Notes under the pieces: model-generated
Told to the model about the DNA's origin: nothing
The model's input: only the letters and a program-made list of their open reading frames with translations
Databases searched by the model: none
From: an uncultured Flavobacteriaceae bacterium
GTDB lineage: Bacteria > Bacteroidota > Bacteroidia > Flavobacteriales > Flavobacteriaceae
Reading direction: 5' to 3'
Length of the DNA: 64,000 nucleotides
NCBI GenBank assembly: GCA_943842625.1
Contig: CALTCK010000004.1
Coordinates: 41,441-105,440 of the forward strand
Shown: in pieces, positions 1 to 64,000 of the stretch
Position numbering within the stretch: position 1 is the stretch's first letter
How the letters are laid out: every line of letters starts with the position of its first letter
Made by a program: the position numbers and the translations under genes

Positions 1-360
1 TGGGCGAACATTGTAAATACTACATTCATTGTCAGGCATCAAAAAAACACAGGGAATAAGTTTAAATGAAAATTCATGATCCTCTCCCACCTCTAAATAT
101 TGTTCAATAAACTTTTGTTCTTTCATTTTCAAATGTTTAGAAATCCTTGCAATATCTTGATCATTTAACCAAGGTGCTGTTGTTTTACAACAGTTAGCAC
201 ATTGCAAACAATTAGTCTTTTTAAACTCTTTATCATGCAACTCTACCATCAATTTATCTAAATGTTTCGGCGGTTTTTTCCGAAGCTTTTTAAATAATTT
301 TTTATTTTCGTTCTCCTTATCTTTGGCCTTCTTTGGTAGCTGTTTCAATATGTTATCCAT
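1..360 (-). CDS. YkgJ-type cysteine-cluster protein (3' end off window)
   Basis: This minus-strand reading frame starts at an ATG at 360 (MDNILKQLPKKAKDK) and stays open to the window edge, so the C-terminus is missing. After a Lys-rich N-terminus it carries the cysteine cluster CLQCANCCK, then an APWL segment and a further Cys-containing stretch (CVFLMPDNECSIYN). This pattern fits the YkgJ family (CxxCxxCC), thought to bind zinc or an iron-sulfur cluster; no reaction is established for most members. It is divergent from the methyltransferase, with about 31 bp between start codons. It is absent from the ORF track because it is cut by the edge. Confidence 0.75.
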   Translation of the reverse strand, partial: MDNILKQLPKKAKDKENENKKLFKKLRKKPPKHLDKLMVELHDKEFKKTNCLQCANCCKTTAPWLNDQDIARISKHLKMKEQKFIEQYLEVGEDHEFSFKLIPCVFLMPDNECSIYNVRP

Positions 361-391
361 AGACTCCAAAAGTACTAAAAGCTACAGACTT

Positions 392-1099
392 ATGAATGAT
401 TTAATTGGGCAAGCATTGTTAGATTATCAAAACAATCATTATACAGATGATTTGTATACTGAAACAAATATCAGTGAACTAGATGTTTTACCCCTTCCCT
501 ATCTCTTCAGAAATTTTGATGCCATGTCTCCACTAGAGCAATTAGCATTAAGAACTGCGGATGGGAAAATTCTCGACGTAGGGTGTGGAGCCGGAAGTCA
601 TTCGCTTTATCTTCAAGAATCAGGCAATGAAGTAACAGGAATTGACATCTCTGTTGGTGCCATAAAAGTTTGTAGATTAAGAGGTCTAACAAAAGTAAAA
701 GCAATCGATATACTTCAATTAAATGAAGAAAAATTTGATGCTATTTTATTGTTAATGAATGGCACCGGAATTTTCCAAAAGTTAGATTATGTATCCAACT
801 ACCTTCAACATTTAAAAAAACTATTAGCGAAAAATGGTCAAATCCTTATCGATTCAACCGACTTAAGATATATGTATGATCAGGGTGAGCAAGAAGGAAG
901 TATTTTAGTCCCAGCTGGAAATTATTATGGTGAGCTAGAATTTACGATTCATTATAAAGATTTTAGAAGCGAACCATTTGACTGGTTATATCTTGATCCT
1001 AGAACATTCAAAAAATTAGCTAATAAAAATGGATTAAACTTTGAAATTATAGGTGCTGGAAAAAATTATGATTATTTAGCCAAGTTAACCGTTATTTAG
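392..1099 (+). CDS. class I SAM-dependent methyltransferase
   Basis: Cytoplasmic methyltransferase of about 235 residues. Motif I is clear (LDVGCGAGSHSLYL), followed by an acidic strand-2 end (VTGIDIS) and a motif IV-like segment (FDAILLLMNGTG), so a Rossmann-type SAM-binding fold is well supported; the substrate is unknown. The track start at 323 would overlap the divergent cysteine-cluster gene, so I prefer the ATG at 392 (MNDLIGQALL). The 3' end overlaps the convergent DUF2059 gene by 8 bp. Confidence 0.8.
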   Translation: MNDLIGQALLDYQNNHYTDDLYTETNISELDVLPLPYLFRNFDAMSPLEQLALRTADGKILDVGCGAGSHSLYLQESGNEVTGIDISVGAIKVCRLRGLTKVKAIDILQLNEEKFDAILLLMNGTGIFQKLDYVSNYLQHLKKLLAKNGQILIDSTDLRYMYDQGEQEGSILVPAGNYYGELEFTIHYKDFRSEPFDWLYLDPRTFKKLANKNGLNFEIIGAGKNYDYLAKLTVI

Positions 1100-1625
1100 T
1101 ATAGCCTGCCTTAGCTAGTGCCCCCATTCCTTTAGCAAACAACTCTTTTTTCCATTCTCGAGCAATTTTTTCAGTATCCTTCTCAAAATCTTCACTTATA
1201 GAATCTATTTTGTTAGCTAACTTACTCTCATTAAAATTATCTATGAATGCTTTTTCCTCTAAAGTGACCTCTTTATTTTTTATCAATTTAGTTGCTGCAG
1301 ACGAGCTGTAAAAATTAAGCAACACCTTAATTTCGTCATGAGAAAAATATTTTCTGTAGGCGAAAGCTTGTATTGCGATAAGTTCATTTAAACTTTCTTT
1401 TTTAGTTTCTCTAAAACTATTCCAAAATGATAGTGGCGTGTTTTCTGCTGCTATACGAACTCTTAATGATGTTAACGTTTTTTCGTACTCAAAATCGTAC
1501 TTTTCAATAGTACCGTTACAATTTAATAGTTTTACAATATCTGATTGATATTGATCTATTTGTGCTGAAGAATTTATACTGAAAATAAAAAAAAATGTAA
1601 ATAAGAAAATATTAAGTTTATTCAT
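1092..1625 (-). CDS. DUF2059 family exported protein
   Basis: A 177-residue protein with a clear signal peptide (Lys then FLFTFFFIFSINSSAQ), so it is exported. The central and C-terminal part matches the helical DUF2059 pattern, with a FRETKKESLNEL segment, YRKYFSHDEIKVLLNFYSS and a final charged helix. DUF2059 proteins are periplasmic or membrane-associated and of unknown function. It runs convergently into the methyltransferase with an 8-bp overlap and lies downstream of the glycerophosphotransferase gene on the same strand (36-bp gap). Confidence 0.65.
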   Translation of the reverse strand: MNKLNIFLFTFFFIFSINSSAQIDQYQSDIVKLLNCNGTIEKYDFEYEKTLTSLRVRIAAENTPLSFWNSFRETKKESLNELIAIQAFAYRKYFSHDEIKVLLNFYSSSAATKLIKNKEVTLEEKAFIDNFNESKLANKIDSISEDFEKDTEKIAREWKKELFAKGMGALAKAGYTK

Positions 1626-1661
1626 AGTCGATGAGATATATTAAATACTGTTTTATTTCTA

Positions 1662-2699
1662 TCAAATTTTTCCAAATATTTTATTGATTTTATATCGACG
1701 AAACCATGAAATTACTCTTTTTTCTGGAACACCGTTATTTTCAATGAATGTTTCCACTGCATTAACCATACGAATTGCTGATTTCCCATCAGTATATGGA
1801 TGGTAATCTTTTAAAATAACTGCACGTTTTTCTTTAAAAGAATCATCTATTAAATTTTCAGCGACTTTTTGAACTAAATTACTTGGAGTTAATAAATTTT
1901 CACAATGACTAATTTTATTGAAATTTTTAAATGTGATTACTGGCTTATCAAGAAGTAAAAATTCGTAAACCACTGACGATGTATCGCTAATCATGAGATC
2001 AGCTATCAATAAATATTTAATAATATTTTGTTCTTTGATATACAATACGTTCGCAAATTTATTAGCTATTTCCTGATATTGATCAATTAAATCTTTGGCC
2101 ATTAAATCGTGAAATTTAATAATGATAAGATAATTTTTATTAGCTGCAAGCGCTTCAATTTGAGATGACAAAAACCGAGCACTTGTTAATGATGGTGAAA
2201 ATGTAGGTGCATAAAGAATAATTTTTTTTGAATTAGAATTATGAAGTAAAATTTCTTTTTCATGGTCATATTTATGAACTTCATTACCGTAAATATCTAA
2301 TTTTGGCCACCCTGTTTCGATTACACTAAAATCGTTATGTTTTGCTGCTGCTTTTGAAAACCATTTTGTAAAATATGGCCCTTGGGTTAAGTATAAATCA
2401 AAATAACTTCTAATTCTGAAGTGCCCTTTTTTTTCGCCAGCTAATCCATGAAAAACTTGAGTTTTAACTCCTCTTAAATAGTATGGCACTTCATTTCCTG
2501 GGACAAAAATAGCATCACTTTGAAAAGTAATGATATCTTTAATATGCGTAGTTAAATTTTCATCTCGGTAAGGAAATTTTTCAACAATAGCAGCTCTTAC
2601 AAACCAAATATATTCATAATTTCTCGCCTTTAAAACCTGCATAATGGGATAGAGAATTCCAAAAGAATACGGGTTCATACAAAACAGGACAGTCTTCAT
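1662..2699 (-). CDS. CDP-glycerol glycerophosphotransferase family protein
   Basis: Predicted transferase of the TagB/TagF-type family that moves glycerol-phosphate, or a related polyol-phosphate, from a CDP-activated donor onto a cell-surface glycan. Family hallmarks are the FHGLAGEKKG segment near residue 85, ETGWPKLD near 130, LYAPTFSPSLTS near 162 and SDTSSVVYEFLLLDKPVI near 238. The track starts at a TTG; the ATG at 2699 (MKTVLFCMNP) is the better start and leaves 6 bp after the upstream nucleotidyltransferase stop. That gene probably makes the activated donor, so the two form an operon. The acceptor is unknown. Confidence 0.8.
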   Translation of the reverse strand: MKTVLFCMNPYSFGILYPIMQVLKARNYEYIWFVRAAIVEKFPYRDENLTTHIKDIITFQSDAIFVPGNEVPYYLRGVKTQVFHGLAGEKKGHFRIRSYFDLYLTQGPYFTKWFSKAAAKHNDFSVIETGWPKLDIYGNEVHKYDHEKEILLHNSNSKKIILYAPTFSPSLTSARFLSSQIEALAANKNYLIIIKFHDLMAKDLIDQYQEIANKFANVLYIKEQNIIKYLLIADLMISDTSSVVYEFLLLDKPVITFKNFNKISHCENLLTPSNLVQKVAENLIDDSFKEKRAVILKDYHPYTDGKSAIRMVNAVETFIENNGVPEKRVISWFRRYKINKIFGKI

Positions 2700-2705
2700 G
2701 AGCAA

Positions 2706-3386
2706 TTAAACTATTTCGTTGGCATTTAATAAATCTTCTTTAAAATCTACTTCAATACAATTATAGGCTGAAATATCTACAACCTTTATTTTTAGATTAT
2801 TTTTAGCTATGGCCATTTCAAGACCCTTTTCAAAGTAATCATGATCATTGCATTTTTCGAGTTGATCGATAAAAATATCCAAATCATTAGAAGAAATAAA
2901 GTTAATTCCAACAGCCTCGCCCAAGCCATTTTTAACATTTTTAGAAAGATCTAATACGTACCCATCTTTAAGTGTGTACTTTACTTCCTCCTCGGAAACA
3001 CTCTGAGTATTTACCGATACAAACGATTGATTATTATTTATTTCGTCCAATAAAAGTGATAATAATTGTGGGTCAAAAACAACATCTCCATTAAACCATA
3101 AAATAGAATTTCCGCGATGTTTTTTTAAAGCACGTAATAAACTTTTGGAGGTGTTTGTCGTATCAAAAAATGGGTTGTAGACATAATTAACCTCAGGAAA
3201 TTGTTCCATAATTAAGTTTTTTTTAAAACCTACAACTGTAGTGATATCGTTTACATCAAAATAAGTGGTGATATTGTCAATCTGTCGTTGCATAATACTT
3301 TTCCCGTTTTTTAGAGGTGTTAAAGGCTTTGGAAATGGATTTCCTAAACGAGAACCAATACCTGCAGCTAATATTATGATCTTCAT
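2706..3386 (-). CDS. NTP (sugar/alditol-phosphate) nucleotidyltransferase
   Basis: A 226-residue GT-A-fold nucleotidyltransferase. The N-terminal signature LAAGIGSRLG...PKPLTPL is the NTP-binding loop, and WFNGDVVFD carries the metal-binding Asp. It should join an NTP to a phosphorylated small molecule. Because it lies directly upstream of a CDP-glycerol-type transferase, CTP is the likeliest nucleotide and a polyol- or choline-phosphate the likeliest partner (LicC/TagD-like role, different fold from TagD); that is inference from context. It is the first gene of the pair. Confidence 0.8.
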   Translation of the reverse strand: MKIIILAAGIGSRLGNPFPKPLTPLKNGKSIMQRQIDNITTYFDVNDITTVVGFKKNLIMEQFPEVNYVYNPFFDTTNTSKSLLRALKKHRGNSILWFNGDVVFDPQLLSLLLDEINNNQSFVSVNTQSVSEEEVKYTLKDGYVLDLSKNVKNGLGEAVGINFISSNDLDIFIDQLEKCNDHDYFEKGLEMAIAKNNLKIKVVDISAYNCIEVDFKEDLLNANEIV

Positions 3387-3542
3387 ACGTTACTATTTTT
3401 ATTTTAAATTGTTCGCCAATCTACCTAGAATTCAATATGCTTTATTTTGGCAAAAAAACTGATTGTAAATATATTGTTTTACTAAATATACTGCAACAAT
3501 TATACTTTAATTAGATACTAAAAGTAGTTCATTAAAAGTTTT

Positions 3543-5183
3543 TTACTGTTTTTTACCTAAGTCATAAACCATTTCTCCATTGATAAAATTTGCTACTACT
3601 TTTATGGTAGGTATTTCTTTTTCAGAAACAGTCATGATATTTTGATCTAAAACTACAAAATCTGCAAACTTACCTTTTTCTATAGAACCCTTTTCATTTT
3701 CCTCGAAATTAGAGTAGGCAGCCCATATAGTCATTCCTTTGAGTGTTTCTTCTCTTGACAATCCTTCCTCTTTTCGAAAACCGTTTTCAGGATAATTTTC
3801 TATATCTTTTCTTGCTACAGCAGCATAAAAAGTATGCATTGGATTTACTTTCTCAATTGGAAAATCGGTCCCTAAAGCGACTAAACCCGATTTTTTTAAT
3901 AAAGTTTTGTAAGAATAGGCACCCATAAGTCGATGACTTCCAACCCTATCCTCTACCCAATACATATCGCTAGTAGCATGACTTGGTTGTATAGATGGTA
4001 TAATTTTTTTTGAAAAATAAGAGAAGTCTGAAGGGCTCACTATTTGTGCATGCTCTACTCTCCACCTTGGATCTTTTTGGTTTTTTACAGATTTGCTATA
4101 TACTCTTAGAACAGTAATGTTCGCAGAATCACCGATGGCATGAGTATTCATTTGATAACCCGCTTTGACAATCATTTTCGCCAATGAATCTAGTTCTTTT
4201 TCAGTGGTAATCATAGTGCCATGTTGTCCTTCTTGATCGCTATAATGCTTCCGCATAGCAGCTCCTCTGGAACCTAACGCACCATCGGCCCAGATCTTAA
4301 CTGAACGAACATTCATTCGATCAGTTTTAATAATTCCTTTATTCAAAAAATAAGTTAAATCTTCTTTATCTTTCGTGATCATTGCATAAATGCGTAATGC
4401 CATATCACCAGATCGTTGTAGTGAATCCATTAATGTAATAGTAGCTCGATCAGTACCCGCTTCGTCAATAGTAGTTAATCCAAAAGATAAACATTTTTTT
4501 TCTGCGTCCTTAAGAGCTTTGATATAGAAATCTTTATCTTTTTTAGGATAAGTATCCCAAACTAACTGCATTGGTGTATCAATTAGAAGACCGCTCGGCT
4601 CTCCCTCAACAAGTATTACTTTACCACCAGGGATATTAGTTTCAGAATTAATTTTGGCCAAATTAAGTGCTTTACTATTAACAATCATAGCATGTCCGTC
4701 GATTCTTTCCAAAGAAACGGGTAGGTCAGGAAACAATGAGTCTAATTCTTTTTTAGTTGGATATTCTTTAATTGTCCAATCGTTTTGATCCCAGCCTCTT
4801 CCAATAAGGTATGCTGTTTTATTTTTTTTTTGAAAATCTAGAACCCTTTTTAATACTTCTTCATAACTTTTTGTACCAGTTAAATCAACTTGTTGCAATG
4901 AAATTCCTAGATACATTAAATGCGCGTGAGCGTCTATGATTCCAGGAATTATAGTTTGATTTTTAGCATCATAAACATCCGAAAAATCATATTTATCAAC
5001 TAACTCTTGAAGCTTTCCTACTTCTTCAATTTTTCCAGCTTTAACTACAAAAGCTTCTGCCTTTTCAAAATTTTCATTGACCGTGTAAATAGTGGCATTT
5101 TTTACTAACAAATCTGTCTGAAGCTTGTTAGAAGAACAAGAAACAATAAGAATAAGGACGAATAAATAAAGTATATTTTTCAT
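3543..5183 (-). CDS. amidohydrolase family lipoprotein (YtcJ-like)
   Basis: Metal-dependent hydrolase of the Amidohydro_3/YtcJ type. I place the start at the internal ATG 5183 (MKNILYLFVLILIVSC), which gives a standard lipoprotein signal with the lipobox Cys at residue 16; the longer track start would bury it. The beta-strand plus HxH metal motif is GIIDAHAHLMYLG near residue 83; ADGALGSRGA and HAIGD further on are typical of the family, and ALGTDFPIE contains the late catalytic Asp. The likely substrate is an amide or similar bond in a small molecule; it should face the periplasm or outer membrane. The stop is about 48 bp from the next gene's coding end. Confidence 0.8.
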   Translation of the reverse strand: MKNILYLFVLILIVSCSSNKLQTDLLVKNATIYTVNENFEKAEAFVVKAGKIEEVGKLQELVDKYDFSDVYDAKNQTIIPGIIDAHAHLMYLGISLQQVDLTGTKSYEEVLKRVLDFQKKNKTAYLIGRGWDQNDWTIKEYPTKKELDSLFPDLPVSLERIDGHAMIVNSKALNLAKINSETNIPGGKVILVEGEPSGLLIDTPMQLVWDTYPKKDKDFYIKALKDAEKKCLSFGLTTIDEAGTDRATITLMDSLQRSGDMALRIYAMITKDKEDLTYFLNKGIIKTDRMNVRSVKIWADGALGSRGAAMRKHYSDQEGQHGTMITTEKELDSLAKMIVKAGYQMNTHAIGDSANITVLRVYSKSVKNQKDPRWRVEHAQIVSPSDFSYFSKKIIPSIQPSHATSDMYWVEDRVGSHRLMGAYSYKTLLKKSGLVALGTDFPIEKVNPMHTFYAAVARKDIENYPENGFRKEEGLSREETLKGMTIWAAYSNFEENEKGSIEKGKFADFVVLDQNIMTVSEKEIPTIKVVANFINGEMVYDLGKKQ

Positions 5184-5231
5184 TTTTTCAGTTTCAACTA
5201 ATTGTAAAAATAATCGATTCAACATAACTAT

Positions 5232-6996
5232 TTACCAGTCAAATTTATAAGAAGCACCCAACATACCTTGAGCTCCTTGCACCTTATAATTAGCCCATTC
5301 CTGATAATTATTACCCAACAAGTTATTACCTCTGGCATATATGGATAGTTGGTTACTAAATTGATAAACTAGCTGCACATTAGCGTCAAAATAGCTATCT
5401 AAAATTAGAAGTTCATTGCCTGAAGGAATCGTCAAAGAATTATTAATTAAATCTGTTCGCTCTCCAACAAAAAACAGAGATAATCCTCCATAAAATTTTT
5501 CAGTGATATTGAAATCAGCGGTTAACGTAGTTTCAAATTTTGGAAGATTCCATGCTTTAATTTCACTTCTAAATTCATAATTATATAATGTTGCGTTTAT
5601 TTCGACATTAAAATTTTTAGAGACGTCAAAATTTAATTCTCCAAAAAAGGATAGTGTCTTAAGTTCTTCATAGGTTACCTTAAAAGAATTACCATATTCA
5701 TAACCCTTCTAATTCTAGGGATTGACCTTTGTATGGATTCAAAACAAATAAGGATCTGTCATCTTCGTTTAAATAAGACACTCTCACATCAAAGCTGATA
5801 TTATTGATTAATTCTCCTTTTAAACCACCAAATCCATCATATAATTCTCTGGTAGGTGTAATCCTTAAAGTTGGAGATAAATAAGGGTTTTGCTCTTTAA
5901 AATTATCGTAAGAATTTTGTTTCAAACCTCCTTCCAATCCTGCATAAGCAACTAGTTGCTCATTCAGTAACCCGTACGATGCATTTATTTTTGGATAGAC
6001 ATAAAAAGCTGTTTTACTTTTTTCCAAATCTGATGATAAGTATCCTGCAAATCCTACTGATAAAATTAATTGTTCATAGTTAAAATCATAGCTAGGTAAT
6101 ATACCTACATTAAAAAAACCAAAATCAATCCCATTAGTATTATTATAATTTCTACTAAAATTTCCATTTAAAAAATCAATATCCATTTTAATTTTAAAAG
6201 GAATATCTATCGTTTTTAAACTAAATTCTGGATGGGCTTTAAAGTTGAACTCAGAAGAAGAATAACGATCAGTTGTAACCCCCAAGCTAACTACTACCTT
6301 TTCAAAATAAGAATCATCTTTAGCTACAGTACCTTCCACTTCACCATTGTAGTAGATTTGTTTTGAATCTATTGAGTTTAAAAGTTCTGGACTAGCAAAA
6401 TCAAATAAATTATTTAAGCCATACCAATTATAAATTTGGTGTTTTAATTTTGCTTTTAGCGCATAACTCATTTCTTTTTGATTGCTGGTATAATTTAGTT
6501 CGAATTGACTATTGTAAAATTGATCATCTAAATAAATATTTTTGATTCCGCCTTGTGAAGAGTTATGTTTAAAAAATAGACCGATATTATCGGTAGCACT
6601 TATTTCAAAGTTATTGGAAAACTGCGCAATCATATTAGTATAATTTCCAATTCCTATAAATGCAAAATTATCATAAAGTTGAAGAGGTGCTGTTTTTTCA
6701 AGACGAATCACTTTACCTTTAGCTGGATTAAAAGTAGAGGCTACGGGAATCGAAAAGGTAGAATACGTAACTTTTCTTTTTTTGAAATTTGAAGTATCAA
6801 TTTTTAATGGGTTTTCTCTTATTTTAAAGGCATCTGAAATTGACGGCGAATAAGGTTTTACTATATTCACTATCGCTGTTTCTAAAGTATCCTTCTTTTG
6901 AGCCTTTAAGGTCTCTAAAGAAGACGAAAAAAATAAAACAACAAGAAAAGTAATAGCTAAGCTGTTGTTTGGTATAAAATAGATTTGTGTTTTCAA
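5232..6996 (-). pseudogene. outer-membrane TonB-receptor-like beta-barrel, frameshifted near 5703
   Basis: The two track ORFs 5698-6996 and 5232-5435 are parts of one gene. The first ends ...SLELEGL-stop; reading on in the neighbouring frame from about 5703 gives an uninterrupted continuation (EGYEYGNSFKVTYEELKTL... to ...GMLGASYKFDW-stop). Dropping one base at the GGGTTAT stretch restores a protein of about 588 residues. It has a signal peptide ending near KAQ, no recognisable plug, many alternating-polarity strands and a C-terminal aromatic residue (YKFDW), all typical of an outer-membrane barrel. It starts with TTG. It follows a TPR gene on the same strand. Either a sequencing indel or a recent loss-of-function mutation. 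Confidence 0.75.
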
Positions 6997-7025
6997 TTTT
7001 AATTTAATTTTTAGTCAGACCTACG

Positions 7026-10000
7026 TTAATTTTTATTATCTATTTTTATTGACTCATTGGTTTTAGATTCTTCCATTTTTATAGATGCTAAATCCGATCT
7101 CGCTTCTTCTATAATCTCTGGATACTCCGTAAAGTTATTAATGATACTTTCTAGTATATACGTAGCTTGAAAAGCATCGTTAAGTTGATAAAAGTTTTTT
7201 GCCATTAGTAGTAATCCTTTTGCTCCAAAATACTTGAATCCCGGATACTCCTTCGCTAATTTTTGTATACTACTATTTGAAGATTTATATTGTTGAGCTT
7301 GGTGCTTGAAATACGCATCGTAATACCATGCTTCTGCAGCTAATTTACCACTAGCTGATGTTAAAACCTCTAAATAGGCCTCTCTTGCTTTATTTTGATC
7401 TCCAGTTTTCATTGCAGATCGAGCAATTATAATATGGGCGTCACTTTTAATAGTACTTTCAATTTTTTCATTTAAAAGTACTTTTTCTGCAAAAATAACT
7501 GCTTTATTGTAGGTTTTAAGTTCAAAATAGGCCTTCATCATATTGGATTGAGCAAAGATTATATTTTGTAGAAAATCAGCTTCTTTCTCAAGACGAATTA
7601 AATAAGGTAAAGAAGATTGATAATCTTTTTTCTCTAAATACAATTGAGAAATTTTGGCCAGTGCTTGTTCTGTAAATTCATTTCGGTCACTATCAAGCAC
7701 AAATTGATATTGTAGGATTGCATTTTCATTATTTTGCTCCAAAAAATATAATTGGGCTAAATAAAAGTGCGTCTTTAGAGCATGTTTACCTTTTGGAAAT
7801 TTAAATAGATATTTTTCAAAGCGAGAAATTGCTTGATCTGTTTTATTTTCTAAATAAGTTATTTCGGCTGCTTTAAAAGTGGCATCATCAATTTCTGAAT
7901 TTTCAATATTTACAAAATCAAGTCTGTCAACCCAAGTTGCATAATCGTCCACTCTTCCCAGTTCAATATAAATAATTTTAGCAGAGGAAACAGCTTGTAA
8001 TGCTTCTTGTGAAGAAGGAAAATCATTTGCTACTCTTTTGAATATGGAAATTGCTTCCTTACTTTTTCCTGTATTTTCTAGTATTAAAGCTTTTTTTAGT
8101 AATGATTTCGAAACATAACTACTATTGGGTAAGTCTTTAATTATAGTGTTATAGGAGACCATTGCATCTTGGTAATTTTCTTGAGACACGTGCGTATTTC
8201 CGAGTTCATACAATGCATCATCTTTATAAATCGATTTGGAAAATTTATTTATAACTACTTTAAGACCCTCAATTTTTTTTAAAATTCTATCCACAAAACC
8301 ATAGCTAATTGCTTTTTGAAAATATATATAATCTTGATCCAATGCTCCGTCTTCTATTGCTTTATTGTAATTTTCTAGTGCTGACCAATAATCGCTTAAC
8401 ATAAAATAACTGTCCCCTATTCGAACAAAGGCATCTCTTTTTTGATTTGGGTTTAGCGGAACGGATGAAACAAAACGATTGAACTGATTGATGGCCTCTT
8501 GGTACTTCTTGAGTTTGAAATTCGTATAACCTACATTGTAATATATAGTGTTAATTTCTGATGTTTTGGATGAATTTGGTAATTGTAGAAATTGTTTATA
8601 ACTTATTAGAGATGCATTAAAGTTCAATAATTGATAGTCACATTCTGCCTTCCAATAAATTGCTCTCGCTTTGAAAATGGCATCACTTGGTTCTTTTAAT
8701 GATTTTTCGAATACTTGAATAGCCGCTGAATATCTTCCTTCATTAAATAGTTCTAAACCTCTATAAAAACAAACTTTTTGATAGGCTGACTTGTTTTGGA
8801 AAGATATATTGTTTTCTAGAAAATCAATAGCTAATTGGTAATTTTTAGAGGAAATATAGGAATCTATCAATAATTCTTTTACTTCAATATTATTCTTATT
8901 ATTGGGATAGTTTTCAATAAATGAGAGTAATACTTCAAAAATGTTTTGATAACTATTTCCAATTTGATAACTCAATTTAGCATAATTAAGAAAAGCATTT
9001 TCTTTAATTTCATCATTGAAATTCATTTCAGAGGCACTTTTAAAAGCGTTAAGTGCTTGTTGTTTTTGTTTGATTTTTAGATACGAATTTGCTAAATGGT
9101 AAAATGCATTCTGAGCAGTCGCATCTATTACCATCAATGATCTTACTAAATTCACTAATAGCACTTTGATAATCTTGTTGTTTAAAAAACACGTAGCCTA
9201 ATTGATAATAATCTGTATTGTTCCATTTACCCTTTTTACCTTGATAATTTTTTAAATAGCCTAACGCTTTCTTGTAGTTTTCTAAATTAAAATAACTTTC
9301 TCCTATTATTTTTGATAATTCACTTTTTTCTCTTGGATTTGAACTTTCATATTGCTGTAATGCTACATCAATAGCTTTTTGAAAATTACCTAGCTTAAAG
9401 TTAATATCTGCCTGATAGTAGGAAATCTCCTTTAAATACCGTTGCTCATTTTTAACTTCTTCAAACATAGAAGAAGCCTTCGTATAATCATCTTCTTCAT
9501 AAGCTATATAGCCTAAATAATATCTGGCTTCTAAGTCGTTACTAGAATCTAATAATTTATTAAAATATATTTTTGCTTCATCGTATTGTTTATTTTGAAA
9601 AAATGAATAGCCTTTGTTAAAATTAAAAGAATTTTTTTCTGCAGTACTCAAACTTTGTTCGTCAATCATCACATACCAATTAAGCGCATCAGTATAATTT
9701 TCATTTAAAAAATAGTAATTGGCTAAATTTAAATAGGCACTTTTTTGATTGACACTGGTTGGATATTCCTTTAAAAATAGTTTTATTAGTTGATCTGCAT
9801 TTTTTTGATTTAATTGAACTGCACTAATCGCGCTATAGTAAGCACTTTTGCTCTTTATATTTTCATCAACAGAAGTATTTATAATATCAGTAAACAATGA
9901 CTGCGCTGCCAGATATTGATGATTATTATATAAATGGAAAGCCGTATTATAATCAACTAATTTACTAGTATAATTTGCTGTTTGTTGTGCATAAAAGTTA

Positions 10001-10047
10001 GTGGTCACAATAATTAAGGAAAGAAAACAAAAAAGTTTTTTTAACAT
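7026..10047 (-). pseudogene. large exported TPR protein, frameshifted near 9128
   Basis: Track ORFs 9049-10092 and 7026-9164 are two halves of one TPR protein of about 1,007 residues. The upstream half reads ...ISEFSKIIDGN then runs into nonsense, while the other frame continues DATAQNAFYHLANSYLKIK, a perfect TPR helix. Removing one A in the GGTAATAGATG stretch joins them. The start is best at the ATG 10047 (MLKKLFCFLSLIIV...FYAQ), which gives a signal peptide. Tetratricopeptide repeats fill nearly the whole chain (YYLGYIAYEEDDYTKA, AFVRIGDSYFMLSDYWSALENY). It is the first gene of a pair with the barrel gene and probably serves it as a periplasmic partner. Confidence 0.75.
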
Positions 10048-10322
10048 AAAATAATTAATTTTCAAAACATAAAGATATTGTATAAACATCAAATTATGTT
10101 GTGATTTATAAAAGAAGAAAAGATGAGTTATTAACTATTAATTAAAGTAAAACGATTCTTTAATTTTTTTAAAATCTTTTCATAAAACATTGCGATCTAT
10201 AATGATTATAACGGCACAAAATAGTATTAAGTATTTTACAAACGTCTAAAAAATTAAACCCCTATAAGCTTATAAAAATTTTACTTATTTTTAATGCAGA
10301 AACGTTTTATTAAATCATAATT

Positions 10323-10811
10323 ATGAAATATGTATTCCTTTTTTGTCTATTCATCTTCACTACCAATACTTTTAGTCAAAATAAAAAATTAAAAAATATT
10401 TATAGTGATAATAATAGAATTGGTATTGGAACAAAATATCCTGACGAATTGTTAACGGTTAAGGGCAACATCCACACACAAGAAGTTATTGTTGATTTAA
10501 ACGGTGCCCTTGCTCCAGATTATGTTTTTGAAACCTATTACACTCCTTTTTCTAAATTAAATCCAACTTATAATTTTTTAAGCTTGGAGGAGATCGAAAC
10601 TTTTATTAAAAAAAATCACCATCTACCAAAGATTCCATCGGCAGAAGAAATTGAGCAAAATGGGTTATCATTGAAAGAAATGAACTTACTTTTGTTGGAG
10701 AAAATTGAAGAACTAACTCTTTTTACAATCCAACAACAAAAGGAAATAGATTTATTAAAACTTGGACAACAAAAAAATAATAACGACAATAACCTTCTAA
10801 TTAAAAAATAA
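10323..10811 (+). CDS. exported protein with S74-like C-terminal segment
   Basis: A 162-residue protein with a signal peptide (MKYVFLFCLFIFTTNTFSQ). A short IGIGTKYPDELLTVKG segment resembles the strands that precede fibre C-termini, and the remainder (LEEIETFIKKNHHLPKIPSA, then EMNLLLLEKIEELTLF) is the common Bacteroidota form of the coiled C-terminal part related to peptidase S74/intramolecular chaperone domains. The last third is a coiled coil. Function is unknown; a surface or envelope role is likely. It ends one base before the ATG of ftsE, suggesting co-transcription. Confidence 0.6.
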   Translation: MKYVFLFCLFIFTTNTFSQNKKLKNIYSDNNRIGIGTKYPDELLTVKGNIHTQEVIVDLNGALAPDYVFETYYTPFSKLNPTYNFLSLEEIETFIKKNHHLPKIPSAEEIEQNGLSLKEMNLLLLEKIEELTLFTIQQQKEIDLLKLGQQKNNNDNNLLIKK

Positions 10812-10812
10812 A

Positions 10813-11496
10813 ATGTCTCAATCTGTTTTATCATTAAATAAAGCCTCTATTTTTCAACGGGAAAATCTAATACTCTCCGACATAAATATCGCCATTGATA
10901 AAGGAGAATTTGTATACCTGATCGGAAAAACAGGAACCGGCAAGAGTAGTTTTATGAAAACTCTTTACGGAGATTTACCCTTATTAAAAGGAACTGGAGC
11001 TATCGTAGGATATGACTTACCCTCTCTTAAGGAAAAAGATATTCCATTTTTAAGAAGAAAATTAGGTGTTGTTTTTCAAGATTTCAAATTATTAAATGAT
11101 AGAAGTATTCATCATAATTTAATATTTGTTTTAAATGCCACTGGTTGGAAAGATAAAAAGAAAATGGAAATCAGAATTACAGAGGTTCTCGAAAAAGTAG
11201 GAATGTCAGAAAAGGCGACAAAATTTCCTTTTCAATTATCAGGAGGAGAACAACAACGTGTTGCAATAGCGAGAGCATTACTAAATAGCCCAGAATTAAT
11301 TTTAGCTGATGAACCTACAGGAAATCTGGACCCACAAACTAGTGTAGAGGTGATGGAAGTACTCCGAGAAATAAACAAGCAAGGAAATACGATACTCATG
11401 GCAACACACGACTATGCCTTATTACTAAAGTATCCTTCAAAAACACTCAAATGTGATAATAAACAAATCTTTGAAGTAGTTCAAAAAACAGTTTAG
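10813..11496 (+). CDS. ftsE: FtsE-like ABC transporter ATP-binding protein
   Basis: ATP-binding subunit of 227 residues resembling FtsE, which with FtsX controls peptidoglycan hydrolases at the division septum. Walker A is GKTGTGKSS (residues 38-46), the ABC signature LSGGEQQR lies at 142-149, Walker B is LILADEP at 162-168 and the switch His sits in ATHDY. The size and the segment GVVFQDFKLLNDRSIHHN fit FtsE. No ftsX is adjacent, which is common in Bacteroidota, so assignment rests on family resemblance rather than on context. It overlaps the convergent subtilase gene by 4 bp. Confidence 0.75.
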   Translation: MSQSVLSLNKASIFQRENLILSDINIAIDKGEFVYLIGKTGTGKSSFMKTLYGDLPLLKGTGAIVGYDLPSLKEKDIPFLRRKLGVVFQDFKLLNDRSIHHNLIFVLNATGWKDKKKMEIRITEVLEKVGMSEKATKFPFQLSGGEQQRVAIARALLNSPELILADEPTGNLDPQTSVEVMEVLREINKQGNTILMATHDYALLLKYPSKTLKCDNKQIFEVVQKTV

Positions 11497-13157
11497 TTAA
11501 TTTTTTTAGGATGGTAATATTTATTATTTGGAAAACCTTCCCTTAAAACTAAATCACATTTTCTTTCTAGATTTGGATTAACCCTTAAATGTATAGATCC
11601 ATTTTTATTTGGCTTTAAAACTGTATTTTCTCCTATTACAATCCTATTTTTAGCCTCTAAATTAAAAATTACACTCTCTGAAAAAACTTGATTCTCAATA
11701 AGAACGTTTTTTGATAAAGCTGTTAACTTTAGATTCCATCTATTAAAATTTTGATTTGAAATACGAGTGATCTCCGTCTCTGTATACAAATCATAAACCA
11801 TTTTTACAGCTCTCCCAATATGCAAAGATCCAGACCCATAATTATTTTTGTAGGGTTTATTTGCTTCTATATAATCAATATTAGTTGAGGTTAATTTTAG
11901 AATCGTCTCTATTTCTTGAAGCGGTAAACAAGGATTTAATGAAAGCATTAAACCAATAGTTCCAGTAACAAAAGGTGCAGTAGATGAGGTTGCTTCTAAT
12001 GTATATAACTCTTCTTGATTTAAAGCAAATGAAGAATATCTAAATAGATCTACTGAAGGAGCTAAAATATCAACCTTTTTATTCAATGTGGTAATAGAAA
12101 CAGGCCATATATGATGTTTTTTTAAAGTGTCGTTATCCTTAAAACCTACAGTTCTACCTACGTAATTTTTAATATTTGCAGCATAAGGATTTCTTTTTTC
12201 ACTCATCAAGATATTCTCTTCAACTGAATCGTACCGATGCATCACAGAAGAGACCGAAATTACATTATCGTAAGAGGAAGGGAAATAGAATACTTCTCCC
12301 TTACTTTTTGACCAGTCTTGATTACCTGCAGCAGCTACTAAAATGGTTCCATTCTCAAACATTTCATTAATTACATCCTGCGCTGTCTGATAGTATGAGG
12401 TTAAGGCCCAGCTACAATTAATTACTTTCACTCCCATCGCTGATAATTCTAGGAGTTGTTTTAAAGTTTTAGCATCGTAATAATGGGTTGTATAAATACT
12501 ACAATCATAACAAATACCAGTAGTGCCATAAGCATTATTCCCTTGACCAGCAGCAATGGAAGCAACCCCTGAACCATGCCCTTTAGCTTTGGATGATTTT
12601 TTTATAACAGTAGTCTTAGCTAAAAAATCTTTATCGGTTATTTCCACCTGTCCATCAGACAAACCAATAATCATATCTTTAGATCCAGTTGTATAGTACC
12701 AAGCTTGAGGGGCTCCCACAAAGTCAAAATAATCCAAATTAACCGCTAAACCTTTATTGGCACCAATCGTACTTGTTAGACCGTAATCATTAGGTTCGAA
12801 TATTTTTTTATCAGTTTCCATGATAATTTCTCCAAAATCAAATTTTTCTGAAGCATTGATTAATAAATCTTCCAATAACTGCTCATCGTTTACTACTACA
12901 AAAAAAGTTCTTTTGAGACTTGATTTTTTGGCATTTTTATAGGATTTTTTGAATTCTGATATTGTATACGCTGCAAATATTTTTTTTAAATTTTCGTTAT
13001 CGCCCCGATAGGTTAACAAATTATTGAACCTATCAAATTTGGGCACGAAAGAATCCGAAGTTGCTCTTATATAAAACCAGCTTTCATTTTGTGAATAAAC
13101 ATTATTGATTAGTCCAAAAAACAAAAAAATAAGAATATTCAAATAGTTGGTACGCAT
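11493..13157 (-). CDS. S8 (subtilisin-like) serine protease, exported
   Basis: A 554-residue subtilase. It has a signal peptide (FLFFGLINNVYSQ), a prodomain-like region to about residue 125, and the full triad: Asp168 in GLSDGQVE, His194 in GHGSGVAS and Ser391 in ATSSTAPFVTG, with the oxyanion Asn279 in AAAGNQ. A C-terminal stretch of about 120 residues (ISNQNFNRWNLKLTALSKN...) is rich in beta-strand and looks like a secretion or binding domain. Three Cys (GICYDCS) sit beside the active site. Likely secreted or at the cell surface. It is convergent with ftsE. Confidence 0.85.
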   Translation of the reverse strand: MRTNYLNILIFLFFGLINNVYSQNESWFYIRATSDSFVPKFDRFNNLLTYRGDNENLKKIFAAYTISEFKKSYKNAKKSSLKRTFFVVVNDEQLLEDLLINASEKFDFGEIIMETDKKIFEPNDYGLTSTIGANKGLAVNLDYFDFVGAPQAWYYTTGSKDMIIGLSDGQVEITDKDFLAKTTVIKKSSKAKGHGSGVASIAAGQGNNAYGTTGICYDCSIYTTHYYDAKTLKQLLELSAMGVKVINCSWALTSYYQTAQDVINEMFENGTILVAAAGNQDWSKSKGEVFYFPSSYDNVISVSSVMHRYDSVEENILMSEKRNPYAANIKNYVGRTVGFKDNDTLKKHHIWPVSITTLNKKVDILAPSVDLFRYSSFALNQEELYTLEATSSTAPFVTGTIGLMLSLNPCLPLQEIETILKLTSTNIDYIEANKPYKNNYGSGSLHIGRAVKMVYDLYTETEITRISNQNFNRWNLKLTALSKNVLIENQVFSESVIFNLEAKNRIVIGENTVLKPNKNGSIHLRVNPNLERKCDLVLREGFPNNKYYHPKKIN

Positions 13158-13244
13158 CTTAAAAGATTATTTAAATAATGTTAGTTATTTTTCATTCCAA
13201 GATATAAAGACTTTATTATATATTGTAAATTAGCCTCTATAAAT

Positions 13245-14135
13245 ATGCTTTCAATTTTAATACCAACATATAATTATTCAATTGTAGCGCTTGTTAAAAG
13301 TGTTCATCAACAAGCTACAAAAGCGAAAATTCCTTTTGAAATAAACGTGTTGGATGATTGTTCTACAGACTTAGACATATCGATTGATAACGAGCGTATC
13401 AAAAAATTAAATTTTTGTAGTTTTCAAAAAAATGAAAAAAATATAGGGAGAACAGCTAGCAGAAATCTTTTAGCTGCTATGTCAAGCTACGAGTTACTAT
13501 TATTTTTAGACGCAGATGTGTTGCCAAAGTATGATGATTTTATCAGCAGATTTGAATTGCATAAATTTCAAGATTCTAAAATTATTTTTGGTGGGGTTTG
13601 TTATAAACTTGATAAACCAAATAAAGATCTTATTTTGAGATGGAAATATGGTCATAAAAAAGAGACTAAAAGTGTAGCAGAGCGACAAAAAAAACCGTAT
13701 TCTGTTGTTTCTTCGAGTTTATTAATTGATAAAGAGGTTTTCTTCAAAAACAATACCTCAAAATCAAATACTTATGGTTTGGATATTTTATTTTCAGGAA
13801 ACTTATTAAAACACAAAATAAAAGTTAAACACATTGACAACCCTGTTTTTCATCTTGGTCTTGAAAGAAGTAGTGTTTTTTTAAACAAATCTCTTCAAGC
13901 TGTTAAATCTACTTATATACTTGAACAAAATAATCAAATAGAAAAAGATACACGCCCCCTACAACAGAGCTATCAAAAATTGAAAAAATGGAAATTAATT
14001 AGTTTGGTTAATGTAATATTAAATCAATTTTATAAAATTATCGAATCGAATCTTCTATCAAATCATCCCTCCATATTTTTATTTGATTTATATCGGCTCA
14101 ACTATTTTATTGAATTGAAAAAAAACAAAAATTAA
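13245..14135 (+). CDS. glycosyltransferase family 2
   Basis: GT-A glycosyltransferase of 296 residues. The start MLSILIPTYNYS is the nucleotide-sugar binding strand, EINVLDDCSTD gives the first Asp pair and LLFLDADVLPK is the DXD-type metal-binding site. The C-terminal third has hydrophobic stretches without a definite membrane helix. It probably adds a sugar to a surface polysaccharide or O-antigen unit. It abuts the following GT2 gene with no spacer (stop then ATG), so the pair is an operon. Confidence 0.85.
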   Translation: MLSILIPTYNYSIVALVKSVHQQATKAKIPFEINVLDDCSTDLDISIDNERIKKLNFCSFQKNEKNIGRTASRNLLAAMSSYELLLFLDADVLPKYDDFISRFELHKFQDSKIIFGGVCYKLDKPNKDLILRWKYGHKKETKSVAERQKKPYSVVSSSLLIDKEVFFKNNTSKSNTYGLDILFSGNLLKHKIKVKHIDNPVFHLGLERSSVFLNKSLQAVKSTYILEQNNQIEKDTRPLQQSYQKLKKWKLISLVNVILNQFYKIIESNLLSNHPSIFLFDLYRLNYFIELKKNKN

Positions 14136-15080
14136 ATGCCTAGGTTTTCAGTAATAATACCAATTTATAACAAAGAAAAGGATGTTGAAACTACTATTAA
14201 AAGTGTTTTAAATCAAACCTATATAGATTATGAGATCATTCTAGTCGACGATGGCTCCACTGATAATAGTTTGAATATAGTTAATGCTATTGAAGACGAT
14301 CGTATCCAAATTTTCACAAAACAAAACGAAGGGGTTTCAAAGACAAGAAACTACGGAATTACAAAGGCTAAAGCAGAGTATATAGCTTTCTTGGATGCCG
14401 ATGATTATTGGTATCCGAATCATTTGGAGATACTTCATAATTTAATTAAAAAATTCCCTGAAAAAGCCTGGTATGCAACTGCCTACGAAAAAAGATTTCA
14501 TACTAATTTTAAAAGTCCAATGAATTCTCCAATTTTAACTAAAGGAAAGGATTGGTCTGGAAAAATAGATAATTATTTTAAATATTGCCTTGTAGATTCC
14601 CTAGCTTGGACTTCTGCTGTTTGTATGAAAAAAGATTTTTTATTAGCCCTTAATGGTTTTGATTTTATGATAACTCATGGGGCTGGTGAAGATACTGACC
14701 TTTGGATAAGAGCGGCTTTAAAGTCACCGCTAATATTTTCAAATAACATTACAGCAACTCATAATTTAGATGGCAGCAACAGAATTTCAAATACACCGAC
14801 ACTAAAAAGAACCTATATGGATTTAGATAACTATGAAGGTGATTCAAAAAACAATAGGTATCTCAAAAAATATTTAGATTTGAATCGTTATTCATTTGCC
14901 ATACAACACAAAATCTCTAATGACTATGATTCTTTTAATAACTATGTTGAGAAATTAAATGTCAGAAATTTAAACTCAAAACAACGATTACTTTTGAAGT
15001 TACCCACAATTTGTTTACGCCTATTATTAAATTTAAAAAATAAAATGGAGCTAATTGGATGCAGATTAAGCTCCTTTTAG
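14136..15080 (+). CDS. glycosyltransferase family 2
   Basis: Second GT2 enzyme, 314 residues. It shows the canonical N-terminus SVIIPIYNKEKDVETTIKS, the motif IILVDDGSTDNS and the metal site YIAFLDADDYW, followed by GAGEDTDLWIRAA, the ED acceptor-site motif typical of inverting GT2 enzymes. It follows the previous GT2 gene directly. Its stop overlaps the convergent FdtA-like gene by 15 bp. The sugar and linkage cannot be told from the sequence. Confidence 0.88.
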   Translation: MPRFSVIIPIYNKEKDVETTIKSVLNQTYIDYEIILVDDGSTDNSLNIVNAIEDDRIQIFTKQNEGVSKTRNYGITKAKAEYIAFLDADDYWYPNHLEILHNLIKKFPEKAWYATAYEKRFHTNFKSPMNSPILTKGKDWSGKIDNYFKYCLVDSLAWTSAVCMKKDFLLALNGFDFMITHGAGEDTDLWIRAALKSPLIFSNNITATHNLDGSNRISNTPTLKRTYMDLDNYEGDSKNNRYLKKYLDLNRYSFAIQHKISNDYDSFNNYVEKLNVRNLNSKQRLLLKLPTICLRLLLNLKNKMELIGCRLSSF

Positions 15081-15479
15081 ATTTCTAAAATCCTGATAAT
15101 CCCTTATATAATCGCCTTCATCAAATTCTCCAGAGGATAAAACCAAACAGACAGCTCCAGAAGAAAAATCCTCTAGTTCTCTCCATATTCCTGTTGGTAA
15201 CAACAAACCTTTATTTGGTTTGTTTAATAAAAAAGATTTTTTTTGAGAACCATTGTCTAGGGTTACATTAAAACTGCCACTCAATGCAATTAAAAACTCT
15301 AATTGTTCTTTATGAGCATGTCCTCCTCGGTACGAATCGCTCGGTACATCAAACAAATAATAAACTCTCTTTATTGGGTAAGGTAGACACTCCTTTTCAA
15401 CGACTGCCAAATTTCCACGAGCATCAGTTATGGTTGGTATATCGGTGAGTGTTATTTCTTCTAAATTACGGTAATTCAT
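15066..15479 (-). CDS. sugar 3,4-ketoisomerase (FdtA/QdtA/WxcM-like cupin)
   Basis: A 137-residue cupin of the FdtA/WxcM C-terminal type. The sequence TDARGNLAVVE, YYLFDVPSDSYRGGHAHKE and LLLPTGIWREL are hallmark segments; the His residues of GGHAHK form the active site. These enzymes convert dTDP-4-keto-6-deoxyglucose to the 3-keto isomer, used to make dTDP-Fuc3NAc or dTDP-Qui3NAc. An FdtB-like aminotransferase is encoded at 21.3-22.4 kb, which supports the pathway; rmlA and rmlB are not in the window. The start overlaps the stop of the upstream GT4 gene by 14 bp. Confidence 0.85.
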   Translation of the reverse strand: MNYRNLEEITLTDIPTITDARGNLAVVEKECLPYPIKRVYYLFDVPSDSYRGGHAHKEQLEFLIALSGSFNVTLDNGSQKKSFLLNKPNKGLLLPTGIWRELEDFSSGAVCLVLSSGEFDEGDYIRDYQDFRNLKGA

Positions 15480-16569
15480 TTTTTAAATAATTAGTCCATT
15501 GCGCAGCAATATTTTCAATTTTTAAGTGTTCGATACTTTTTTCAGCATTTTGTTTACAGTGAAGATACAACTCTTCTTCTAAAACAAAACGATTATATGC
15601 CTTCGATAGTTTACTACCATCAAAATTTTCTATTAGTAAGCCATTATCTTCATGTTTAATTATTTCATTTGGACCACTTTCACAGTCAACTGAAATTACT
15701 GGGGTACCAGCAGATAAAGATTCGATTAGCACTCTAGGAAAACCTTCGTATCTACTCGTTAAGGTTAAGAACTTAGCATTTTTTAAGTAAGGATAAACAT
15801 TAGGGGTAAATGGAAGTATTTCAACTAGGTCCACTAATTCTAAGTCCTTAATTTTTTGCATCAACCAATTTTTATCAGGGCCATCTCCTAAAATTTTTAA
15901 TTTGATAGTGTATTCTGGCAATACCGAATTTTTATAAGCTGTTAATAATAAGGTTAAATTTTTTACTGCCTCTTCAATTCTACCTAAATATAAAATATAG
16001 TTGTCTTTTATGAGTAGCGCATTACTTTTATCAAATTCTGCAATGGGGTTGTAAATAGCTATCGCTTTATTGGTATGGTAGCTATTATTTATAGTTGTCG
16101 AAATTGCCTTAGAGACCCCTATTATTCCTTTACAGGTATTTATCATTTTTTTTCTAACATAACTAGTATCTGGAAAGTATTGAGAGAGCTTAAAACTCCT
16201 TACCACATATAGTATGTTATTCCCTTTATAAAGATAGTTTAGATAAAATAATTCTTTGAGCGCAAATTGACGATTCCTGTTATCTATAATGTAATCGAAA
16301 TTTTCATTTTTTATTATACTCTTAAATTTTTTAAATCTCAAAAATCGACTAAAAATAGAATCTTTTTTTAGTTTATTTAATCCAAGATTAATTAAATTTC
16401 CAGCAAATGGATAATCGATAGCATCGTTTAAAGTTACCAAATGAACCTCAAAACCACTGGAGTGAAGCATTTTTGATAATAGCGCAGTAGACCGCTCTGC
16501 TCCTCCTTTGGATAGTGAAATAGTAACAATACAAATTTTAATTTTTTTATCGTTTCTATTTTGGGTCAT
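15466..16569 (-). CDS. glycosyltransferase family 4
   Basis: GT-B glycosyltransferase of 367 residues. The N-terminal domain begins with IVTISLSKGGAERSTALLSK, a typical acceptor-side loop, and the C-terminal domain has LYLGRIEEAVKNLTLL and the donor-binding SRYEGFPRVLIESLSAGTPV with the catalytic E-x7-E pattern. It likely adds a hexose or acetamido sugar to the growing O-antigen unit at the inner membrane. It overlaps the FdtA-like gene and is co-directional with it; the upstream neighbour is divergent. Confidence 0.88.
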   Translation of the reverse strand: MTQNRNDKKIKICIVTISLSKGGAERSTALLSKMLHSSGFEVHLVTLNDAIDYPFAGNLINLGLNKLKKDSIFSRFLRFKKFKSIIKNENFDYIIDNRNRQFALKELFYLNYLYKGNNILYVVRSFKLSQYFPDTSYVRKKMINTCKGIIGVSKAISTTINNSYHTNKAIAIYNPIAEFDKSNALLIKDNYILYLGRIEEAVKNLTLLLTAYKNSVLPEYTIKLKILGDGPDKNWLMQKIKDLELVDLVEILPFTPNVYPYLKNAKFLTLTSRYEGFPRVLIESLSAGTPVISVDCESGPNEIIKHEDNGLLIENFDGSKLSKAYNRFVLEEELYLHCKQNAEKSIEHLKIENIAAQWTNYLKNELP

Positions 16570-16619
16570 TAATTATTGTATTTTTAAACGCAATTTGATT
16601 CGTCAAATATACCATAAAA

Positions 16620-17756
16620 ATGAAGATACTTTTAGTTGGAGAATACAGTAGGTTGCACAATTCGTTAAAAGAAGGGTTAATTGAATTGGGGCATCAGGTA
16701 ACAATTATAGCTACAGGAGATCATTTCAAGAGCTATCCTGTAGACATAAAACTCAATAGAAATTTCAATAAAGGTTTTGCTAAAAAATTAAAAGTTTTTA
16801 TTTATAAATTATCAAGAATTGATATCACTTCAGTATCTATAAAAAATCAATTTTTCAAAAATAAAGACCAATTAAAAGATTTTGACATCGTTCATTTAAT
16901 TAATGAAAGTCCAATTGGTGTAGCTCCAAAGTATGAAATTGAATTCATATCCTTTTTAAAAAAACACAACAAAAAACTTTATTTACTTTCATGTGGAGCT
17001 GATTATATAAGTGTAAAGCATTCTTTTGACAAAAAACCAGCATATTCTATTTTGGAGCCTTATTTTAAAAATAAAACATCCAGTAAAAGTTTTGATCCCA
17101 TTCTTAAATATTTAAAACCAGCATATCAATCACTTCATCAATTTGTATTTAATACCGTTGAAGGTGTTGTTTCTTCAGATTTAGATTATCACATCCCTTT
17201 AAAAGGGCACCCTAAATATTTGGGATTAATAGCTAACCCAATAAATATTGAGTTATTAAAATTCACGCCCTTAAAAATTAAAGAAAAAGTAATCATTTTT
17301 CACGGTATCAATAGAGCAAATTATTTTAAAAAGGGAAGTGATTATTTTGAGGAAGCTTTAGAAATTATTCAAAATAAATTTCCGAATAAAGTTGAAATAA
17401 AAATTGTAGAAAATTTACCCTATACTAAATACATTAAAACCTATAACGAAGCACATATTGTTTTAGATCAAGTATTAGCTTATGACCAAGGTTATAATGC
17501 CTTAGAGGCTATGTCTAAAGGCAAGGTAGTTTTTACTGGTGCTGAAAAGGAATTCTATGAATTTTATAATCTCAACAAAAAAGTTGCAGTTAATGCATTA
17601 CCGGATGCTCAAAAAATTGCAGATGCGCTAGAAGAATTAATATTAAATCCAAATCAAATAATAGCTATAGGTAAAAATGCCAGAGAATTTATAGAGAAAG
17701 AACATCACTATATAAATTCTGCTCAAAAATATTTGGATACGTGGAGGTCTACTTAA
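16620..17756 (+). CDS. glycosyltransferase (GT-B type)
   Basis: A 378-residue protein beginning MKILLVGEYSRLHNSLKEGL, typical of GT-B glycosyltransferases, with IVHLINESPIG, LYLLSCGADY and a C-terminal donor domain containing VLDQVLAYDQGYNALEAMSKG, a degenerate form of the GT4 EX7E segment. The specific family is less certain than for the neighbouring GT4. It is transcribed divergently from the GT4 gene and overlaps the convergent acyltransferase by 8 bp. Confidence 0.75.
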   Translation: MKILLVGEYSRLHNSLKEGLIELGHQVTIIATGDHFKSYPVDIKLNRNFNKGFAKKLKVFIYKLSRIDITSVSIKNQFFKNKDQLKDFDIVHLINESPIGVAPKYEIEFISFLKKHNKKLYLLSCGADYISVKHSFDKKPAYSILEPYFKNKTSSKSFDPILKYLKPAYQSLHQFVFNTVEGVVSSDLDYHIPLKGHPKYLGLIANPINIELLKFTPLKIKEKVIIFHGINRANYFKKGSDYFEEALEIIQNKFPNKVEIKIVENLPYTKYIKTYNEAHIVLDQVLAYDQGYNALEAMSKGKVVFTGAEKEFYEFYNLNKKVAVNALPDAQKIADALEELILNPNQIIAIGKNAREFIEKEHHYINSAQKYLDTWRST

Positions 17757-18501
17757 ATAGTATTAAATTTTTCTCTAATCGTTCCTTTTCCCCTTCCCAA
17801 TCTCTAGAAACATTTTCTTTTAAAAGTTTTGCTGGTATTCCTCCTATTAAAATATTTTCTCCAAGAGTTGTATAATCTTTATTACATAATGTATTGGACG
17901 CGATTGTGCAATTGTTTGGAGTAATGGTTCCTTGCATGATCGTAACACGATTACTGACAAAGTTATATTTACCAAGTTTAATTGGGGCATTCATTAGGAA
18001 TCGTTCTCCTGTTTCAGTATTAAACATGGTATGAAAATTAGTATCAATTAGTTGCGCTTCCGATCCAATGCGTGCACACTCCTCTAAAATAATTTTTTCT
18101 TTACATATTATTTTTCCGTTGGAAGCCATCGAGGATAAATGTCCAAACTCACAAATAGCATCAGAAGCTACATACACAAAATAATCAATACCAAATTGAA
18201 CGTGTCCCTTAAATGTAAGGGTTCCGTCAAGAACTAATTGAGCTGTTTTTTTTGATTGTGAAACCAATTCATAGCGTTGCCCGAAACCTATCATTGCTTT
18301 TTTAATGGGAGCCTCTATTGTTATAATTCCTTTTAAACTAGAAAGTTTTACTTTTCCGTAAAAATAGACAGGTAATTTTCTTGCGATTGCAAAAGGAAAC
18401 ATTTTAAAGTTAAAATAATACGTTTTTAACCAATTAACGGACCAAAAAAAGTTGTTTTTCTTTTTAAAATACCTGTAACTATTTTTTAAAAATTGTATCA
18501 T
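17749..18501 (-). CDS. left-handed beta-helix acyltransferase
   Basis: A 250-residue hexapeptide-repeat acyltransferase. Imperfect hexapeptides run from about residue 60 to 225 (ITIEAPIKKAMIGFG, IILEECARIGSEAQLIDTNF, VTIMQGTITPNNCTIASNTL), with the helix-closing segment ILIGGIPAKLLKENVSRDW. The DTNFH segment contains the probable catalytic His. Such enzymes acetylate an amino sugar or hydroxyl group; with FdtA- and FdtB-like genes nearby it could be the FdtC-type step, but the sequence does not prove that. It overlaps the flippase by 4 bp (ATGA). Confidence 0.78.
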   Translation of the reverse strand: MIQFLKNSYRYFKKKNNFFWSVNWLKTYYFNFKMFPFAIARKLPVYFYGKVKLSSLKGIITIEAPIKKAMIGFGQRYELVSQSKKTAQLVLDGTLTFKGHVQFGIDYFVYVASDAICEFGHLSSMASNGKIICKEKIILEECARIGSEAQLIDTNFHTMFNTETGERFLMNAPIKLGKYNFVSNRVTIMQGTITPNNCTIASNTLCNKDYTTLGENILIGGIPAKLLKENVSRDWEGEKERLEKNLILFK

Positions 18502-19997
18502 TTTTTTCTTTTCAAAATACCTTTCAAATATTCTTTAATTGCTATCTTTTTATCTAATTCCCTATAGGAATAGGTGCAGGATAATAAAATCACAAATACC
18601 ATTAAGCTGTATTTTATTATTGGATTTGATATCATTGTAATAGAAAATGCTGCAAGACATAATATTACCGTAAAGGTAAATATTTTATAGAAACCTTTTT
18701 CAAAATAAAAATCATAACGGTAGTAAGTAATAATTCTTATAATAATATAATGGATAATATAATATATAAAAAAGCTAAAACCAATACCTTCAAGGCCTTC
18801 GTAATGATAACCTAAAACATTAAAAAGTAATAGAATTGCATTAAAACCAATAGCTGTTTTAATAAAAACTTTCGAGTCTCCTTTTGCAATGATCATATAC
18901 CCCATAGACCAGGAAACAGCCTTAAAAATCATTCCCAAGATTCCCCAAGTAACCATAGTAACAATAGGGGAAAACTCATTAGAATATAAAATTACAATAA
19001 TTAATGGAGCAAATGCCAAAAATACAACTATGATAGGCGTAATAAGTAATATAGCAACAATTGCTTGTTCTAATACTGTTTTTCTTAGTTTAATTATATC
19101 ATTAGCAATTTCAGAAAGCCTAGGAAAATAATCTGTTCCCATGGCATTAAAAATAATACCCACATAAGAATTTAGAATTACAAAACCAGCACTATATAAA
19201 CCTACATCTATTAAACCTAATTCTTCAGTTTCGTTAGCTGAACCAATATAAATCCGTATGATATAGGCAACCAATAAAGTGATCATACTACTCAAACTCA
19301 GCATAATACCTAGGTTAATCATTCCTTTACCTTCTGAAACAGCTTCTTTTCTTGAAATAGTTACATGTTCAATTACTAACTTTTGAGAATAATAATAAGT
19401 AAAAACAAAACTCATAAAAGTTGCAATTATAATTGCAGGAACGATGGCATCGATTCTAAAAAAATAATACAACGGAAGTGTAATTAATAAACCAATAATA
19501 TTCCCTAAAAGATTTGCTTTTGCAAGGTATTGAAGCTTTCTTAAACCTTGCAAAATTGCTAATTGACTGCTTGATAATTGCTTAAATAAAAGTGCAATAG
19601 ATATCCATATAAATGAAATGGTATAATCTTTATTACCAAATGCTATTTCACTTAACCATGGAGATAATGCGATCATTAAAATAACTCCTAAGGTTATTGT
19701 CAACCAGACCAATTTCTTTAGAATACTGATAGTTTTAGCAACACTTTTCGAATTTGAATTAGTATTCGCTAATGAGATATCTTTAACAGCACTTCGCTCT
19801 AAACCTAAATTAGTAAGTCCATTTATCAACTCCATAGTGGTTAGCAATAAATTTGAAATCCCCATACCAATAGGGCCAATTAATAACGCTATTGCTTTAG
19901 AACGTATTAACCTTAATATAATATTAATAACTTGAACACCTCCAAAAAGCGAAGTTGCATTTAACACCTTACGATATGATTGTTGGTTATCGTTCAC
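18498..19997 (-). CDS. polysaccharide flippase (Wzx/MATE-like), first of two
   Basis: A 499-residue integral membrane protein with 12 to 14 hydrophobic helices throughout. The N-terminus VLNATSLFGGVQVINIILRL is the classical start of O-antigen translocases of the MVF/MATE-like superfamily. It should flip undecaprenyl-linked repeat units across the inner membrane. It begins with GTG. Its start overlaps the stop of the upstream flippase by 11 bp and its stop overlaps the acyltransferase start, so the run from 23,355 down to 17,749 is one tightly packed operon. Confidence 0.85.
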   Translation of the reverse strand: MNDNQQSYRKVLNATSLFGGVQVINIILRLIRSKAIALLIGPIGMGISNLLLTTMELINGLTNLGLERSAVKDISLANTNSNSKSVAKTISILKKLVWLTITLGVILMIALSPWLSEIAFGNKDYTISFIWISIALLFKQLSSSQLAILQGLRKLQYLAKANLLGNIIGLLITLPLYYFFRIDAIVPAIIIATFMSFVFTYYYSQKLVIEHVTISRKEAVSEGKGMINLGIMLSLSSMITLLVAYIIRIYIGSANETEELGLIDVGLYSAGFVILNSYVGIIFNAMGTDYFPRLSEIANDIIKLRKTVLEQAIVAILLITPIIVVFLAFAPLIIVILYSNEFSPIVTMVTWGILGMIFKAVSWSMGYMIIAKGDSKVFIKTAIGFNAILLLFNVLGYHYEGLEGIGFSFFIYYIIHYIIIRIITYYRYDFYFEKGFYKIFTFTVILCLAAFSITMISNPIIKYSLMVFVILLSCTYSYRELDKKIAIKEYLKGILKRKK

Positions 19998-21285
19998 TAT
20001 TCTCGGAAATTTTTTGCATATTAAAATATCTAAATACTAAATAAAACACGACTATTAACATGACAACTGATCTGATCAAATGAGCCATCACAACACCTTC
20101 AATCCCATAAAAGTTAACTAAATAACGTGCTGAAAAATAAAATAATGCCAAGGATAAAATCTCCGTAAATATGAAGTTTCTAACCATTTTTTTTGCAATA
20201 AATTGATGACTCAAAACTAAGGTTGCTAATTTTAAAAAATCTGCGGTTAATTGCCATTTAAATAAGGGGGACATCGCAGTAAAATCTGGGTAAATAAATA
20301 AAATTACATAGTCTCTAAAAACATAAACCAATAGCATCCCCATTCCAAATAAAGGAAGTAACGTTTTGTAAATCGTTTTCAATTCTAAAACAAATCCTTT
20401 TCTTGTATGGATACTGGCAAATTTAGGAATCACGTATAAGGAGAAAATTGAAGCTGAAAAAACCATGTAATTTTTGGAAATAAAGGTCATTGCTGTCCAT
20501 ATTCCAGAGTCTGCTTCTGTAATTCTATTACGAATCATAGTCCGAATGTCAATTTCTACAAAGCTCAATAAACCAGTAGACACAAAAGACATTAAGGTAA
20601 ATGCTAGCAATTCTTTAGCGAAAGGAATTTTAAAACTCAACTCCGAAAAGTGAACATATTCCTTTAAAGTTTTAAAAAAAATATAACATAAAACCAGAAA
20701 CTGAACGGTGGGAGTTATTGCAATAGCTATTAAAGCTCCATCAATATTATAATTAACTAAAAATAAAATGAGGAGTATCGCCCCCAACAAGTAGCTGATT
20801 AAATCAATTTTTGCAAAATTTTTATACTTGGATAAGCCATGAACGACTCCATTAAAAACACGGTAAGTTGCAATAAATGGAACGATCACTGCTAACAATT
20901 TAATTAAGTATTCAAAATCTACAGTACCAAATAAATAAGAACTTAAAAAAGTCGCATTGAAGAAAAGTAGTAAGGAAGTTACTACGATTCCAAGTGTGGT
21001 AAAAACGAAGGCAGTGGAAAACATTTTTTGTAGCTGTTCTTCATCATCTTTGTATTCAGAAACATATTTAGTTACTCCATTAAAAATACCTCCTGTGGAG
21101 GTAGAAGTTAATAATACCGTAAAGTTTCGAAGTTGTCCAATCTTAGAAATTCCTTCTTCCCCTACTAATTCTGCAAGAAAACGCTGTATAAAAAGAGAAA
21201 TTACCAATCGAATACTAATAACAACTGCATTTAAAGAGGTCATCTTCAACAATAAATTTTCTCTTAAAACTTTAGGAATTTTCAA
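19987..21285 (-). CDS. polysaccharide flippase (WzxE-like), second of two
   Basis: A 432-residue multi-span membrane protein whose start (SLNAVVISIRLVISLFIQRFL) and GTVDFEYLIKLLAVIVPF helices fit O-antigen/ECA-type flippases. The track start is a TTG at 21,285 immediately after the aminotransferase stop; the internal ATG at residue 15 (MTSLNAVV) is an alternative. Having two flippases side by side, with an 11-bp overlap, is unusual: one may flip a different glycan, or one may be redundant. Confidence 0.85.
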   Translation of the reverse strand: MKIPKVLRENLLLKMTSLNAVVISIRLVISLFIQRFLAELVGEEGISKIGQLRNFTVLLTSTSTGGIFNGVTKYVSEYKDDEEQLQKMFSTAFVFTTLGIVVTSLLLFFNATFLSSYLFGTVDFEYLIKLLAVIVPFIATYRVFNGVVHGLSKYKNFAKIDLISYLLGAILLILFLVNYNIDGALIAIAITPTVQFLVLCYIFFKTLKEYVHFSELSFKIPFAKELLAFTLMSFVSTGLLSFVEIDIRTMIRNRITEADSGIWTAMTFISKNYMVFSASIFSLYVIPKFASIHTRKGFVLELKTIYKTLLPLFGMGMLLVYVFRDYVILFIYPDFTAMSPLFKWQLTADFLKLATLVLSHQFIAKKMVRNFIFTEILSLALFYFSARYLVNFYGIEGVVMAHLIRSVVMLIVVFYLVFRYFNMQKISENSER

Positions 21286-21286
21286 A

Positions 21287-22387
21287 TTAAAATGAGTTTA
21301 GAACTTCAATTATTTTTTGAACCTCGTTGTTGTTCAGTACTGGACTTATTGGAATACTTAGTACTTGTTGGTGAATTTTTTCAGTAATAGGAAAATTTAA
21401 ATTAGAAAAATCTATAAAGGCTTCCTGTTGGTGCGGCGGAATGGGATAATGTATTAAATATCCAACTTCGTGTTTTGTAAGATGAGCAATCATCGCTTCT
21501 CTGTTAGATATTTGAATTACAAACAAATGAAAAACATGCCCCTTTTTATTAATTATGGTAGGTAATTTAATCTTTGGATTGCAAATTTCAGCAATATATC
21601 GATGAGCTATCTCTTGCCTTCTTATATTATCTTGCTTCAAATAGGGCAACTTTACTCTTAAAAGAGCAGCCTGAATATCGTCAAGTCTTGAGTTAAAACC
21701 TATGTAGTCGTTCACATATTTAGAGGAGGATCCGTAATTTCTTAATTTTCTGATTACCTCAGCTAATTCTGGATCATTGGTAGTGATAGCTCCAGCATCT
21801 CCCAATGCTCCTAGATTTTTAGTTGGATAAAAACTAAATCCTGCGGCATCTCCTAGATTACCTGCTAAATGCCCTGTATTTGCTGTTGCGCCGTGGGCCT
21901 GTGCGGCATCTTCAATTACTAATAAATTATGATCGGCAGCAATTTGATTGATCGCATCCATTGGAGCTAATTGTCCATACAGATGTACCGGAAGAATTGC
22001 CTTGGTTTTATTACTAATTGAACGCGATATAGCTTCTAAATTAAAATTAAACATAGTTGCTTCAGATTCTACCAAGATTGGCTTTAAACCAGCTTGTTTA
22101 ATGGCTAGTATGGTAGCTATATAAGTATTTGATGCAACCAAAACCTCATCCTTATTTTTTAATTTTCCAAGGGTTTTGTAGCCCTCGAGAATCAATCGAA
22201 GCGCATCTAGGCCATTCCCAACACCTATGCAGTATTTTGTTCCACAAAAAGTAGCAAATTCTTTTTCGAATGATGTGACATTGGATCCTAAAATATAATA
22301 TCCAGCATCTAAAAAATCAGTGAACTTATTTTTAAATTCCTTTTCAAATCGATGATTCATTTTATGTAAATCTAAAAAAGGGATCAT
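21287..22387 (-). CDS. DegT/DnrJ/EryC1 family sugar aminotransferase (FdtB-like)
   Basis: PLP-dependent aminotransferase of 366 residues. The Schiff-base Lys is Lys190 in [17 protein letters not shown], the cofactor Asp/Gln are in [11 protein letters not shown] (Asp160, Gln163), and GNGLDALRL binds the phosphate. These enzymes transfer an amino group to a keto sugar nucleotide. With the FdtA-like 3,4-ketoisomerase nearby, the likely product is dTDP-Fuc3N or dTDP-Qui3N. It overlaps the acyltransferase gene upstream by 4 bp (ATGA). Confidence 0.88.
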
Positions 22388-23355
22388 ATTGTTTTAAATT
22401 CAAGTGTTTTGTAGGATCCGGTTTCTATTTCGTAATTATTAAAAACATGAGGACGTGCCCCACAACTTTCTTTCCAGAAAAGCAAACCCTCATTAAGTAA
22501 TTCTCCATTTTCTACACTGGAAGTATTGAAACTAAAATAGTTTCTATTTTCTTTAAATTCTTGGATGATAAAGTCATACAATAAATCCAAGCTTCCCAAC
22601 TCGTTTTTGTTGGCTTTTGCAGAAACATACTGTGGATGCACTACTTGATCCGTTAAAAAAACAGTAGTTCCAGCTACAATTGTGTCGTCTTGATAAATAT
22701 TTACTTGACGAATGTGATTTGGAAATTTACTAGCTAAGTATTTAATCTCCTCAAGGGAATGAACGGGAGCTGTATTGTATTTTGATGAAAGATTGGGAAT
22801 TAGTACTTCATTCCAAAATAAGTCATAATTGTCATCGGTCTTAACCACTAAATTTTTTCGTTTTGCTTTGTTAATCCCCTCTCTCCTGTTTTTTTGAAAA
22901 GGTAGTTGGTGGTGGTAGTCAATTAAAAGAACCACGTCACGTTTTATTAATCTAGCAGCTGCCTTAAAAAATAAATATTCAAGTTCATCTGAAGGAAGTT
23001 TATTATAAAAGGGGGGGATTAATCGCACCTCTAATTTTTGAATTCCGTTTTCGAATAGATATTTATTTATTTCTTTAAAAGCATCAAAAGTTTGTTTTAG
23101 TTTTGCTGAGTTATTGAGGAGGAGCCCACCATAGGTAAGTCCTTCATGTGAGTATACCACCTCGTTTTTTTTATTTGCCGGAAGCAGTGCAAATAATTTT
23201 TCATTTTTATAGATCATCAATGAAAAATCCTCAAAACGATCTTGATGATAGTCCATAAAATCTCTCTGAAATAAAAAAGTAGCATTTTTAGCAGTGGCTA
23301 TAAAACGATCCCATTCTATTTTATCTTCAGCAGTATATCTAGATACTTTATACAC
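22384..23355 (-). CDS. FemAB/GNAT-like acyltransferase of polysaccharide clusters
   Basis: A 323-residue protein of the GNAT-like/FemAB fold often found next to O-antigen genes. Landmark segments are [50 protein letters not shown] and [16 protein letters not shown], which match the paired-GNAT architecture. It probably transfers an aminoacyl or acyl group to an amino sugar. It is the first gene of the minus-strand operon and starts with GTG; the only neighbour upstream is the typA terminator. Confidence 0.7.
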
Positions 23356-23472
23356 AAAAAAAGTGTTTGTTTATAATCATTATTGAACTGTAAATCTACT
23401 TATAATTTTTATTTTAGTAAACTTTCGCCTAGCACATAAGTAAGTACAACAAAAAAACAGCTAGAATATTAT

Positions 23473-23508
23473 AAAAAAAAGGGATTTAATTGATAAATCC
23501 CTTTTTTT
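23473..23508 (-). terminator. rho-independent terminator of typA
   Basis: A near-perfect inverted repeat with arms AAAAAAAGGGATTTA and TAAATCCCTTTTTTT around a 4-5 base loop lies 6 bp beyond the typA stop codon on the minus strand. The stem followed by a T run fits an intrinsic terminator, and the symmetry would let it work in both directions. Confidence 0.8.
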
Positions 23509-23513
23509 AAATG

Positions 23514-25307
23514 TTATAGTTTATTTCTTTTTCGATCAACTTCTTTGAGATAGATTTTTCTCAATCTTAAATGACTTGGCGTGACCTCTACATATTCATC
23601 CTTTTGAATATATTCTAGTGCCTCCTCAAGTGAAAATTTTATCGCAGGGACAATCCTTGCTTTATCATCGGCACCAGACGAACGTACATTACTTAACTTT
23701 TTGGTTTTGGTAATATTTACCACCATATCATCTTGACGGGTATTCTCACCAATAACTTGCCCTTCATAAATATCTTCTCCTGGATCTACAAAGAATTTTC
23801 CTCGATCTTGTAATTTATCTATTGAATACGGAATTGCTTTTCCGTTTTCCATAGAAACCAAACTTCCATTTAATCGTTCAGGAATTCCCCCTTTTAAAGG
23901 CTGATATTCGAAGAAACGGTGGGTCATAATCGCTTCACCGGCTGTAGCTGTTAATAATTGATTACGTAAACCTATAATTCCACGCGAAGGGATTATAAAT
24001 TTACAAATCATTCGCTCTCCTTTAGCTTCCATGCTTTGCATTTCCCCTTTACGAATCGTAACCATATCAATAGCTCTTCCACTTACATTCTCCGGTAAAT
24101 CGATAGTTAACTCCTCTACTGGCTCACATTTTTTTCCGTCAATTTCCTTGATAATAACTTGTGGCTGGCCAATTTGTAATTCATAGCCTTCTCTACGCAT
24201 GGTTTCAATTAATACGGATAAGTGCAATACACCACGGCCAAATACCATAAACTTATCGGCACTTCCTGTTTGCTCGACTCTTAAGGCTAAATTCTTTTCT
24301 AATTCTTTTTCTAAACGTTCTTTTATGTGTCTAGAGGTTACAAATTTTCCATCTTTTCCAAAGAAAGGAGAGTCATTAATCGTGAACAACATACTCATGG
24401 TAGGTTCATCAATTGCTATGGTAGCTAGGCTCTCTGGGTTTTCAATATCACAAACAGAATCACCAATTTCAAAACCTTCTAAGCCTACCAAAGCACAAAT
24501 ATCTCCAGCTTTTACTTCGGCAACTTTTTTTCTTCCTAAACCTTCAAAAGTATGTAGTTCTTTAATTTTAGTTTTTACAATACTCCCATCGCGTTTCACT
24601 AGAGAGATTTGCATATTTTCTTTTAAAATACCTCGGTGTAACCTTCCAATTGCAACTCTTCCGGTAAAAGAAGAGTAGTCTAAAGAGGTAATTAACATCT
24701 GTACATTTCCTTCCTCAGCTTCAAAAGAAGAAATATGTTCCAATACCATTTCCAATAAAGGTTCAATGTTATCGGTTTGGTTTTGCCAATCGTCACTCAT
24801 CCAATTGTGTTTTGCGGAACCATATACAGTTGGAAAATCCAACTGCCACTCTTCCGCTCCTAATTCAAACATTAAATCGAAGACCGCCTCATGCACCTCA
24901 TCTGGAGTGCAATTTTCTTTATCTACTTTATTAACCACTACACAAGGTTTTAAACCTAAATCGATTGCTTTTTGTAATACAAATCGTGTTTGTGGCATCG
25001 GACCCTCAAAAGCATCTACTAATAACAGTACCCCATCTGCCATATTTAGTACACGTTCTACTTCTCCACCAAAATCGGCGTGACCAGGGGTATCAATAAT
25101 ATTTATTTTAGTGTCCTTGTAAACTACAGAAACATTTTTCGAAGTAATGGTAATTCCTCGTTCCCGCTCTAAATCATTATTGTCTAAAATAAGTTCTCCC
25201 TTATTTTCATTTTCACGAAACAGGCTACAGTGGTGCATAATTTTATCTACCAAAGTAGTTTTACCGTGATCTACGTGCGCAATAATGGCGATGTTTTTGA
25301 TTTTCAT
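23514..25307 (-). CDS. typA: ribosome-associated GTPase TypA/BipA
   Basis: Translational GTPase of about 597 residues related to EF-G. The G-domain motifs are present: G1 AHVDHGKTT, G3 DTPGHADFGGEVERV, G4 VVNKVD; the C-terminal half has the EF-G-like domains and the BipA-specific region (RSSGADDKARIVPA). It acts in ribosome assembly and stress adaptation. The track start at 25,334 overlaps the -7 promoter box; the ATG at 25,307 (MKIKNIAIIAHVDHG) is the true start. It is flanked by its own promoter and terminator, hence monocistronic. Confidence 0.95.
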   Translation of the reverse strand: MKIKNIAIIAHVDHGKTTLVDKIMHHCSLFRENENKGELILDNNDLERERGITITSKNVSVVYKDTKINIIDTPGHADFGGEVERVLNMADGVLLLVDAFEGPMPQTRFVLQKAIDLGLKPCVVVNKVDKENCTPDEVHEAVFDLMFELGAEEWQLDFPTVYGSAKHNWMSDDWQNQTDNIEPLLEMVLEHISSFEAEEGNVQMLITSLDYSSFTGRVAIGRLHRGILKENMQISLVKRDGSIVKTKIKELHTFEGLGRKKVAEVKAGDICALVGLEGFEIGDSVCDIENPESLATIAIDEPTMSMLFTINDSPFFGKDGKFVTSRHIKERLEKELEKNLALRVEQTGSADKFMVFGRGVLHLSVLIETMRREGYELQIGQPQVIIKEIDGKKCEPVEELTIDLPENVSGRAIDMVTIRKGEMQSMEAKGERMICKFIIPSRGIIGLRNQLLTATAGEAIMTHRFFEYQPLKGGIPERLNGSLVSMENGKAIPYSIDKLQDRGKFFVDPGEDIYEGQVIGENTRQDDMVVNITKTKKLSNVRSSGADDKARIVPAIKFSLEEALEYIQKDEYVEVTPSHLRLRKIYLKEVDRKRNKL

Positions 25308-25331
25308 ACGACTATCTTTTTTAAGAGGGTG

Positions 25332-25365
25332 CAAAAATAGTGTTTCTTATTCGATTATAACACAA
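25332..25365 (-). promoter_or_regulatory. Bacteroidota-type promoter of typA
   Basis: On the minus strand the -7 box TATTTTTG (25,332-25,339) matches TAnnTTTG, and a -33 TTG lies 23 bases upstream (25,363-25,365), within the known 17-23 spacing. The box is 24 bases upstream of the ATG at 25,307, which is what decides against the longer ORF start. Confidence 0.65.
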
Positions 25366-25399
25366 TATGCGGAATGATTATTTTAAACCATTATTATCC

Positions 25400-25407
25400 T
25401 ATCTTTG
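25400..25407 (+). promoter_or_regulatory. -7 box of kdsA promoter
   Basis: TATCTTTG matches the TAnnTTTG box exactly and lies 18 bases upstream of the kdsA ATG, implying a short leader. I see no clear TTG at the -33 position. The typA and kdsA promoters are divergent in the same 118-bp gap. Confidence 0.55.
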
Positions 25408-25425
25408 TACCTCTAATAACAAAAT

Positions 25426-26244
25426 ATGAATCTCGATTTAATCCCAAAATTAAAACACACCCATAGTAACAATTTTTTCTTATTAGCCGGACCTTGTGCT
25501 ATCGAAGGGGAAGACATGGCGATGCAAATCGCCGAAAAAATAATGACCGTTACGAACAGTCTTGAAATCCCTTTCATATTTAAGGGCAGTTTTAAAAAAG
25601 CAAACCGAAGTCGAATTGATAGTTTTACAGGAATTGGCGATCAAAAAGCATTAGATATATTAAAAAAAGTTTCAGAAACATTTAATATTCCTACCGTTAC
25701 TGATATTCACGAAGTTAGTGATGCTCAATTGGCAGCACCCTATGTAGATGTATTACAAATCCCTGCTTTTTTAGTAAGACAAACAGACTTGGTCCTAGCT
25801 GCCGCTAAAACTGGTAAGGTGGTCAATCTAAAAAAAGGACAGTTTATGAGTCCTGAAAGTATGCAACATGCGGTACAAAAAGTACTGGATTGTGGAAACC
25901 AACAAGTAACTATTACCGATCGCGGTACCATGTTTGGTTATCAAGATATGTTGGTTGATTTTCGCGGAATTCCTACGATGCAACAATTTGCGCCTACGAT
26001 CCTAGACATCACCCACAGCTTACAACAACCCAACCAAACCAGTGGCGTTACCGGCGGAAGACCTGATATGATAGGTACCTTAGCTAGAGCAGGAGTTGCA
26101 GTTGGAGTCGACGGTTTATTTTTAGAAACTCATTTTGACCCTGCCAATGCAAAAAGTGATGGGGCTAATATGCTAGATATAAAATATTTAGAGAAGTTAC
26201 TTAAGGATCTTGTTGCCATCCGAAAAACGATTACAAAGCTTTAA
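25426..26244 (+). CDS. kdsA: 3-deoxy-8-phosphooctulonate synthase (KDO-8-P synthase)
   Basis: Cytoplasmic enzyme of 272 residues that condenses phosphoenolpyruvate with arabinose-5-phosphate to make KDO-8-phosphate for the LPS core. Signature segments are LLAGPCAIEGED, IFKGSFKKANRSRIDSF, VTDIHEV, LQIPAFLVRQTDLV and VNLKKGQFMSPE. Length and start are standard for the family. It has its own -7 box and a downstream hairpin, so it is probably transcribed alone. Confidence 0.96.
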   Translation: MNLDLIPKLKHTHSNNFFLLAGPCAIEGEDMAMQIAEKIMTVTNSLEIPFIFKGSFKKANRSRIDSFTGIGDQKALDILKKVSETFNIPTVTDIHEVSDAQLAAPYVDVLQIPAFLVRQTDLVLAAAKTGKVVNLKKGQFMSPESMQHAVQKVLDCGNQQVTITDRGTMFGYQDMLVDFRGIPTMQQFAPTILDITHSLQQPNQTSGVTGGRPDMIGTLARAGVAVGVDGLFLETHFDPANAKSDGANMLDIKYLEKLLKDLVAIRKTITKL

Positions 26245-26288
26245 TTAGTAGTCACCAAAACAACTATTTATTTAAAAAGAGTGGGAAG

Positions 26289-26322
26289 CAAAAAAGGTTG
26301 TTTTTACACAACCCTTTTTTTA
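26289..26322 (+). terminator. rho-independent terminator after kdsA
   Basis: Hairpin with stem GGTTGT/ACAACC (26,296-26,301 and 26,308-26,313) flanked by an A run and followed by a run of seven T. It lies about 45 bp after the kdsA stop codon. Confidence 0.75.
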
Positions 26323-26411
26323 AATAATCGCTTTCATTAACTCCCCAATTAATTAAGCATTCTAAAAATAATACTTTTTATTAAGAATACTGTAAAAATC
26401 AATATTTTTTT

Positions 26412-27632
26412 TTAGGAATCCTGGTCAGCAACGTAATCTGTTAAATAAGAAAATCTTTTGGTAAGTGTCCCCTCGGCAGTGGTTATTTGTGCTCTTTGGA
26501 GAATCCCATCTTTATCACCATTAAAAAAAGCGGGTATTACTTGATTGATAAACATCGTTCCAAAACCTTCGCTAGCATCTTTTGGTAATTCACAAGGGAG
26601 ATTATCTACCGCCATAACAGTAATACTATTTTTAGTTTTAAAAGGCACTTCTTTTTCACGCTGAGGATCGTAGGCATAAAAAGGATCTGCAATCGTAGAA
26701 GCTCTAAGTGTACTGGCAACGGGACCGTCAATGTCACAAGAAATATCACCTACTAAATTTATTTTAAAATCTGGATGTTTGGCATCTTCTCTTGTAAATA
26801 AGTAAGGTGCGTTATCGCCATAAAAGTGACCCGCAATAAACATATCGGAGACTTTTGCAAAACGCATAAAATTACTCTCATAACCTACTGGATTTTTAAA
26901 AAATTCATTTTTATTGAAAGCGCTTCCCGTCGCTACGTCTGATTGTAATCTTCCACATCTATTTGACAAAAAACTACTCTCATCATATTTTTTACTTAAA
27001 TAATCGGAGACAGATACCTCCTTTATTTTTAAATAGTCTAAAATTTCTTTAGCACCTTTGGCTACTTTTCCAGTACCGGTCAGTACTATTTTAATTGCTG
27101 GTAATTTAATTTTATCGAGTTCAAGTTTCATAGTAGCTAAGTCTGCTAAATTTTCAACTTTTGGTAGGTTAAATAAATCATCCCGAAAACCCAGCGCTCT
27201 GAAAGTGTTATAAGCTCCCACTAAACCTGCATACCTTCCAAAACCAATGAGACGAGCACCATTTTCTTTGACGATGGTTTCGTGATCATAAAGCTCTATT
27301 TTATTTTTTAATATTGCTTGTAAAAGTGCTCTATTGTAGGGTTGTTGCTTGATGGTGTGGCTAAAAAAAAAATATTTTTTGTGAGGAATCAATGCCGGTA
27401 TTGGAACCTCTTTAACTCCAAACATAACATCACAATTACGGAGGTCGTCAGCGAGCTCAATACCTTCTTTTTTATATAAATTATCGTCAAATACCCGTAC
27501 CTCACTTTTCTCCACTACCATAGTTGCATCTGGAAAGGTTTCTAAAAGGTCACGGCATTTTTTTGGAGAAAAAACAACCCTTCTATCCGGAGGGGATTTT
27601 CGTTCTTTTATTAGGGCAAATTTTATGGGCAT
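26412..27632 (-). CDS. saccharopine dehydrogenase-like NAD(P)-dependent oxidoreductase
   Basis: A 406-residue protein with the N-terminal domain of the alanine dehydrogenase/PNT and LYS1-type saccharopine dehydrogenase families (FALIKERKSPPDRRVVFSP, FGVKEVP, YDHETIV, GFGRYAGLVGAYN) and a Rossmann domain with GTGKVAKGAKEILDYL. GDISCDIDGPVASTLRASTI is also typical. Bacteroidota carry this gene commonly; the in vivo substrate is uncertain, lysine or glutamate/aminoadipate derivatives being candidates. It is transcribed divergently from ssrA. Confidence 0.75.
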   Translation of the reverse strand: MPIKFALIKERKSPPDRRVVFSPKKCRDLLETFPDATMVVEKSEVRVFDDNLYKKEGIELADDLRNCDVMFGVKEVPIPALIPHKKYFFFSHTIKQQPYNRALLQAILKNKIELYDHETIVKENGARLIGFGRYAGLVGAYNTFRALGFRDDLFNLPKVENLADLATMKLELDKIKLPAIKIVLTGTGKVAKGAKEILDYLKIKEVSVSDYLSKKYDESSFLSNRCGRLQSDVATGSAFNKNEFFKNPVGYESNFMRFAKVSDMFIAGHFYGDNAPYLFTREDAKHPDFKINLVGDISCDIDGPVASTLRASTIADPFYAYDPQREKEVPFKTKNSITVMAVDNLPCELPKDASEGFGTMFINQVIPAFFNGDKDGILQRAQITTAEGTLTKRFSYLTDYVADQDS

Positions 27633-27763
27633 TAAATCTAGATTTTGAATTTTTATTTAAGGTCCTCAAAGATACAAGTATTATTATATCTTTGTCTTCC
27701 TTTTACAAAATGGATTTTTGTAAGTGTTCATTGAAATTCAACCTTTGTTATTAAACAAATTAT

Positions 27764-28160
27764 GGGGCCGACTGGTTTTGACAGCGGGTCTAATGGTAAG
27801 GTAAGCATGTCGAGCGCTGGGATATAGCTCGTAAATATCATATTTCACACTTTTAAACGGCGAGAATAACTACGCCCTAGCTGCATAATCCGAATTATAG
27901 TAGGATAATGCCTCGGCCCGCAAGGCGGGCAAGCAGGAAGTCTCTCGAGCGCCTTGGTTTACGGCAATCGATATAGAGGCTTCGTAAAAGTAAACCTAGC
28001 AAGTATAGTGCTTTGATGTATTTGCGAAACTCTAATTAAAGATAAGCCACGCGTTGGTCGTTTTCAACCGGCAATTGGTCGAAAATTTAATTGAAAACTA
28101 AACATGAAGAAAGCCCTATTATTGCTTGTTTGGACGGGAGTTCGAATCTCCCCGGCTCCA
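27764..28160 (+). ncRNA. ssrA: transfer-messenger RNA (tmRNA)
   Basis: The 5' end GGGGCCGACTGGTTTTGACA and the 3' end TTCGAATCTCCCCGGCTCCA pair to make the acceptor stem (GGGGCCG with CGGCTCC, discriminator A) and T-arm of a one-piece tmRNA. CCA is not encoded. The internal tag frame reads GENNYALAA then TAA (27,859-27,888), the Bacteroidota-type tag. It rescues stalled ribosomes with SmpB. A TATCTTTG box at 27,687-27,694 may be its promoter. Its 3' end is the left limit of the repeat-bounded accessory region. Confidence 0.97.
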
Positions 28161-28166
28161 CTTTTT

Positions 28167-28207
28167 ATTCCTAAGAATAATGTTTTGTTCTTGGGAATAT
28201 TTTTTTC
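28167..28207 (+). terminator. tmRNA terminator palindrome
   Basis: Arms ATTCCTAAGAA (28,167-28,177) and TTCTTGGGAAT (28,188-28,198) pair with one G-T wobble and are followed by a T run. The same palindrome type recurs at the 3' end of repeats A-D and F. Confidence 0.8.
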
Positions 28208-28275
28208 ATAAAAGAGTAAAGTTTTTAAATAAAAGAAATGACTGTCTTCAACTATTGCTCTAAGTTTTTTCTTCA

Positions 28276-29250
28276 TTACTTTACTTTATTAATTAACTCT
28301 ACATATTCAGGATTAAATTTTTTATTTACTTCAAAATAAAATCTTTTGATTTCATCCATTTTTTTCCATTCGCTAACTTGTGCATTCATTTCCTTTGCTA
28401 AATGAATTAAATTAGGGTGATCTTTTTTTCGAATATACTTTTCATCATTTTTTAATAGCTTTAAAATTTCTTTTTCAAAAACTTTAAAATTTCTTTTAAA
28501 ATCATCATTTAAGGCAACCTCAAAAAAACTTCTTGGTATTGAATCACTTTTATATCGATTTAGACTTAGTCCTATTGGCACTAAATTTTCAATAATATTT
28601 CCAGGTCCCCCTGCACTTTTAGGAACGAAATGATCAATATCAATAAGATGCCCGATTGAATAATTTTGATTAAAAAAAGAGTATATTTTTAATCTTAAAT
28701 CACCTGGTATTTTAGGATCCAATTTTTTGACTTGTTTTAAACTGTAATCTGGATTTTCATTTAAGTATTTAACATCTTCATCTTTTAACTCAAAAAATAT
28801 TCTTGCTAAACCACTTTTAACTGAAGCATCATATTTTCTTAATGTACCATTATATGGGATAGTCCTTTTGAGCAACCTCTGTTTTATAAAATATTGATGA
28901 CATTTCAACACATAATTAGAATCAGAAGAGAGCTTATCTTTGAAAAATCTTATTTTCCCTAACCAATAAGAATCATCTTTAAATTGTTTAGAGTAATCCA
29001 ATACTTCTTCTATTGTTTTAAATTCTTTTACCTTAGAACTTTTTATAACTTCCCCTTTTGCATAGATACCACCACTTGTTTCCGCCACATAAATGATATC
29101 TTTATTTACTAATTTTGAAGAAGGAGGGTCCATTTTATCTTTTCTAATTGTAATTTCAAAATACCCTTTTTTATTAGAATTATTTTTTTTTAAATCCCTG
29201 AAAGAATTACTTCTTTTAATAAGGTATGATTTTGGCTTTTCTAATTGCAT
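28276..29250 (-). CDS. HNH endonuclease with possible EVE/PUA-like N-terminal domain
   Basis: A 324-residue nuclease. The HNH site is IDHFVPKSAGGPGN...ENLVPIGLSLNRYKSD, with His207, Asn222 and Asn231 as the canonical residues. The N-terminal 100 residues (DIIYVAETSGGIYAKGEVI, SYWLGKIRFFKD) resemble PUA/EVE-like base-reading domains, as in EVE-HNH modification-dependent restriction enzymes; that part is inference. It sits just beyond the tmRNA 3' end on the opposite strand, a position where restriction genes on islands are often found. It shares a strand with the three following small genes. Confidence 0.8.
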   Translation of the reverse strand: MQLEKPKSYLIKRSNSFRDLKKNNSNKKGYFEITIRKDKMDPPSSKLVNKDIIYVAETSGGIYAKGEVIKSSKVKEFKTIEEVLDYSKQFKDDSYWLGKIRFFKDKLSSDSNYVLKCHQYFIKQRLLKRTIPYNGTLRKYDASVKSGLARIFFELKDEDVKYLNENPDYSLKQVKKLDPKIPGDLRLKIYSFFNQNYSIGHLIDIDHFVPKSAGGPGNIIENLVPIGLSLNRYKSDSIPRSFFEVALNDDFKRNFKVFEKEILKLLKNDEKYIRKKDHPNLIHLAKEMNAQVSEWKKMDEIKRFYFEVNKKFNPEYVELINKVK

Positions 29251-29298
29251 TTTGAATAAAATTAATTTATTTCGAATTTTATATATAATATTTACTAA

Positions 29299-29574
29299 TC
29301 AGAGCCATGCATTATAATCACTTGATTCCATTCCCGGTTTTAACTTATTTTCCCTCGCAAACTCGACATCCTCTTTCATTTGTTTTTTGAATTCGTCAAA
29401 TTCAATAGGGGATTCCAATTCCCATAATTCCGAAGCACAATACAACGCATAAACGTTCTCCCATTCTATTTCATTCCATTCCGATACCTTTTTATTATGG
29501 TAAGCCCAATCTTTATCATTCCATTGTGATGGGTCTGCTGATTTTTTCATGTTATTAAATTTATTTTTTTTCAT
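29299..29574 (-). CDS. small hypothetical protein, Trp-rich
   Basis: A 91-residue acidic protein (DPSQWNDKDWAYHNKK, EWNEIEWENVYALYCASELW) with about seven Trp, no signal peptide and no membrane helix. I do not recognise the family. An alternative start is Met9. It lies 49 bp before the kinase-like gene's coding end and on the same strand as the nuclease, so it could be co-transcribed. Confidence 0.55.
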   Translation of the reverse strand: MKKNKFNNMKKSADPSQWNDKDWAYHNKKVSEWNEIEWENVYALYCASELWELESPIEFDEFKKQMKEDVEFARENKLKPGMESSDYNAWL

Positions 29575-29622
29575 GATAATTTTTTATATTTCGTTATAAG
29601 TTTATTGTACAACATCTGATTT

Positions 29623-30183
29623 TTATGAATAGGGTGAAGGTTGATGAAATTTATCTAACAACTCTAAACAAGTAAGGTTTTCCATTTCAGGAGAATCTGC
29701 AAGTTGATTAAATGCTTTTTCAGATATTAATTTTAAAAACCCTTTCTTATCTGTTAATGGACTTATTTTCTTAATTTTTCTATCCTTATTTGCTATTCCC
29801 TTTGAATGAGATTTAATAATTTTTTTATTATTTATTATTTGAATAAAACATGGCTCCCAATCTATTAAAACAATCTTATCACCTTTAATCATTAAATTTC
29901 TATAGTGTATATCGCCATGAAACATATTTTTAGAGTGTATGTAATCTAGATACTTACCCAACAAATTTAGGTCTGAAATGCAGGTTGGTCTGGTAGATTT
30001 TATATACTCAAATTTTAGTGTAAGATTTTCTGAATCAATATTAAATCCAAATCCAATATCGATATACTTTTTAATTTGACTAAGTCTAAATTCAATTTTT
30101 TGAATTGAACAATCTAATGTAGTTAAAGGATAAATTTTAACAAATGTATTGCCGTCTTTAAACTTTTTAATAGCGGTATTCAA
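29623..30183 (-). CDS. mini protein-kinase-like (APH/RIO-type fold) protein
   Basis: A 186-residue protein with a kinase-type catalytic core: VKIYP (Lys16, possible ATP-binding Lys), HGDIHYRNLMI (residues 89-98, catalytic Asp91 and metal Asn96) and VLIDWEPCF (metal Asp108). The N-lobe is very short and no glycine-rich loop is seen, so it may be a minimal or inactive kinase. A basic stretch (ANKDRKIKKI) follows. It starts with TTG. The closest known groups are LPS kinases, aminoglycoside phosphotransferases and toxin-antitoxin kinases; its role is unknown. Confidence 0.65.
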   Translation of the reverse strand: MNTAIKKFKDGNTFVKIYPLTTLDCSIQKIEFRLSQIKKYIDIGFGFNIDSENLTLKFEYIKSTRPTCISDLNLLGKYLDYIHSKNMFHGDIHYRNLMIKGDKIVLIDWEPCFIQIINNKKIIKSHSKGIANKDRKIKKISPLTDKKGFLKLISEKAFNQLADSPEMENLTCLELLDKFHQPSPYS

Positions 30184-30203
30184 ATTGATATTTATAAATT
30201 AAT

Positions 30204-30788
30204 CTACCAATAGTCTTCCTCAGCAGATTCATAATAATCTGAATTTAAAACAACTCCCTCACGATTGAGTTCAACGGAAAGTGAATAATAGCCCTCATCT
30301 CCATTAATATCAACTTGTCCACATAAAAAACCAACACAACCCTCTTCTTTGGATTCAGAATTAATTAAGTCTATTTTTTCATTCAGTTCTGCAGGAAAAG
30401 AATCTTCAAAGCTTAAATTATATGTTGTAAGTTCATCATATATAGCTAAAATATTATACAAGTCCGTATAAAAATCTTCAGGAAACGGTTCTTGTCCGGT
30501 ACCCCATCCAACTTCCTCATTTTCAGAGTTAAATGCAGCTAAAAATCTACAAATAGCTCTGTCATAATTTGGTTTTCCATCATCTAAAGTAGGAAAATTT
30601 GAAGTGTAAATTTCCACACCATCAGAATCAGCAATTAGATGATTATTTACTAAAAATTTATCTTGAAATAATGATATTATACTTTCCCACTTATTTTCAA
30701 ATTCATTATACAACTTGTCAAAATGTTTATTAGACCCCAAGACCAATTCGTTGCAGTCATGAGAAAGAGAAATAGTCAAATTTGCCAT
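30204..30788 (-). CDS. acidic hypothetical protein
   Basis: A 194-residue, strongly acidic cytoplasmic protein (EDSFPAELNEKIDLINSES, NSDYYESAEEDYW at the C-terminus). No signal, membrane segment or known motif is visible. It is the most upstream gene of the minus-strand module and its stop is 20 bp from the kinase-like gene start, so the two are probably co-transcribed. Repeat A lies 54 bp beyond its start codon. Small acidic proteins of this kind recur in the accessory region. Confidence 0.6.
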   Translation of the reverse strand: MANLTISLSHDCNELVLGSNKHFDKLYNEFENKWESIISLFQDKFLVNNHLIADSDGVEIYTSNFPTLDDGKPNYDRAICRFLAAFNSENEEVGWGTGQEPFPEDFYTDLYNILAIYDELTTYNLSFEDSFPAELNEKIDLINSESKEEGCVGFLCGQVDINGDEGYYSLSVELNREGVVLNSDYYESAEEDYW

Positions 30789-30842
30789 ATTATTAAATTT
30801 TAGATTAAATATATATAAAAAAATTAGACTTTCAAAATAGCT

Positions 30843-30925
30843 AAATCCTCCCCAAAAAAGTTCGACTTCACTCCTCTTGGCTCCACGGCATTATTCCCTA
30901 AAATAAAATTTATTTAGGGAATAAT
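30843..30925 (+). repeat. att-like repeat copy A
   Basis: Full copy of the roughly 80-bp family: 5' part AAATCCTCCCCAAAAAAG, core TTCGACTTCACTCC, then TTGGCTCCA ending at 30,885 (compare tmRNA end CGGCTCCA), then a palindrome with arms near ATTATTCCCTAAATAAA (30,890-30,925). It lies between the minus-strand nuclease module and the VWA/MoxR module, and it is most like copy D. Confidence 0.8.
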
Positions 30926-30980
30926 TTTTAAACATTATTTTAAGAAAATTATACTACGGTTTTAGTAAATTTACCGTGCT

Positions 30981-32105
30981 ATGAAATTAAACCTGTCCAC
31001 TGTTGGGATTACATTTACACAATACGTACCCAAACACCAAACACCGTTTGAACGTCTCTTTGAGGTGTTTAAAGAGTTGATTACCCACACGTCTGGCGAT
31101 TTTGACGAAGCGATTGATTGGTTGCGCGAATTAGATATTGAATATGGCTTAACCACCGCAGCATATACGATAGATGATTTTATCGAAGACCTGTTAAAAC
31201 GAGCTTATATACAACCAAAAGGCGATGGTACTGGCGATGGAAAAGGGATGTCCCTCACTGCCAAAACAGAAAAGCTCTTGCGTGAACACGCGCTAAAGCA
31301 AATTTTTGGTAAACTTAAAAAAGCAGGCAACGGCAACCACAAAACCAAAAGTATCGGGCAAGGTGCAGACGAGACTGGCGAATTTAAAGCCTATCAATTT
31401 GGCGATCCACTTGAGAAAATATCCATGACCGAAAGCCTGCGCAATGCACAAATACGCTCTGCAGGAGATGATTTTACATTGCATCAGGACGACCTCGTAG
31501 TGGAGGACAGTTATTACCATACGCAAATGAGTACGGTTTTGATGATTGACATCAGCCATAGTATGATTTTGTATGGCGAAGATCGCATTACCCCGGCTAA
31601 AAAAGTAGCTATGGCACTAGCAGAATTTATCACTACGCGGTACCCAAAAGACACCCTCGACATTTTGGTGTTTGGAAACGATGCCTGGCCAATTGCACTT
31701 AAAGATATTCCATACTTACAAGTAGGGCCTTATCATACCAATACTGTTGCGGGACTTACCTTGGCAATGGATTTGTTACGACGAAGAAAAAACAGTAACA
31801 AACAAATATTTATGATTACGGATGGGAAGCCAAGTTGTTTAAAAAACTCCGATGGCACCTATTACAAAAATAGCAATGGACTAGACGATCATATTGTAGA
31901 TAAGTGTTATAATATGGCACGACAGGCAAGAAAACTTCATATCCCCATCACCACATTTATGATTGCACAGGATCCCTATTTAAAAGAGTTTATTCGGAAT
32001 TTTACGGAAGCCAATAAAGGAAAGGCATTCTTTACAGGATTAAAAGGCTTAGGCGAAATGATTTTTGAAGACTATGAACAGAACAGAAAAAAACGATTGA
32101 AATAA
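30981..32105 (+). CDS. VWA domain protein, partner of MoxR-type ATPase
   Basis: A 374-residue protein with a C-terminal von Willebrand factor A domain. The MIDAS motif DISHSM is at residues 190-195 and FMITDGKPS supplies the distal Asp. The N-terminal half is helical (FDEAIDWLRELDIEYG, then a Gly-rich linker GDGTGDGKGM). Such proteins bind the AAA+ ATPase encoded directly downstream, in the manner of Mg-chelatase or MoxR/CoxE systems. The pair forms one cassette between repeats A and B. Codons are richer in C than in neighbouring genes. Confidence 0.8.
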   Translation: MKLNLSTVGITFTQYVPKHQTPFERLFEVFKELITHTSGDFDEAIDWLRELDIEYGLTTAAYTIDDFIEDLLKRAYIQPKGDGTGDGKGMSLTAKTEKLLREHALKQIFGKLKKAGNGNHKTKSIGQGADETGEFKAYQFGDPLEKISMTESLRNAQIRSAGDDFTLHQDDLVVEDSYYHTQMSTVLMIDISHSMILYGEDRITPAKKVAMALAEFITTRYPKDTLDILVFGNDAWPIALKDIPYLQVGPYHTNTVAGLTLAMDLLRRRKNSNKQIFMITDGKPSCLKNSDGTYYKNSNGLDDHIVDKCYNMARQARKLHIPITTFMIAQDPYLKEFIRNFTEANKGKAFFTGLKGLGEMIFEDYEQNRKKRLK

Positions 32106-33563
32106 ATGAAAAAAAGTACCACACTAGGCGCACTAAAAAAAACGGATTACAAACCGCTTTCTATTCAACAAGAACTGGCACAAAACCTTAGAGCTCGTAT
32201 GCAAAAAGGCCAGCCAACATTTGAAGGTCTTTTGGGCTATGAAAATACGGTTATTCCAGATGTAGAACGGGCATTACTTTCGGGACACAGCATCAACTTA
32301 CTCGGCTTGAGAGGTCAGGCCAAAACAAGATTGGCACGACAGCTTACGCAATTATTAGACGAGTGGGTGCCTGTGGTCGAAGGCTCTGAAATAAACGATG
32401 ACCCCCTAGCTCCCATCAGTAATTTTGCCAAGGCACTTATTGCAGAAAAAGGAGAGGATACCCCCATCACTTGGCTGCATCGAAACGATCGCTTCTTTGA
32501 AAAATTAGCCACACCAGATGTTAGTGTAGCCGATTTGATTGGCGACGTTGATCCCATTAAAGCAGCTAACCTTAAGTTGTCCTATGCCAATGAGAAGGTA
32601 ATTCATTTTGGCATGATTCCAAGAGCACACAGGTGTATATTTGTCTTGAATGAATTGCCTGATTTACAAGCACGAATACAGGTAGCGCTTTTTTCCATTT
32701 TACAAGAAAAGGAAATTCAAATCCGTGGATTCAAACTCCGATTACCCATTGAAACCCAGTTTGTCTTTACGGCCAACCCTGAAGATTACACCAACCGTGG
32801 AAGTATTGTGACCCCATTAAAGGACCGTATTGGTTCTCAAATTTTGACGCACTATCCACACAACTTGGAAACGGCTAAGGCCATAACTCGTCAAGAGACT
32901 CACACCGACGCGGCAGTACAACAGGCTATTCACGTTCCTGAATTGGCACGTGATATTTTGGAACAGATAGGTTTTGAAGCTAGAAAAAGTGAATACGTTG
33001 ATTCCAAAAGTGGCGTAAGTGCACGGATGAGCATTACTGCTTTTGAAAACCTTATGAGTGCTGCTGAACGCCGTATGCTAATGTCTGGCGAGCAAAATAC
33101 CTGCATTAGAATGTCTGACTTTCTGGGAACTATCCCTGCCATCAATGGAAAAGTAGAATTGGTCTATGAAGGCGAACAAGAAGGGGCAGAACAGGTTTCT
33201 TTTCACTTAATCAATCAAGCTGTAAAAACCTTGTTTCCAGCTTATTTTCCAGAAATAAAAAAACTTGAAAAACAAGATGAAGAAGGTCCTTATGACCACT
33301 TATTGGGATGGTTTTACGGCGATAACGAATTGTTTTTGGAAGACAACCTGCCTGACAATGTATATCACGATACCTTAATGAATGTTCCTAACTTGAAAAT
33401 ACTAATAGCAACTCATCAAGCAGATTGTCCCAGGGAAGATCTATTTTTTATGATGGAATTTTTATTGTGGGGACTAGAGGCAAACAAAAAATTAAATAAA
33501 TATAGAACTATGGAAGGCTTTCAGTTTAAAGACGGCCTTGGAAATTTATTGGCAGGAATTTAA
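32106..33563 (+). CDS. MoxR/ChlI-type AAA+ ATPase
   Basis: A 485-residue AAA+ ATPase. Walker A is GLRGQAKT (residues 67-74), Walker B is IFVLNELPDL, and QARIQVALFSILQEKEIQI plus FVFTANPEDYTNRGSI are typical of Mg-chelatase I/MoxR. The C-terminal 150 residues are helical. It starts directly after the VWA stop, so they act together, probably as a chaperone-like metal-insertion or remodelling machine. The pair is compact, with repeat B 10 bp after the stop. Confidence 0.83.
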   Translation: MKKSTTLGALKKTDYKPLSIQQELAQNLRARMQKGQPTFEGLLGYENTVIPDVERALLSGHSINLLGLRGQAKTRLARQLTQLLDEWVPVVEGSEINDDPLAPISNFAKALIAEKGEDTPITWLHRNDRFFEKLATPDVSVADLIGDVDPIKAANLKLSYANEKVIHFGMIPRAHRCIFVLNELPDLQARIQVALFSILQEKEIQIRGFKLRLPIETQFVFTANPEDYTNRGSIVTPLKDRIGSQILTHYPHNLETAKAITRQETHTDAAVQQAIHVPELARDILEQIGFEARKSEYVDSKSGVSARMSITAFENLMSAAERRMLMSGEQNTCIRMSDFLGTIPAINGKVELVYEGEQEGAEQVSFHLINQAVKTLFPAYFPEIKKLEKQDEEGPYDHLLGWFYGDNELFLEDNLPDNVYHDTLMNVPNLKILIATHQADCPREDLFFMMEFLLWGLEANKKLNKYRTMEGFQFKDGLGNLLAGI

Positions 33564-33572
33564 ACACCAGTT

Positions 33573-33654
33573 AAATCTTCTGTAAATAATTCGAATTTAC
33601 TCTTCTCTTCTCTACTTTTTACTCACAAGAATATATTTTTATTTTTGGGAATAT
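33573..33654 (+). repeat. att-like repeat copy B
   Basis: Diverged copy: AAATCTTCTGTAAATAA, core TTCGAATTTACTC, then TCTCTACTTTTTACTCAC, which parallels tmRNA CTCCACTTTTTATTCC, and an imperfect palindrome ending GGGAATAT as at ssrA. It begins 10 bp after the MoxR stop. Confidence 0.7.
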
Positions 33655-33693
33655 TTGTTGGATTAAAATAGTATTTTTATAAATAATTAAAAT

Positions 33694-34269
33694 ATGAATA
33701 ATTTAATAATTATAGGGCATCCCGACCAAAACTCTTTTTGTTACAATGGCATCTTTAAAACCATTAAAACAAGTATTGAGTCCAAAGGACAGGAACTAAA
33801 AATTATTGACCTTTACAGTGATAGTTTTACAAGACCTCGTACCAAATTGATCGAAGCTTATAAAGACCTCATAAGTTGGTCAGAAAATATTTTTATCATA
33901 TCCCCCGTATGGTGGTTCAGATTAACACCACGTGCTGAAATATTTTTCGACGAGGTATTTACTCCTGGATTTGCTTATAAATTTGTAAACATAACCAAGC
34001 TTTATGCTTACCCCAAACCATTTTTAAAAAATAAAAAAGTACGGACCTATATCACACACGGTGCGCCTGCACTTCCAGTTCGCACCCTTTATTTAAACTC
34101 TGTAAAATTACGTCTAGTAATGGGTGTTTACACCTTTGTATTTGGCTGGAGACTGTCTTTGTTTCTAAAAACAAACCAGTTTTGGTCCGTTCCCTTTGTT
34201 AGTGATAAAACCAGAGCCAAATACTTAAAGCGCGTGGAACGTAACACCTACAAAGACATTCGAGCCTAA
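33694..34269 (+). CDS. NAD(P)H oxidoreductase, flavodoxin-like fold (NQO/KefF type)
   Basis: A 191-residue flavoprotein with the typical start NNLIIIGHPDQNSFCYNGI (FMN phosphate site) and the SPVWWFRLTPRAEIFFDEVF segment of the NQO/MdaB/KefF family, followed by GFAYKF and ITHGAPA. It probably reduces quinones or similar electrophiles with NAD(P)H. It stands alone between repeats B and C; its TAA stop at 34,267 lies inside the start of repeat C. Confidence 0.85.
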   Translation: MNNLIIIGHPDQNSFCYNGIFKTIKTSIESKGQELKIIDLYSDSFTRPRTKLIEAYKDLISWSENIFIISPVWWFRLTPRAEIFFDEVFTPGFAYKFVNITKLYAYPKPFLKNKKVRTYITHGAPALPVRTLYLNSVKLRLVMGVYTFVFGWRLSLFLKTNQFWSVPFVSDKTRAKYLKRVERNTYKDIRA

Positions 34270-34339
34270 AATAGTTCGAATTCACTCCTATGGGCTCCAA
34301 AATTATTCTTGGAAATAATATTTTATTCTTAAAGATAAT
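34264..34339 (+). repeat. att-like repeat copy C (overlaps a stop codon)
   Basis: Core TTCGAATTCACTCC then TATGGGCTCCA (ending 34,299) and an imperfect palindrome (34,302-34,339). The left part overlaps the oxidoreductase stop codon, CCTAAAATAG, and shows no further 5' part, so this copy is short on its left side. Confidence 0.72.
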
Positions 34340-34454
34340 TTCAAATGTTTTATAAATATTTCTCAAATAAACAATGTAATGAGATATAAAAAATATTTAC
34401 TACATTTATGTGATGTATTAAATTTGATGTGAAGACTTACATTAATAATTGTTT

Positions 34455-35183
34455 ATGATGTTTCTAGAAAAATTAAGAGCTGTAATAGAAGATACCTCAA
34501 CATTAAAGGGAAAAATATTTGACTATTTTATTCAGGCATTAATTTTGTTGTCACTCTTAGCGTTTACAATTGAGACTTTCCCAGACAACTCTAAAGTTAC
34601 TATTGAGCTACTCAATACTTTTGAATTCTTGTGTGTTATAATATTTTCGATAGAATATTTATTAAGAGTTATTGTTTCAAAAAAACCCTTAAAATACATA
34701 TTTAGCTTTTATGGGGTAATTGATTTTCTTGCTATTTTTCCGTTTTATCTAAAAAGCATATATGATTTAAGAGCACTCAGAGCATTTAGAATCTTTAGAA
34801 TATTTAGAGCTTTAAAATTAATTCGATATAATAGAGCTTTAAATAGATTTAATATTGCTTCAAAAATAGTTAAGGAGGAGCTTATTCTATTTTTAATCCT
34901 AACTAGTATATTTGTGTTTATAGCATCTGCTGGAATTTACTTTTTTGAAAATGAGGCTCAACCTGAAAATTTTAGTTCTGTGATTCATAGTGGCTGGTGG
35001 GCAATTGTTACTTTAACTACAGTTGGTTACGGAGATGTTTATCCAATTACTGTAGGAGGTAAAGTATTTACCACCTTTATTGTTCTAATTGGCGTTGGTA
35101 TTGTCACTATTCCTGCGGGTCTAGTTGCAAGTGCTTTGTCAAAAGCAAGAGAAATTGAAGCTAAAGAAATTAAAAATAAATAA
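34455..35183 (+). CDS. voltage-gated potassium channel (6TM, Kv-like)
   Basis: A 6-TM channel of about 242 residues. The S4 voltage sensor is rich in regularly spaced Arg (LRALRAFRIFRIFRALKLIR, about residues 106-125), and the pore has the K+ filter TVGYGD near residue 190 with the pore helix GWWAIVTLT. A charged cytoplasmic tail follows (AREIEAKEIKNK). The track start is TTG; ATG at 34,455 is better. It is followed 20 bp later by two genes on the same strand, all three inside one repeat-bounded module. Confidence 0.88.
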   Translation: MMFLEKLRAVIEDTSTLKGKIFDYFIQALILLSLLAFTIETFPDNSKVTIELLNTFEFLCVIIFSIEYLLRVIVSKKPLKYIFSFYGVIDFLAIFPFYLKSIYDLRALRAFRIFRIFRALKLIRYNRALNRFNIASKIVKEELILFLILTSIFVFIASAGIYFFENEAQPENFSSVIHSGWWAIVTLTTVGYGDVYPITVGGKVFTTFIVLIGVGIVTIPAGLVASALSKAREIEAKEIKNK

Positions 35184-35203
35184 TAATTTAAAAACCAAAT
35201 ATT

Positions 35204-35482
35204 ATGAATTTAAAAAATGAAAAAACAGAAATACCCTGTCCAGGAGGAGGGAGAGCTATTAAAACTACTTACGGGGATTTAGCGAGAAAAAGTTCTTTAA
35301 AATCAAGTAAAGGTCATGAATATAAGTTTAAATCAAGTGATCAAAGCAAACTTAAAAGAGCTATGGATAAATTAGAAAGATTACAAAAAGATTTTGAAAG
35401 GGATATGGAAAGAGCACAAAAAGAATTTGGCGAAAGTTTAAATGATGTAATTGGTAATGCTGATTTAGTGCTTAAAAAATAA
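35204..35482 (+). CDS. small coiled-coil protein of unknown function
   Basis: A 92-residue protein with a Gly-rich N-terminal segment (IPCPGGGRAIKTTYGDL) and a charged coiled coil (KLKRAMDKLERLQKDFERDM). No known family comes to mind. It lies 20 bp after the channel stop and 2 bp before the KAP ATPase, so it belongs to the same operon and may bridge the two proteins. Confidence 0.7.
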   Translation: MNLKNEKTEIPCPGGGRAIKTTYGDLARKSSLKSSKGHEYKFKSSDQSKLKRAMDKLERLQKDFERDMERAQKEFGESLNDVIGNADLVLKK

Positions 35483-35484
35483 TT

Positions 35485-37476
35485 ATGGCATCAATCACCG
35501 ACAAACCCATAGCAAGACTTGAACAAGACTCGTTAAATATTCAAAAATATGCTAATTCTCTTTCTAAATTTATAAGAAATAGTGATACTCCAATAACTAT
35601 AGGGCTTCAAGGTGAGTGGGGAACGGGAAAAACTTCCTTAATGTCTTTACTTCTTGAGGACTTTAATGCGGATGGAAAGGAAAGAGAAATTGCTACTTCC
35701 TGGGTTAATACCTGGGAGTATAGTTTATTTAAAGGAGCAAGCGAGACAACTCCAGCAGTACTAAGTGGAATGCTGGAAAAATTAAGAGATGAAAATAGCG
35801 ATATCTGGACCATTAAAGATGTAGCGGCAGACAAGGTTAAAAAAGCTACAAAATTTTTAAGTGGCCTTGCCAACCAAGTTATAGCAAACCAGACGGGGAT
35901 TAATGTCAAAGAAGCTGCAAGAGATTCCTCCACAGAAAAAAATGTAGCTCATATTGTAGAAATAAAAAACCTCATTGCCTCCATCATCAATGAATTGATT
36001 GAACATAGTAAAAACAAAATTCAGAAAGTAGTTTTTTTTGTTGATGATTTAGACAGAATTCCTCCTACAGATGCAGTTGAAGTTTTAGAGTCACTTAAAA
36101 ATATTTTTGATATTCCTAAATGTGTTTTTATACTTGCCATAGATTACGATGTAGTTGTCAAAGGACTCGAAAGTAAATTTGGTAAAAAAACAAAAGAAAA
36201 TGAAAGAGAATTTAGATCATTTTTTGATAAAATCATACAAGTTCCCTTTACTATGCCAGTTGGCGCTTATGACATTACTACTTTTTTAAAAACAAAATTA
36301 AATGATTTAGGTGTTGAGCCAGTATTTATTGAAGCTAGTATTGGTCAAATAACGAAAATAGTAAGATATACAGTGGGCAATAACCCAAGAAGTCTTAAAA
36401 GGTACTTAAATACTTTTAGTCTCATCAATCAAATTATGGATGATGATGATGAGAATGAAAAAGATGACAATAATATTATTTTACTTTTTGCTGTATTAGG
36501 AATCCAAGTTTCTTATCCCCAAATTTTTAGACTATTAACTCAAAATCCAGATTATTTGAGCTGGAATGAAAAATTTGGAAACAAAATAGGATTAGACTTA
36601 AGTAAAATAAAAGAGAATATTGAAAATGTAGGGGAATCCGAATTAACCGATGAAACCTGGGAACAAATTATTTGGGGATTTTGCCAAGAAGATCCGTATT
36701 TGAAAGTAAAGTGTTTTAATATTTTAGAGTTGTTTAATTTTTTAAGAGAGCTGTCTTGTAAAAATGATTTAAATGAAGAATGGAATGAGAAATTAAAAGA
36801 GGATGTTACTAAATACAATAGCTTAAAAGAAAAATTATATGAAAGGCTAAGCTCGGTTTTAGAATTTGCAGCCATTACAAATGTTGACGATGATATTGAA
36901 GTAAAATCCATAACAACTAAAGGTAATGTAGTCTATTTTGATGGGTTTGATGGGTGGATTCAAGAAATGAGAAATGGGCAAGAAGAAAATAAACAGCTTA
37001 GCCTTAAAAAACGCCCAGCAATTGAAATAAGTAATGATTTAGAAGAGTTTTTAAAGTATTGGGTTGATTACTTCGAGGCTGAGGGTTTTGATTTAATATT
37101 TACGCCAACTGCTGGTTGCTCAATCAAATATAAAAAAAAGACAATAATAAGGATAGATCCACCAAAATCTAAAATTATTTATATCAGTATCCTCAGGTCT
37201 TTTAAAAGAGAATACAAAAGAGCTTTAATAGATGGCCTTGGATCTCAAAACATTCGTAGGTATGATCCTAATATAAAATCCTATATATTACCTTGGGGTA
37301 AAGAATTTTTTCAAGTATATGGTGAAATTAATGAAATTACATCAAAAGAAAATGACATAAAATATTTATTCAAAGAAGCTATTGAAACTATTAATGATGA
37401 CAAATCACTAAAAGTTAATAAAGATAATCATCATATATTAGAAGATATATTCAATGGAACTTATACTATTAATTAA
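35485..37476 (+). CDS. KAP family P-loop NTPase
   Basis: A 663-residue KAP NTPase. Walker A is GEWGTGKTS (residues 43-51) and Walker B with the typical KAP ending is VVFFVDDLDRIPP (182-194). It has FFDKIIQVPFTMP and NNPRSLKRYLNTFSLINQ, also typical of the family. No strong transmembrane segment is visible, unlike many KAP proteins. The C-terminal 170 residues are unrecognised and could bind substrate. KAP NTPases occur in bacterial membrane-linked and defence contexts. It forms an operon with the channel and the coiled-coil protein; repeat D follows. Confidence 0.82.
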   Translation: MASITDKPIARLEQDSLNIQKYANSLSKFIRNSDTPITIGLQGEWGTGKTSLMSLLLEDFNADGKEREIATSWVNTWEYSLFKGASETTPAVLSGMLEKLRDENSDIWTIKDVAADKVKKATKFLSGLANQVIANQTGINVKEAARDSSTEKNVAHIVEIKNLIASIINELIEHSKNKIQKVVFFVDDLDRIPPTDAVEVLESLKNIFDIPKCVFILAIDYDVVVKGLESKFGKKTKENEREFRSFFDKIIQVPFTMPVGAYDITTFLKTKLNDLGVEPVFIEASIGQITKIVRYTVGNNPRSLKRYLNTFSLINQIMDDDDENEKDDNNIILLFAVLGIQVSYPQIFRLLTQNPDYLSWNEKFGNKIGLDLSKIKENIENVGESELTDETWEQIIWGFCQEDPYLKVKCFNILELFNFLRELSCKNDLNEEWNEKLKEDVTKYNSLKEKLYERLSSVLEFAAITNVDDDIEVKSITTKGNVVYFDGFDGWIQEMRNGQEENKQLSLKKRPAIEISNDLEEFLKYWVDYFEAEGFDLIFTPTAGCSIKYKKKTIIRIDPPKSKIIYISILRSFKREYKRALIDGLGSQNIRRYDPNIKSYILPWGKEFFQVYGEINEITSKENDIKYLFKEAIETINDDKSLKVNKDNHHILEDIFNGTYTIN

Positions 37477-37538
37477 ATGAAAAATACTGCACGTAAACAA
37501 CCTTTTATCTTTGAAGATAACTTCTTGTTATAACATCT

Positions 37539-37620
37539 AAATCTTCCCCGAAATAGTGCGACTTCACTCCTATGGGCTCCAAGCATTATTCTCGATAATA
37601 AAATTTATTTTAGGGAATAT
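37539..37620 (+). repeat. att-like repeat copy D
   Basis: Full copy: AAATCTTCCCCGAAATAG, core TGCGACTTCACTCC, TATGGGCTCCA ending at 37,581, then palindrome from 37,585 to 37,620 with an arm near TTTATTTTAGGGAATA. It shares the loop string ATAAAATTTATTT with copy A and starts 62 bp after the KAP stop. Confidence 0.8.
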
Positions 37621-37688
37621 TTTTTACTTTAAAAAATGAAACTATGTTACTTTAATTGATTAATTTCAATAAATTAATTATTATTTAA

Positions 37689-38783
37689 ATGAAAAAAAAT
37701 CTGTTTTTCTTGTTGTTAATACTTTTTTCGTGCTCAAATGATGAAACTCAGACTAGCGAGCCAGTAGTTGATAACTTATATTTTCCAAGCATAGATTCCG
37801 ACCAATGGGAAACTATAAATCCTGAGGAACTAAACTGGGATTCCGTTAGTATCGATAATCTTTATAATTTTCTTCAACTTAACAACACCCGTGCTTTTAT
37901 AGTTTTAAAAGATGGAAAAATTATTTTAGAAAATTATTGGGGTAATAACTTTTCAAATACAGCTCCTTTTGATAGCAACTCTAATTGGTATTGGGCTTCT
38001 GCAGGTAAAACACTCACTGCCTTTTTAGTAGGCATCGCAAAAGACAATGGAATTTTATCCATAGAGGATAGCAGCTCAATATTTCTTGGTAATGGATGGA
38101 CAAGTTTAGAAGAAAGTCAAGAGAGTTTGATAAAAATCAAACACCATTTGACCATGACAACCGGCTTGGATTATCTAGTGGATAACCTAAATTGTACAGA
38201 TCCAAATTGCCTGACCTATAAAAACACCCCTGGGACAACCTGGTTTTATCACAACGCCACATACTCACTCCTAAAAGATGTCATCGAAAACGCATCCGAG
38301 ACAACATACAATGATTTTACCAATCAAAAAGTAAAAATGCAAATTGGAATGGGTGGAAGTTGGATTCAATCTAATTACAGTAATATTTACTGGAGCACGG
38401 CTAGGGACATGGCTAGGTTTGGTCTTTTGATATTAAATGAAGGCGTATGGGATAATCAAGTGGTTTTAAGTGACACAAATTATTTTTCAAACATGGTAAA
38501 TACTTCTCAACAAATGAATGAGTCCTATGGATACTTGTGGTGGCTCAATGGCAAAGATAGTCTGATACCACCTGGCATAACCTTCCCAATACAGACTTCT
38601 TTGGCTTCCAACGCACCAGAAGATTTAATTGCTGGGATGGGTACAAATGGTCAATATCTTGATGTGATTCCAAGTCAAAATCTAGTAATCATTCGCATGG
38701 GTGAAGCTCCCGATAGTGATGATTTACTCCCTATCAATTTCCATAACGAAATGTGGAGTTATTTAAACGATATTTTATTTTAA
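37689..38783 (+). CDS. serine beta-lactamase family lipoprotein
   Basis: A 364-residue lipoprotein with lipobox near Cys15 (LILFSCSND). The class C/PBP-like catalytic motifs are SAGK (Ser104, Lys107) and YHN (Tyr187). The last motif lies in the C-terminal half, ending in LIAGMGTNGQYLDVIP. Members are esterases, peptidases or beta-lactamases; no substrate is implied. It sits alone in its own repeat-bounded module, with repeat E 7 bp after the stop. Confidence 0.83.
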   Translation: MKKNLFFLLLILFSCSNDETQTSEPVVDNLYFPSIDSDQWETINPEELNWDSVSIDNLYNFLQLNNTRAFIVLKDGKIILENYWGNNFSNTAPFDSNSNWYWASAGKTLTAFLVGIAKDNGILSIEDSSSIFLGNGWTSLEESQESLIKIKHHLTMTTGLDYLVDNLNCTDPNCLTYKNTPGTTWFYHNATYSLLKDVIENASETTYNDFTNQKVKMQIGMGGSWIQSNYSNIYWSTARDMARFGLLILNEGVWDNQVVLSDTNYFSNMVNTSQQMNESYGYLWWLNGKDSLIPPGITFPIQTSLASNAPEDLIAGMGTNGQYLDVIPSQNLVIIRMGEAPDSDDLLPINFHNEMWSYLNDILF

Positions 38784-38790
38784 TAATTCC

Positions 38791-38824
38791 AAATCCTCCC
38801 AAAAATAGTTCGACTTCACTCCCC
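38791..38824 (+). repeat. att-like repeat copy E (3' truncated)
   Basis: AAATCCTCCCAAAAATAG then TTCGACTTCACTCC, after which the family sequence stops: GGCTCCA and the palindrome are absent. Adjacent DNA (38,825-38,941) is AT-rich and shows only a weak AAAGGA/TCCTTT hairpin. Confidence 0.65.
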
Positions 38825-38941
38825 TTACTTATTTTTTTAAATTAATTCTCTTTTTTAAAGGAGTTTCTGGAGTGTCATCCTTTAAAATAAGACCTATTTT
38901 ATGGTTTAAATTCATCACGATTGCGTTTTTTTAAAATTTTA

Positions 38942-41900
38942 TTATTGAATTTGTTCTAGTAATACATCCACTGCTTTTTGTAATTGAGCGTCTTCACCTC
39001 TTGCTACCCAACCTGGTGTATTCTTTATCAAATAGTCAGGTACTGCGGGCGCATCGTTTTCCATATTCAAGCCAGATTTTTTGACATACCAAGCACGAAA
39101 TGGCATGCGGACATAGCCCTTTAATAATCGATAACCTCCTGTAGAGATAACTGCACCAAAAGTAGGCTGACCTACTAATTTACCTAATCCTAAATTTTTA
39201 TAGGCATGTGAAAATATTTCTGCATTAGAGTAACTGTTCTCGTTACACAAAGCCACAGTAGGTTTGGTATTGACTGATAAAATTGCTCGTTCGTTAAAAG
39301 GGTAATTTCCTTGAAACTTTTTATTCTCTTTCTTTAAGTCATTCGCTGCTCCTCTTGGGATGGTATACGCATGTTGATCTACATTCAAAACAGCCATTAA
39401 ACGGTCCGTTGTCCAACCTCCACCATTGTAACGAACATCAATTACAATTCCTTTTTTACCATATCCACTGGCTTTCAACTCGCGTTCAAAACGTTCAAAA
39501 CTTGGAGCATTCATTCCTTGAATATGAATATATCCTAGCTGTCCTTTTGAATATTTTTTTACCAATTCGCTTCTAGATGCTACCCATGCTTCATATTGTA
39601 AAGTTCTTAAGGAACTCGAAGTTCTAATAACAACATCTTTTCCATCACTTTTGGTTAATAACACCTCTTCACCCTTAGAATTTTTTAACAAACTATAAAA
39701 ATTAGTGTTTTTACCTATCGGTTTATTATTAACCGCAGTGATAATATCGCCAACTTTTAAGTTTACTTTTGATGTATTTGCTACTGAATTTTTAAGTACA
39801 TACTCCACTTGAACTCCTTTTGAAATATTCTTCACCTCAACTCCTAACAAACCAATATTATCACTGTTTTTACGTTCAGAAGTTTCTGCTCTATACCCCA
39901 TATGACTCGCATTTAATTGACCTAATAACAAATTATATATAAAACTATAATCTTGTTCTGTGCTCGCTTTTAATACTAATGGTTGGTATTTTTTTATCAA
40001 AGATTCCCAATTGTAGCCATGAAAATTAGGGTCATAGAACCCCATTGTTAAAACACGAGTACCTTCTTGGTAAATCTGTTGATTCATGGCAGTAAAATCT
40101 TCTTTATATTTTGCTACATGAGCTAAAGAGGTAATTTTATCGCCCTCCGGGTTCAATTCTTTTAATTTACCGCCTGAAGTAAAATAAAATTTATCATCAA
40201 TAGCTGCAACTCTTCCTACTTTTGAAGTTCCTTTTATGGCTTTGGGGCTAGTACCGTCTAATTTAACTTTAAAAAAACTTCGGTTATTTGTTGATGGATC
40301 TGTTGCAGAATAATACACATAGTTGCTGTCGGGACCAAACATACCTCCATACTCATCGTCTGGTAATCTAGTTATTCTAGTAAGTCTATCAAAAATTCTT
40401 TCTTTATTGATCGTAACCTTGATCTCCTTCTCTTTCTTATCCTTATCCTTACCCTTGTCAGCTTCTATTTCTGCATAATAGTCTCCATTTTCTCTATCTG
40501 TTTTCGATCGCTCCCAATCCTCTTTTTTTAGCCATACCATCCAAACATCATAATCTATTCCACCTCTGTTTCCACTCCTATTAGAAGAAAATGCTAATTT
40601 TTTACCATCTGGACTCCAAACGGGAGATCTGTCGCTTCTCGGATGCATCGATACGTTAAACTTATCGTTTGGATTAACTACGGATTGAATAAAAATTTCA
40701 CTATCAAAGTCCAAGTCCTCCTGAGAATAAGCAATATACTTGCTGTCTGGACTCCAACTTACATCTTCTGCTTCTGCCCAGCCTGACGAATAAGCTTTGC
40801 TATTGGATATAGCTCCATCCTTTACATCGGCTAACATTAAGCTTCCTCTACCGACTCTATAAGCCAGTTTTTTGTGGTCTGGCGAGACTAAAACATTGTA
40901 AACATCTTCACTACTCTTGGTGAGTTTCGAGATTGAAATCTTTAAACTCCTGTCCAATCCAACCAGGGTATCTTTAGAAACAGCTTTGTATATTTCATTA
41001 TGTCCGTCTCTATCGGAGACAAATAACAACTCTGTATCACTAATCCACTGTGGATTCCTATCTCTATAAGTATGGTTACTTACATTATTGGAGTTTTTTC
41101 TATCCTTATTATTTTGCTTGACAAAAATTTCTCCATTAATTTCAAGAGCCATTAATTTTCCGTTAGGTGAAACATCAAAATCTGAGATATCTGAGGTGGT
41201 AGAAACTTCTTTTTCAGTTTCAAATTTGTAATCTGATTCTATTTTTAAGTTGATCTTCTTAGCTTGTCCATTTTTTAGTTGATATAAATCAAAAAGCGTT
41301 GAGTAGACAATAATTCCTTGATTACTTACAGAAAAAGAAACAACACCATTTTTATTTTGGTTCGTTAATTTTTTGGAAGCTCCCTTTACGGAACCATCCG
41401 TATTTATAGATTGCTGATAAATATTGTAACGACCACTTTTAGCTCCTATGTAATATAAATTACTCGCTGTATCCCACAAAGGTGAATGATCGTTCTTTTC
41501 TGAGTTAGTTACTTGAAAATAAGCCCCTGTTTTAATATTATAAATCCATACATCTCGTTGGGCTGAACCTGAATAATCTTCTCTAGAAATTCTACATGCT
41601 CCTTTTACAAAGGCCACCAAATTTCCGTCAGGAGAAACAGTTGCCATACTACCTAAAGCGGTTATAAATCTTTGCGGAGTACCACCATTGGCATTGACTT
41701 GATAAATTTGCCCATCCCATTCAGGACCTTTTAAAACTCGAGTTGTTGAAAATGTAATATGGTTTGAAGATGTCCAATCGTAGGGAGTATCTCCTGTTGG
41801 ATAATAGGTTAATTGTTTAGGTATTCCTCCATTTTTTTTAATCGTAAAAATATTATTGTTTCCTTTTCTGTTTGAAGAAAAGGCGAGTTGATCTCCGGAA

Positions 41901-42112
41901 GTATTCCACACAGGATTACTCTCATACCCCTCGTGGATGGTTATACGTTTTGTTTGTTGAGTGTTGAAGTTGTAAATCCAAATATCTCCTTGATAAGAAA
42001 AAGCCATTTCTTGGGCATTTGGACTAATTCTAGGCATACGAATCAGAGAATTTTGTGCTGAAAGCAAGCCAGTTATCATCACAAAAATTACGATATACAA
42101 TCTTTTAATCAT
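38942..42112 (-). CDS. tricorn-like protease (S41 family, TolB/PD40 repeats)
   Basis: A 1,056-residue exported protease with a signal peptide (YIVIFVMITGLLSAQ). The N-terminal 600 residues are WD40/PD40-type beta-propeller repeats (SPNAQEMAFSYQGDIW, WSPDGKKLAFSSNRSG, WSPDSKYIAYSQED). A PDZ-like segment with LLGVEVKN...VGDIITAVNNKPIG precedes the S41 core; the nucleophile is probably Ser962 in NENSYSNAEIF. Tricorn proteins degrade peptides in the periplasm. It stands alone on the minus strand between repeats E and F, so this module mixes both strands. Confidence 0.88.
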   Translation of the reverse strand: MIKRLYIVIFVMITGLLSAQNSLIRMPRISPNAQEMAFSYQGDIWIYNFNTQQTKRITIHEGYESNPVWNTSGDQLAFSSNRKGNNNIFTIKKNGGIPKQLTYYPTGDTPYDWTSSNHITFSTTRVLKGPEWDGQIYQVNANGGTPQRFITALGSMATVSPDGNLVAFVKGACRISREDYSGSAQRDVWIYNIKTGAYFQVTNSEKNDHSPLWDTASNLYYIGAKSGRYNIYQQSINTDGSVKGASKKLTNQNKNGVVSFSVSNQGIIVYSTLFDLYQLKNGQAKKINLKIESDYKFETEKEVSTTSDISDFDVSPNGKLMALEINGEIFVKQNNKDRKNSNNVSNHTYRDRNPQWISDTELLFVSDRDGHNEIYKAVSKDTLVGLDRSLKISISKLTKSSEDVYNVLVSPDHKKLAYRVGRGSLMLADVKDGAISNSKAYSSGWAEAEDVSWSPDSKYIAYSQEDLDFDSEIFIQSVVNPNDKFNVSMHPRSDRSPVWSPDGKKLAFSSNRSGNRGGIDYDVWMVWLKKEDWERSKTDRENGDYYAEIEADKGKDKDKKEKEIKVTINKERIFDRLTRITRLPDDEYGGMFGPDSNYVYYSATDPSTNNRSFFKVKLDGTSPKAIKGTSKVGRVAAIDDKFYFTSGGKLKELNPEGDKITSLAHVAKYKEDFTAMNQQIYQEGTRVLTMGFYDPNFHGYNWESLIKKYQPLVLKASTEQDYSFIYNLLLGQLNASHMGYRAETSERKNSDNIGLLGVEVKNISKGVQVEYVLKNSVANTSKVNLKVGDIITAVNNKPIGKNTNFYSLLKNSKGEEVLLTKSDGKDVVIRTSSSLRTLQYEAWVASRSELVKKYSKGQLGYIHIQGMNAPSFERFERELKASGYGKKGIVIDVRYNGGGWTTDRLMAVLNVDQHAYTIPRGAANDLKKENKKFQGNYPFNERAILSVNTKPTVALCNENSYSNAEIFSHAYKNLGLGKLVGQPTFGAVISTGGYRLLKGYVRMPFRAWYVKKSGLNMENDAPAVPDYLIKNTPGWVARGEDAQLQKAVDVLLEQIQ

Positions 42113-42216
42113 GAGTTTTAATTATTTAGTGTTAATTAGGTAAGCTAATTTAAAAAAATAGCTGATCAGTATAAAAAATTTAGTAAAAATATTAGCTATC
42201 TGGTGATATTATTTCT

Positions 42217-42375
42217 TCAAATTTTACTAAAGTCATCTCCATCTTTTTCTAACTCGATAAGCTTTCCATCTTTTATTAAATAATATTTTGTGTATTCTTT
42301 AGGACAATCATATTGTAGCCCACTGCTGATGAAATATCTAACTGTTCTCCATTATAGTTTATTTTATCTTCAATA
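42217..42375 (-). pseudogene. decayed remnant of a small acidic protein gene
   Basis: Read on the minus strand, two frames give coherent sequence: EDKINYNGEQLDISSAVGYN and, one base shifted, YDCPKEYTKYYLIKDGKLIE...DGDDFSKI-stop. The end resembles the C-terminus of the 155-residue protein at 48.3 kb (KYYKFYRVEDGKMIKVEE). No start or upstream half is present. This appears to be a broken paralogue rather than an intact gene. Confidence 0.45.
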
Positions 42376-42385
42376 AGGCATTATT

Positions 42386-42474
42386 TTAAAAAAACAACAA
42401 AAAAGTATCAAAAAAGACTAAAAATCGACTAAAAATCGACTAAAACACTTAAAAAAGACTAAAAAGTATCGAAA
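42386..42474. repeat. phased A-tract array with short direct repeats
   Basis: About eight A-runs of 4-6 bases recur every 10-12 bases, separated by units such as GACT, TCGACT and GTATC; GACTAAAAATC occurs in tandem, and the unit GTATC(A/G)AAAA appears at both ends. Helically phased A-tracts are known to bend DNA. No gene covers it. Confidence 0.55.
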
Positions 42475-42524
42475 ATTATGAAAAATCAAATATTTACAAA
42501 TACACTTTTACAATGTTATGTGAG

Positions 42525-42578
42525 ATGAAAAAGAAAATAGTTTTAAATGCTAAACCAGTAAAAGGGGTTAAAGCTTAA
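42525..42578 (+). CDS. possible 17-residue peptide
   Basis: ATG at 42,525 opens MKKKIVLNAKPVKGVKA-stop. It is basic and short, with no recognised family. It lies 57 bp before the CDGSH gene start. It could be a chance ORF; I list it because the sequence is clean and close to an expressed small gene. Confidence 0.2.
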   Translation: MKKKIVLNAKPVKGVKA

Positions 42579-42635
42579 TCTATATTCATTCTAAAGAGTT
42601 TTAATAATATATTTATAATCTAAACAATAATTATT

Positions 42636-42713
42636 ATGTCAGATAAACCTAAATGCGGATGTGGAAACACTCAAAACCTTGATGGATTTTGTGATGGTTC
42701 TCACAATAAATAA
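42636..42713 (+). CDS. mini CDGSH iron-sulfur protein
   Basis: A 25-residue ORF encoding KCGCGNTQNLDGFCDGSH. The CxC...C...H ligand set (three Cys and one His) is complete and matches the CDGSH [2Fe-2S] motif, with one extra residue before the third Cys, as in other bacterial variants. Full-length CDGSH proteins are larger, so this is only the cluster-binding core. It probably dimerises to hold the cluster. It is too short for the ORF track. A terminator follows 32 bp later. Confidence 0.75.
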   Translation: MSDKPKCGCGNTQNLDGFCDGSHNK

Positions 42714-42744
42714 GAAAAATTCTTATACTATAAACAAAAAAATA

Positions 42745-42775
42745 AAGCCACTCTTTTAATTTAGGGTGGTTTTTT
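42745..42775 (+). terminator. rho-independent terminator after CDGSH gene
   Basis: Stem CCACTC/GGGTGG (42,748-42,753 and 42,764-42,769, one T-G pair) with a 10-base loop followed by six T. Confidence 0.65.
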
Positions 42776-42847
42776 ATGTAGAAAATACTTCAGAGGAGAA
42801 GCTATAATACTTTAATTGATTAATTTTAGTAAATTATTATTCAACAA

Positions 42848-43213
42848 ATGGAACTAAATATTTTCGGAAATCCTTTGATTCCTTGCTGTACAAATCCTGC
42901 TACTGGTTATTTTAGAGATGGTTTTTGTAGAACAATTTCTGAAGATACTGGAACACATACTGTTTGCGCCATTGTTACACAAGAATTCTTAAACTATTCT
43001 GCCTCAAGAGGAAATGATTTAATGACTCCTATTCCACGGTGGAATTTTCCAGGACTACAAGCTGGTTCTTCTTGGTGTTTGTGTATTTCTCGCTGGTTAG
43101 AAGCAGAAAAAGCGGGCAAAGCGCCTCCTATTGTTTTGAAAGCGACTCATCAAAAAACCTTGCAATACACTTCATTGGAATTGTTAGAAAAATATGCAGT
43201 CATAACTGAATAG
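42848..43213 (+). CDS. DUF2237 family protein
   Basis: A 121-residue protein. FGNPLIPCCTNPATGYFRDG, TGTHTVCAIVTQEFL and SWCLCISRWLEAEKAG with several conserved Cys match the DUF2237 family, whose role is unknown. Cys clustering suggests a metal or redox function, but that is inference. Its context is the CDGSH gene upstream and an NTF2-like lipoprotein downstream, all on the plus strand. Confidence 0.75.
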   Translation: MELNIFGNPLIPCCTNPATGYFRDGFCRTISEDTGTHTVCAIVTQEFLNYSASRGNDLMTPIPRWNFPGLQAGSSWCLCISRWLEAEKAGKAPPIVLKATHQKTLQYTSLELLEKYAVITE

Positions 43214-43328
43214 AGTTATTGTAAAGTGAAATTTAATTTTCATACTATCCATGTATTGTACTAATTTTATTTTTTTTACTAAAAAATTAAATTAATTTCG
43301 TAGAACAACTATTTTAAAAATAAAAAAA

Positions 43329-43838
43329 ATGAAAAAATTACTTAGTATTTTATTGGTATCTATTTTTATGTCATGTTCTCAAGGAGGACATCCGGACTTT
43401 GCAAAAAATACAGCCACTGCAAAAAAAATGTTAGAACTTCAGGGATCTGAAGCAGATTTTCAAGCACAACTTGACCTAATTCATCAAGATGTTAAATGGC
43501 AACCTGTATTTTTTGGAGCTACCGAAATTGGAAAAGAAGAATTTGGTCAGTATTTAAAAGCATGGCAAGATGAAATGGAAGATGTGGTTTACACTGCAGA
43601 CAACTGGTTACCTGGAGTATTGGCAGAGACTGGAATGGCTGACGGGAGTGTTAGATCTTACGGAACTTGGTCTGGAACTCATACAAAGACAGGTAAAAAA
43701 TGGGAAGTAAAAGCATACCATACCTGGGATTTTAAAGATGGACAAATTATAACTGGAGGTGATTATTTTGATGCTACAGGTCTTGTTAACTTTCTTGAAG
43801 AGGAAGAAACCCAAGAAGAGGTAGAGATGACTAAATAA
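43329..43838 (+). CDS. NTF2/SnoaL-like lipoprotein
   Basis: A 169-residue lipoprotein (MKKLLSILLVSIFMSC, Cys16) with a cone-fold NTF2-like body: DFQAQLDLIHQDVKWQ, YGTWSGTHTKTGKKWEV and YHTWDFKDGQIITGGDYFD are typical. Members bind or isomerise small hydrophobic ligands, but many have no known activity. The C-terminus is a Glu-rich tail. It is followed by a strong terminator. Confidence 0.7.
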   Translation: MKKLLSILLVSIFMSCSQGGHPDFAKNTATAKKMLELQGSEADFQAQLDLIHQDVKWQPVFFGATEIGKEEFGQYLKAWQDEMEDVVYTADNWLPGVLAETGMADGSVRSYGTWSGTHTKTGKKWEVKAYHTWDFKDGQIITGGDYFDATGLVNFLEEEETQEEVEMTK

Positions 43839-43867
43839 GCTACCAGAGTTTTTAGCTCTTATACATA

Positions 43868-43893
43868 CCCTACCAATTTTGGTAGGGTTTTTT
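43868..43893 (+). terminator. rho-independent terminator
   Basis: Perfect arms CCCTACCAA/TTGGTAGGG followed by TTTTTT, 29 bp beyond the NTF2-like lipoprotein stop. Between here and 44,036 I see only AT-rich DNA. Confidence 0.85.
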
Positions 43894-44036
43894 AAATTAA
43901 AATATTTCAGAAAAATTATAATTTGATAGGACAGTTAAACATATACTTACGAGCCAAGTTTTTAAATTTACGACAATGTTTTTATTCTAGACAAAAGGAA
44001 GTCCTAGTCCTACGGTGTGCTTTTAAAATAACATAA

Positions 44037-46289
44037 ATGGAACGATTAAGAAAAATCATAGCGATGATTATCAAATTCAGAATAGCAATTATGGCTGTTT
44101 TGGCAGTTGCTATGGGCTTATCCGGATATCATACGGTAACTAAATTAAGCGTTGACAATTCGCTAGGCATTTGGTTTTTGGAAGATGATCCAAGCTATCG
44201 TGCATATATCGATTATCAGCAAAATTTCGGTTCCGATGAAATTTTTATTGCGATGTTACCGGTAGAAAATGCCATTGGTGAAACAGAAGTTTTATCATTA
44301 AAAGAGTTACACCAACGAATTGAAGCATTACCTTATGTACAAACATCGTATAGTTTAGCTAAAGCTAAGTATCCCACCTATGCAAATAAGACCCTTAATT
44401 TTGATGACTTGTATAATTCAAAACGAAGTGAAAAAGGGCTAAAAAGTCTGTTCTCAAAATTACCAAATATCACTTCTCAATTAGTTACCAAAGATTATAA
44501 AAATCAGTTTTTTTATATTCAACTTAACCCAACATCAACAGTAGAAGAAGAGCGACAAGTTATTGCTGAAGAAATAAGAACAGTGATTCAAACCCTTTAT
44601 GAGCATCACTATCTAACTGGACCTCCAGTTTTAAATGAGGCATATAGCAAAGGAATTTATAAGGAGAGTTTAATCTTTGGAGTGTTAACGATAGTGGTGA
44701 TCACCATAATGCTACTGTTTTTATTGCCCAGTAAGCGCTATTTAATCATTTCCTTATTATCTGTTGCGATCCCCATAAGTTTACTTTTTGGGCTAATTAC
44801 CTCACTAGGCTTTGCACTGAATATGATATCAATGCTTATTCCAACAATCCTAATGGTGTATAGCGTTAGCGATGCTGTACACATTATAAATATTTACCAT
44901 AAAGAGGGATTGGCAAACGTTACATTGGCTAAAGTTGACTTATTAGCAGTCGCTATCCGTAAAAGTATAACACCGTGCTTTTATACAACTCTTACCACAT
45001 TTGTTGGTTACTTTGCTTTGTATTTATCACCATTACCTGCTTTCAAAAACATGGGAGTTTTTACTTGTATAGGTTTAGTCATAAGCTTTATTCTTGTTTA
45101 TATTATTACCATCATTGGATTCAGTTATATGAATTTAAATTTTGAGAAAGCAAAGCCCTTACTGAGCTTAAAACGTTGGAATCAACGAGCATTTATTCAC
45201 TGGTTAAATCGAATTACTTGGGATTATAAGCGTACCATAATTGTTGGCTTTACCGCTATTTTAATAATTGGTTTTTATGCTATTTTTCAAATTAAAATAG
45301 ATACAAATTCTCGTAATCTTTTAGCTGAAGGAAAGGCAAAGCAAGATTTACGGGCTGTAGAGTTAGAACTCGGAGGAAGTAACCGTTTACAAATAAACAT
45401 TTCTACGTCTAACGGTGATGTTATTTTGAATAAAGAAGCGCTAAAATGCCTAGAGAAATTTCAAAAAAAATTAGAACTCAATACATTTATTTCTAATCCT
45501 GTTTCAGTGGTTAATATCAAACAGTTTCTTGAAAAACGTACTCCCGTTTTATTTCCATCGAATGTATCTGAAGAGGAGTTGAAAAGTACACTTTCTGGAG
45601 TTGATGTAAAGGACAATAGTTTTTTTAAATTGTTCTCCGAAGATTTGACGACCGCAGGGTTTACCTTAACACTCATGGAAGGTCGTACATCACAACTCAA
45701 TCAAGTATTGGATGATGTAAAAATAGCTTTTGAATCTTCTTTTGATACGAATGATTACAAACTCAAGATTAATGGATTTGCTGTCGTTTTTGCTCAGTTA
45801 AATAGTTTTATTCTAGAAACTCAATTCAAATCCTTTTTTGCAGCCTTTTTTGTGGCTTTTATGTGCTTACTAATTTTTATAAAAAACCTACGTACTACCA
45901 TTTTGGTCTTGATTCCTAACTTATTACCGCTAACAATTTTAGCGATATTGATGACCCTTTTAGACATCCCGCTTGATGTTACAACAGCAATGATTACCCC
46001 GATTATGTTAGGGATTGCGATGGATGATACCATTCATTTGGTTTATAAATACAGAAAAAGCAACCAAGTTCAGGGATCAGCTGAAGAGCGTATGAATAGC
46101 GCGATGCACTATACAGGAGGTGCTTTATTTTCAACTACAATTGCACTGGTTGCTGGCTTTTTAATTATAGCCTCGAGCGCTGTACCTTCAGTCAGAGATT
46201 TTGGATTGCTTTGTGCGGTGACAGTAGCGATTGCTTTGATTACAGATATCTTTTATTTACCTGCTTTATTAAAGAAGTTTGACAACTAA
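44037..46289 (+). CDS. RND/MMPL family transporter
   Basis: A 750-residue integral membrane transporter of the MMPL/SSD-like RND type with two 6-TM halves. The first half has SLLSVAIPISLLFGLI and LMVYSVSDAVHIINIYHK; the second has VTTAMITPIMLGIAMDDTIH, which repeats the DA/DD-xxIH proton-relay motif. Large periplasmic loops follow TM1 and TM7. It probably exports lipids or hydrophobic compounds. It ends 28 bp before an SGNH hydrolase gene on the same strand. Confidence 0.87.
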   Translation: MERLRKIIAMIIKFRIAIMAVLAVAMGLSGYHTVTKLSVDNSLGIWFLEDDPSYRAYIDYQQNFGSDEIFIAMLPVENAIGETEVLSLKELHQRIEALPYVQTSYSLAKAKYPTYANKTLNFDDLYNSKRSEKGLKSLFSKLPNITSQLVTKDYKNQFFYIQLNPTSTVEEERQVIAEEIRTVIQTLYEHHYLTGPPVLNEAYSKGIYKESLIFGVLTIVVITIMLLFLLPSKRYLIISLLSVAIPISLLFGLITSLGFALNMISMLIPTILMVYSVSDAVHIINIYHKEGLANVTLAKVDLLAVAIRKSITPCFYTTLTTFVGYFALYLSPLPAFKNMGVFTCIGLVISFILVYIITIIGFSYMNLNFEKAKPLLSLKRWNQRAFIHWLNRITWDYKRTIIVGFTAILIIGFYAIFQIKIDTNSRNLLAEGKAKQDLRAVELELGGSNRLQINISTSNGDVILNKEALKCLEKFQKKLELNTFISNPVSVVNIKQFLEKRTPVLFPSNVSEEELKSTLSGVDVKDNSFFKLFSEDLTTAGFTLTLMEGRTSQLNQVLDDVKIAFESSFDTNDYKLKINGFAVVFAQLNSFILETQFKSFFAAFFVAFMCLLIFIKNLRTTILVLIPNLLPLTILAILMTLLDIPLDVTTAMITPIMLGIAMDDTIHLVYKYRKSNQVQGSAEERMNSAMHYTGGALFSTTIALVAGFLIIASSAVPSVRDFGLLCAVTVAIALITDIFYLPALLKKFDN

Positions 46290-46317
46290 TTTATTTAATT
46301 ACCTTAAAAAAAACTAA

Positions 46318-47055
46318 ATGATTCAAAAAATTAAATTACTGGTAGTAGTATTATTACTATTAACTTTCAATGCTTGCAATCAAGACGATGATTCTAGTTC
46401 TAATTCACAAAGCCCCTCTATAAATAAAATACTAGCTCTAGGAGCATCAAGAGTAGAAGGGTCTAGACCTGAATTTGAAAGCTATAGATATGAACTCTGG
46501 AAAGACTTAAAAGAAAATAATTGGATGTTTGATTTTATTGGAACTCAAACTGACGAATCTTCTTATCCAACATTTAATAATATGAATTTTGATGGAGACC
46601 ACGAAGGTAGAGGTGGTTGGACCTCTGGTGAAATACTAAATGGCCTTAGTGGTTGGTTAAATCAAACGGGGTCTGCTGATATTGTTTTACTAAGTTCGCC
46701 AGGGGGTAATGACGCACTTGAAGGATTACCCTATTCACAAGCAGTATCAAACATCAATTACATAATTGATGTTCTTCAAGCCGACAATCCTAGTATCACA
46801 ATTATTCTTGAGCAGATGGCTCCTGGTAGAAGTGATATAATGACTTCAGAATTAACTGAGTTTTTTACACAAATGCAGCAAGAAGTTTTAAATATTGCAG
46901 CTAATAAAACAACGACTACTTCTTCTGTAATGGCAGTGGATATGTTTACAGGATTTAATGACGATTTGTTAGCTGATGACGTACATTACAATGAAGCAGG
47001 TGCTGTATTTATTGCCAATAGATATTATACCATTCTTATAAATGTGTTGGAATAA
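46318..47055 (+). CDS. SGNH/GDSL hydrolase lipoprotein
   Basis: A 245-residue lipoprotein (lipobox Cys20, LLLLTFNACNQ). Block I is ILALGASRVEG, where Ser takes the GDS position; block III is SPGGNDALEG with the GxND signature, and the last block ADDVHYNEAGA contains the Asp-x-x-His pair. This is an esterase/acetylxylan-type fold. Together with the MMPL transporter it forms a two-gene operon; repeat F lies 44 bp after the stop. Confidence 0.83.
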   Translation: MIQKIKLLVVVLLLLTFNACNQDDDSSSNSQSPSINKILALGASRVEGSRPEFESYRYELWKDLKENNWMFDFIGTQTDESSYPTFNNMNFDGDHEGRGGWTSGEILNGLSGWLNQTGSADIVLLSSPGGNDALEGLPYSQAVSNINYIIDVLQADNPSITIILEQMAPGRSDIMTSELTEFFTQMQQEVLNIAANKTTTTSSVMAVDMFTGFNDDLLADDVHYNEAGAVFIANRYYTILINVLE

Positions 47056-47099
47056 AAAAAAGAGGTTATATCTTATCTAATAATTTACAGAGTGAGATC

Positions 47100-47180
47100 A
47101 AATCTTCCCCAAAATAGTGTGACTTCACTCTCCTCTGCTCCACTTTTTATTTCTAAGAATAAAAAATTATTCTTAGAAAT
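47100..47180 (+). repeat. att-like repeat copy F, closest to the tmRNA 3' end
   Basis: 5' part AAATCTTCCCCAAAATAG and core TGTGACTTCACTC are as in copies A, D and E, followed by CTCCACTTTTTATTTCTAAG, which equals tmRNA 3'-flank CTCCACTTTTTATTCCTAAG except for one base, and a perfect 14-bp inverted repeat (47,149-47,162 with 47,167-47,180). This is the best evidence that the family is related to the ssrA 3' end. Confidence 0.83.
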
Positions 47181-47221
47181 ATGTTTTTTGAGTATTTTAG
47201 ATTCATAAAAACAAATATATT

Positions 47222-47773
47222 ATGGCACAAATTAAAGGAATAAAAGAAATAATGATTTGCACTTATGATTTGGAAAAAGAAGATCTAGCCAAATTGACAT
47301 CAATAAAATTAAAAGAATTAATTAATAATAAATTACAAGAAAGTTCTCAATTACTTTATGTTTATGATGAATATGGTTTCGATACTGATTCTGCCCTTAG
47401 TATTGAGGTTTGTTATGAAGAAATTGATTCTACCCCAGTCGTACAAGAAGGAATGGTGAGATTAGTTTTTTGGCAAGAATTAGAACAGTGCAATGTAAAT
47501 GCTGATCTAAATGAATTAAGTGGAAATGTAACATTGAATCTCAAGGGAAATACATATGGTTGTATGTCCGATTGGGGCTATCAGTCATTTGAATTTATAA
47601 CTTCTAATGATGGCACAGAATTATTTTTGGAATCCGAGTCTTATGGAGATGAAAATAAAACTATCTATTTCTTAAATTCAAAAAAGGAATGTGCATATTC
47701 AATAAACGATATTGATAATAACATAACATTTGATGAGGAATTTGAAGAAATGAAAAAGGATTATTGCAATTGA
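47222..47773 (+). CDS. acidic hypothetical protein
   Basis: A 183-residue acidic protein (YDLEKEDLAKLTSIKLK, FWQELEQCNVNADLNELSG, GCMSDWGYQSFEF). No signal peptide or membrane helix is visible, and I do not recognise the family. It starts 42 bp after repeat F and is followed by another small gene on the same strand, 125 bp on. Confidence 0.6.
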   Translation: MAQIKGIKEIMICTYDLEKEDLAKLTSIKLKELINNKLQESSQLLYVYDEYGFDTDSALSIEVCYEEIDSTPVVQEGMVRLVFWQELEQCNVNADLNELSGNVTLNLKGNTYGCMSDWGYQSFEFITSNDGTELFLESESYGDENKTIYFLNSKKECAYSINDIDNNITFDEEFEEMKKDYCN

Positions 47774-47898
47774 TTCAATGTTTAAAATTGTTTAAGTAAA
47801 AATTAAATTTTAAAATAATAAAACAGTTTGCACAAAAGATGCAAAAATTATAATTGACGAGGAAAAGACATCAGAAAATTTCTTAAAATAATAACATT

Positions 47899-48177
47899 AT
47901 GAAAAAATTTAGTAAAATAATTCCTGAAGTTGATACAAAAATAATTAGTATAGATTACATAAATCTTAATGGCACAGATTCTAGACACGAGGTCTGGAGT
48001 TGGGATGGAATTATGGGTGAATCTTTAATTTTTTGTAAAAAAGACTTTAAAAATCCAGAAAGTGAAGTTTTGAGTGTGGTAGAAAATTATATTAAGGAAA
48101 AATTTAGTGAAAAAAAACATACCATTAAGATTAAAGGTGATTTTGTTTTTTTTAATTACAATTTTAAAATATTATAA
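47899..48177 (+). CDS. small hypothetical protein
   Basis: A 92-residue protein (MKKFSKIIPEVDTK, VWSWDGIMGESLIFCKKDF, KIKGDFVFFNYNFKIL) with no recognisable domain. It has Trp-rich central strands. It sits between repeats F and G with the previous gene. The 125-bp gap upstream holds AT-rich DNA with no clear signal. Confidence 0.5.
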   Translation: MKKFSKIIPEVDTKIISIDYINLNGTDSRHEVWSWDGIMGESLIFCKKDFKNPESEVLSVVENYIKEKFSEKKHTIKIKGDFVFFNYNFKIL

Positions 48178-48262
48178 ATAAACGTGAAAGTTAAACAACT
48201 TAGAGTGTTCGATTCGTGCTATATCCGAAATGTAGCTGTATAAAGTTTGTTACTGCTACTGG

Positions 48263-48290
48263 TTCGAAATCCTCCGGCTCCCACTTTGTA
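48263..48290 (+). repeat. partial tmRNA-3'-end-like segment, copy G
   Basis: TTCGAAATCCTCCGGCTCCCACTT resembles the tmRNA end TTCGAATCTCCCCGGCTCCA with two small indels, and it keeps CCGGCTCC, which copies A-F lack. No 5' part or palindrome follows (ATTTTTTAGG). A second TTCGA-containing stretch lies at 48,203-48,219. It is the most distal ssrA-like copy. Confidence 0.5.
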
Positions 48291-48309
48291 ATTTTTTAGG
48301 TAAATGAGT

Positions 48310-48777
48310 TTATTCTTCAACTTTGATCATCTTACCATCTTCTACTCTGTAAAATTTGTAGTATTTTTCTGGTTCTTCAAAATCAGCATTTTCATAATCT
48401 TTTAATTCTTCATCTTCGCCAAATTCTAAACCATTGAAGCTATTTGCTAAACCACAATAAACTGAAGTTGGTTCGCCATCCTCCTCGGTGTCATAATTAC
48501 AATCCAAATTTTGTTTGGCAAAAACTAAAGTTTCAGCAACAATAAATTTACCTTCATATTCAGAAAAATCTATATCCTCCTCTTCAGGATGACCCAAAGG
48601 AATATTAATTGTAAGTAAGGTTTCATTATCCGTTTCTAAAAAATATTCATTAGTTCCGCATGCATTTAAATATGATTCAGAAATAAATTCATGAGAGTCA
48701 TAATTGTGGAAATTATCTTTACTGTCACAAGAATATAAAAAGATTGATGTTGGAGAATAATTGAAGGTACAAATCAT
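48310..48777 (-). CDS. acidic hypothetical protein, tail shared with remnant at 42.2 kb
   Basis: A 155-residue acidic protein, no signal. Its C-terminus (EKYYKFYRVEDGKMIKVEE) resembles the decayed fragment at 42,217-42,375. Four Cys lie in the sequence (ICTF, YSCD, ACGT, DCNYD). The function is unknown. It is convergent with the preceding plus-strand small genes and lies just beyond repeat G. Confidence 0.55.
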   Translation of the reverse strand: MICTFNYSPTSIFLYSCDSKDNFHNYDSHEFISESYLNACGTNEYFLETDNETLLTINIPLGHPEEEDIDFSEYEGKFIVAETLVFAKQNLDCNYDTEEDGEPTSVYCGLANSFNGLEFGEDEELKDYENADFEEPEKYYKFYRVEDGKMIKVEE

Positions 48778-48869
48778 TTTTTATGTTTTTTAATTTACTT
48801 TTTTTTTAACTGAATAATTATTGACTCAAGGTTTTTTTACTCAACATAAAAATATAAAATTTCTATAAA

Positions 48870-50039
48870 TCAAAGTTTGTTTGGGGCAGATATTTTAGGA
48901 ATCTCCCTTATTTCCATTTCTTTTTCAAGCTTATCAACTTGTTCTTTTAAATCTTTAGTAAGTATTTTTTTGTTTCGTTTTTCCATCGGGGGGTTTAGCT
49001 TCTCAGCACTCTCAAATTTAATAACATTTTTAAGGATGTCAGTAGGTAACTGAGAACCCGCTTTGGTGAGCGTATCTAGAAACTCTCGTGCAAAAAATTC
49101 ATCAACCTGAATGCGTCTTTTTGTGGTGTGGGCAAACTTTCCAATAATCCTACAAACGTTATCGCGATCTTCTGGACTTAATTTGTCTGCAAACTCATAT
49201 TCTTCAATTTTTTTCAAACTAAGAACTATCGGCTCCAGCGCATCTTTGGTGATAATATACACATTGTAATCTCCGATGTTATAATGAAATTGATTAATCA
49301 CGTCCAGCGTATTTGAAGGGATTACTAGAAACAAATCATTTTTAACATTAGCATGCTTTGCATATTTTTTTAGATTCTCTGTTTGATTCTTAATGTATTT
49401 AGGAAAATTAGATAAATCGTCATTTGCTGGACTTTTGGCATCAAATACAACGAGTTGATCCATAATCTCGATGGCACTATCAGGCTTATTTCTGGGGTGT
49501 GGAAACTCTTCTTGGCTAATGTACGTAATGACATTATTTTTACAGATTAATTGCAGGTGAGTTTGAACGTCTCGTTCATGATTAGACCACTTCTGTTTCA
49601 TTTTTTCAAACGAATCTGCTTTTTCTTGTACACGCTCGTCGTTAAGACGTGCTTTTTCATTCTCTAATGATTTTTGTAAGGTGAGTGCACTTTCAATACT
49701 TTTACTGACTTCTTTTTGACGTCCTTCTTCAGCTTTTTGGTAGGCTATGTTTTCGCTTTTAAGTGAATTTCTCTCAAGCTCAACGAGTTTAAGACGTTCG
49801 TCATTTTGAGTTTTTTCATGCTTTATTTGCTCGAAATTTTGAGTTTTTGCAGCTGCAATTTGTAAGTCTTTTTGGAGGTTTGAGATCGTTGTATTTTTCT
49901 CAGTTACTTCTTTTTCTAACACCAAAATTCTACTATCTTTTTCTTCAAATTGAGACGCTGCGTTAGTCTTTGGTTTTTTTAAGTATAAAGCTAATGCAAC
50001 AAATCCGATTAATATTAATGCTAAATTGATAAACTCCAT
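48870..50039 (-). CDS. RmuC-like nuclease with N-terminal membrane anchor
   Basis: A 389-residue protein: an N-terminal membrane helix (LALILIGFVALALYL), a long coiled coil to about residue 160, then a compact nuclease-like domain with PDSAIEIMDQLVVFDAK, matching the PD...DxK pattern (Asp187, Asp200, Lys202). This layout is that of RmuC, a membrane-linked factor limiting recombination and rearrangements. The C-terminal tail is Lys-rich. The exact family is less certain because the core differs from standard RmuC sequences. It is divergent from the cluster at 50.3 kb. Confidence 0.6.
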   Translation of the reverse strand: MEFINLALILIGFVALALYLKKPKTNAASQFEEKDSRILVLEKEVTEKNTTISNLQKDLQIAAAKTQNFEQIKHEKTQNDERLKLVELERNSLKSENIAYQKAEEGRQKEVSKSIESALTLQKSLENEKARLNDERVQEKADSFEKMKQKWSNHERDVQTHLQLICKNNVITYISQEEFPHPRNKPDSAIEIMDQLVVFDAKSPANDDLSNFPKYIKNQTENLKKYAKHANVKNDLFLVIPSNTLDVINQFHYNIGDYNVYIITKDALEPIVLSLKKIEEYEFADKLSPEDRDNVCRIIGKFAHTTKRRIQVDEFFAREFLDTLTKAGSQLPTDILKNVIKFESAEKLNPPMEKRNKKILTKDLKEQVDKLEKEMEIREIPKISAPNKL

Positions 50040-50296
50040 AAGGGCTGAAATAAAAATGATTAAAAATTAATTTTAAAATTAGGCAATAATTATGAAAGTT
50101 AATACTAGAAAATTGTTTTTTTAGTAAAATAGTGTCAATTGTAAAAAGGTATCTAAATTTTAAATATTTAGGTTTTAAAAAATGACAATACAAAAATTAT
50201 ATGTATCAATTTTGTATCAATTAATAAAGAAAAAAATAATATATTGTACCCTACAAAAAAAGCTCATTTATACCTATATTTATTTAAATAATTATT

Positions 50297-50899
50297 ATGG
50301 CAAGACAAGCAGAATTTTCTTTTAGTGGCACTAGCATCAAAGCAGAATTTAAAAAAGTAGATCGAAAAAAGATTTATGGTTGGACATCGATTGAAGTTTT
50401 TGACGAAGATGGGAGTCAATGTAAACTAGCTGGACTGGCAGAAGGAAGCTATATCATGCCGTCTGGATCAACCTCACTCGTATCCTTAAACACCAAAGGT
50501 GAAGCGGTATCTAGAAGTGCGCTGATTGGGGTAAATGGAGAAGGAAAAAAAGTAGAAAAAGTTCCCTCTATCTACGACGAAAAAGTTATGCTCAGAGAAG
50601 CAAGCCTCGACGAGTATCTATCGATGGCTGTAAAATCAGTTTATCAACTCCAAATTGGAGAAAATAAAGAAAGTTTACTCCAGGAACTAAATTCAGGTAA
50701 AATCTACTATTTCGTTTTTAATTATCGAGCAGACTACGAAGGAGATGATGCTTTTTTATTGAGCAATGAAAATGAAGTTTTTGCAGTTACTGGGATGAGC
50801 TCAGATTTAGAGTTTATTGGTTTAGATGAATATGAACAAGAGTTAGTAATTGATGAAACCGAAGAAGAAGATAGCGATTTAGATTTTGCAATGTTTTAA
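50297..50899 (+). CDS. unknown protein, first gene of ligase cluster
   Basis: A 200-residue cytoplasmic protein with no family I recognise. The N-terminal half is beta-rich (ARQAEFSFSGTSIKAEFKK, GSYIMPSGSTSLVSLNTKG) and the end is a strongly acidic tail (IDETEEEDSDLDFAMF) like an acidic decoy. It lies 11 bp before the next plus-strand gene, so it is part of an operon ending in DNA ligase. The 257-bp gap before it (50,040-50,296) is AT-rich; I see no clear box. Confidence 0.6.
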   Translation: MARQAEFSFSGTSIKAEFKKVDRKKIYGWTSIEVFDEDGSQCKLAGLAEGSYIMPSGSTSLVSLNTKGEAVSRSALIGVNGEGKKVEKVPSIYDEKVMLREASLDEYLSMAVKSVYQLQIGENKESLLQELNSGKIYYFVFNYRADYEGDDAFLLSNENEVFAVTGMSSDLEFIGLDEYEQELVIDETEEEDSDLDFAMF

Positions 50900-50910
50900 T
50901 ACCTCACACT

Positions 50911-51654
50911 ATGATTCGATATATAAAATTAGCCAACGAAAAAAAGAGAGATGCTGAAGTAACTTTCAAATCTTTAAATCCGAAACCTAAAATAAAAATG
51001 GTGTTGGAAACTGGTGAAGCGGTTACCAATAAACGTGTGGTCAAAGGTACCTCTAAACATACCGTACCTTCACTATTTGCTCAATACGATGAAAAACCAC
51101 AAGAAGGTGTTGATTTTGCGAATCAACTCGCGGCCAAGCTTTCTGAAAATCTGGTAGTTTCTGATCCAGAACTAGATCTTGAACTTACCGGAAAATTTAT
51201 TGATGACGTATCTAGGGTGTATATTAATGAAGAACAAAAGCCTGTTTTTAGAGTAAAAAAGATTGAAAAGATTTTTTCGCCTAAAGCCGAATTAAAAGAA
51301 GAACGAGAACCTAAGTATAACGAAAGTAATATCGCAGACGAGAGTATTGTTAATTGGACAGGGAAAATGATGCCAAGAGCAAAGGTTTATAACAAACTAG
51401 TTTTTGACAAAAAGTATCAACTCAAGCATGTTAACGGTCTCACCTATGATTTTTTGTTTGAAATGGCTAAAGAACTTTCAGATAAAGATTCTTTAATGAT
51501 GTTGGGAGGTGGCAAATCTGGTAAAGAACCCCTGGTTATGAACGATGGAGGAAAACCTTACAGAGCTTTTTTAGAGGGAAGGGTAAAAGGAGAAAAATAT
51601 TGTTTAATTCTTCATTTAACTGATCAAGAGTTAAAACCCTTACCAACAGAATAA
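50911..51654 (+). CDS. unknown protein, second gene of ligase cluster
   Basis: A 247-residue protein. The N-terminus is basic (IRYIKLANEKKRDAEVTF), the middle acidic, and the C-terminal part (LMMLGGGKSGKEPLVMNDGG, then FLEGRVKGEKYCLILHLTDQ) is beta-rich. GGGKSGKEP is not a Walker A motif as spacing and context do not fit. It precedes the 134-residue protein by 2 bp. No known family; its role in a repair or replication operon is inference from its neighbours. Confidence 0.6.
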   Translation: MIRYIKLANEKKRDAEVTFKSLNPKPKIKMVLETGEAVTNKRVVKGTSKHTVPSLFAQYDEKPQEGVDFANQLAAKLSENLVVSDPELDLELTGKFIDDVSRVYINEEQKPVFRVKKIEKIFSPKAELKEEREPKYNESNIADESIVNWTGKMMPRAKVYNKLVFDKKYQLKHVNGLTYDFLFEMAKELSDKDSLMMLGGGKSGKEPLVMNDGGKPYRAFLEGRVKGEKYCLILHLTDQELKPLPTE

Positions 51655-51656
51655 GC

Positions 51657-52061
51657 ATGAAATTTTCTAAACCATTAAAAAATCAACTAATAAATAATGA
51701 TTTAGATCTAAGTTTATTTGATAATAAAGAACTGGTTGAATGGTTAATTTCAAATTTTATAAATATTTTATGTGATCAAAAAATATTTGTAAGTCATGTA
51801 ACTCATACTCCAATAAAAGATACTAGTTATAAGACCTTATTTATTTTAAAAGCAAAAAATGATGACAGCTCTTATAAGATGGAATTTGGAATTATAAGTA
51901 ATATTAAAGTTGTTGATAAATTACAGCAACATAAAAATCGCTTGTCCATTTTAATGTTAAATGATGAATTTTATGATTCAGATAATTTAAATATGTTGAA
52001 AAATAAAAATTATAATTTATCAAAAATCCAAAGCAGGAACACTCTAATTATATGGGATTAA
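51657..52061 (+). CDS. unknown 134-residue protein in ligase cluster
   Basis: A 134-residue protein with a charged N-terminus (FSKPLKNQLINNDLDLSLF) and a mix of beta and helix. It has no recognised motif. It sits between the second gene of the cluster (2-bp gap) and the ligase (17-bp gap), on the same strand. Codon and base composition are similar to its neighbours. Confidence 0.55.
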   Translation: MKFSKPLKNQLINNDLDLSLFDNKELVEWLISNFINILCDQKIFVSHVTHTPIKDTSYKTLFILKAKNDDSSYKMEFGIISNIKVVDKLQQHKNRLSILMLNDEFYDSDNLNMLKNKNYNLSKIQSRNTLIIWD

Positions 52062-52078
52062 ATTAAAAAAACATACCG

Positions 52079-53428
52079 ATGAATATTAAAGAAATCGCCC
52101 AGAAATACAAACGACAAACCGCATCAAGGTATTTACCTATTGAAGGTGATCAAATAACCACAAAAATAATGGAAGCAGAAATGTATGCTGTTTCAACCAA
52201 ATTTGACGGTCATTTATATCTATTGAGTTTTGACGGAAAAAACACGGAACTCATTAATCACGGGGGAACTACCCTTACAGACTTGCCACTTTTAAAAGAT
52301 GCTACCAAACATCTCAAAGGAAAATGCAACGATATTTTGTTGGCAGGAGAGGTTTATTTGTCTAAAGATGGAGAACGCACTCGTTCTTTTGATATGACCG
52401 CTGTCCTTGATGAAAAGTCTGAAAATATCCATTTCGCAGTTTTTGATTTACTAATGCTAGACGGACAAGAGGTCTCTTTAGGTATAAAAGAATTGGATGA
52501 GAAACTATCTTCTGTCTTGTCTGGAGGAAAAATGGTTTATCCCGTTAACAATAGTTTTGTTGAGAGTAGAAAAGACATAGCCGCGCAGTATAAAGAAATT
52601 GTCGAAGAAGGTGGTCATGAAGGTATTGTAGTCCGGTCGCTTAATGGACCCACTTACAAAGTTAAACCGCTCATTACCTTAGACGCCGTTATTCTGGGTT
52701 ACGCTGAGGGCGACGGAAATAGAGCCGGCATGCTCAAAGAGTTTCTTGTAGGGCTTTGTATAGCTAAAGATCAGTATCTTTTATTAACAAAAGTAGGGAA
52801 TGGCTATTCAGATGACGAACGAAAAAAACTACTAAAAGAATTTGAAAAGAAAAAAGTAGATTCTGGTTATATTGAGGTGTCTGGATCGAATGTAGCTTTC
52901 ACTATGGTAGCGCCCAATCAGGTACTTGAGTTTAGTTGTTTGGATGTGTTTGGAGAAAACTCAAAAGGGACCATTTCAAAAATGGCACTTTCCTTTAAAG
53001 ACGGTTCCTATTCTGCTATGGGAAAACAGCCTATGGCTAGCGTTATTGCACCAGTTTATCTTAAAATGAGAACAGATAAAAAAGCCACTACAGCAGATGC
53101 GGGTCTTTCTCAAATTACCAAGGTGATTGCTCTAGGAGGAAATGATGCCGAAAAAGTGAAATTAAAGAATAGTGAAATTATTTCAAGAGCGGTTTACGTA
53201 AAAGAAAGCAGAGGTATGAAGATGGTTCGGAAATTTATGGTTTGGAAAACTAATAAAGAAGCTACAGGTGAATATCCGGCCTACGTTTACCATTATACAG
53301 ACTTTAGTGCGACTCGTAAGGAAATGCTTAAAAAGGAGATAAAAGTATCTGATTCTAAAAAACAGATTGAAGATATATATGCTGCAGAGCTTGCCGAAAA
53401 TGTAAAAAAAGGCTGGGAGAAGGTTTAA
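52079..53428 (+). CDS. ATP-dependent DNA ligase
   Basis: A 449-residue ATP-dependent ligase. The adenylation Lys is Lys41 in TKFDG (KxDG motif), Glu91 in AGEVYL is motif III, EGIVVRSL (motif IV) is at 181-188 and YKVKP (motif V) at 193-197; an OB fold follows to about residue 310. The C-terminal 110 residues (KFMVWKTNKEATGEYPAYVY) are an extra domain I do not recognise. Bacteria use NAD-dependent LigA for replication, so this is a repair or accessory enzyme. It is the last gene of the unknown four-gene cluster. Confidence 0.85.
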   Translation: MNIKEIAQKYKRQTASRYLPIEGDQITTKIMEAEMYAVSTKFDGHLYLLSFDGKNTELINHGGTTLTDLPLLKDATKHLKGKCNDILLAGEVYLSKDGERTRSFDMTAVLDEKSENIHFAVFDLLMLDGQEVSLGIKELDEKLSSVLSGGKMVYPVNNSFVESRKDIAAQYKEIVEEGGHEGIVVRSLNGPTYKVKPLITLDAVILGYAEGDGNRAGMLKEFLVGLCIAKDQYLLLTKVGNGYSDDERKKLLKEFEKKKVDSGYIEVSGSNVAFTMVAPNQVLEFSCLDVFGENSKGTISKMALSFKDGSYSAMGKQPMASVIAPVYLKMRTDKKATTADAGLSQITKVIALGGNDAEKVKLKNSEIISRAVYVKESRGMKMVRKFMVWKTNKEATGEYPAYVYHYTDFSATRKEMLKKEIKVSDSKKQIEDIYAAELAENVKKGWEKV

Positions 53429-53479
53429 TTTGTTAAGTTATTAATTCAAGATGATCGAAATCGAACTTAAAAAAATAGT

Positions 53480-54184
53480 ATGACACTAGAAGAATTAAGA
53501 GCAACAACAATTTATAAAAAAAACACAGCCTTATATGATACCGTAATTGATACCTATAAGGGAATATCTAAAGATAAAGAAGGGTTCAAAATATATTTTT
53601 ATAAACAGGAGCAACTTGACTATTCCTCACACGAAGAATTTAAATTTTACAACCATAAATTAGAACGAATTAATAAATCCGTTGAAGAATTTAAATCTTT
53701 AAATATGGACAATCAACTTTCTGAAGGAATAAAAGATTTAAGAGTTCTAACTGAAGCGCTATGTAGCAATGAGGAATTAAAAGCTTACGACTTAAAGACC
53801 TACAGACGGAAAGTTTCACAAATACAAAATTCAATGTGTAATAAAAAACTCTTGAATATTATGTATAATCTAAAAATAGAGGTCAGTGATTTAAACAGAA
53901 ATTTACCCAAAACACCTACACCTGTTGTAACTCATAAGTATTATATTTCAAAAAAAACCAATAAATCTGTGGATCAAATTTTAACAGAGAACGTACCCGC
54001 TGAATTAAAACGACCTCCAATCATGAATGGTTATGTTTTTCCTCTAGAGGTATACAAAAAAAAATGTGTAGTTTGGACAGGTCACAAACCAGCTCCACTA
54101 ATGGGAAGTGGAACTCGTCAATTATGGGAACTAAAAGACAACAAATGGCAGTGTATGGATTCAAGTAGAACATGGGTATCCTAA
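53480..54184 (+). CDS. unknown 234-residue protein
   Basis: A mostly helical protein of unknown function. The C-terminal half has a patterned, Lys-rich segment (THKYYISKKTNKSVDQILTE) and the end (VWTGHKPAPLMGSGTRQLWELK) looks like a beta motif. No signal peptide. It is 51 bp downstream of the ligase on the same strand, so it may be co-transcribed. Confidence 0.55.
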   Translation: MTLEELRATTIYKKNTALYDTVIDTYKGISKDKEGFKIYFYKQEQLDYSSHEEFKFYNHKLERINKSVEEFKSLNMDNQLSEGIKDLRVLTEALCSNEELKAYDLKTYRRKVSQIQNSMCNKKLLNIMYNLKIEVSDLNRNLPKTPTPVVTHKYYISKKTNKSVDQILTENVPAELKRPPIMNGYVFPLEVYKKKCVVWTGHKPAPLMGSGTRQLWELKDNKWQCMDSSRTWVS

Positions 54185-54238
54185 TTTTGTTATTTTTTAT
54201 TATTGGTAAAAAAAATTATTAACTTAAAAATTAATATA

Positions 54239-54505
54239 ATGAGTAAAGCAGTTTTAACAGAAGATGTAAGAGAAGTGTACTGGGCACAAACAAATGAGTA
54301 TAACATCAAAATTGACGAGAAAAATTACAAAGTAAGAGTTTTTGAAGATTCTAATGGATGTGAGGAACTTTTATGGGACGGGGAAAGTTGGATTAAAAAT
54401 AATTTTCCGGAAGCTGTTCAAAATTTCTTCAGCCTTGTTAGTTACGGAGAAGTCGATAGTAGTGCTACCAAAGGTGAAGTATTTGATCTTGAAGCTGATA
54501 TTTAA
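54239..54505 (+). CDS. small acidic hypothetical protein
   Basis: The track starts at GTG 54,203; I prefer the ATG at 54,239 (MSKAVLTEDVREVYWAQ), giving 88 residues. Acidic, with FEDSNGCEELLWDGESW and no known family. It is followed 13 bp later by a decayed gene in the same orientation. Confidence 0.5.
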   Translation: MSKAVLTEDVREVYWAQTNEYNIKIDEKNYKVRVFEDSNGCEELLWDGESWIKNNFPEAVQNFFSLVSYGEVDSSATKGEVFDLEADI

Positions 54506-54517
54506 AATTAATAAATA

Positions 54518-54755
54518 ATGAGTTATACTGAAACATTAATAAACTATGTATTTGAGCAATACAGCGAAACAGAAATGGAGTACGAATATCCTGAAGCAAA
54601 ACCAATAGACACTTCTACTTTTTACTGAATTTGATGATGCTCCAGGTAGAATATTGTAGTGATAACTGGGGTGATGAATTGGCTTGAGAATTACAAACTC
54701 TGATATATGGGGTCTTTCGGTACGATTTCCTCATATCACTGAAGCCTACCAATAA
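54518..54755 (+). pseudogene. decayed small gene with two frameshifts
   Basis: From the ATG at 54,518 one reads MSYTETLINYVFEQYSETEM and on to ...DTSTFY-stop. A second frame continues as VEYCSDNWGDELA-stop and a third as LRITNSDIWGLSVRFPHITE...-stop at 54,755. The pieces lie in order and look protein-like, so at least two indels have broken a gene of about 80 residues. Confidence 0.5.
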
Positions 54756-54777
54756 AATTGCTTTTCAAACATCACAA

Positions 54778-55261
54778 ATGAAAATAGCATACCTACATGG
54801 CTTGGAGTCAAAAATTGATCCCAAAAGCGAAAAAATAATTTGGTTAAATACTAATTTTCAACAAGTATATACTCCGTCTATTAACTATCGCGATGATCAT
54901 ACATTTAATTCTCTTATAGCTGAAATTAGAGTGCAAAAACCCAATTACATCGTAGGATCTTCTATGGGTGGATATGTTGCCTATCTTATAGGAAATACTT
55001 TAGAGATTGACACTATTTTATTCAATCCGGCGATGATAAATAGACCCTTTGAGCCTAAAGTAAAACCAACGGTATTGCTGGGTGCTACTCATCACATATT
55101 TCTTGGTAAAGACGATTCGGTTGTGAATGGACTAGAAGTAAAATCTTATTTAAATCGCTCGGGTAGTAGGAGAATTTAACTTTGAAGAATATCAAGGAGG
55201 TCACAGAGTTCCCGCCCATATATTTATTAATTCCATCAAAAATAAAGTAACTAATATCTAA
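54778..55261 (+). pseudogene. alpha/beta-hydrolase (YqiA/UPF0227-like), frameshifted near 55,165
   Basis: Track ORF 54,778-55,179 has YLHGLESK, the nucleophile elbow GSSMGGYVAYLIG and FNPAMINRP, typical of small UPF0227 esterases. It then turns to nonsense (NRSGSRRI-stop), while the next frame reads VGEFNFEEYQGGHRVPAHIF to a stop at 55,259-55,261, restoring the catalytic His (GGHR). A one-base change rejoins a protein of about 160 residues, standard for the family. Either a sequencing indel or a recent break. Confidence 0.7.
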
Positions 55262-55268
55262 ATATAAC

Positions 55269-55847
55269 ATGAAATATACTGTAGTATTAACTGGATATGA
55301 ATTAAATATCCAAGCTAAAAGTTTAACCAACGATGAAGCAGAGGTTGCCGAATGGGACATTGCAGATATGTGGGAATTGGAAGAAATGCATCTTGCTGGT
55401 GAGGGAGATTATGAAACGTGTGCATTGAGATATGATAACCCTTTAACTATCACTGTTCAAGATGAAGCTGGTAACGAAGTTTTAAAATTAAATTATTCGG
55501 ACTTGAGGCATTACTCCGAAGTCGATCAATTTAGCGACCACAACTGGGATAAGACAATTTGTATTAATCCGCAATATGCTGATAGTTATGAAAATTGTAT
55601 ACTTTTAGAAAAAGGATATAAGGGATCCGCGTTTTACTATTCTTTAGAATCTGAGAATGCACCCAAAAAAGAAGATTTTTTACTGGCTAGTTTGTGTATT
55701 GAAACAGCAGATGGTGATTACGATTTAGTAGGAGAAATCCTATTTAATGGGGAAATCCTGGAAGAAGACGAATTACAAAGTGGAACACAACAAATGTCCT
55801 CAATGTTTATCTATAAGGCTGATGGTGATCAAACCGAAATTTCATAA
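55269..55847 (+). CDS. acidic hypothetical protein
   Basis: A 192-residue acidic protein (EVAEWDIADMWELEEMHLAG, LFNGEILEEDELQSG). No signal or membrane helix is visible and I do not recognise the family. It begins 8 bp after the frameshifted hydrolase. It is convergent with the next minus-strand pair. Confidence 0.55.
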   Translation: MKYTVVLTGYELNIQAKSLTNDEAEVAEWDIADMWELEEMHLAGEGDYETCALRYDNPLTITVQDEAGNEVLKLNYSDLRHYSEVDQFSDHNWDKTICINPQYADSYENCILLEKGYKGSAFYYSLESENAPKKEDFLLASLCIETADGDYDLVGEILFNGEILEEDELQSGTQQMSSMFIYKADGDQTEIS

Positions 55848-55857
55848 GTAAAGTCAA

Positions 55858-56337
55858 TTATATTTTAGGCCTTATGTATGCATAATTTATTTGACAACTA
55901 GGAATCAAATCGGTTCCTTTAACTTTATCCTTATCTTTCCATAATGGTACTCCTTCCAACCAATTGCAAGTTGCGTACCTACTGTTGCTTAAATACAATA
56001 AAGTCCCCTTTTTGAATTCTTCAGGACAGTGAGGATGGTTGGATTTGTTGATGGGAGCCGTCACTAAAAAAATAGTTGGGAAATTTTTAGCTATTTTTAT
56101 CGATAACTCATCGATTTCAATCCACAGATTGTAGTAATAACGAAGCATAAAAACGATCTTTTCCTTGTCTTTTTTCTGCACTACAAATTCAAAATCTTGA
56201 TGCAGGTTAAAGTCTTTAAAATACATTTCATGAAAATAGTTAAATTCCTCAGGAGTAACACTTATTACATGTTTTCTAGAACGAATAGGTCTTTTTATTC
56301 CTTTAGTTAAGTCGGTATGTAATTGATTAAAACTCAT
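55858..56337 (-). CDS. hypothetical protein, paired with 5'-nucleotidase
   Basis: A 159-residue protein with basic N-terminus (TKGIKRPIRSRKHVISV) and a YYNLWIEIDELSIKIAKNF segment; the fold is unknown. CPEEFKKGTLLYLSN and SRYATCNWLEGVPLW look like strand-rich binding regions. It overlaps the upstream HAD-type gene by 4 bp, so the two are translationally coupled and probably functionally linked. Confidence 0.55.
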   Translation of the reverse strand: MSFNQLHTDLTKGIKRPIRSRKHVISVTPEEFNYFHEMYFKDFNLHQDFEFVVQKKDKEKIVFMLRYYYNLWIEIDELSIKIAKNFPTIFLVTAPINKSNHPHCPEEFKKGTLLYLSNSRYATCNWLEGVPLWKDKDKVKGTDLIPSCQINYAYIRPKI

Positions 56338-56801
56338 ATATTTATTAGAAAATTAAGTTTAAGTAGGTTAAAACGGCATTGCCAATCAGGAAATTTCTTA
56401 CTACCAAATTCGATCCACTCTCCTTTAAATTTTTGTTGCCCTCTAAATTTTGAATCATCAATTAAATAATCTCCTATATTAAGATCTTTTCTTGCAGTTA
56501 AAATCAATTTATGTCTTGCGCTATTTCCAAAATACTTTTCAATCCAAAGTCTTTTATGTTTCCATCCATCTGGATTATCCCAAGGTGGTGTTGACAAAAA
56601 GAAGGTTTCAAAATTATCATTTGCCATAATTTTATTTACAGCTTCGATAGCTCCGACTATAGGCTCTAAATCTTTATAGATATTTGGTATTCTATCAGGT
56701 CTCCCCTTATATGGGGAGGTATTGCAAAGAGGGCTATTTCTTCGGGCTTTATCAAAATCCGAAATAACACCATCCATATCAATGTATATTATCTTTTTCA
56801 T
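56334..56801 (-). CDS. HAD-type 5'(3')-deoxyribonucleotidase-like phosphatase
   Basis: A 155-residue HAD-superfamily protein. The nucleophile motif is YIDMDGVISDFD (Asp8, Asp10), the second Ser/Thr motif lies in FFLSTPPWDNPDGWKHK, the Lys in LILTARKD and the acidic pair in LIDDSKFRG. This arrangement is that of NT5C-type 5'-nucleotidases, which dephosphorylate dNMPs. Short length is normal for this group. It is the first gene of a two-gene operon. Confidence 0.8.
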   Translation of the reverse strand: MKKIIYIDMDGVISDFDKARRNSPLCNTSPYKGRPDRIPNIYKDLEPIVGAIEAVNKIMANDNFETFFLSTPPWDNPDGWKHKRLWIEKYFGNSARHKLILTARKDLNIGDYLIDDSKFRGQQKFKGEWIEFGSKKFPDWQCRFNLLKLNFLINI

Positions 56802-56865
56802 GAGTTTTTAAAGAGGATCTTTTTAAAATTAAGCTGTAATTATCTATATTTATAAAGATATTAAA

Positions 56866-59800
56866 ATGTTCATTATGTTTGAATTTTCTAAGTATATTTT
56901 TTTTATTTCACTTTGGTTTATTACCAGTCTTGGAGTGGCACAAACAGCAACACATGACTCTTTGGGCTACTCAAAAAAAGATCCAAGTGAATCACTTCAA
57001 AATAAATATAAGAGACACATTACTACGCTAGATTATATTAGTAGAAAAACAGACAATAACAAGTATTTTTTAAACTTAGCGCTAAATTATTGTGACTCTT
57101 TATCAAAATTTAAAGAAGAAGTATTTTGGACAACAAACTATAAAAATAAGATTCAACTTACCTTGGCTTCCTCCAAAAACAGTATGAGTCATAAAGTACA
57201 ATTTTTTAATTTTTTTAAAGAATTACCCACCTACATGGGTTTTGCAGATACTCCTGACACCTATGCATATCAAAATGCTCTAAAAGAGCTGTACACAATA
57301 AATTCTTTAGCTGATGAGAATCATACCTCCATTATTACAAGGGGAGATTGCAGTGATGTAATGTTTGAAAAAGTATATCAATCTGTAGTGAGTAATACAA
57401 ACCACAATATCATTACTTCCAATCAATTATTAAAAACCCTTGGTGAAACCACAACACATAAAATTTTAAATGGTGAACTAACTGCCGAATCGCTTGATTT
57501 AGTATGTAAAAAATTTAACCTTGAAAATCTGGGGATCTTCAGGGTAACTAATCTAGATATAATTGAAGAACAAATTTGGCTTGTCAAAAGTGAGTTTAGT
57601 ACCTATTCTTCAGAGGATGGATTTTCTGAATTACAATTTAGTAAAGGCTTTAGCCAAGATAAAAGAGGAACCTGGCGCTACTATATTTTAGTTTTATTAC
57701 TTGAGTCTATATTATTTATCACTCTTATTGCAGTACTAGAAGAAAAATTCATAAAGTTTATAAGAACTAAAAAGTGGTATTCAGTGAAAGAAATGTTTTC
57801 TCAATTTCTTAAAAAATTAAACTATGTGATTCTCTGTTTTACATTACCCACCTTGCTTTCTTTTTTAATGATTTATACCCTTTCATTTTTGACTCCTTCA
57901 TTTTCAGATCATTATATGGAATTTAACTCTTTGTTTTGGGTAATTGCAATTACGTTAGGAATGAGTATTATTCCAACCTTTATAAATTTATTTATAATTA
58001 ATCGACTTCAAATAGACGGCTTTCACAGCATAAGAGGCTATCGTACTTTCGCAAATGCTTCATTATATGCCACCTACATACCTCTTTTTGTGTTTTATAT
58101 TGTTCAGTTTGAAAATTATCCCAGAACACCCCACTTTTTACTTCTGATACTTTCTTTTGTTTTGGGTGATTTAATGGCCAGATCTTATTTTAAATACACG
58201 AGTAAAAATAACCATAGTAATCAAAAAGCTCAGGCAATTTCTGGTCTTGTAATTGGTATTCTTGCTCTTATTTTTTTTAACACTTATGCCTTAACGGAAA
58301 TTTCTACTACTGTTTTTTTAAGTAGTTTAATTTTTGTTGCACCCCTTTCCATAATTCACTATCAATTTGGAAAATACATGGATAAGCGTAATGAAAAAAA
58401 ATTAAAATTTTCTTCAGAAAAAAAACTATTTAAAGATGGTGAAATAAAATTCATACAGGAGGTTATTGACCCTAAAAAAGATATCTATGATATTATAGAT
58501 TCTAACTTGTCTTCAAAACAACTAAATATTATGCTTATTGCTGCACCTATGGGCATAGGTAAAACAAGAAGCTTAGAAGAGGCGCAAGCGATTTTTAAAG
58601 AAAATAACTGGAATTGGTATTATGGCGATTGTGACGAAATTCAGGGGAAAGATGCTATTTCGTTTGAACCATTTATTGAAGCTTTTAAAACTATATTAAG
58701 AGTCAATGAATTTACAGATCGATCTAAACAGATGGAAAGTTTAAGTGGGGATGCCGTTAAAGTAATGGCAGGTTTAACAGGGGTTGGGACTGAGTTAATA
58801 AGTGATTATCAAAGAGATGAAAATCGTTCAATGACTGAAATTTGTGTTGAAATTGCAGAAAAACTAGAATTGAGTTCCAATAAAACTGTTTTTGTTTTAG
58901 AGGATATTCACTGGATAGATCCTGAGAGCTATATTTTTTTAAAACATTTTATAAAAACCGTTAATCGCAATGAATTTATTAAAGGAAATCTTTGTGTGGT
59001 CTTAACTCTCAGAAATGACGATCATCATAGTTATAGAGGTAAAAATTATAAAGAACTACGCAATGATTTAAACGAATTAAACAACCAATTAGAGACCCCT
59101 ACTAAAATTGATGATTTATTAAAAGAAAATCAATTTAACGTAAACGACTTTATTAATTATTTAAGCAATCAAAACAATCAATTTAAAATTCAAGATGACT
59201 CATTAGCTGATATTAATTTTCTTCTAAACAGTGCTATTTCAGATAGTAAAGATGGTCTAGTAATTACGCCTTTGTATATTTTAAAGTTAATAGAACAATG
59301 GATTCAAAATCAATTGCTTTTTTACACTCCAGATGGTTATGTACTAAATAGGTCTATAGATTCTATAGAGTTACCAAATACAAATGAAATAAACGCCTAC
59401 TATCACACTATTTTGAACGAATTTGATCCAAAATGGACTCGTATTTTAGAGAGTGCGACTACTATAGGAAATAAATTTAATGCTAACATTCTTGCTCAAG
59501 TATGGAATTATGAACTTCTTGACGTTCTTGGATTTTTAGAGGATGCAGAAAAAAAGGGGTTTATTATCGATATCCCTAATGAAGACAATATGTTCGAATT
59601 TACTAATAAGCGAGTGGTGTCTGCCATAAAAAATTATTATTCAGATACCAATGACACGGGGGTCAAACAAATTATTATTGAATATAACAAAAGATATCTT
59701 GAGCTTCAAAAAAATATTATTGAAGATCCCTCTGAATACTCTATTGAAGAAGTATTGGCAGTTGTCAGAAGACTTGCTATGATGGCAGCTAATCCAGCAC

Positions 59801-60847
59801 TACAATAAAACTGCTAAACGCCTAATTTTTGAAATAATCGTTCGACTATTAGTAGACGAAGAATACGATAAAGTTGCTGCTTTTTCAAATTTTCTTGAAA
59901 ATAGCAAGTTTACATCCTTAGGAAAATTAATTATTTTAGTTACTAAAGTTTTAAATCCAAGCACTTCTGTTAAGGAATTTAAAAAAGTAAGTACTGAGTT
60001 GTATAACAACATATATCCAGAAACTTCAGTAGAGCAAGAATTCAGGGTTTACGGGTTAATGTTTATGCGGATGAAGTCTATTCCAAAAATTGATTTAGAA
60101 AAAAAATATCCCATAAAAATTAATGAATTGGAATTAATTAAGGAACAAATAGATAAAACCTACAGAGGTAAAACCCTAATCTCTTTGAGTTTTCTTTATT
60201 TAAATGCAACCACTATTCAATTTGAAGAAAAGCTATTGTTTTTAGAAAATTTAAATAGCCAATTAAAAACCTCCTCCGAGTATAAACGTTTTAATTTATA
60301 TGTTGAGCACTTAAAAATTTCTTTAAAATTTGCTAATGATTTTGATAAAAAGGAAATTGACCAATCCTCAAAGCTTTTACTTCAGGAGGTGATTTCTACA
60401 AAGGACTTTCGTTTGATAAAAATCTGTTTAAAATTAAGAATTAAAATAGTATCAAAATTTACAGGAAATATCGAGGATGGTATAGAAATATTTAAAATAT
60501 ATGATTCGTATTTAAGACCTAAGCAAATTATTAATATTCATTGGGTTTCTTTTTTTACAAGTTTTATGAATACAAATTCTGGAATCTTATATGGAAATAA
60601 AAACTTTGAAGATGCAAAGTTAAATTTAAGGCTTTGTAAGGATTTTATTAATAAGAGACATAACTCCAATGACTGGAGTAACCTTATTGAAGATTGGTTT
60701 AATGCTAAAAAACAGCTTTTTAAAGAAGCAAAAATGTTGGACGAATTAAAAAAAATTAATAAACAACACATGGCAATACTAATGGAGAACAAATTAGAAC
60801 ATACTGCGTATTTTACTAAGGCAAAAAAATGGGAGCTGGAAGATTAG
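56866..60847 (+). pseudogene. membrane-anchored STAND-like ATPase (AAA_16 type), frameshifted near 59,797
   Basis: Track ORFs 56,866-59,808 and 59,999-60,847 belong together: the first ends MAANPALQ-stop, and the next frame reads HYNKTAKRLIFEIIVRLLVD and stays open through to 60,847. A single-base shift joins them into about 1,327 residues. Signal peptide (FISLWFITSLGVAQ), an exported domain (about 30-270), seven predicted TM helices (272-497), then an ATPase: Walker A APMGIGKTR (560-568), Walker B TVFVLEDIHW (674-683). The helical C-terminus resembles signal-arm domains. A sensor-like ATPase is likely; its ligand is unknown. Confidence 0.72.
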
Positions 60848-60978
60848 TTTTATTTTAAATTGCAATTATAAAGAATATATATGTTGAATGTTTAAAAAAA
60901 GGGTGCATATATGCTATGAAATTTATAAATAATGTAAAAATATTTAATACTTTTGGGTAATTATGATTTTTAATGTGA

Positions 60979-61431
60979 ATGAATAAAATTAATTACACTC
61001 ACAAAGATACCAAGGCAGTTTGTGCCTGTAAAGTATCTCTTGATCTTTTAGGAGATAGCTGGTCCCTCATCATTGTTCGTGATTTATTTAGGGGAAAAAA
61101 TACCTTTTCACAATTTTTAAATAATGACGAGCAAATTTCCTCCAATATCCTTGTAGACAGGCTTAAGAAACTTAGAGCTTTAGAAGTGATTAACTACATC
61201 AAAAATGAGAAGGATAAAAAAATCAAAGAATATTACCTAACTGATAGAGGTATCGATTTATATCCCATCATATTTGAGTTGCAATTTTGGACCATCAACC
61301 ATGTTTCTTTTAACGAGTCAGAAAACACAAAAGCCTGGGGAAAATCAACAAAAGACCAATCAAAGGAGAACATCATAAAGGCATATCAAGAAAACTATAA
61401 AAAAATAAGAGCCCATAAATTTGGGTTTTAA
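60979..61431 (+). CDS. HxlR family transcriptional regulator
   Basis: A 150-residue winged-helix regulator. The HxlR signature is VSLDLLGDSWSLIIVRDLFRGKN..., followed by FSQFLNNDEQISSNILVDRL (recognition helix) and a wing with YYLTDRGIDLYPIIFELQFW. Several Cys in the N-terminus (VCACKVS) may sense redox or electrophiles, as in other HxlR members. It starts 131 bp after the large ATPase; no divergent target gene is adjacent. Confidence 0.88.
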   Translation: MNKINYTHKDTKAVCACKVSLDLLGDSWSLIIVRDLFRGKNTFSQFLNNDEQISSNILVDRLKKLRALEVINYIKNEKDKKIKEYYLTDRGIDLYPIIFELQFWTINHVSFNESENTKAWGKSTKDQSKENIIKAYQENYKKIRAHKFGF

Positions 61432-61488
61432 TTAGCTCCAATCCTACTGTTAAATTTATTTGATTGGTAAATAAAAAAGAGGCACAAC

Positions 61489-62064
61489 ATGTTCAAACAA
61501 AGTTTATTCAAGGAATTAGGAACTAATACTGGTAAATGGGTTAGTAATAAAGTTTTTGGAGACAATTGGTCCACCCCATACAGGTTTTCTAATTCAGGTA
61601 CCGGGATGGCCAGAAAAGCTTTAAAAATTGAAAAAGAAATTGAAGAAAAAAAAATAGACAATGAACTTGAAATTGAAAAGTTAAAACATGTATTTGCACA
61701 AAACAGAAACTATCAAAAAATAAAAAATGAAATTATAGCAATGCCTTTACCCGATAGTAGAGATGATTTGTTCACATTTGCCAATTTCATAGTGTCTAAT
61801 ATTTACGGTTCAGGTTGGGATCACGAAGAGGAAAAAGATTATTTAAACGATTTTAGTGATGTCTGCTTAAATAAATTAAAACAATGCAACATAAAATTTA
61901 AAGTGTTAGGAGCTCAGTTCGAAAGCAAATATCTTGAAAAAGAAATACGAACATTAAAAAGAAAACGCTTTTTTGAAAAATATGGAATGACTGTTTTTGG
62001 TATTCTCTTTTTTGCTGTAATAATTTATTTAAATTTCTTACTTGGTCATTTTGATGATTTTTGA
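61489..62064 (+). CDS. hypothetical protein with C-terminal membrane helix
   Basis: A 191-residue protein with a long charged middle (ALKIEKEIEEKKIDNELEIE, a coiled coil) and one C-terminal hydrophobic segment (FGILFFAVIIYLNFLLGHF) placing it in the inner membrane with its bulk in the cytoplasm. No known family. It starts 57 bp after the HxlR stop and is preceded by a purine-rich AAAAAGAGGC stretch, a good ribosome binding site. Confidence 0.6.
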   Translation: MFKQSLFKELGTNTGKWVSNKVFGDNWSTPYRFSNSGTGMARKALKIEKEIEEKKIDNELEIEKLKHVFAQNRNYQKIKNEIIAMPLPDSRDDLFTFANFIVSNIYGSGWDHEEEKDYLNDFSDVCLNKLKQCNIKFKVLGAQFESKYLEKEIRTLKRKRFFEKYGMTVFGILFFAVIIYLNFLLGHFDDF

Positions 62065-62103
62065 TTCGTCAATTAATCTGATCATTCTTATGATTTAAAT
62101 TTT

Positions 62104-64000
62104 TTAAATCAACGATTTTAAATGTTCATAAATCATGACCATAGCCAGAGTATCTAGTTCGCAATAGCGCTTAAGTCCTTCTGCTATAAGGTCTCGTTCC
62201 CAAGCTTCCATATTAGAGTACTGTATTTTACCATAAGCAGTTAAAGCGGCTCCTCCGTCATCAATATTTTTTATTCCTGACAACCTAGTTTCTATTTCTT
62301 CTTGGCTTAGGTCATCAAAAACCGGTTTTAAGGTTTTGTAAGGATCTTCAATCTCACCATTCTTTACAGTTAACCAAGTATGGTCATGGTCTGAGGGAAT
62401 ATTTTTACTGGTAACTTGAATTTCACTAATTGGACGACTGTATTTATTTTGAACAAAAGAACCGGTTTTTAAAATAGCGGGTAGTACTTTTTTAATCGAA
62501 TTAGAACCATAGGTATGCGGATTGTAATAAAACTTTTTAATAACCTTACACAGATCTACCATATTACGTTCTGGGGTGGCCCAAGGATTGGGATGCTTAT
62601 TTTTTGGCTTACTAATAGTTTCTATAAAAGCAATTAATTTTTCTTTAAGCAGATGATCACTAGCCTTGAGTTGGTCTCTAATAGCGTTAAGTATGGTGTT
62701 TTCATGAGTGGAATAACAAAAAATAGTTCCTTCATCATGTCGTAAAGCTTCCATAAGCTCCTCCATAAAAATAAAATTAGGAAATTGTCCTGGAACGGTA
62801 TTTATATATTCGGAAGCATGCTCAATACGACCATCTTCATGATAGATGTGGTGAGAAAACTGAAAAGCAATCTGCTCGTAAGGTCTCCGCCCTATATGAA
62901 AGGGTAAGGGAACTGTAGAGGTCTCAAAATCGATAAAATGCAAGGGAAATTTCCAACTATTCATGGCTTCTCTTAAACCTTCTACATCAATAAAATCAGT
63001 GAAATCATCCTCACGTTCTTTTTCTATTTGTAGCCATTGTCGCTCCGTACGGTGTAATTGTCCGGCCTTTTCCTTATACTTAATGTCACTAGGGCTTAAT
63101 TGTGATTTAAATAGCAGACCTTGCTCCATTAACTTTGGATCTTTTAAATCCCAAACGTTAAAAATAGTAGGTTTTTTAAAATCCTCGTCAGTCCAGTGGT
63201 ATTGGGTTTTAAAACAATGCTGGAACCCTGATTTTTTTTGTTTCCCCTCTGGCGTGCTATCCTTTTTAAACTCACATTGCTTGCAAGCTGAGAATTTTGC
63301 CGGCCAGTTAGGGTAATAGTTATTGATTCGAATATCGCTTAACAAATCGATGGCTTCATGAAAATTTAAATTTTCATAATAGGTGTGTTCCCCACTATGG
63401 ATTTTTGACACTACATCAAATAGATTTTCAGTGTATAATAAATTAATCCCTAGCTTCTTAATGTCCTTTTCTTTTACCTCAACACCCGTTCTTTTTCCAT
63501 TTTTTTTGATACGGAATAATTGGTTTAACCCTTCGTAATCGGTCGCCTTAGTTTTATCAACCAAACATAAATAAGGAGTTATCTTACAATTTGGTAAACA
63601 TTTTTGAGCCACATAGGTTTGAAATGCTAAATCAAAAAGATAGGGTTTCCATCCACTAACTATTTTTCTTTTCTTTTTGGTTAAAAAATTATCTTCTTTT
63701 CTGGGATCTATCGATTTTGCTTTTACCTCAATAAGTTTAATTTGATTTCCCTTCTTTACCAAAAGATCGGTTCTTATAAATAAATCATCGATATAAAAGG
63801 CAGCTTCAAAAATAACTACATTCTCTCGTTGTAATAAGGCAGTAGTTTGATCTGCTAAGTCCTGGTAATCGTAATCTTTTCTATCTTCTGGATCTTCTAT
63901 TAAGATGCCCTCAGGATATTGTAACCGAGCATACTCTTCTATCTGAAATCCTCCACTAGCTAGGGCTTGTAAAAAAGTGTCGTATTTTTTTACATTATGA
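62104..64000 (-). CDS. DUF2779 protein: RecB-like nuclease plus DEDD-type exonuclease (5' end off window)
   Basis: The frame is open past the last base, so the N-terminus is missing; the track start at 63,762 is only an internal TTG. The upstream part (FLQALASGGFQIEEYARLQY... to LFIRTDLLVKKGNQIKLIEVKAK) carries a RecB-like PD-(D/E)xK core, Asp...EVK. A Cys cluster follows (FSACKQCEFKK... QHCF), typical of an iron-sulfur-bound nuclease, then LHFIDFETSTVPLPF starts a DEDD exonuclease domain (DUF2779). It is probably a DNA-processing enzyme. It is convergent with the membrane protein, with a 39-bp gap. Confidence 0.75.
   Translation of the reverse strand, partial: HNVKKYDTFLQALASGGFQIEEYARLQYPEGILIEDPEDRKDYDYQDLADQTTALLQRENVVIFEAAFYIDDLFIRTDLLVKKGNQIKLIEVKAKSIDPRKEDNFLTKKKRKIVSGWKPYLFDLAFQTYVAQKCLPNCKITPYLCLVDKTKATDYEGLNQLFRIKKNGKRTGVEVKEKDIKKLGINLLYTENLFDVVSKIHSGEHTYYENLNFHEAIDLLSDIRINNYYPNWPAKFSACKQCEFKKDSTPEGKQKKSGFQHCFKTQYHWTDEDFKKPTIFNVWDLKDPKLMEQGLLFKSQLSPSDIKYKEKAGQLHRTERQWLQIEKEREDDFTDFIDVEGLREAMNSWKFPLHFIDFETSTVPLPFHIGRRPYEQIAFQFSHHIYHEDGRIEHASEYINTVPGQFPNFIFMEELMEALRHDEGTIFCYSTHENTILNAIRDQLKASDHLLKEKLIAFIETISKPKNKHPNPWATPERNMVDLCKVIKKFYYNPHTYGSNSIKKVLPAILKTGSFVQNKYSRPISEIQVTSKNIPSDHDHTWLTVKNGEIEDPYKTLKPVFDDLSQEEIETRLSGIKNIDDGGAALTAYGKIQYSNMEAWERDLIAEGLKRYCELDTLAMVMIYEHLKSLI

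Follow-up and report, generated by a model that had tools for sequence, protein, structure and literature searches.

Within a 64,000-nt stretch of DNA from an uncultured Flavobacteriaceae bacterium (the window), a voltage-gated K+ channel, a 92-aa protein and a KAP-family NTPase are encoded head to tail, in that order, between two repeats. Do the three genes form one functional unit, and what might such a unit do? We favor, with a probability of about 0.38, a reading in which the locus would be a KAP-NTPase conflict or stress module, with the KAP protein as sensor and the ion channel as effector, in an island anchored at ssrA.

Gene families and layout of the locus

The three genes occupy positions 34455 to 35183 (channel, 242 aa), 35204 to 35482 (92-aa adaptor-like protein) and 35485 to 37476 (KAP-family P-loop NTPase, 663 aa), all on the + strand, with intergenic gaps of 20 nt and 2 nt, respectively; an ORF check returned the same frames and gaps as a previous sequence-only reading of this DNA. 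That reading had also described a complete voltage-gated K+ channel with an S4 arginine array and a TVGYGD filter, and Pfam, the sequence itself and PDB matches all confirmed it. The protein matched Pfam Ion_trans (E = 3.5e-38) and Ion_trans_2 (1.9e-16), and phmmer searches against the PDB gave Kv2.1 as the best match (9.2e-27), with KvAP (2.4e-15) and Kv4 also matched. Six transmembrane segments by hydropathy, arginine at each third position of the S4 helix (R106, R109, R112, R115 and R118) and the TVGYGD filter place it in the voltage-gated K+ channel family.

The third protein was likewise as previously described, a soluble-looking KAP NTPase: it matched KAP_NTPase of Pfam at 129.8 bits against a cut-off of 20 (1.5e-37), which makes it a KAP P-loop NTPase, it carries Walker A (GEWGTGKTS) and Walker B (VVFFVDDLDR) motifs, and no clear transmembrane segment was seen by hydropathy. 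Its PADLOC matches were PifA (3.6e-29), PDC-S20 (6.6e-29) and QatA (2.3e-26). The predicted structure (pLDDT 38) was unusable, and a PDB search with the KAP profile returned no structure similar in sequence. No relative of the window KAP clade was found in viral contigs; a phage search gave two weak matches, and plasmid matches extended over no more than 65% of the protein, with identities of up to 32%.

For the 92-aa protein, the earlier label of coiled-coil protein can be refined: it has the appearance of a zinc ribbon in decay, with one of four cysteines kept, joined to a coiled coil. We take it to be a ribbon minus three of its four cysteines because a relative from a different family (G366, L049), 37% identical to the 92-aa protein and encoded immediately downstream of a KAP gene from the same clade as the window KAP, retains the full ribbon (CPKGC...CGRC). 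Closer homologs were found at 92, 85 and 75% identity, and none in viral contigs or in plasmids. The 92-aa protein itself matched no family above cut-off in Pfam, PADLOC or NCBIfam. Its AlphaFold model (pLDDT 84) has a small beta part followed by a helix at residues 44-91, and a fold search with this model gave no match under E = 2; PDB matches of the 92-aa profile were dismissed as coiled-coil noise.

The locus had been proposed to be a single operon. Promoter and terminator scans of the locus gave scores not above those of shuffled sequences, and the sole full Bacteroidota-type promoter match lies within the channel gene; thus it is the spacing that argues for co-transcription. The linkage of the channel to the 92-aa gene is the looser one (20 nt here, 85 nt in the second trio, L045, described below). 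The 92-aa and KAP genes form a tight unit whose coupling is conserved, with gaps of 2 nt in the window, 1 nt in L045 and 2 nt in a KAP remnant at L044. From a comparison of the window with L045, in which dS was near saturation, we estimated dN/dS as 0.25 for the channel, 0.08 for the 92-aa gene and 0.12 for the KAP gene. These values, all well below 1, suggest purifying selection on all three genes, with the strongest constraint on the 92-aa gene.

The island setting and recurrence of the trio

The repeats that bound the trio, at positions 34269 to 34355 and 37526 to 37626 (both +), belong to one family, which has further clear copies near 30830, 38778 and 47087 and a weaker copy near 33559; the left one contains an A/T-rich inverted repeat. 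The repeat core, GTTCGACTTCACTCC, matched six times in the window against 0.74 matches expected, and none of 100 shuffles reached six, although the sixth match (54157, - strand, 3 mismatches) is probably due to chance. BLAST with one repeat copy against the genome gave matches confined to this stretch, and the bounding repeats noted earlier are thus real. Their sequence is similar to that of the tmRNA gene (ssrA; 27764 to 28163, +; detected by ARAGORN and as Rfam RF00023 at 1.2e-52) at its 3' end and terminator. Since the repeats look like diverged ssrA 3' ends, the trio module would sit in an ssrA-anchored island, and an island of accumulated modules is our best inference: repeats of this type bound modules, and the modules differ from those of G677, a genome of the same genus. 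Two tyrosine recombinases (329 and 304 aa) are encoded in the bin, which is 84% complete, both outside the window, whose contig ends at 64000.

Over positions 27764 to 47195, hairpin repeats resembling the ssrA 3' end (at about 28147, 30830, 33559, 34269, 37526, 38778 and 47087) separate modules of mostly one gene or one operon, with no integrase, in an integron-like layout anchored at the tmRNA. Relative to window positions 33694 to 38855, G677 (L105) carries a deletion that joins residue 32 of a flavodoxin to residue 306 of a beta-lactamase-like protein and removes the trio; the flavodoxin tail and a repeat are found elsewhere in its island. At the repeat corresponding to window positions 38803 to 38855, G677 has an extra module encoding an ion channel of 552 aa whose long C-terminal part is unassigned (L105:12149-13807), and about 200 kb from its ssrA it has a frameshifted 92-aa gene with 90% DNA identity to the window copy (L115:8448-8722). 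Misassembly of the window locus was considered and discarded, as its flanks are syntenic with G677 at about 97%.

The sequence-only reading had staked its proposal on co-occurrence of the three families in other genomes. Using the 92-aa protein as query against 84,980 species genomes, we found four loci, L044 to L047. The sample holds two trios only, and the loci derive largely from MAGs. In L045, from an uncultured member of the Flavobacteriales, the full trio is present in the same order (56, 85 and 60% identity for the channel, 92-aa and KAP proteins), with gaps of 85 nt and 1 nt. Its context differs from that of the window: aroA and a gene for a DUF481 protein lie next to it, and the KAP gene is followed, at a distance of 0 nt, by a gene of the HNH type. 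This last gene is a homolog (43%, pairwise BLASTP 5e-58) of the first gene of the window island, an HNH-endonuclease-like gene in its first module at 28276 to 29250 (-; HNH_4 E = 0.002, below cut-off). In L044, from an uncultured Ulvibacter, repeats of the window's family enclose a copy of the 92-aa gene together with a KAP remnant of 21 residues, and no window-type channel lies directly upstream. The 92-aa gene occurs without a KAP gene in L046 and L047; the copy in L047, which we took to be the same genome as G677, is frameshifted.

Islands shuffle genes, and the deletion in G677 is what might be expected if the three genes were coincidental neighbors with no functional relation. Yet L045 repeats the order of the trio, all three genes appear to be under purifying selection and the spacing of the 92-aa/KAP pair is conserved, and we regard such coincidence as very improbable.

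The channel is a different matter from the pair. A channel homolog (E <= 1e-30) was found in 274 of 301 genomes of the family, in about 51 of them at 52% identity or more, and the 92-aa gene was not found in those 51 or so. In 18 channel neighborhoods the gene was mostly a single one, often downstream of obgE. The closest kin of the window channel, in G666 and G206 (79-82%), both lack KAP and 92-aa genes. As a tree places the window channel with that of G666 (support 100/98) and the L045 channel on a separate long branch, the channels of the two trios do not form a clade, and the channel would thus have become linked to the pair on two or more occasions or been swapped in one lineage. It is a separable, not an obligate, partner of the 92-aa/KAP pair. 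The notion that a housekeeping channel had been displaced together with its native neighbors was rejected, the genus also encoding a distinct core channel of 282 aa (36-40%).

Possibly, then, the functional unit is the 92-aa/KAP pair, alone or with other island genes, and the channel is an ordinary ion-homeostasis neighbor that arrived by island rearrangement. The mostly standalone kin of the channel, the tree, the L044 arrangement with no such channel directly upstream and L049, in which a KAP gene and the zinc-ribbon relative share a 4.7-kb contig with no channel, would all fit. However, both complete pairs have a channel of the same subfamily directly upstream on the same strand, and related KAP clusters hold a related pore (in G072) and more channels than expected by a rough hand estimate, as described next; we therefore judge this alternative somewhat unlikely.

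Channels and recurrent genes in the wider KAP clade

We searched for KAP relatives across the family, class and order. By tree, the clade contains the KAP proteins of the window, L045, G072, G366, G934, G883 and G942, to which G554 and G451 were added by similarity (50-51%). Channels of three architectures occurred at 5 of 10 close KAP loci: the Kv channels of the window and of L045; in G072, about 9 kb downstream of KAP, a 2TM pore that has a TATGGED filter and is 41% identical to the Kv pore; and 2TM proteins joined to an RCK part of the Castor/Pollux type in L044 (4.4e-19), where KAP is present as a remnant only, or to TrkA_N (1.6e-5) in G451, about 8 kb upstream of KAP on the same strand. 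In four of these channel-bearing loci the channel lies 0-10 kb from KAP. No channel was seen in the other five, of which L049, L176 and L197 are short contigs, and G883 and G942 offer more than 25 kb of context. By a rough hand estimate, which excluded the window, left RCK channels uncounted and used a background density for P0001-type channels only, about 0.11 such channels would be expected in about 184 kb of related loci and 2 were seen (Poisson P of about 0.006).

The presence of three architectures at half of the KAP loci examined argues against chance. As regards the earlier proposal, then, the co-occurrence of the three families stood to the extent of one other genome, with a channel that is not obligate and whose nearest kin lack the pair; and the trio at another locus in that genome, together with the other channel types in related KAP loci, makes it unlikely that the window channel is in place by pure chance.

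Other genes recur around this KAP clade as well. The cluster comprises DUF481, DUF2779, TerB-like, OmpA-type, zinc-ribbon, GIY-YIG, PD-(D/E)XK, DNA-ligase-like and nucleotidase genes, with DUF481 found at 9 and DUF2779/UU173 at 7 of the loci compared, and in G451 it amounts to about 15 genes on one strand. Part of this larger Bacteroidota cluster is found in the window itself, at 47-64 kb. Three genes there (50297 to 53428, +), two of them conserved unknowns and the third DNA-ligase-like (DNA_ligase_A_M 2e-11), are 62, 67 and 57% identical to genes in the KAP cluster of L198, which is from another family; an NT5C-like nucleotidase (56334 to 56801, -; NT5C 2.3e-10) also occurs in L198 and L046 (46 and 58%); and a DUF2779/UU173-type protein (62104 to 63762, -), its 5' end open at the contig end at 64000, is 40-50% identical to proteins of L044, L046, L187, L198 and L049, the L044 relative matching DUF2779 at 3.6e-21. 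The segment from 47222 to 64000, which also encodes a 980-aa membrane AAA ATPase and whose genes are common to other Bacteroidota KAP clusters, is possibly one uncharacterized multi-gene conflict system.

The trio could be a piece split off from a more extensive system of Bacteroidota for envelope or DNA stress (KAP, DUF481 outer-membrane protein, OmpA-like, TerB-like, DUF2779, DNA-ligase-like and nucleotidase), in which channels would serve ion balance and not suicide. The recurrence of DUF481 and DUF2779/UU173, the G451 cluster and the presence of the same families in the window at 50-64 kb would be in keeping with this. But the trios of the window and L045 are compact and stand apart from the larger cluster, and the neighboring nucleases (HNH, PD-(D/E)XK and GIY-YIG) fit conflict better than homeostasis, so that we consider such a system an unlikely explanation.

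Several further arrangements were observed in these searches. Other KAP proteins of the superclade adjoin type I restriction, PD-(D/E)XK and ZorAB-like genes, as judged by reading the sequences. In a second KAP clade (L038, L040, L041 and L042), a different small protein of 99-121 aa, with repeats of the type YxExxDxxGKxI, is encoded 0-7 nt upstream of KAP in defense-type neighborhoods. A recurrent KAP neighbor with the sequence KGVIEVTGKAMNRTALGVVDA... and a C-terminal OmpA domain is encoded at L182:12779-13903, L036:10705-11801 and L184:5345-6454.

Comparison with known systems and a proposed mechanism

The trio fits none of the described systems tested here, as the sequence-only reading had supposed, and we found no paper linking KAP NTPases with a potassium or other ion channel. 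Some KAP proteins, PifA and QatA among them, act in phage exclusion; PifA is the KAP NTPase of the F plasmid and acts in abortive infection against T7. The window KAP aligned with PifA at residues 5-316, a match to positions 7-318 of the 720 in the profile that is confined to the NTPase domain, and similarity does not extend over the whole protein with its C-terminal half. Unlike PifA, the window KAP is linked to a channel gene and a zinc-ribbon/coiled-coil gene. Killing by depolarization has been proposed for both PifA and RexAB (PMC8594841). RexA and RexB of phage lambda are a sensor and an ion channel, RexB being opened by RexA, and for a Rex homolog of P. putida membrane damage was seen with no depolarization (PMC12894663). 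The window trio would work like RexAB in that genes for a cytoplasmic sensor and a membrane ion channel lie side by side, but Pfam assigned none of the three proteins to the RexA or RexB families, and the window channel is of the canonical Kv type.

QatA, a DNA-binding protein that oligomerizes into a heptamer or octamer (PMC13279940), offers a plausible model for the window KAP, which shares the KAP domain with QatABCD. In contrast, the window KAP scored 100.8 bits against the QatA equivalog cut-off of 600, and no QueC-like QatC gene was found among the main ORFs of 28276 to 38780. The models of the PADLOC candidate PDC-S20, which match the KAP domain, are shorter (446-464 aa). The channel has the full 6TM voltage-sensor/pore architecture of bacterial KvAP-type and eukaryotic Kv channels; known Kv members are single genes, whereas the window channel is upstream of the KAP pair.

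In the conflict or stress module that we favor, the trigger would be a phage component, a DNA intermediate or envelope damage. The triggered KAP protein, as sensor and assembly platform and with the zinc-ribbon-derived coiled-coil protein as its putative partner or adaptor, presumably in a complex, would assemble and switch an ion channel in the membrane (here Kv) to another state. The resulting K+ flux would lower the membrane potential and halt growth or infection, and an anti-phage role is one that such a module may have. Opening of an L-type Kv channel alone would hyperpolarize a K+-rich cell, so that depolarization would need special gating or ionic conditions. It is also conceivable, although we hold it doubtful, that KAP-NTPase conflict systems of Bacteroidota use interchangeable K+-type channels (Kv, 2TM Kv-like and 2TM-RCK/Castor-Pollux) as effectors, with the zinc-ribbon-derived coiled-coil adaptor linking KAP with the channel in the smallest, three-gene version.

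For the mode of action of KAP NTPases such as PifA and QatA, the linkage of a KAP gene to that of a canonical K+ channel, in a wider clade with several channel types at its loci, offers an effector, ion flux, that is directly testable. If the favored reading is true, it would place a textbook voltage-gated channel in bacterial immunity or stress response.
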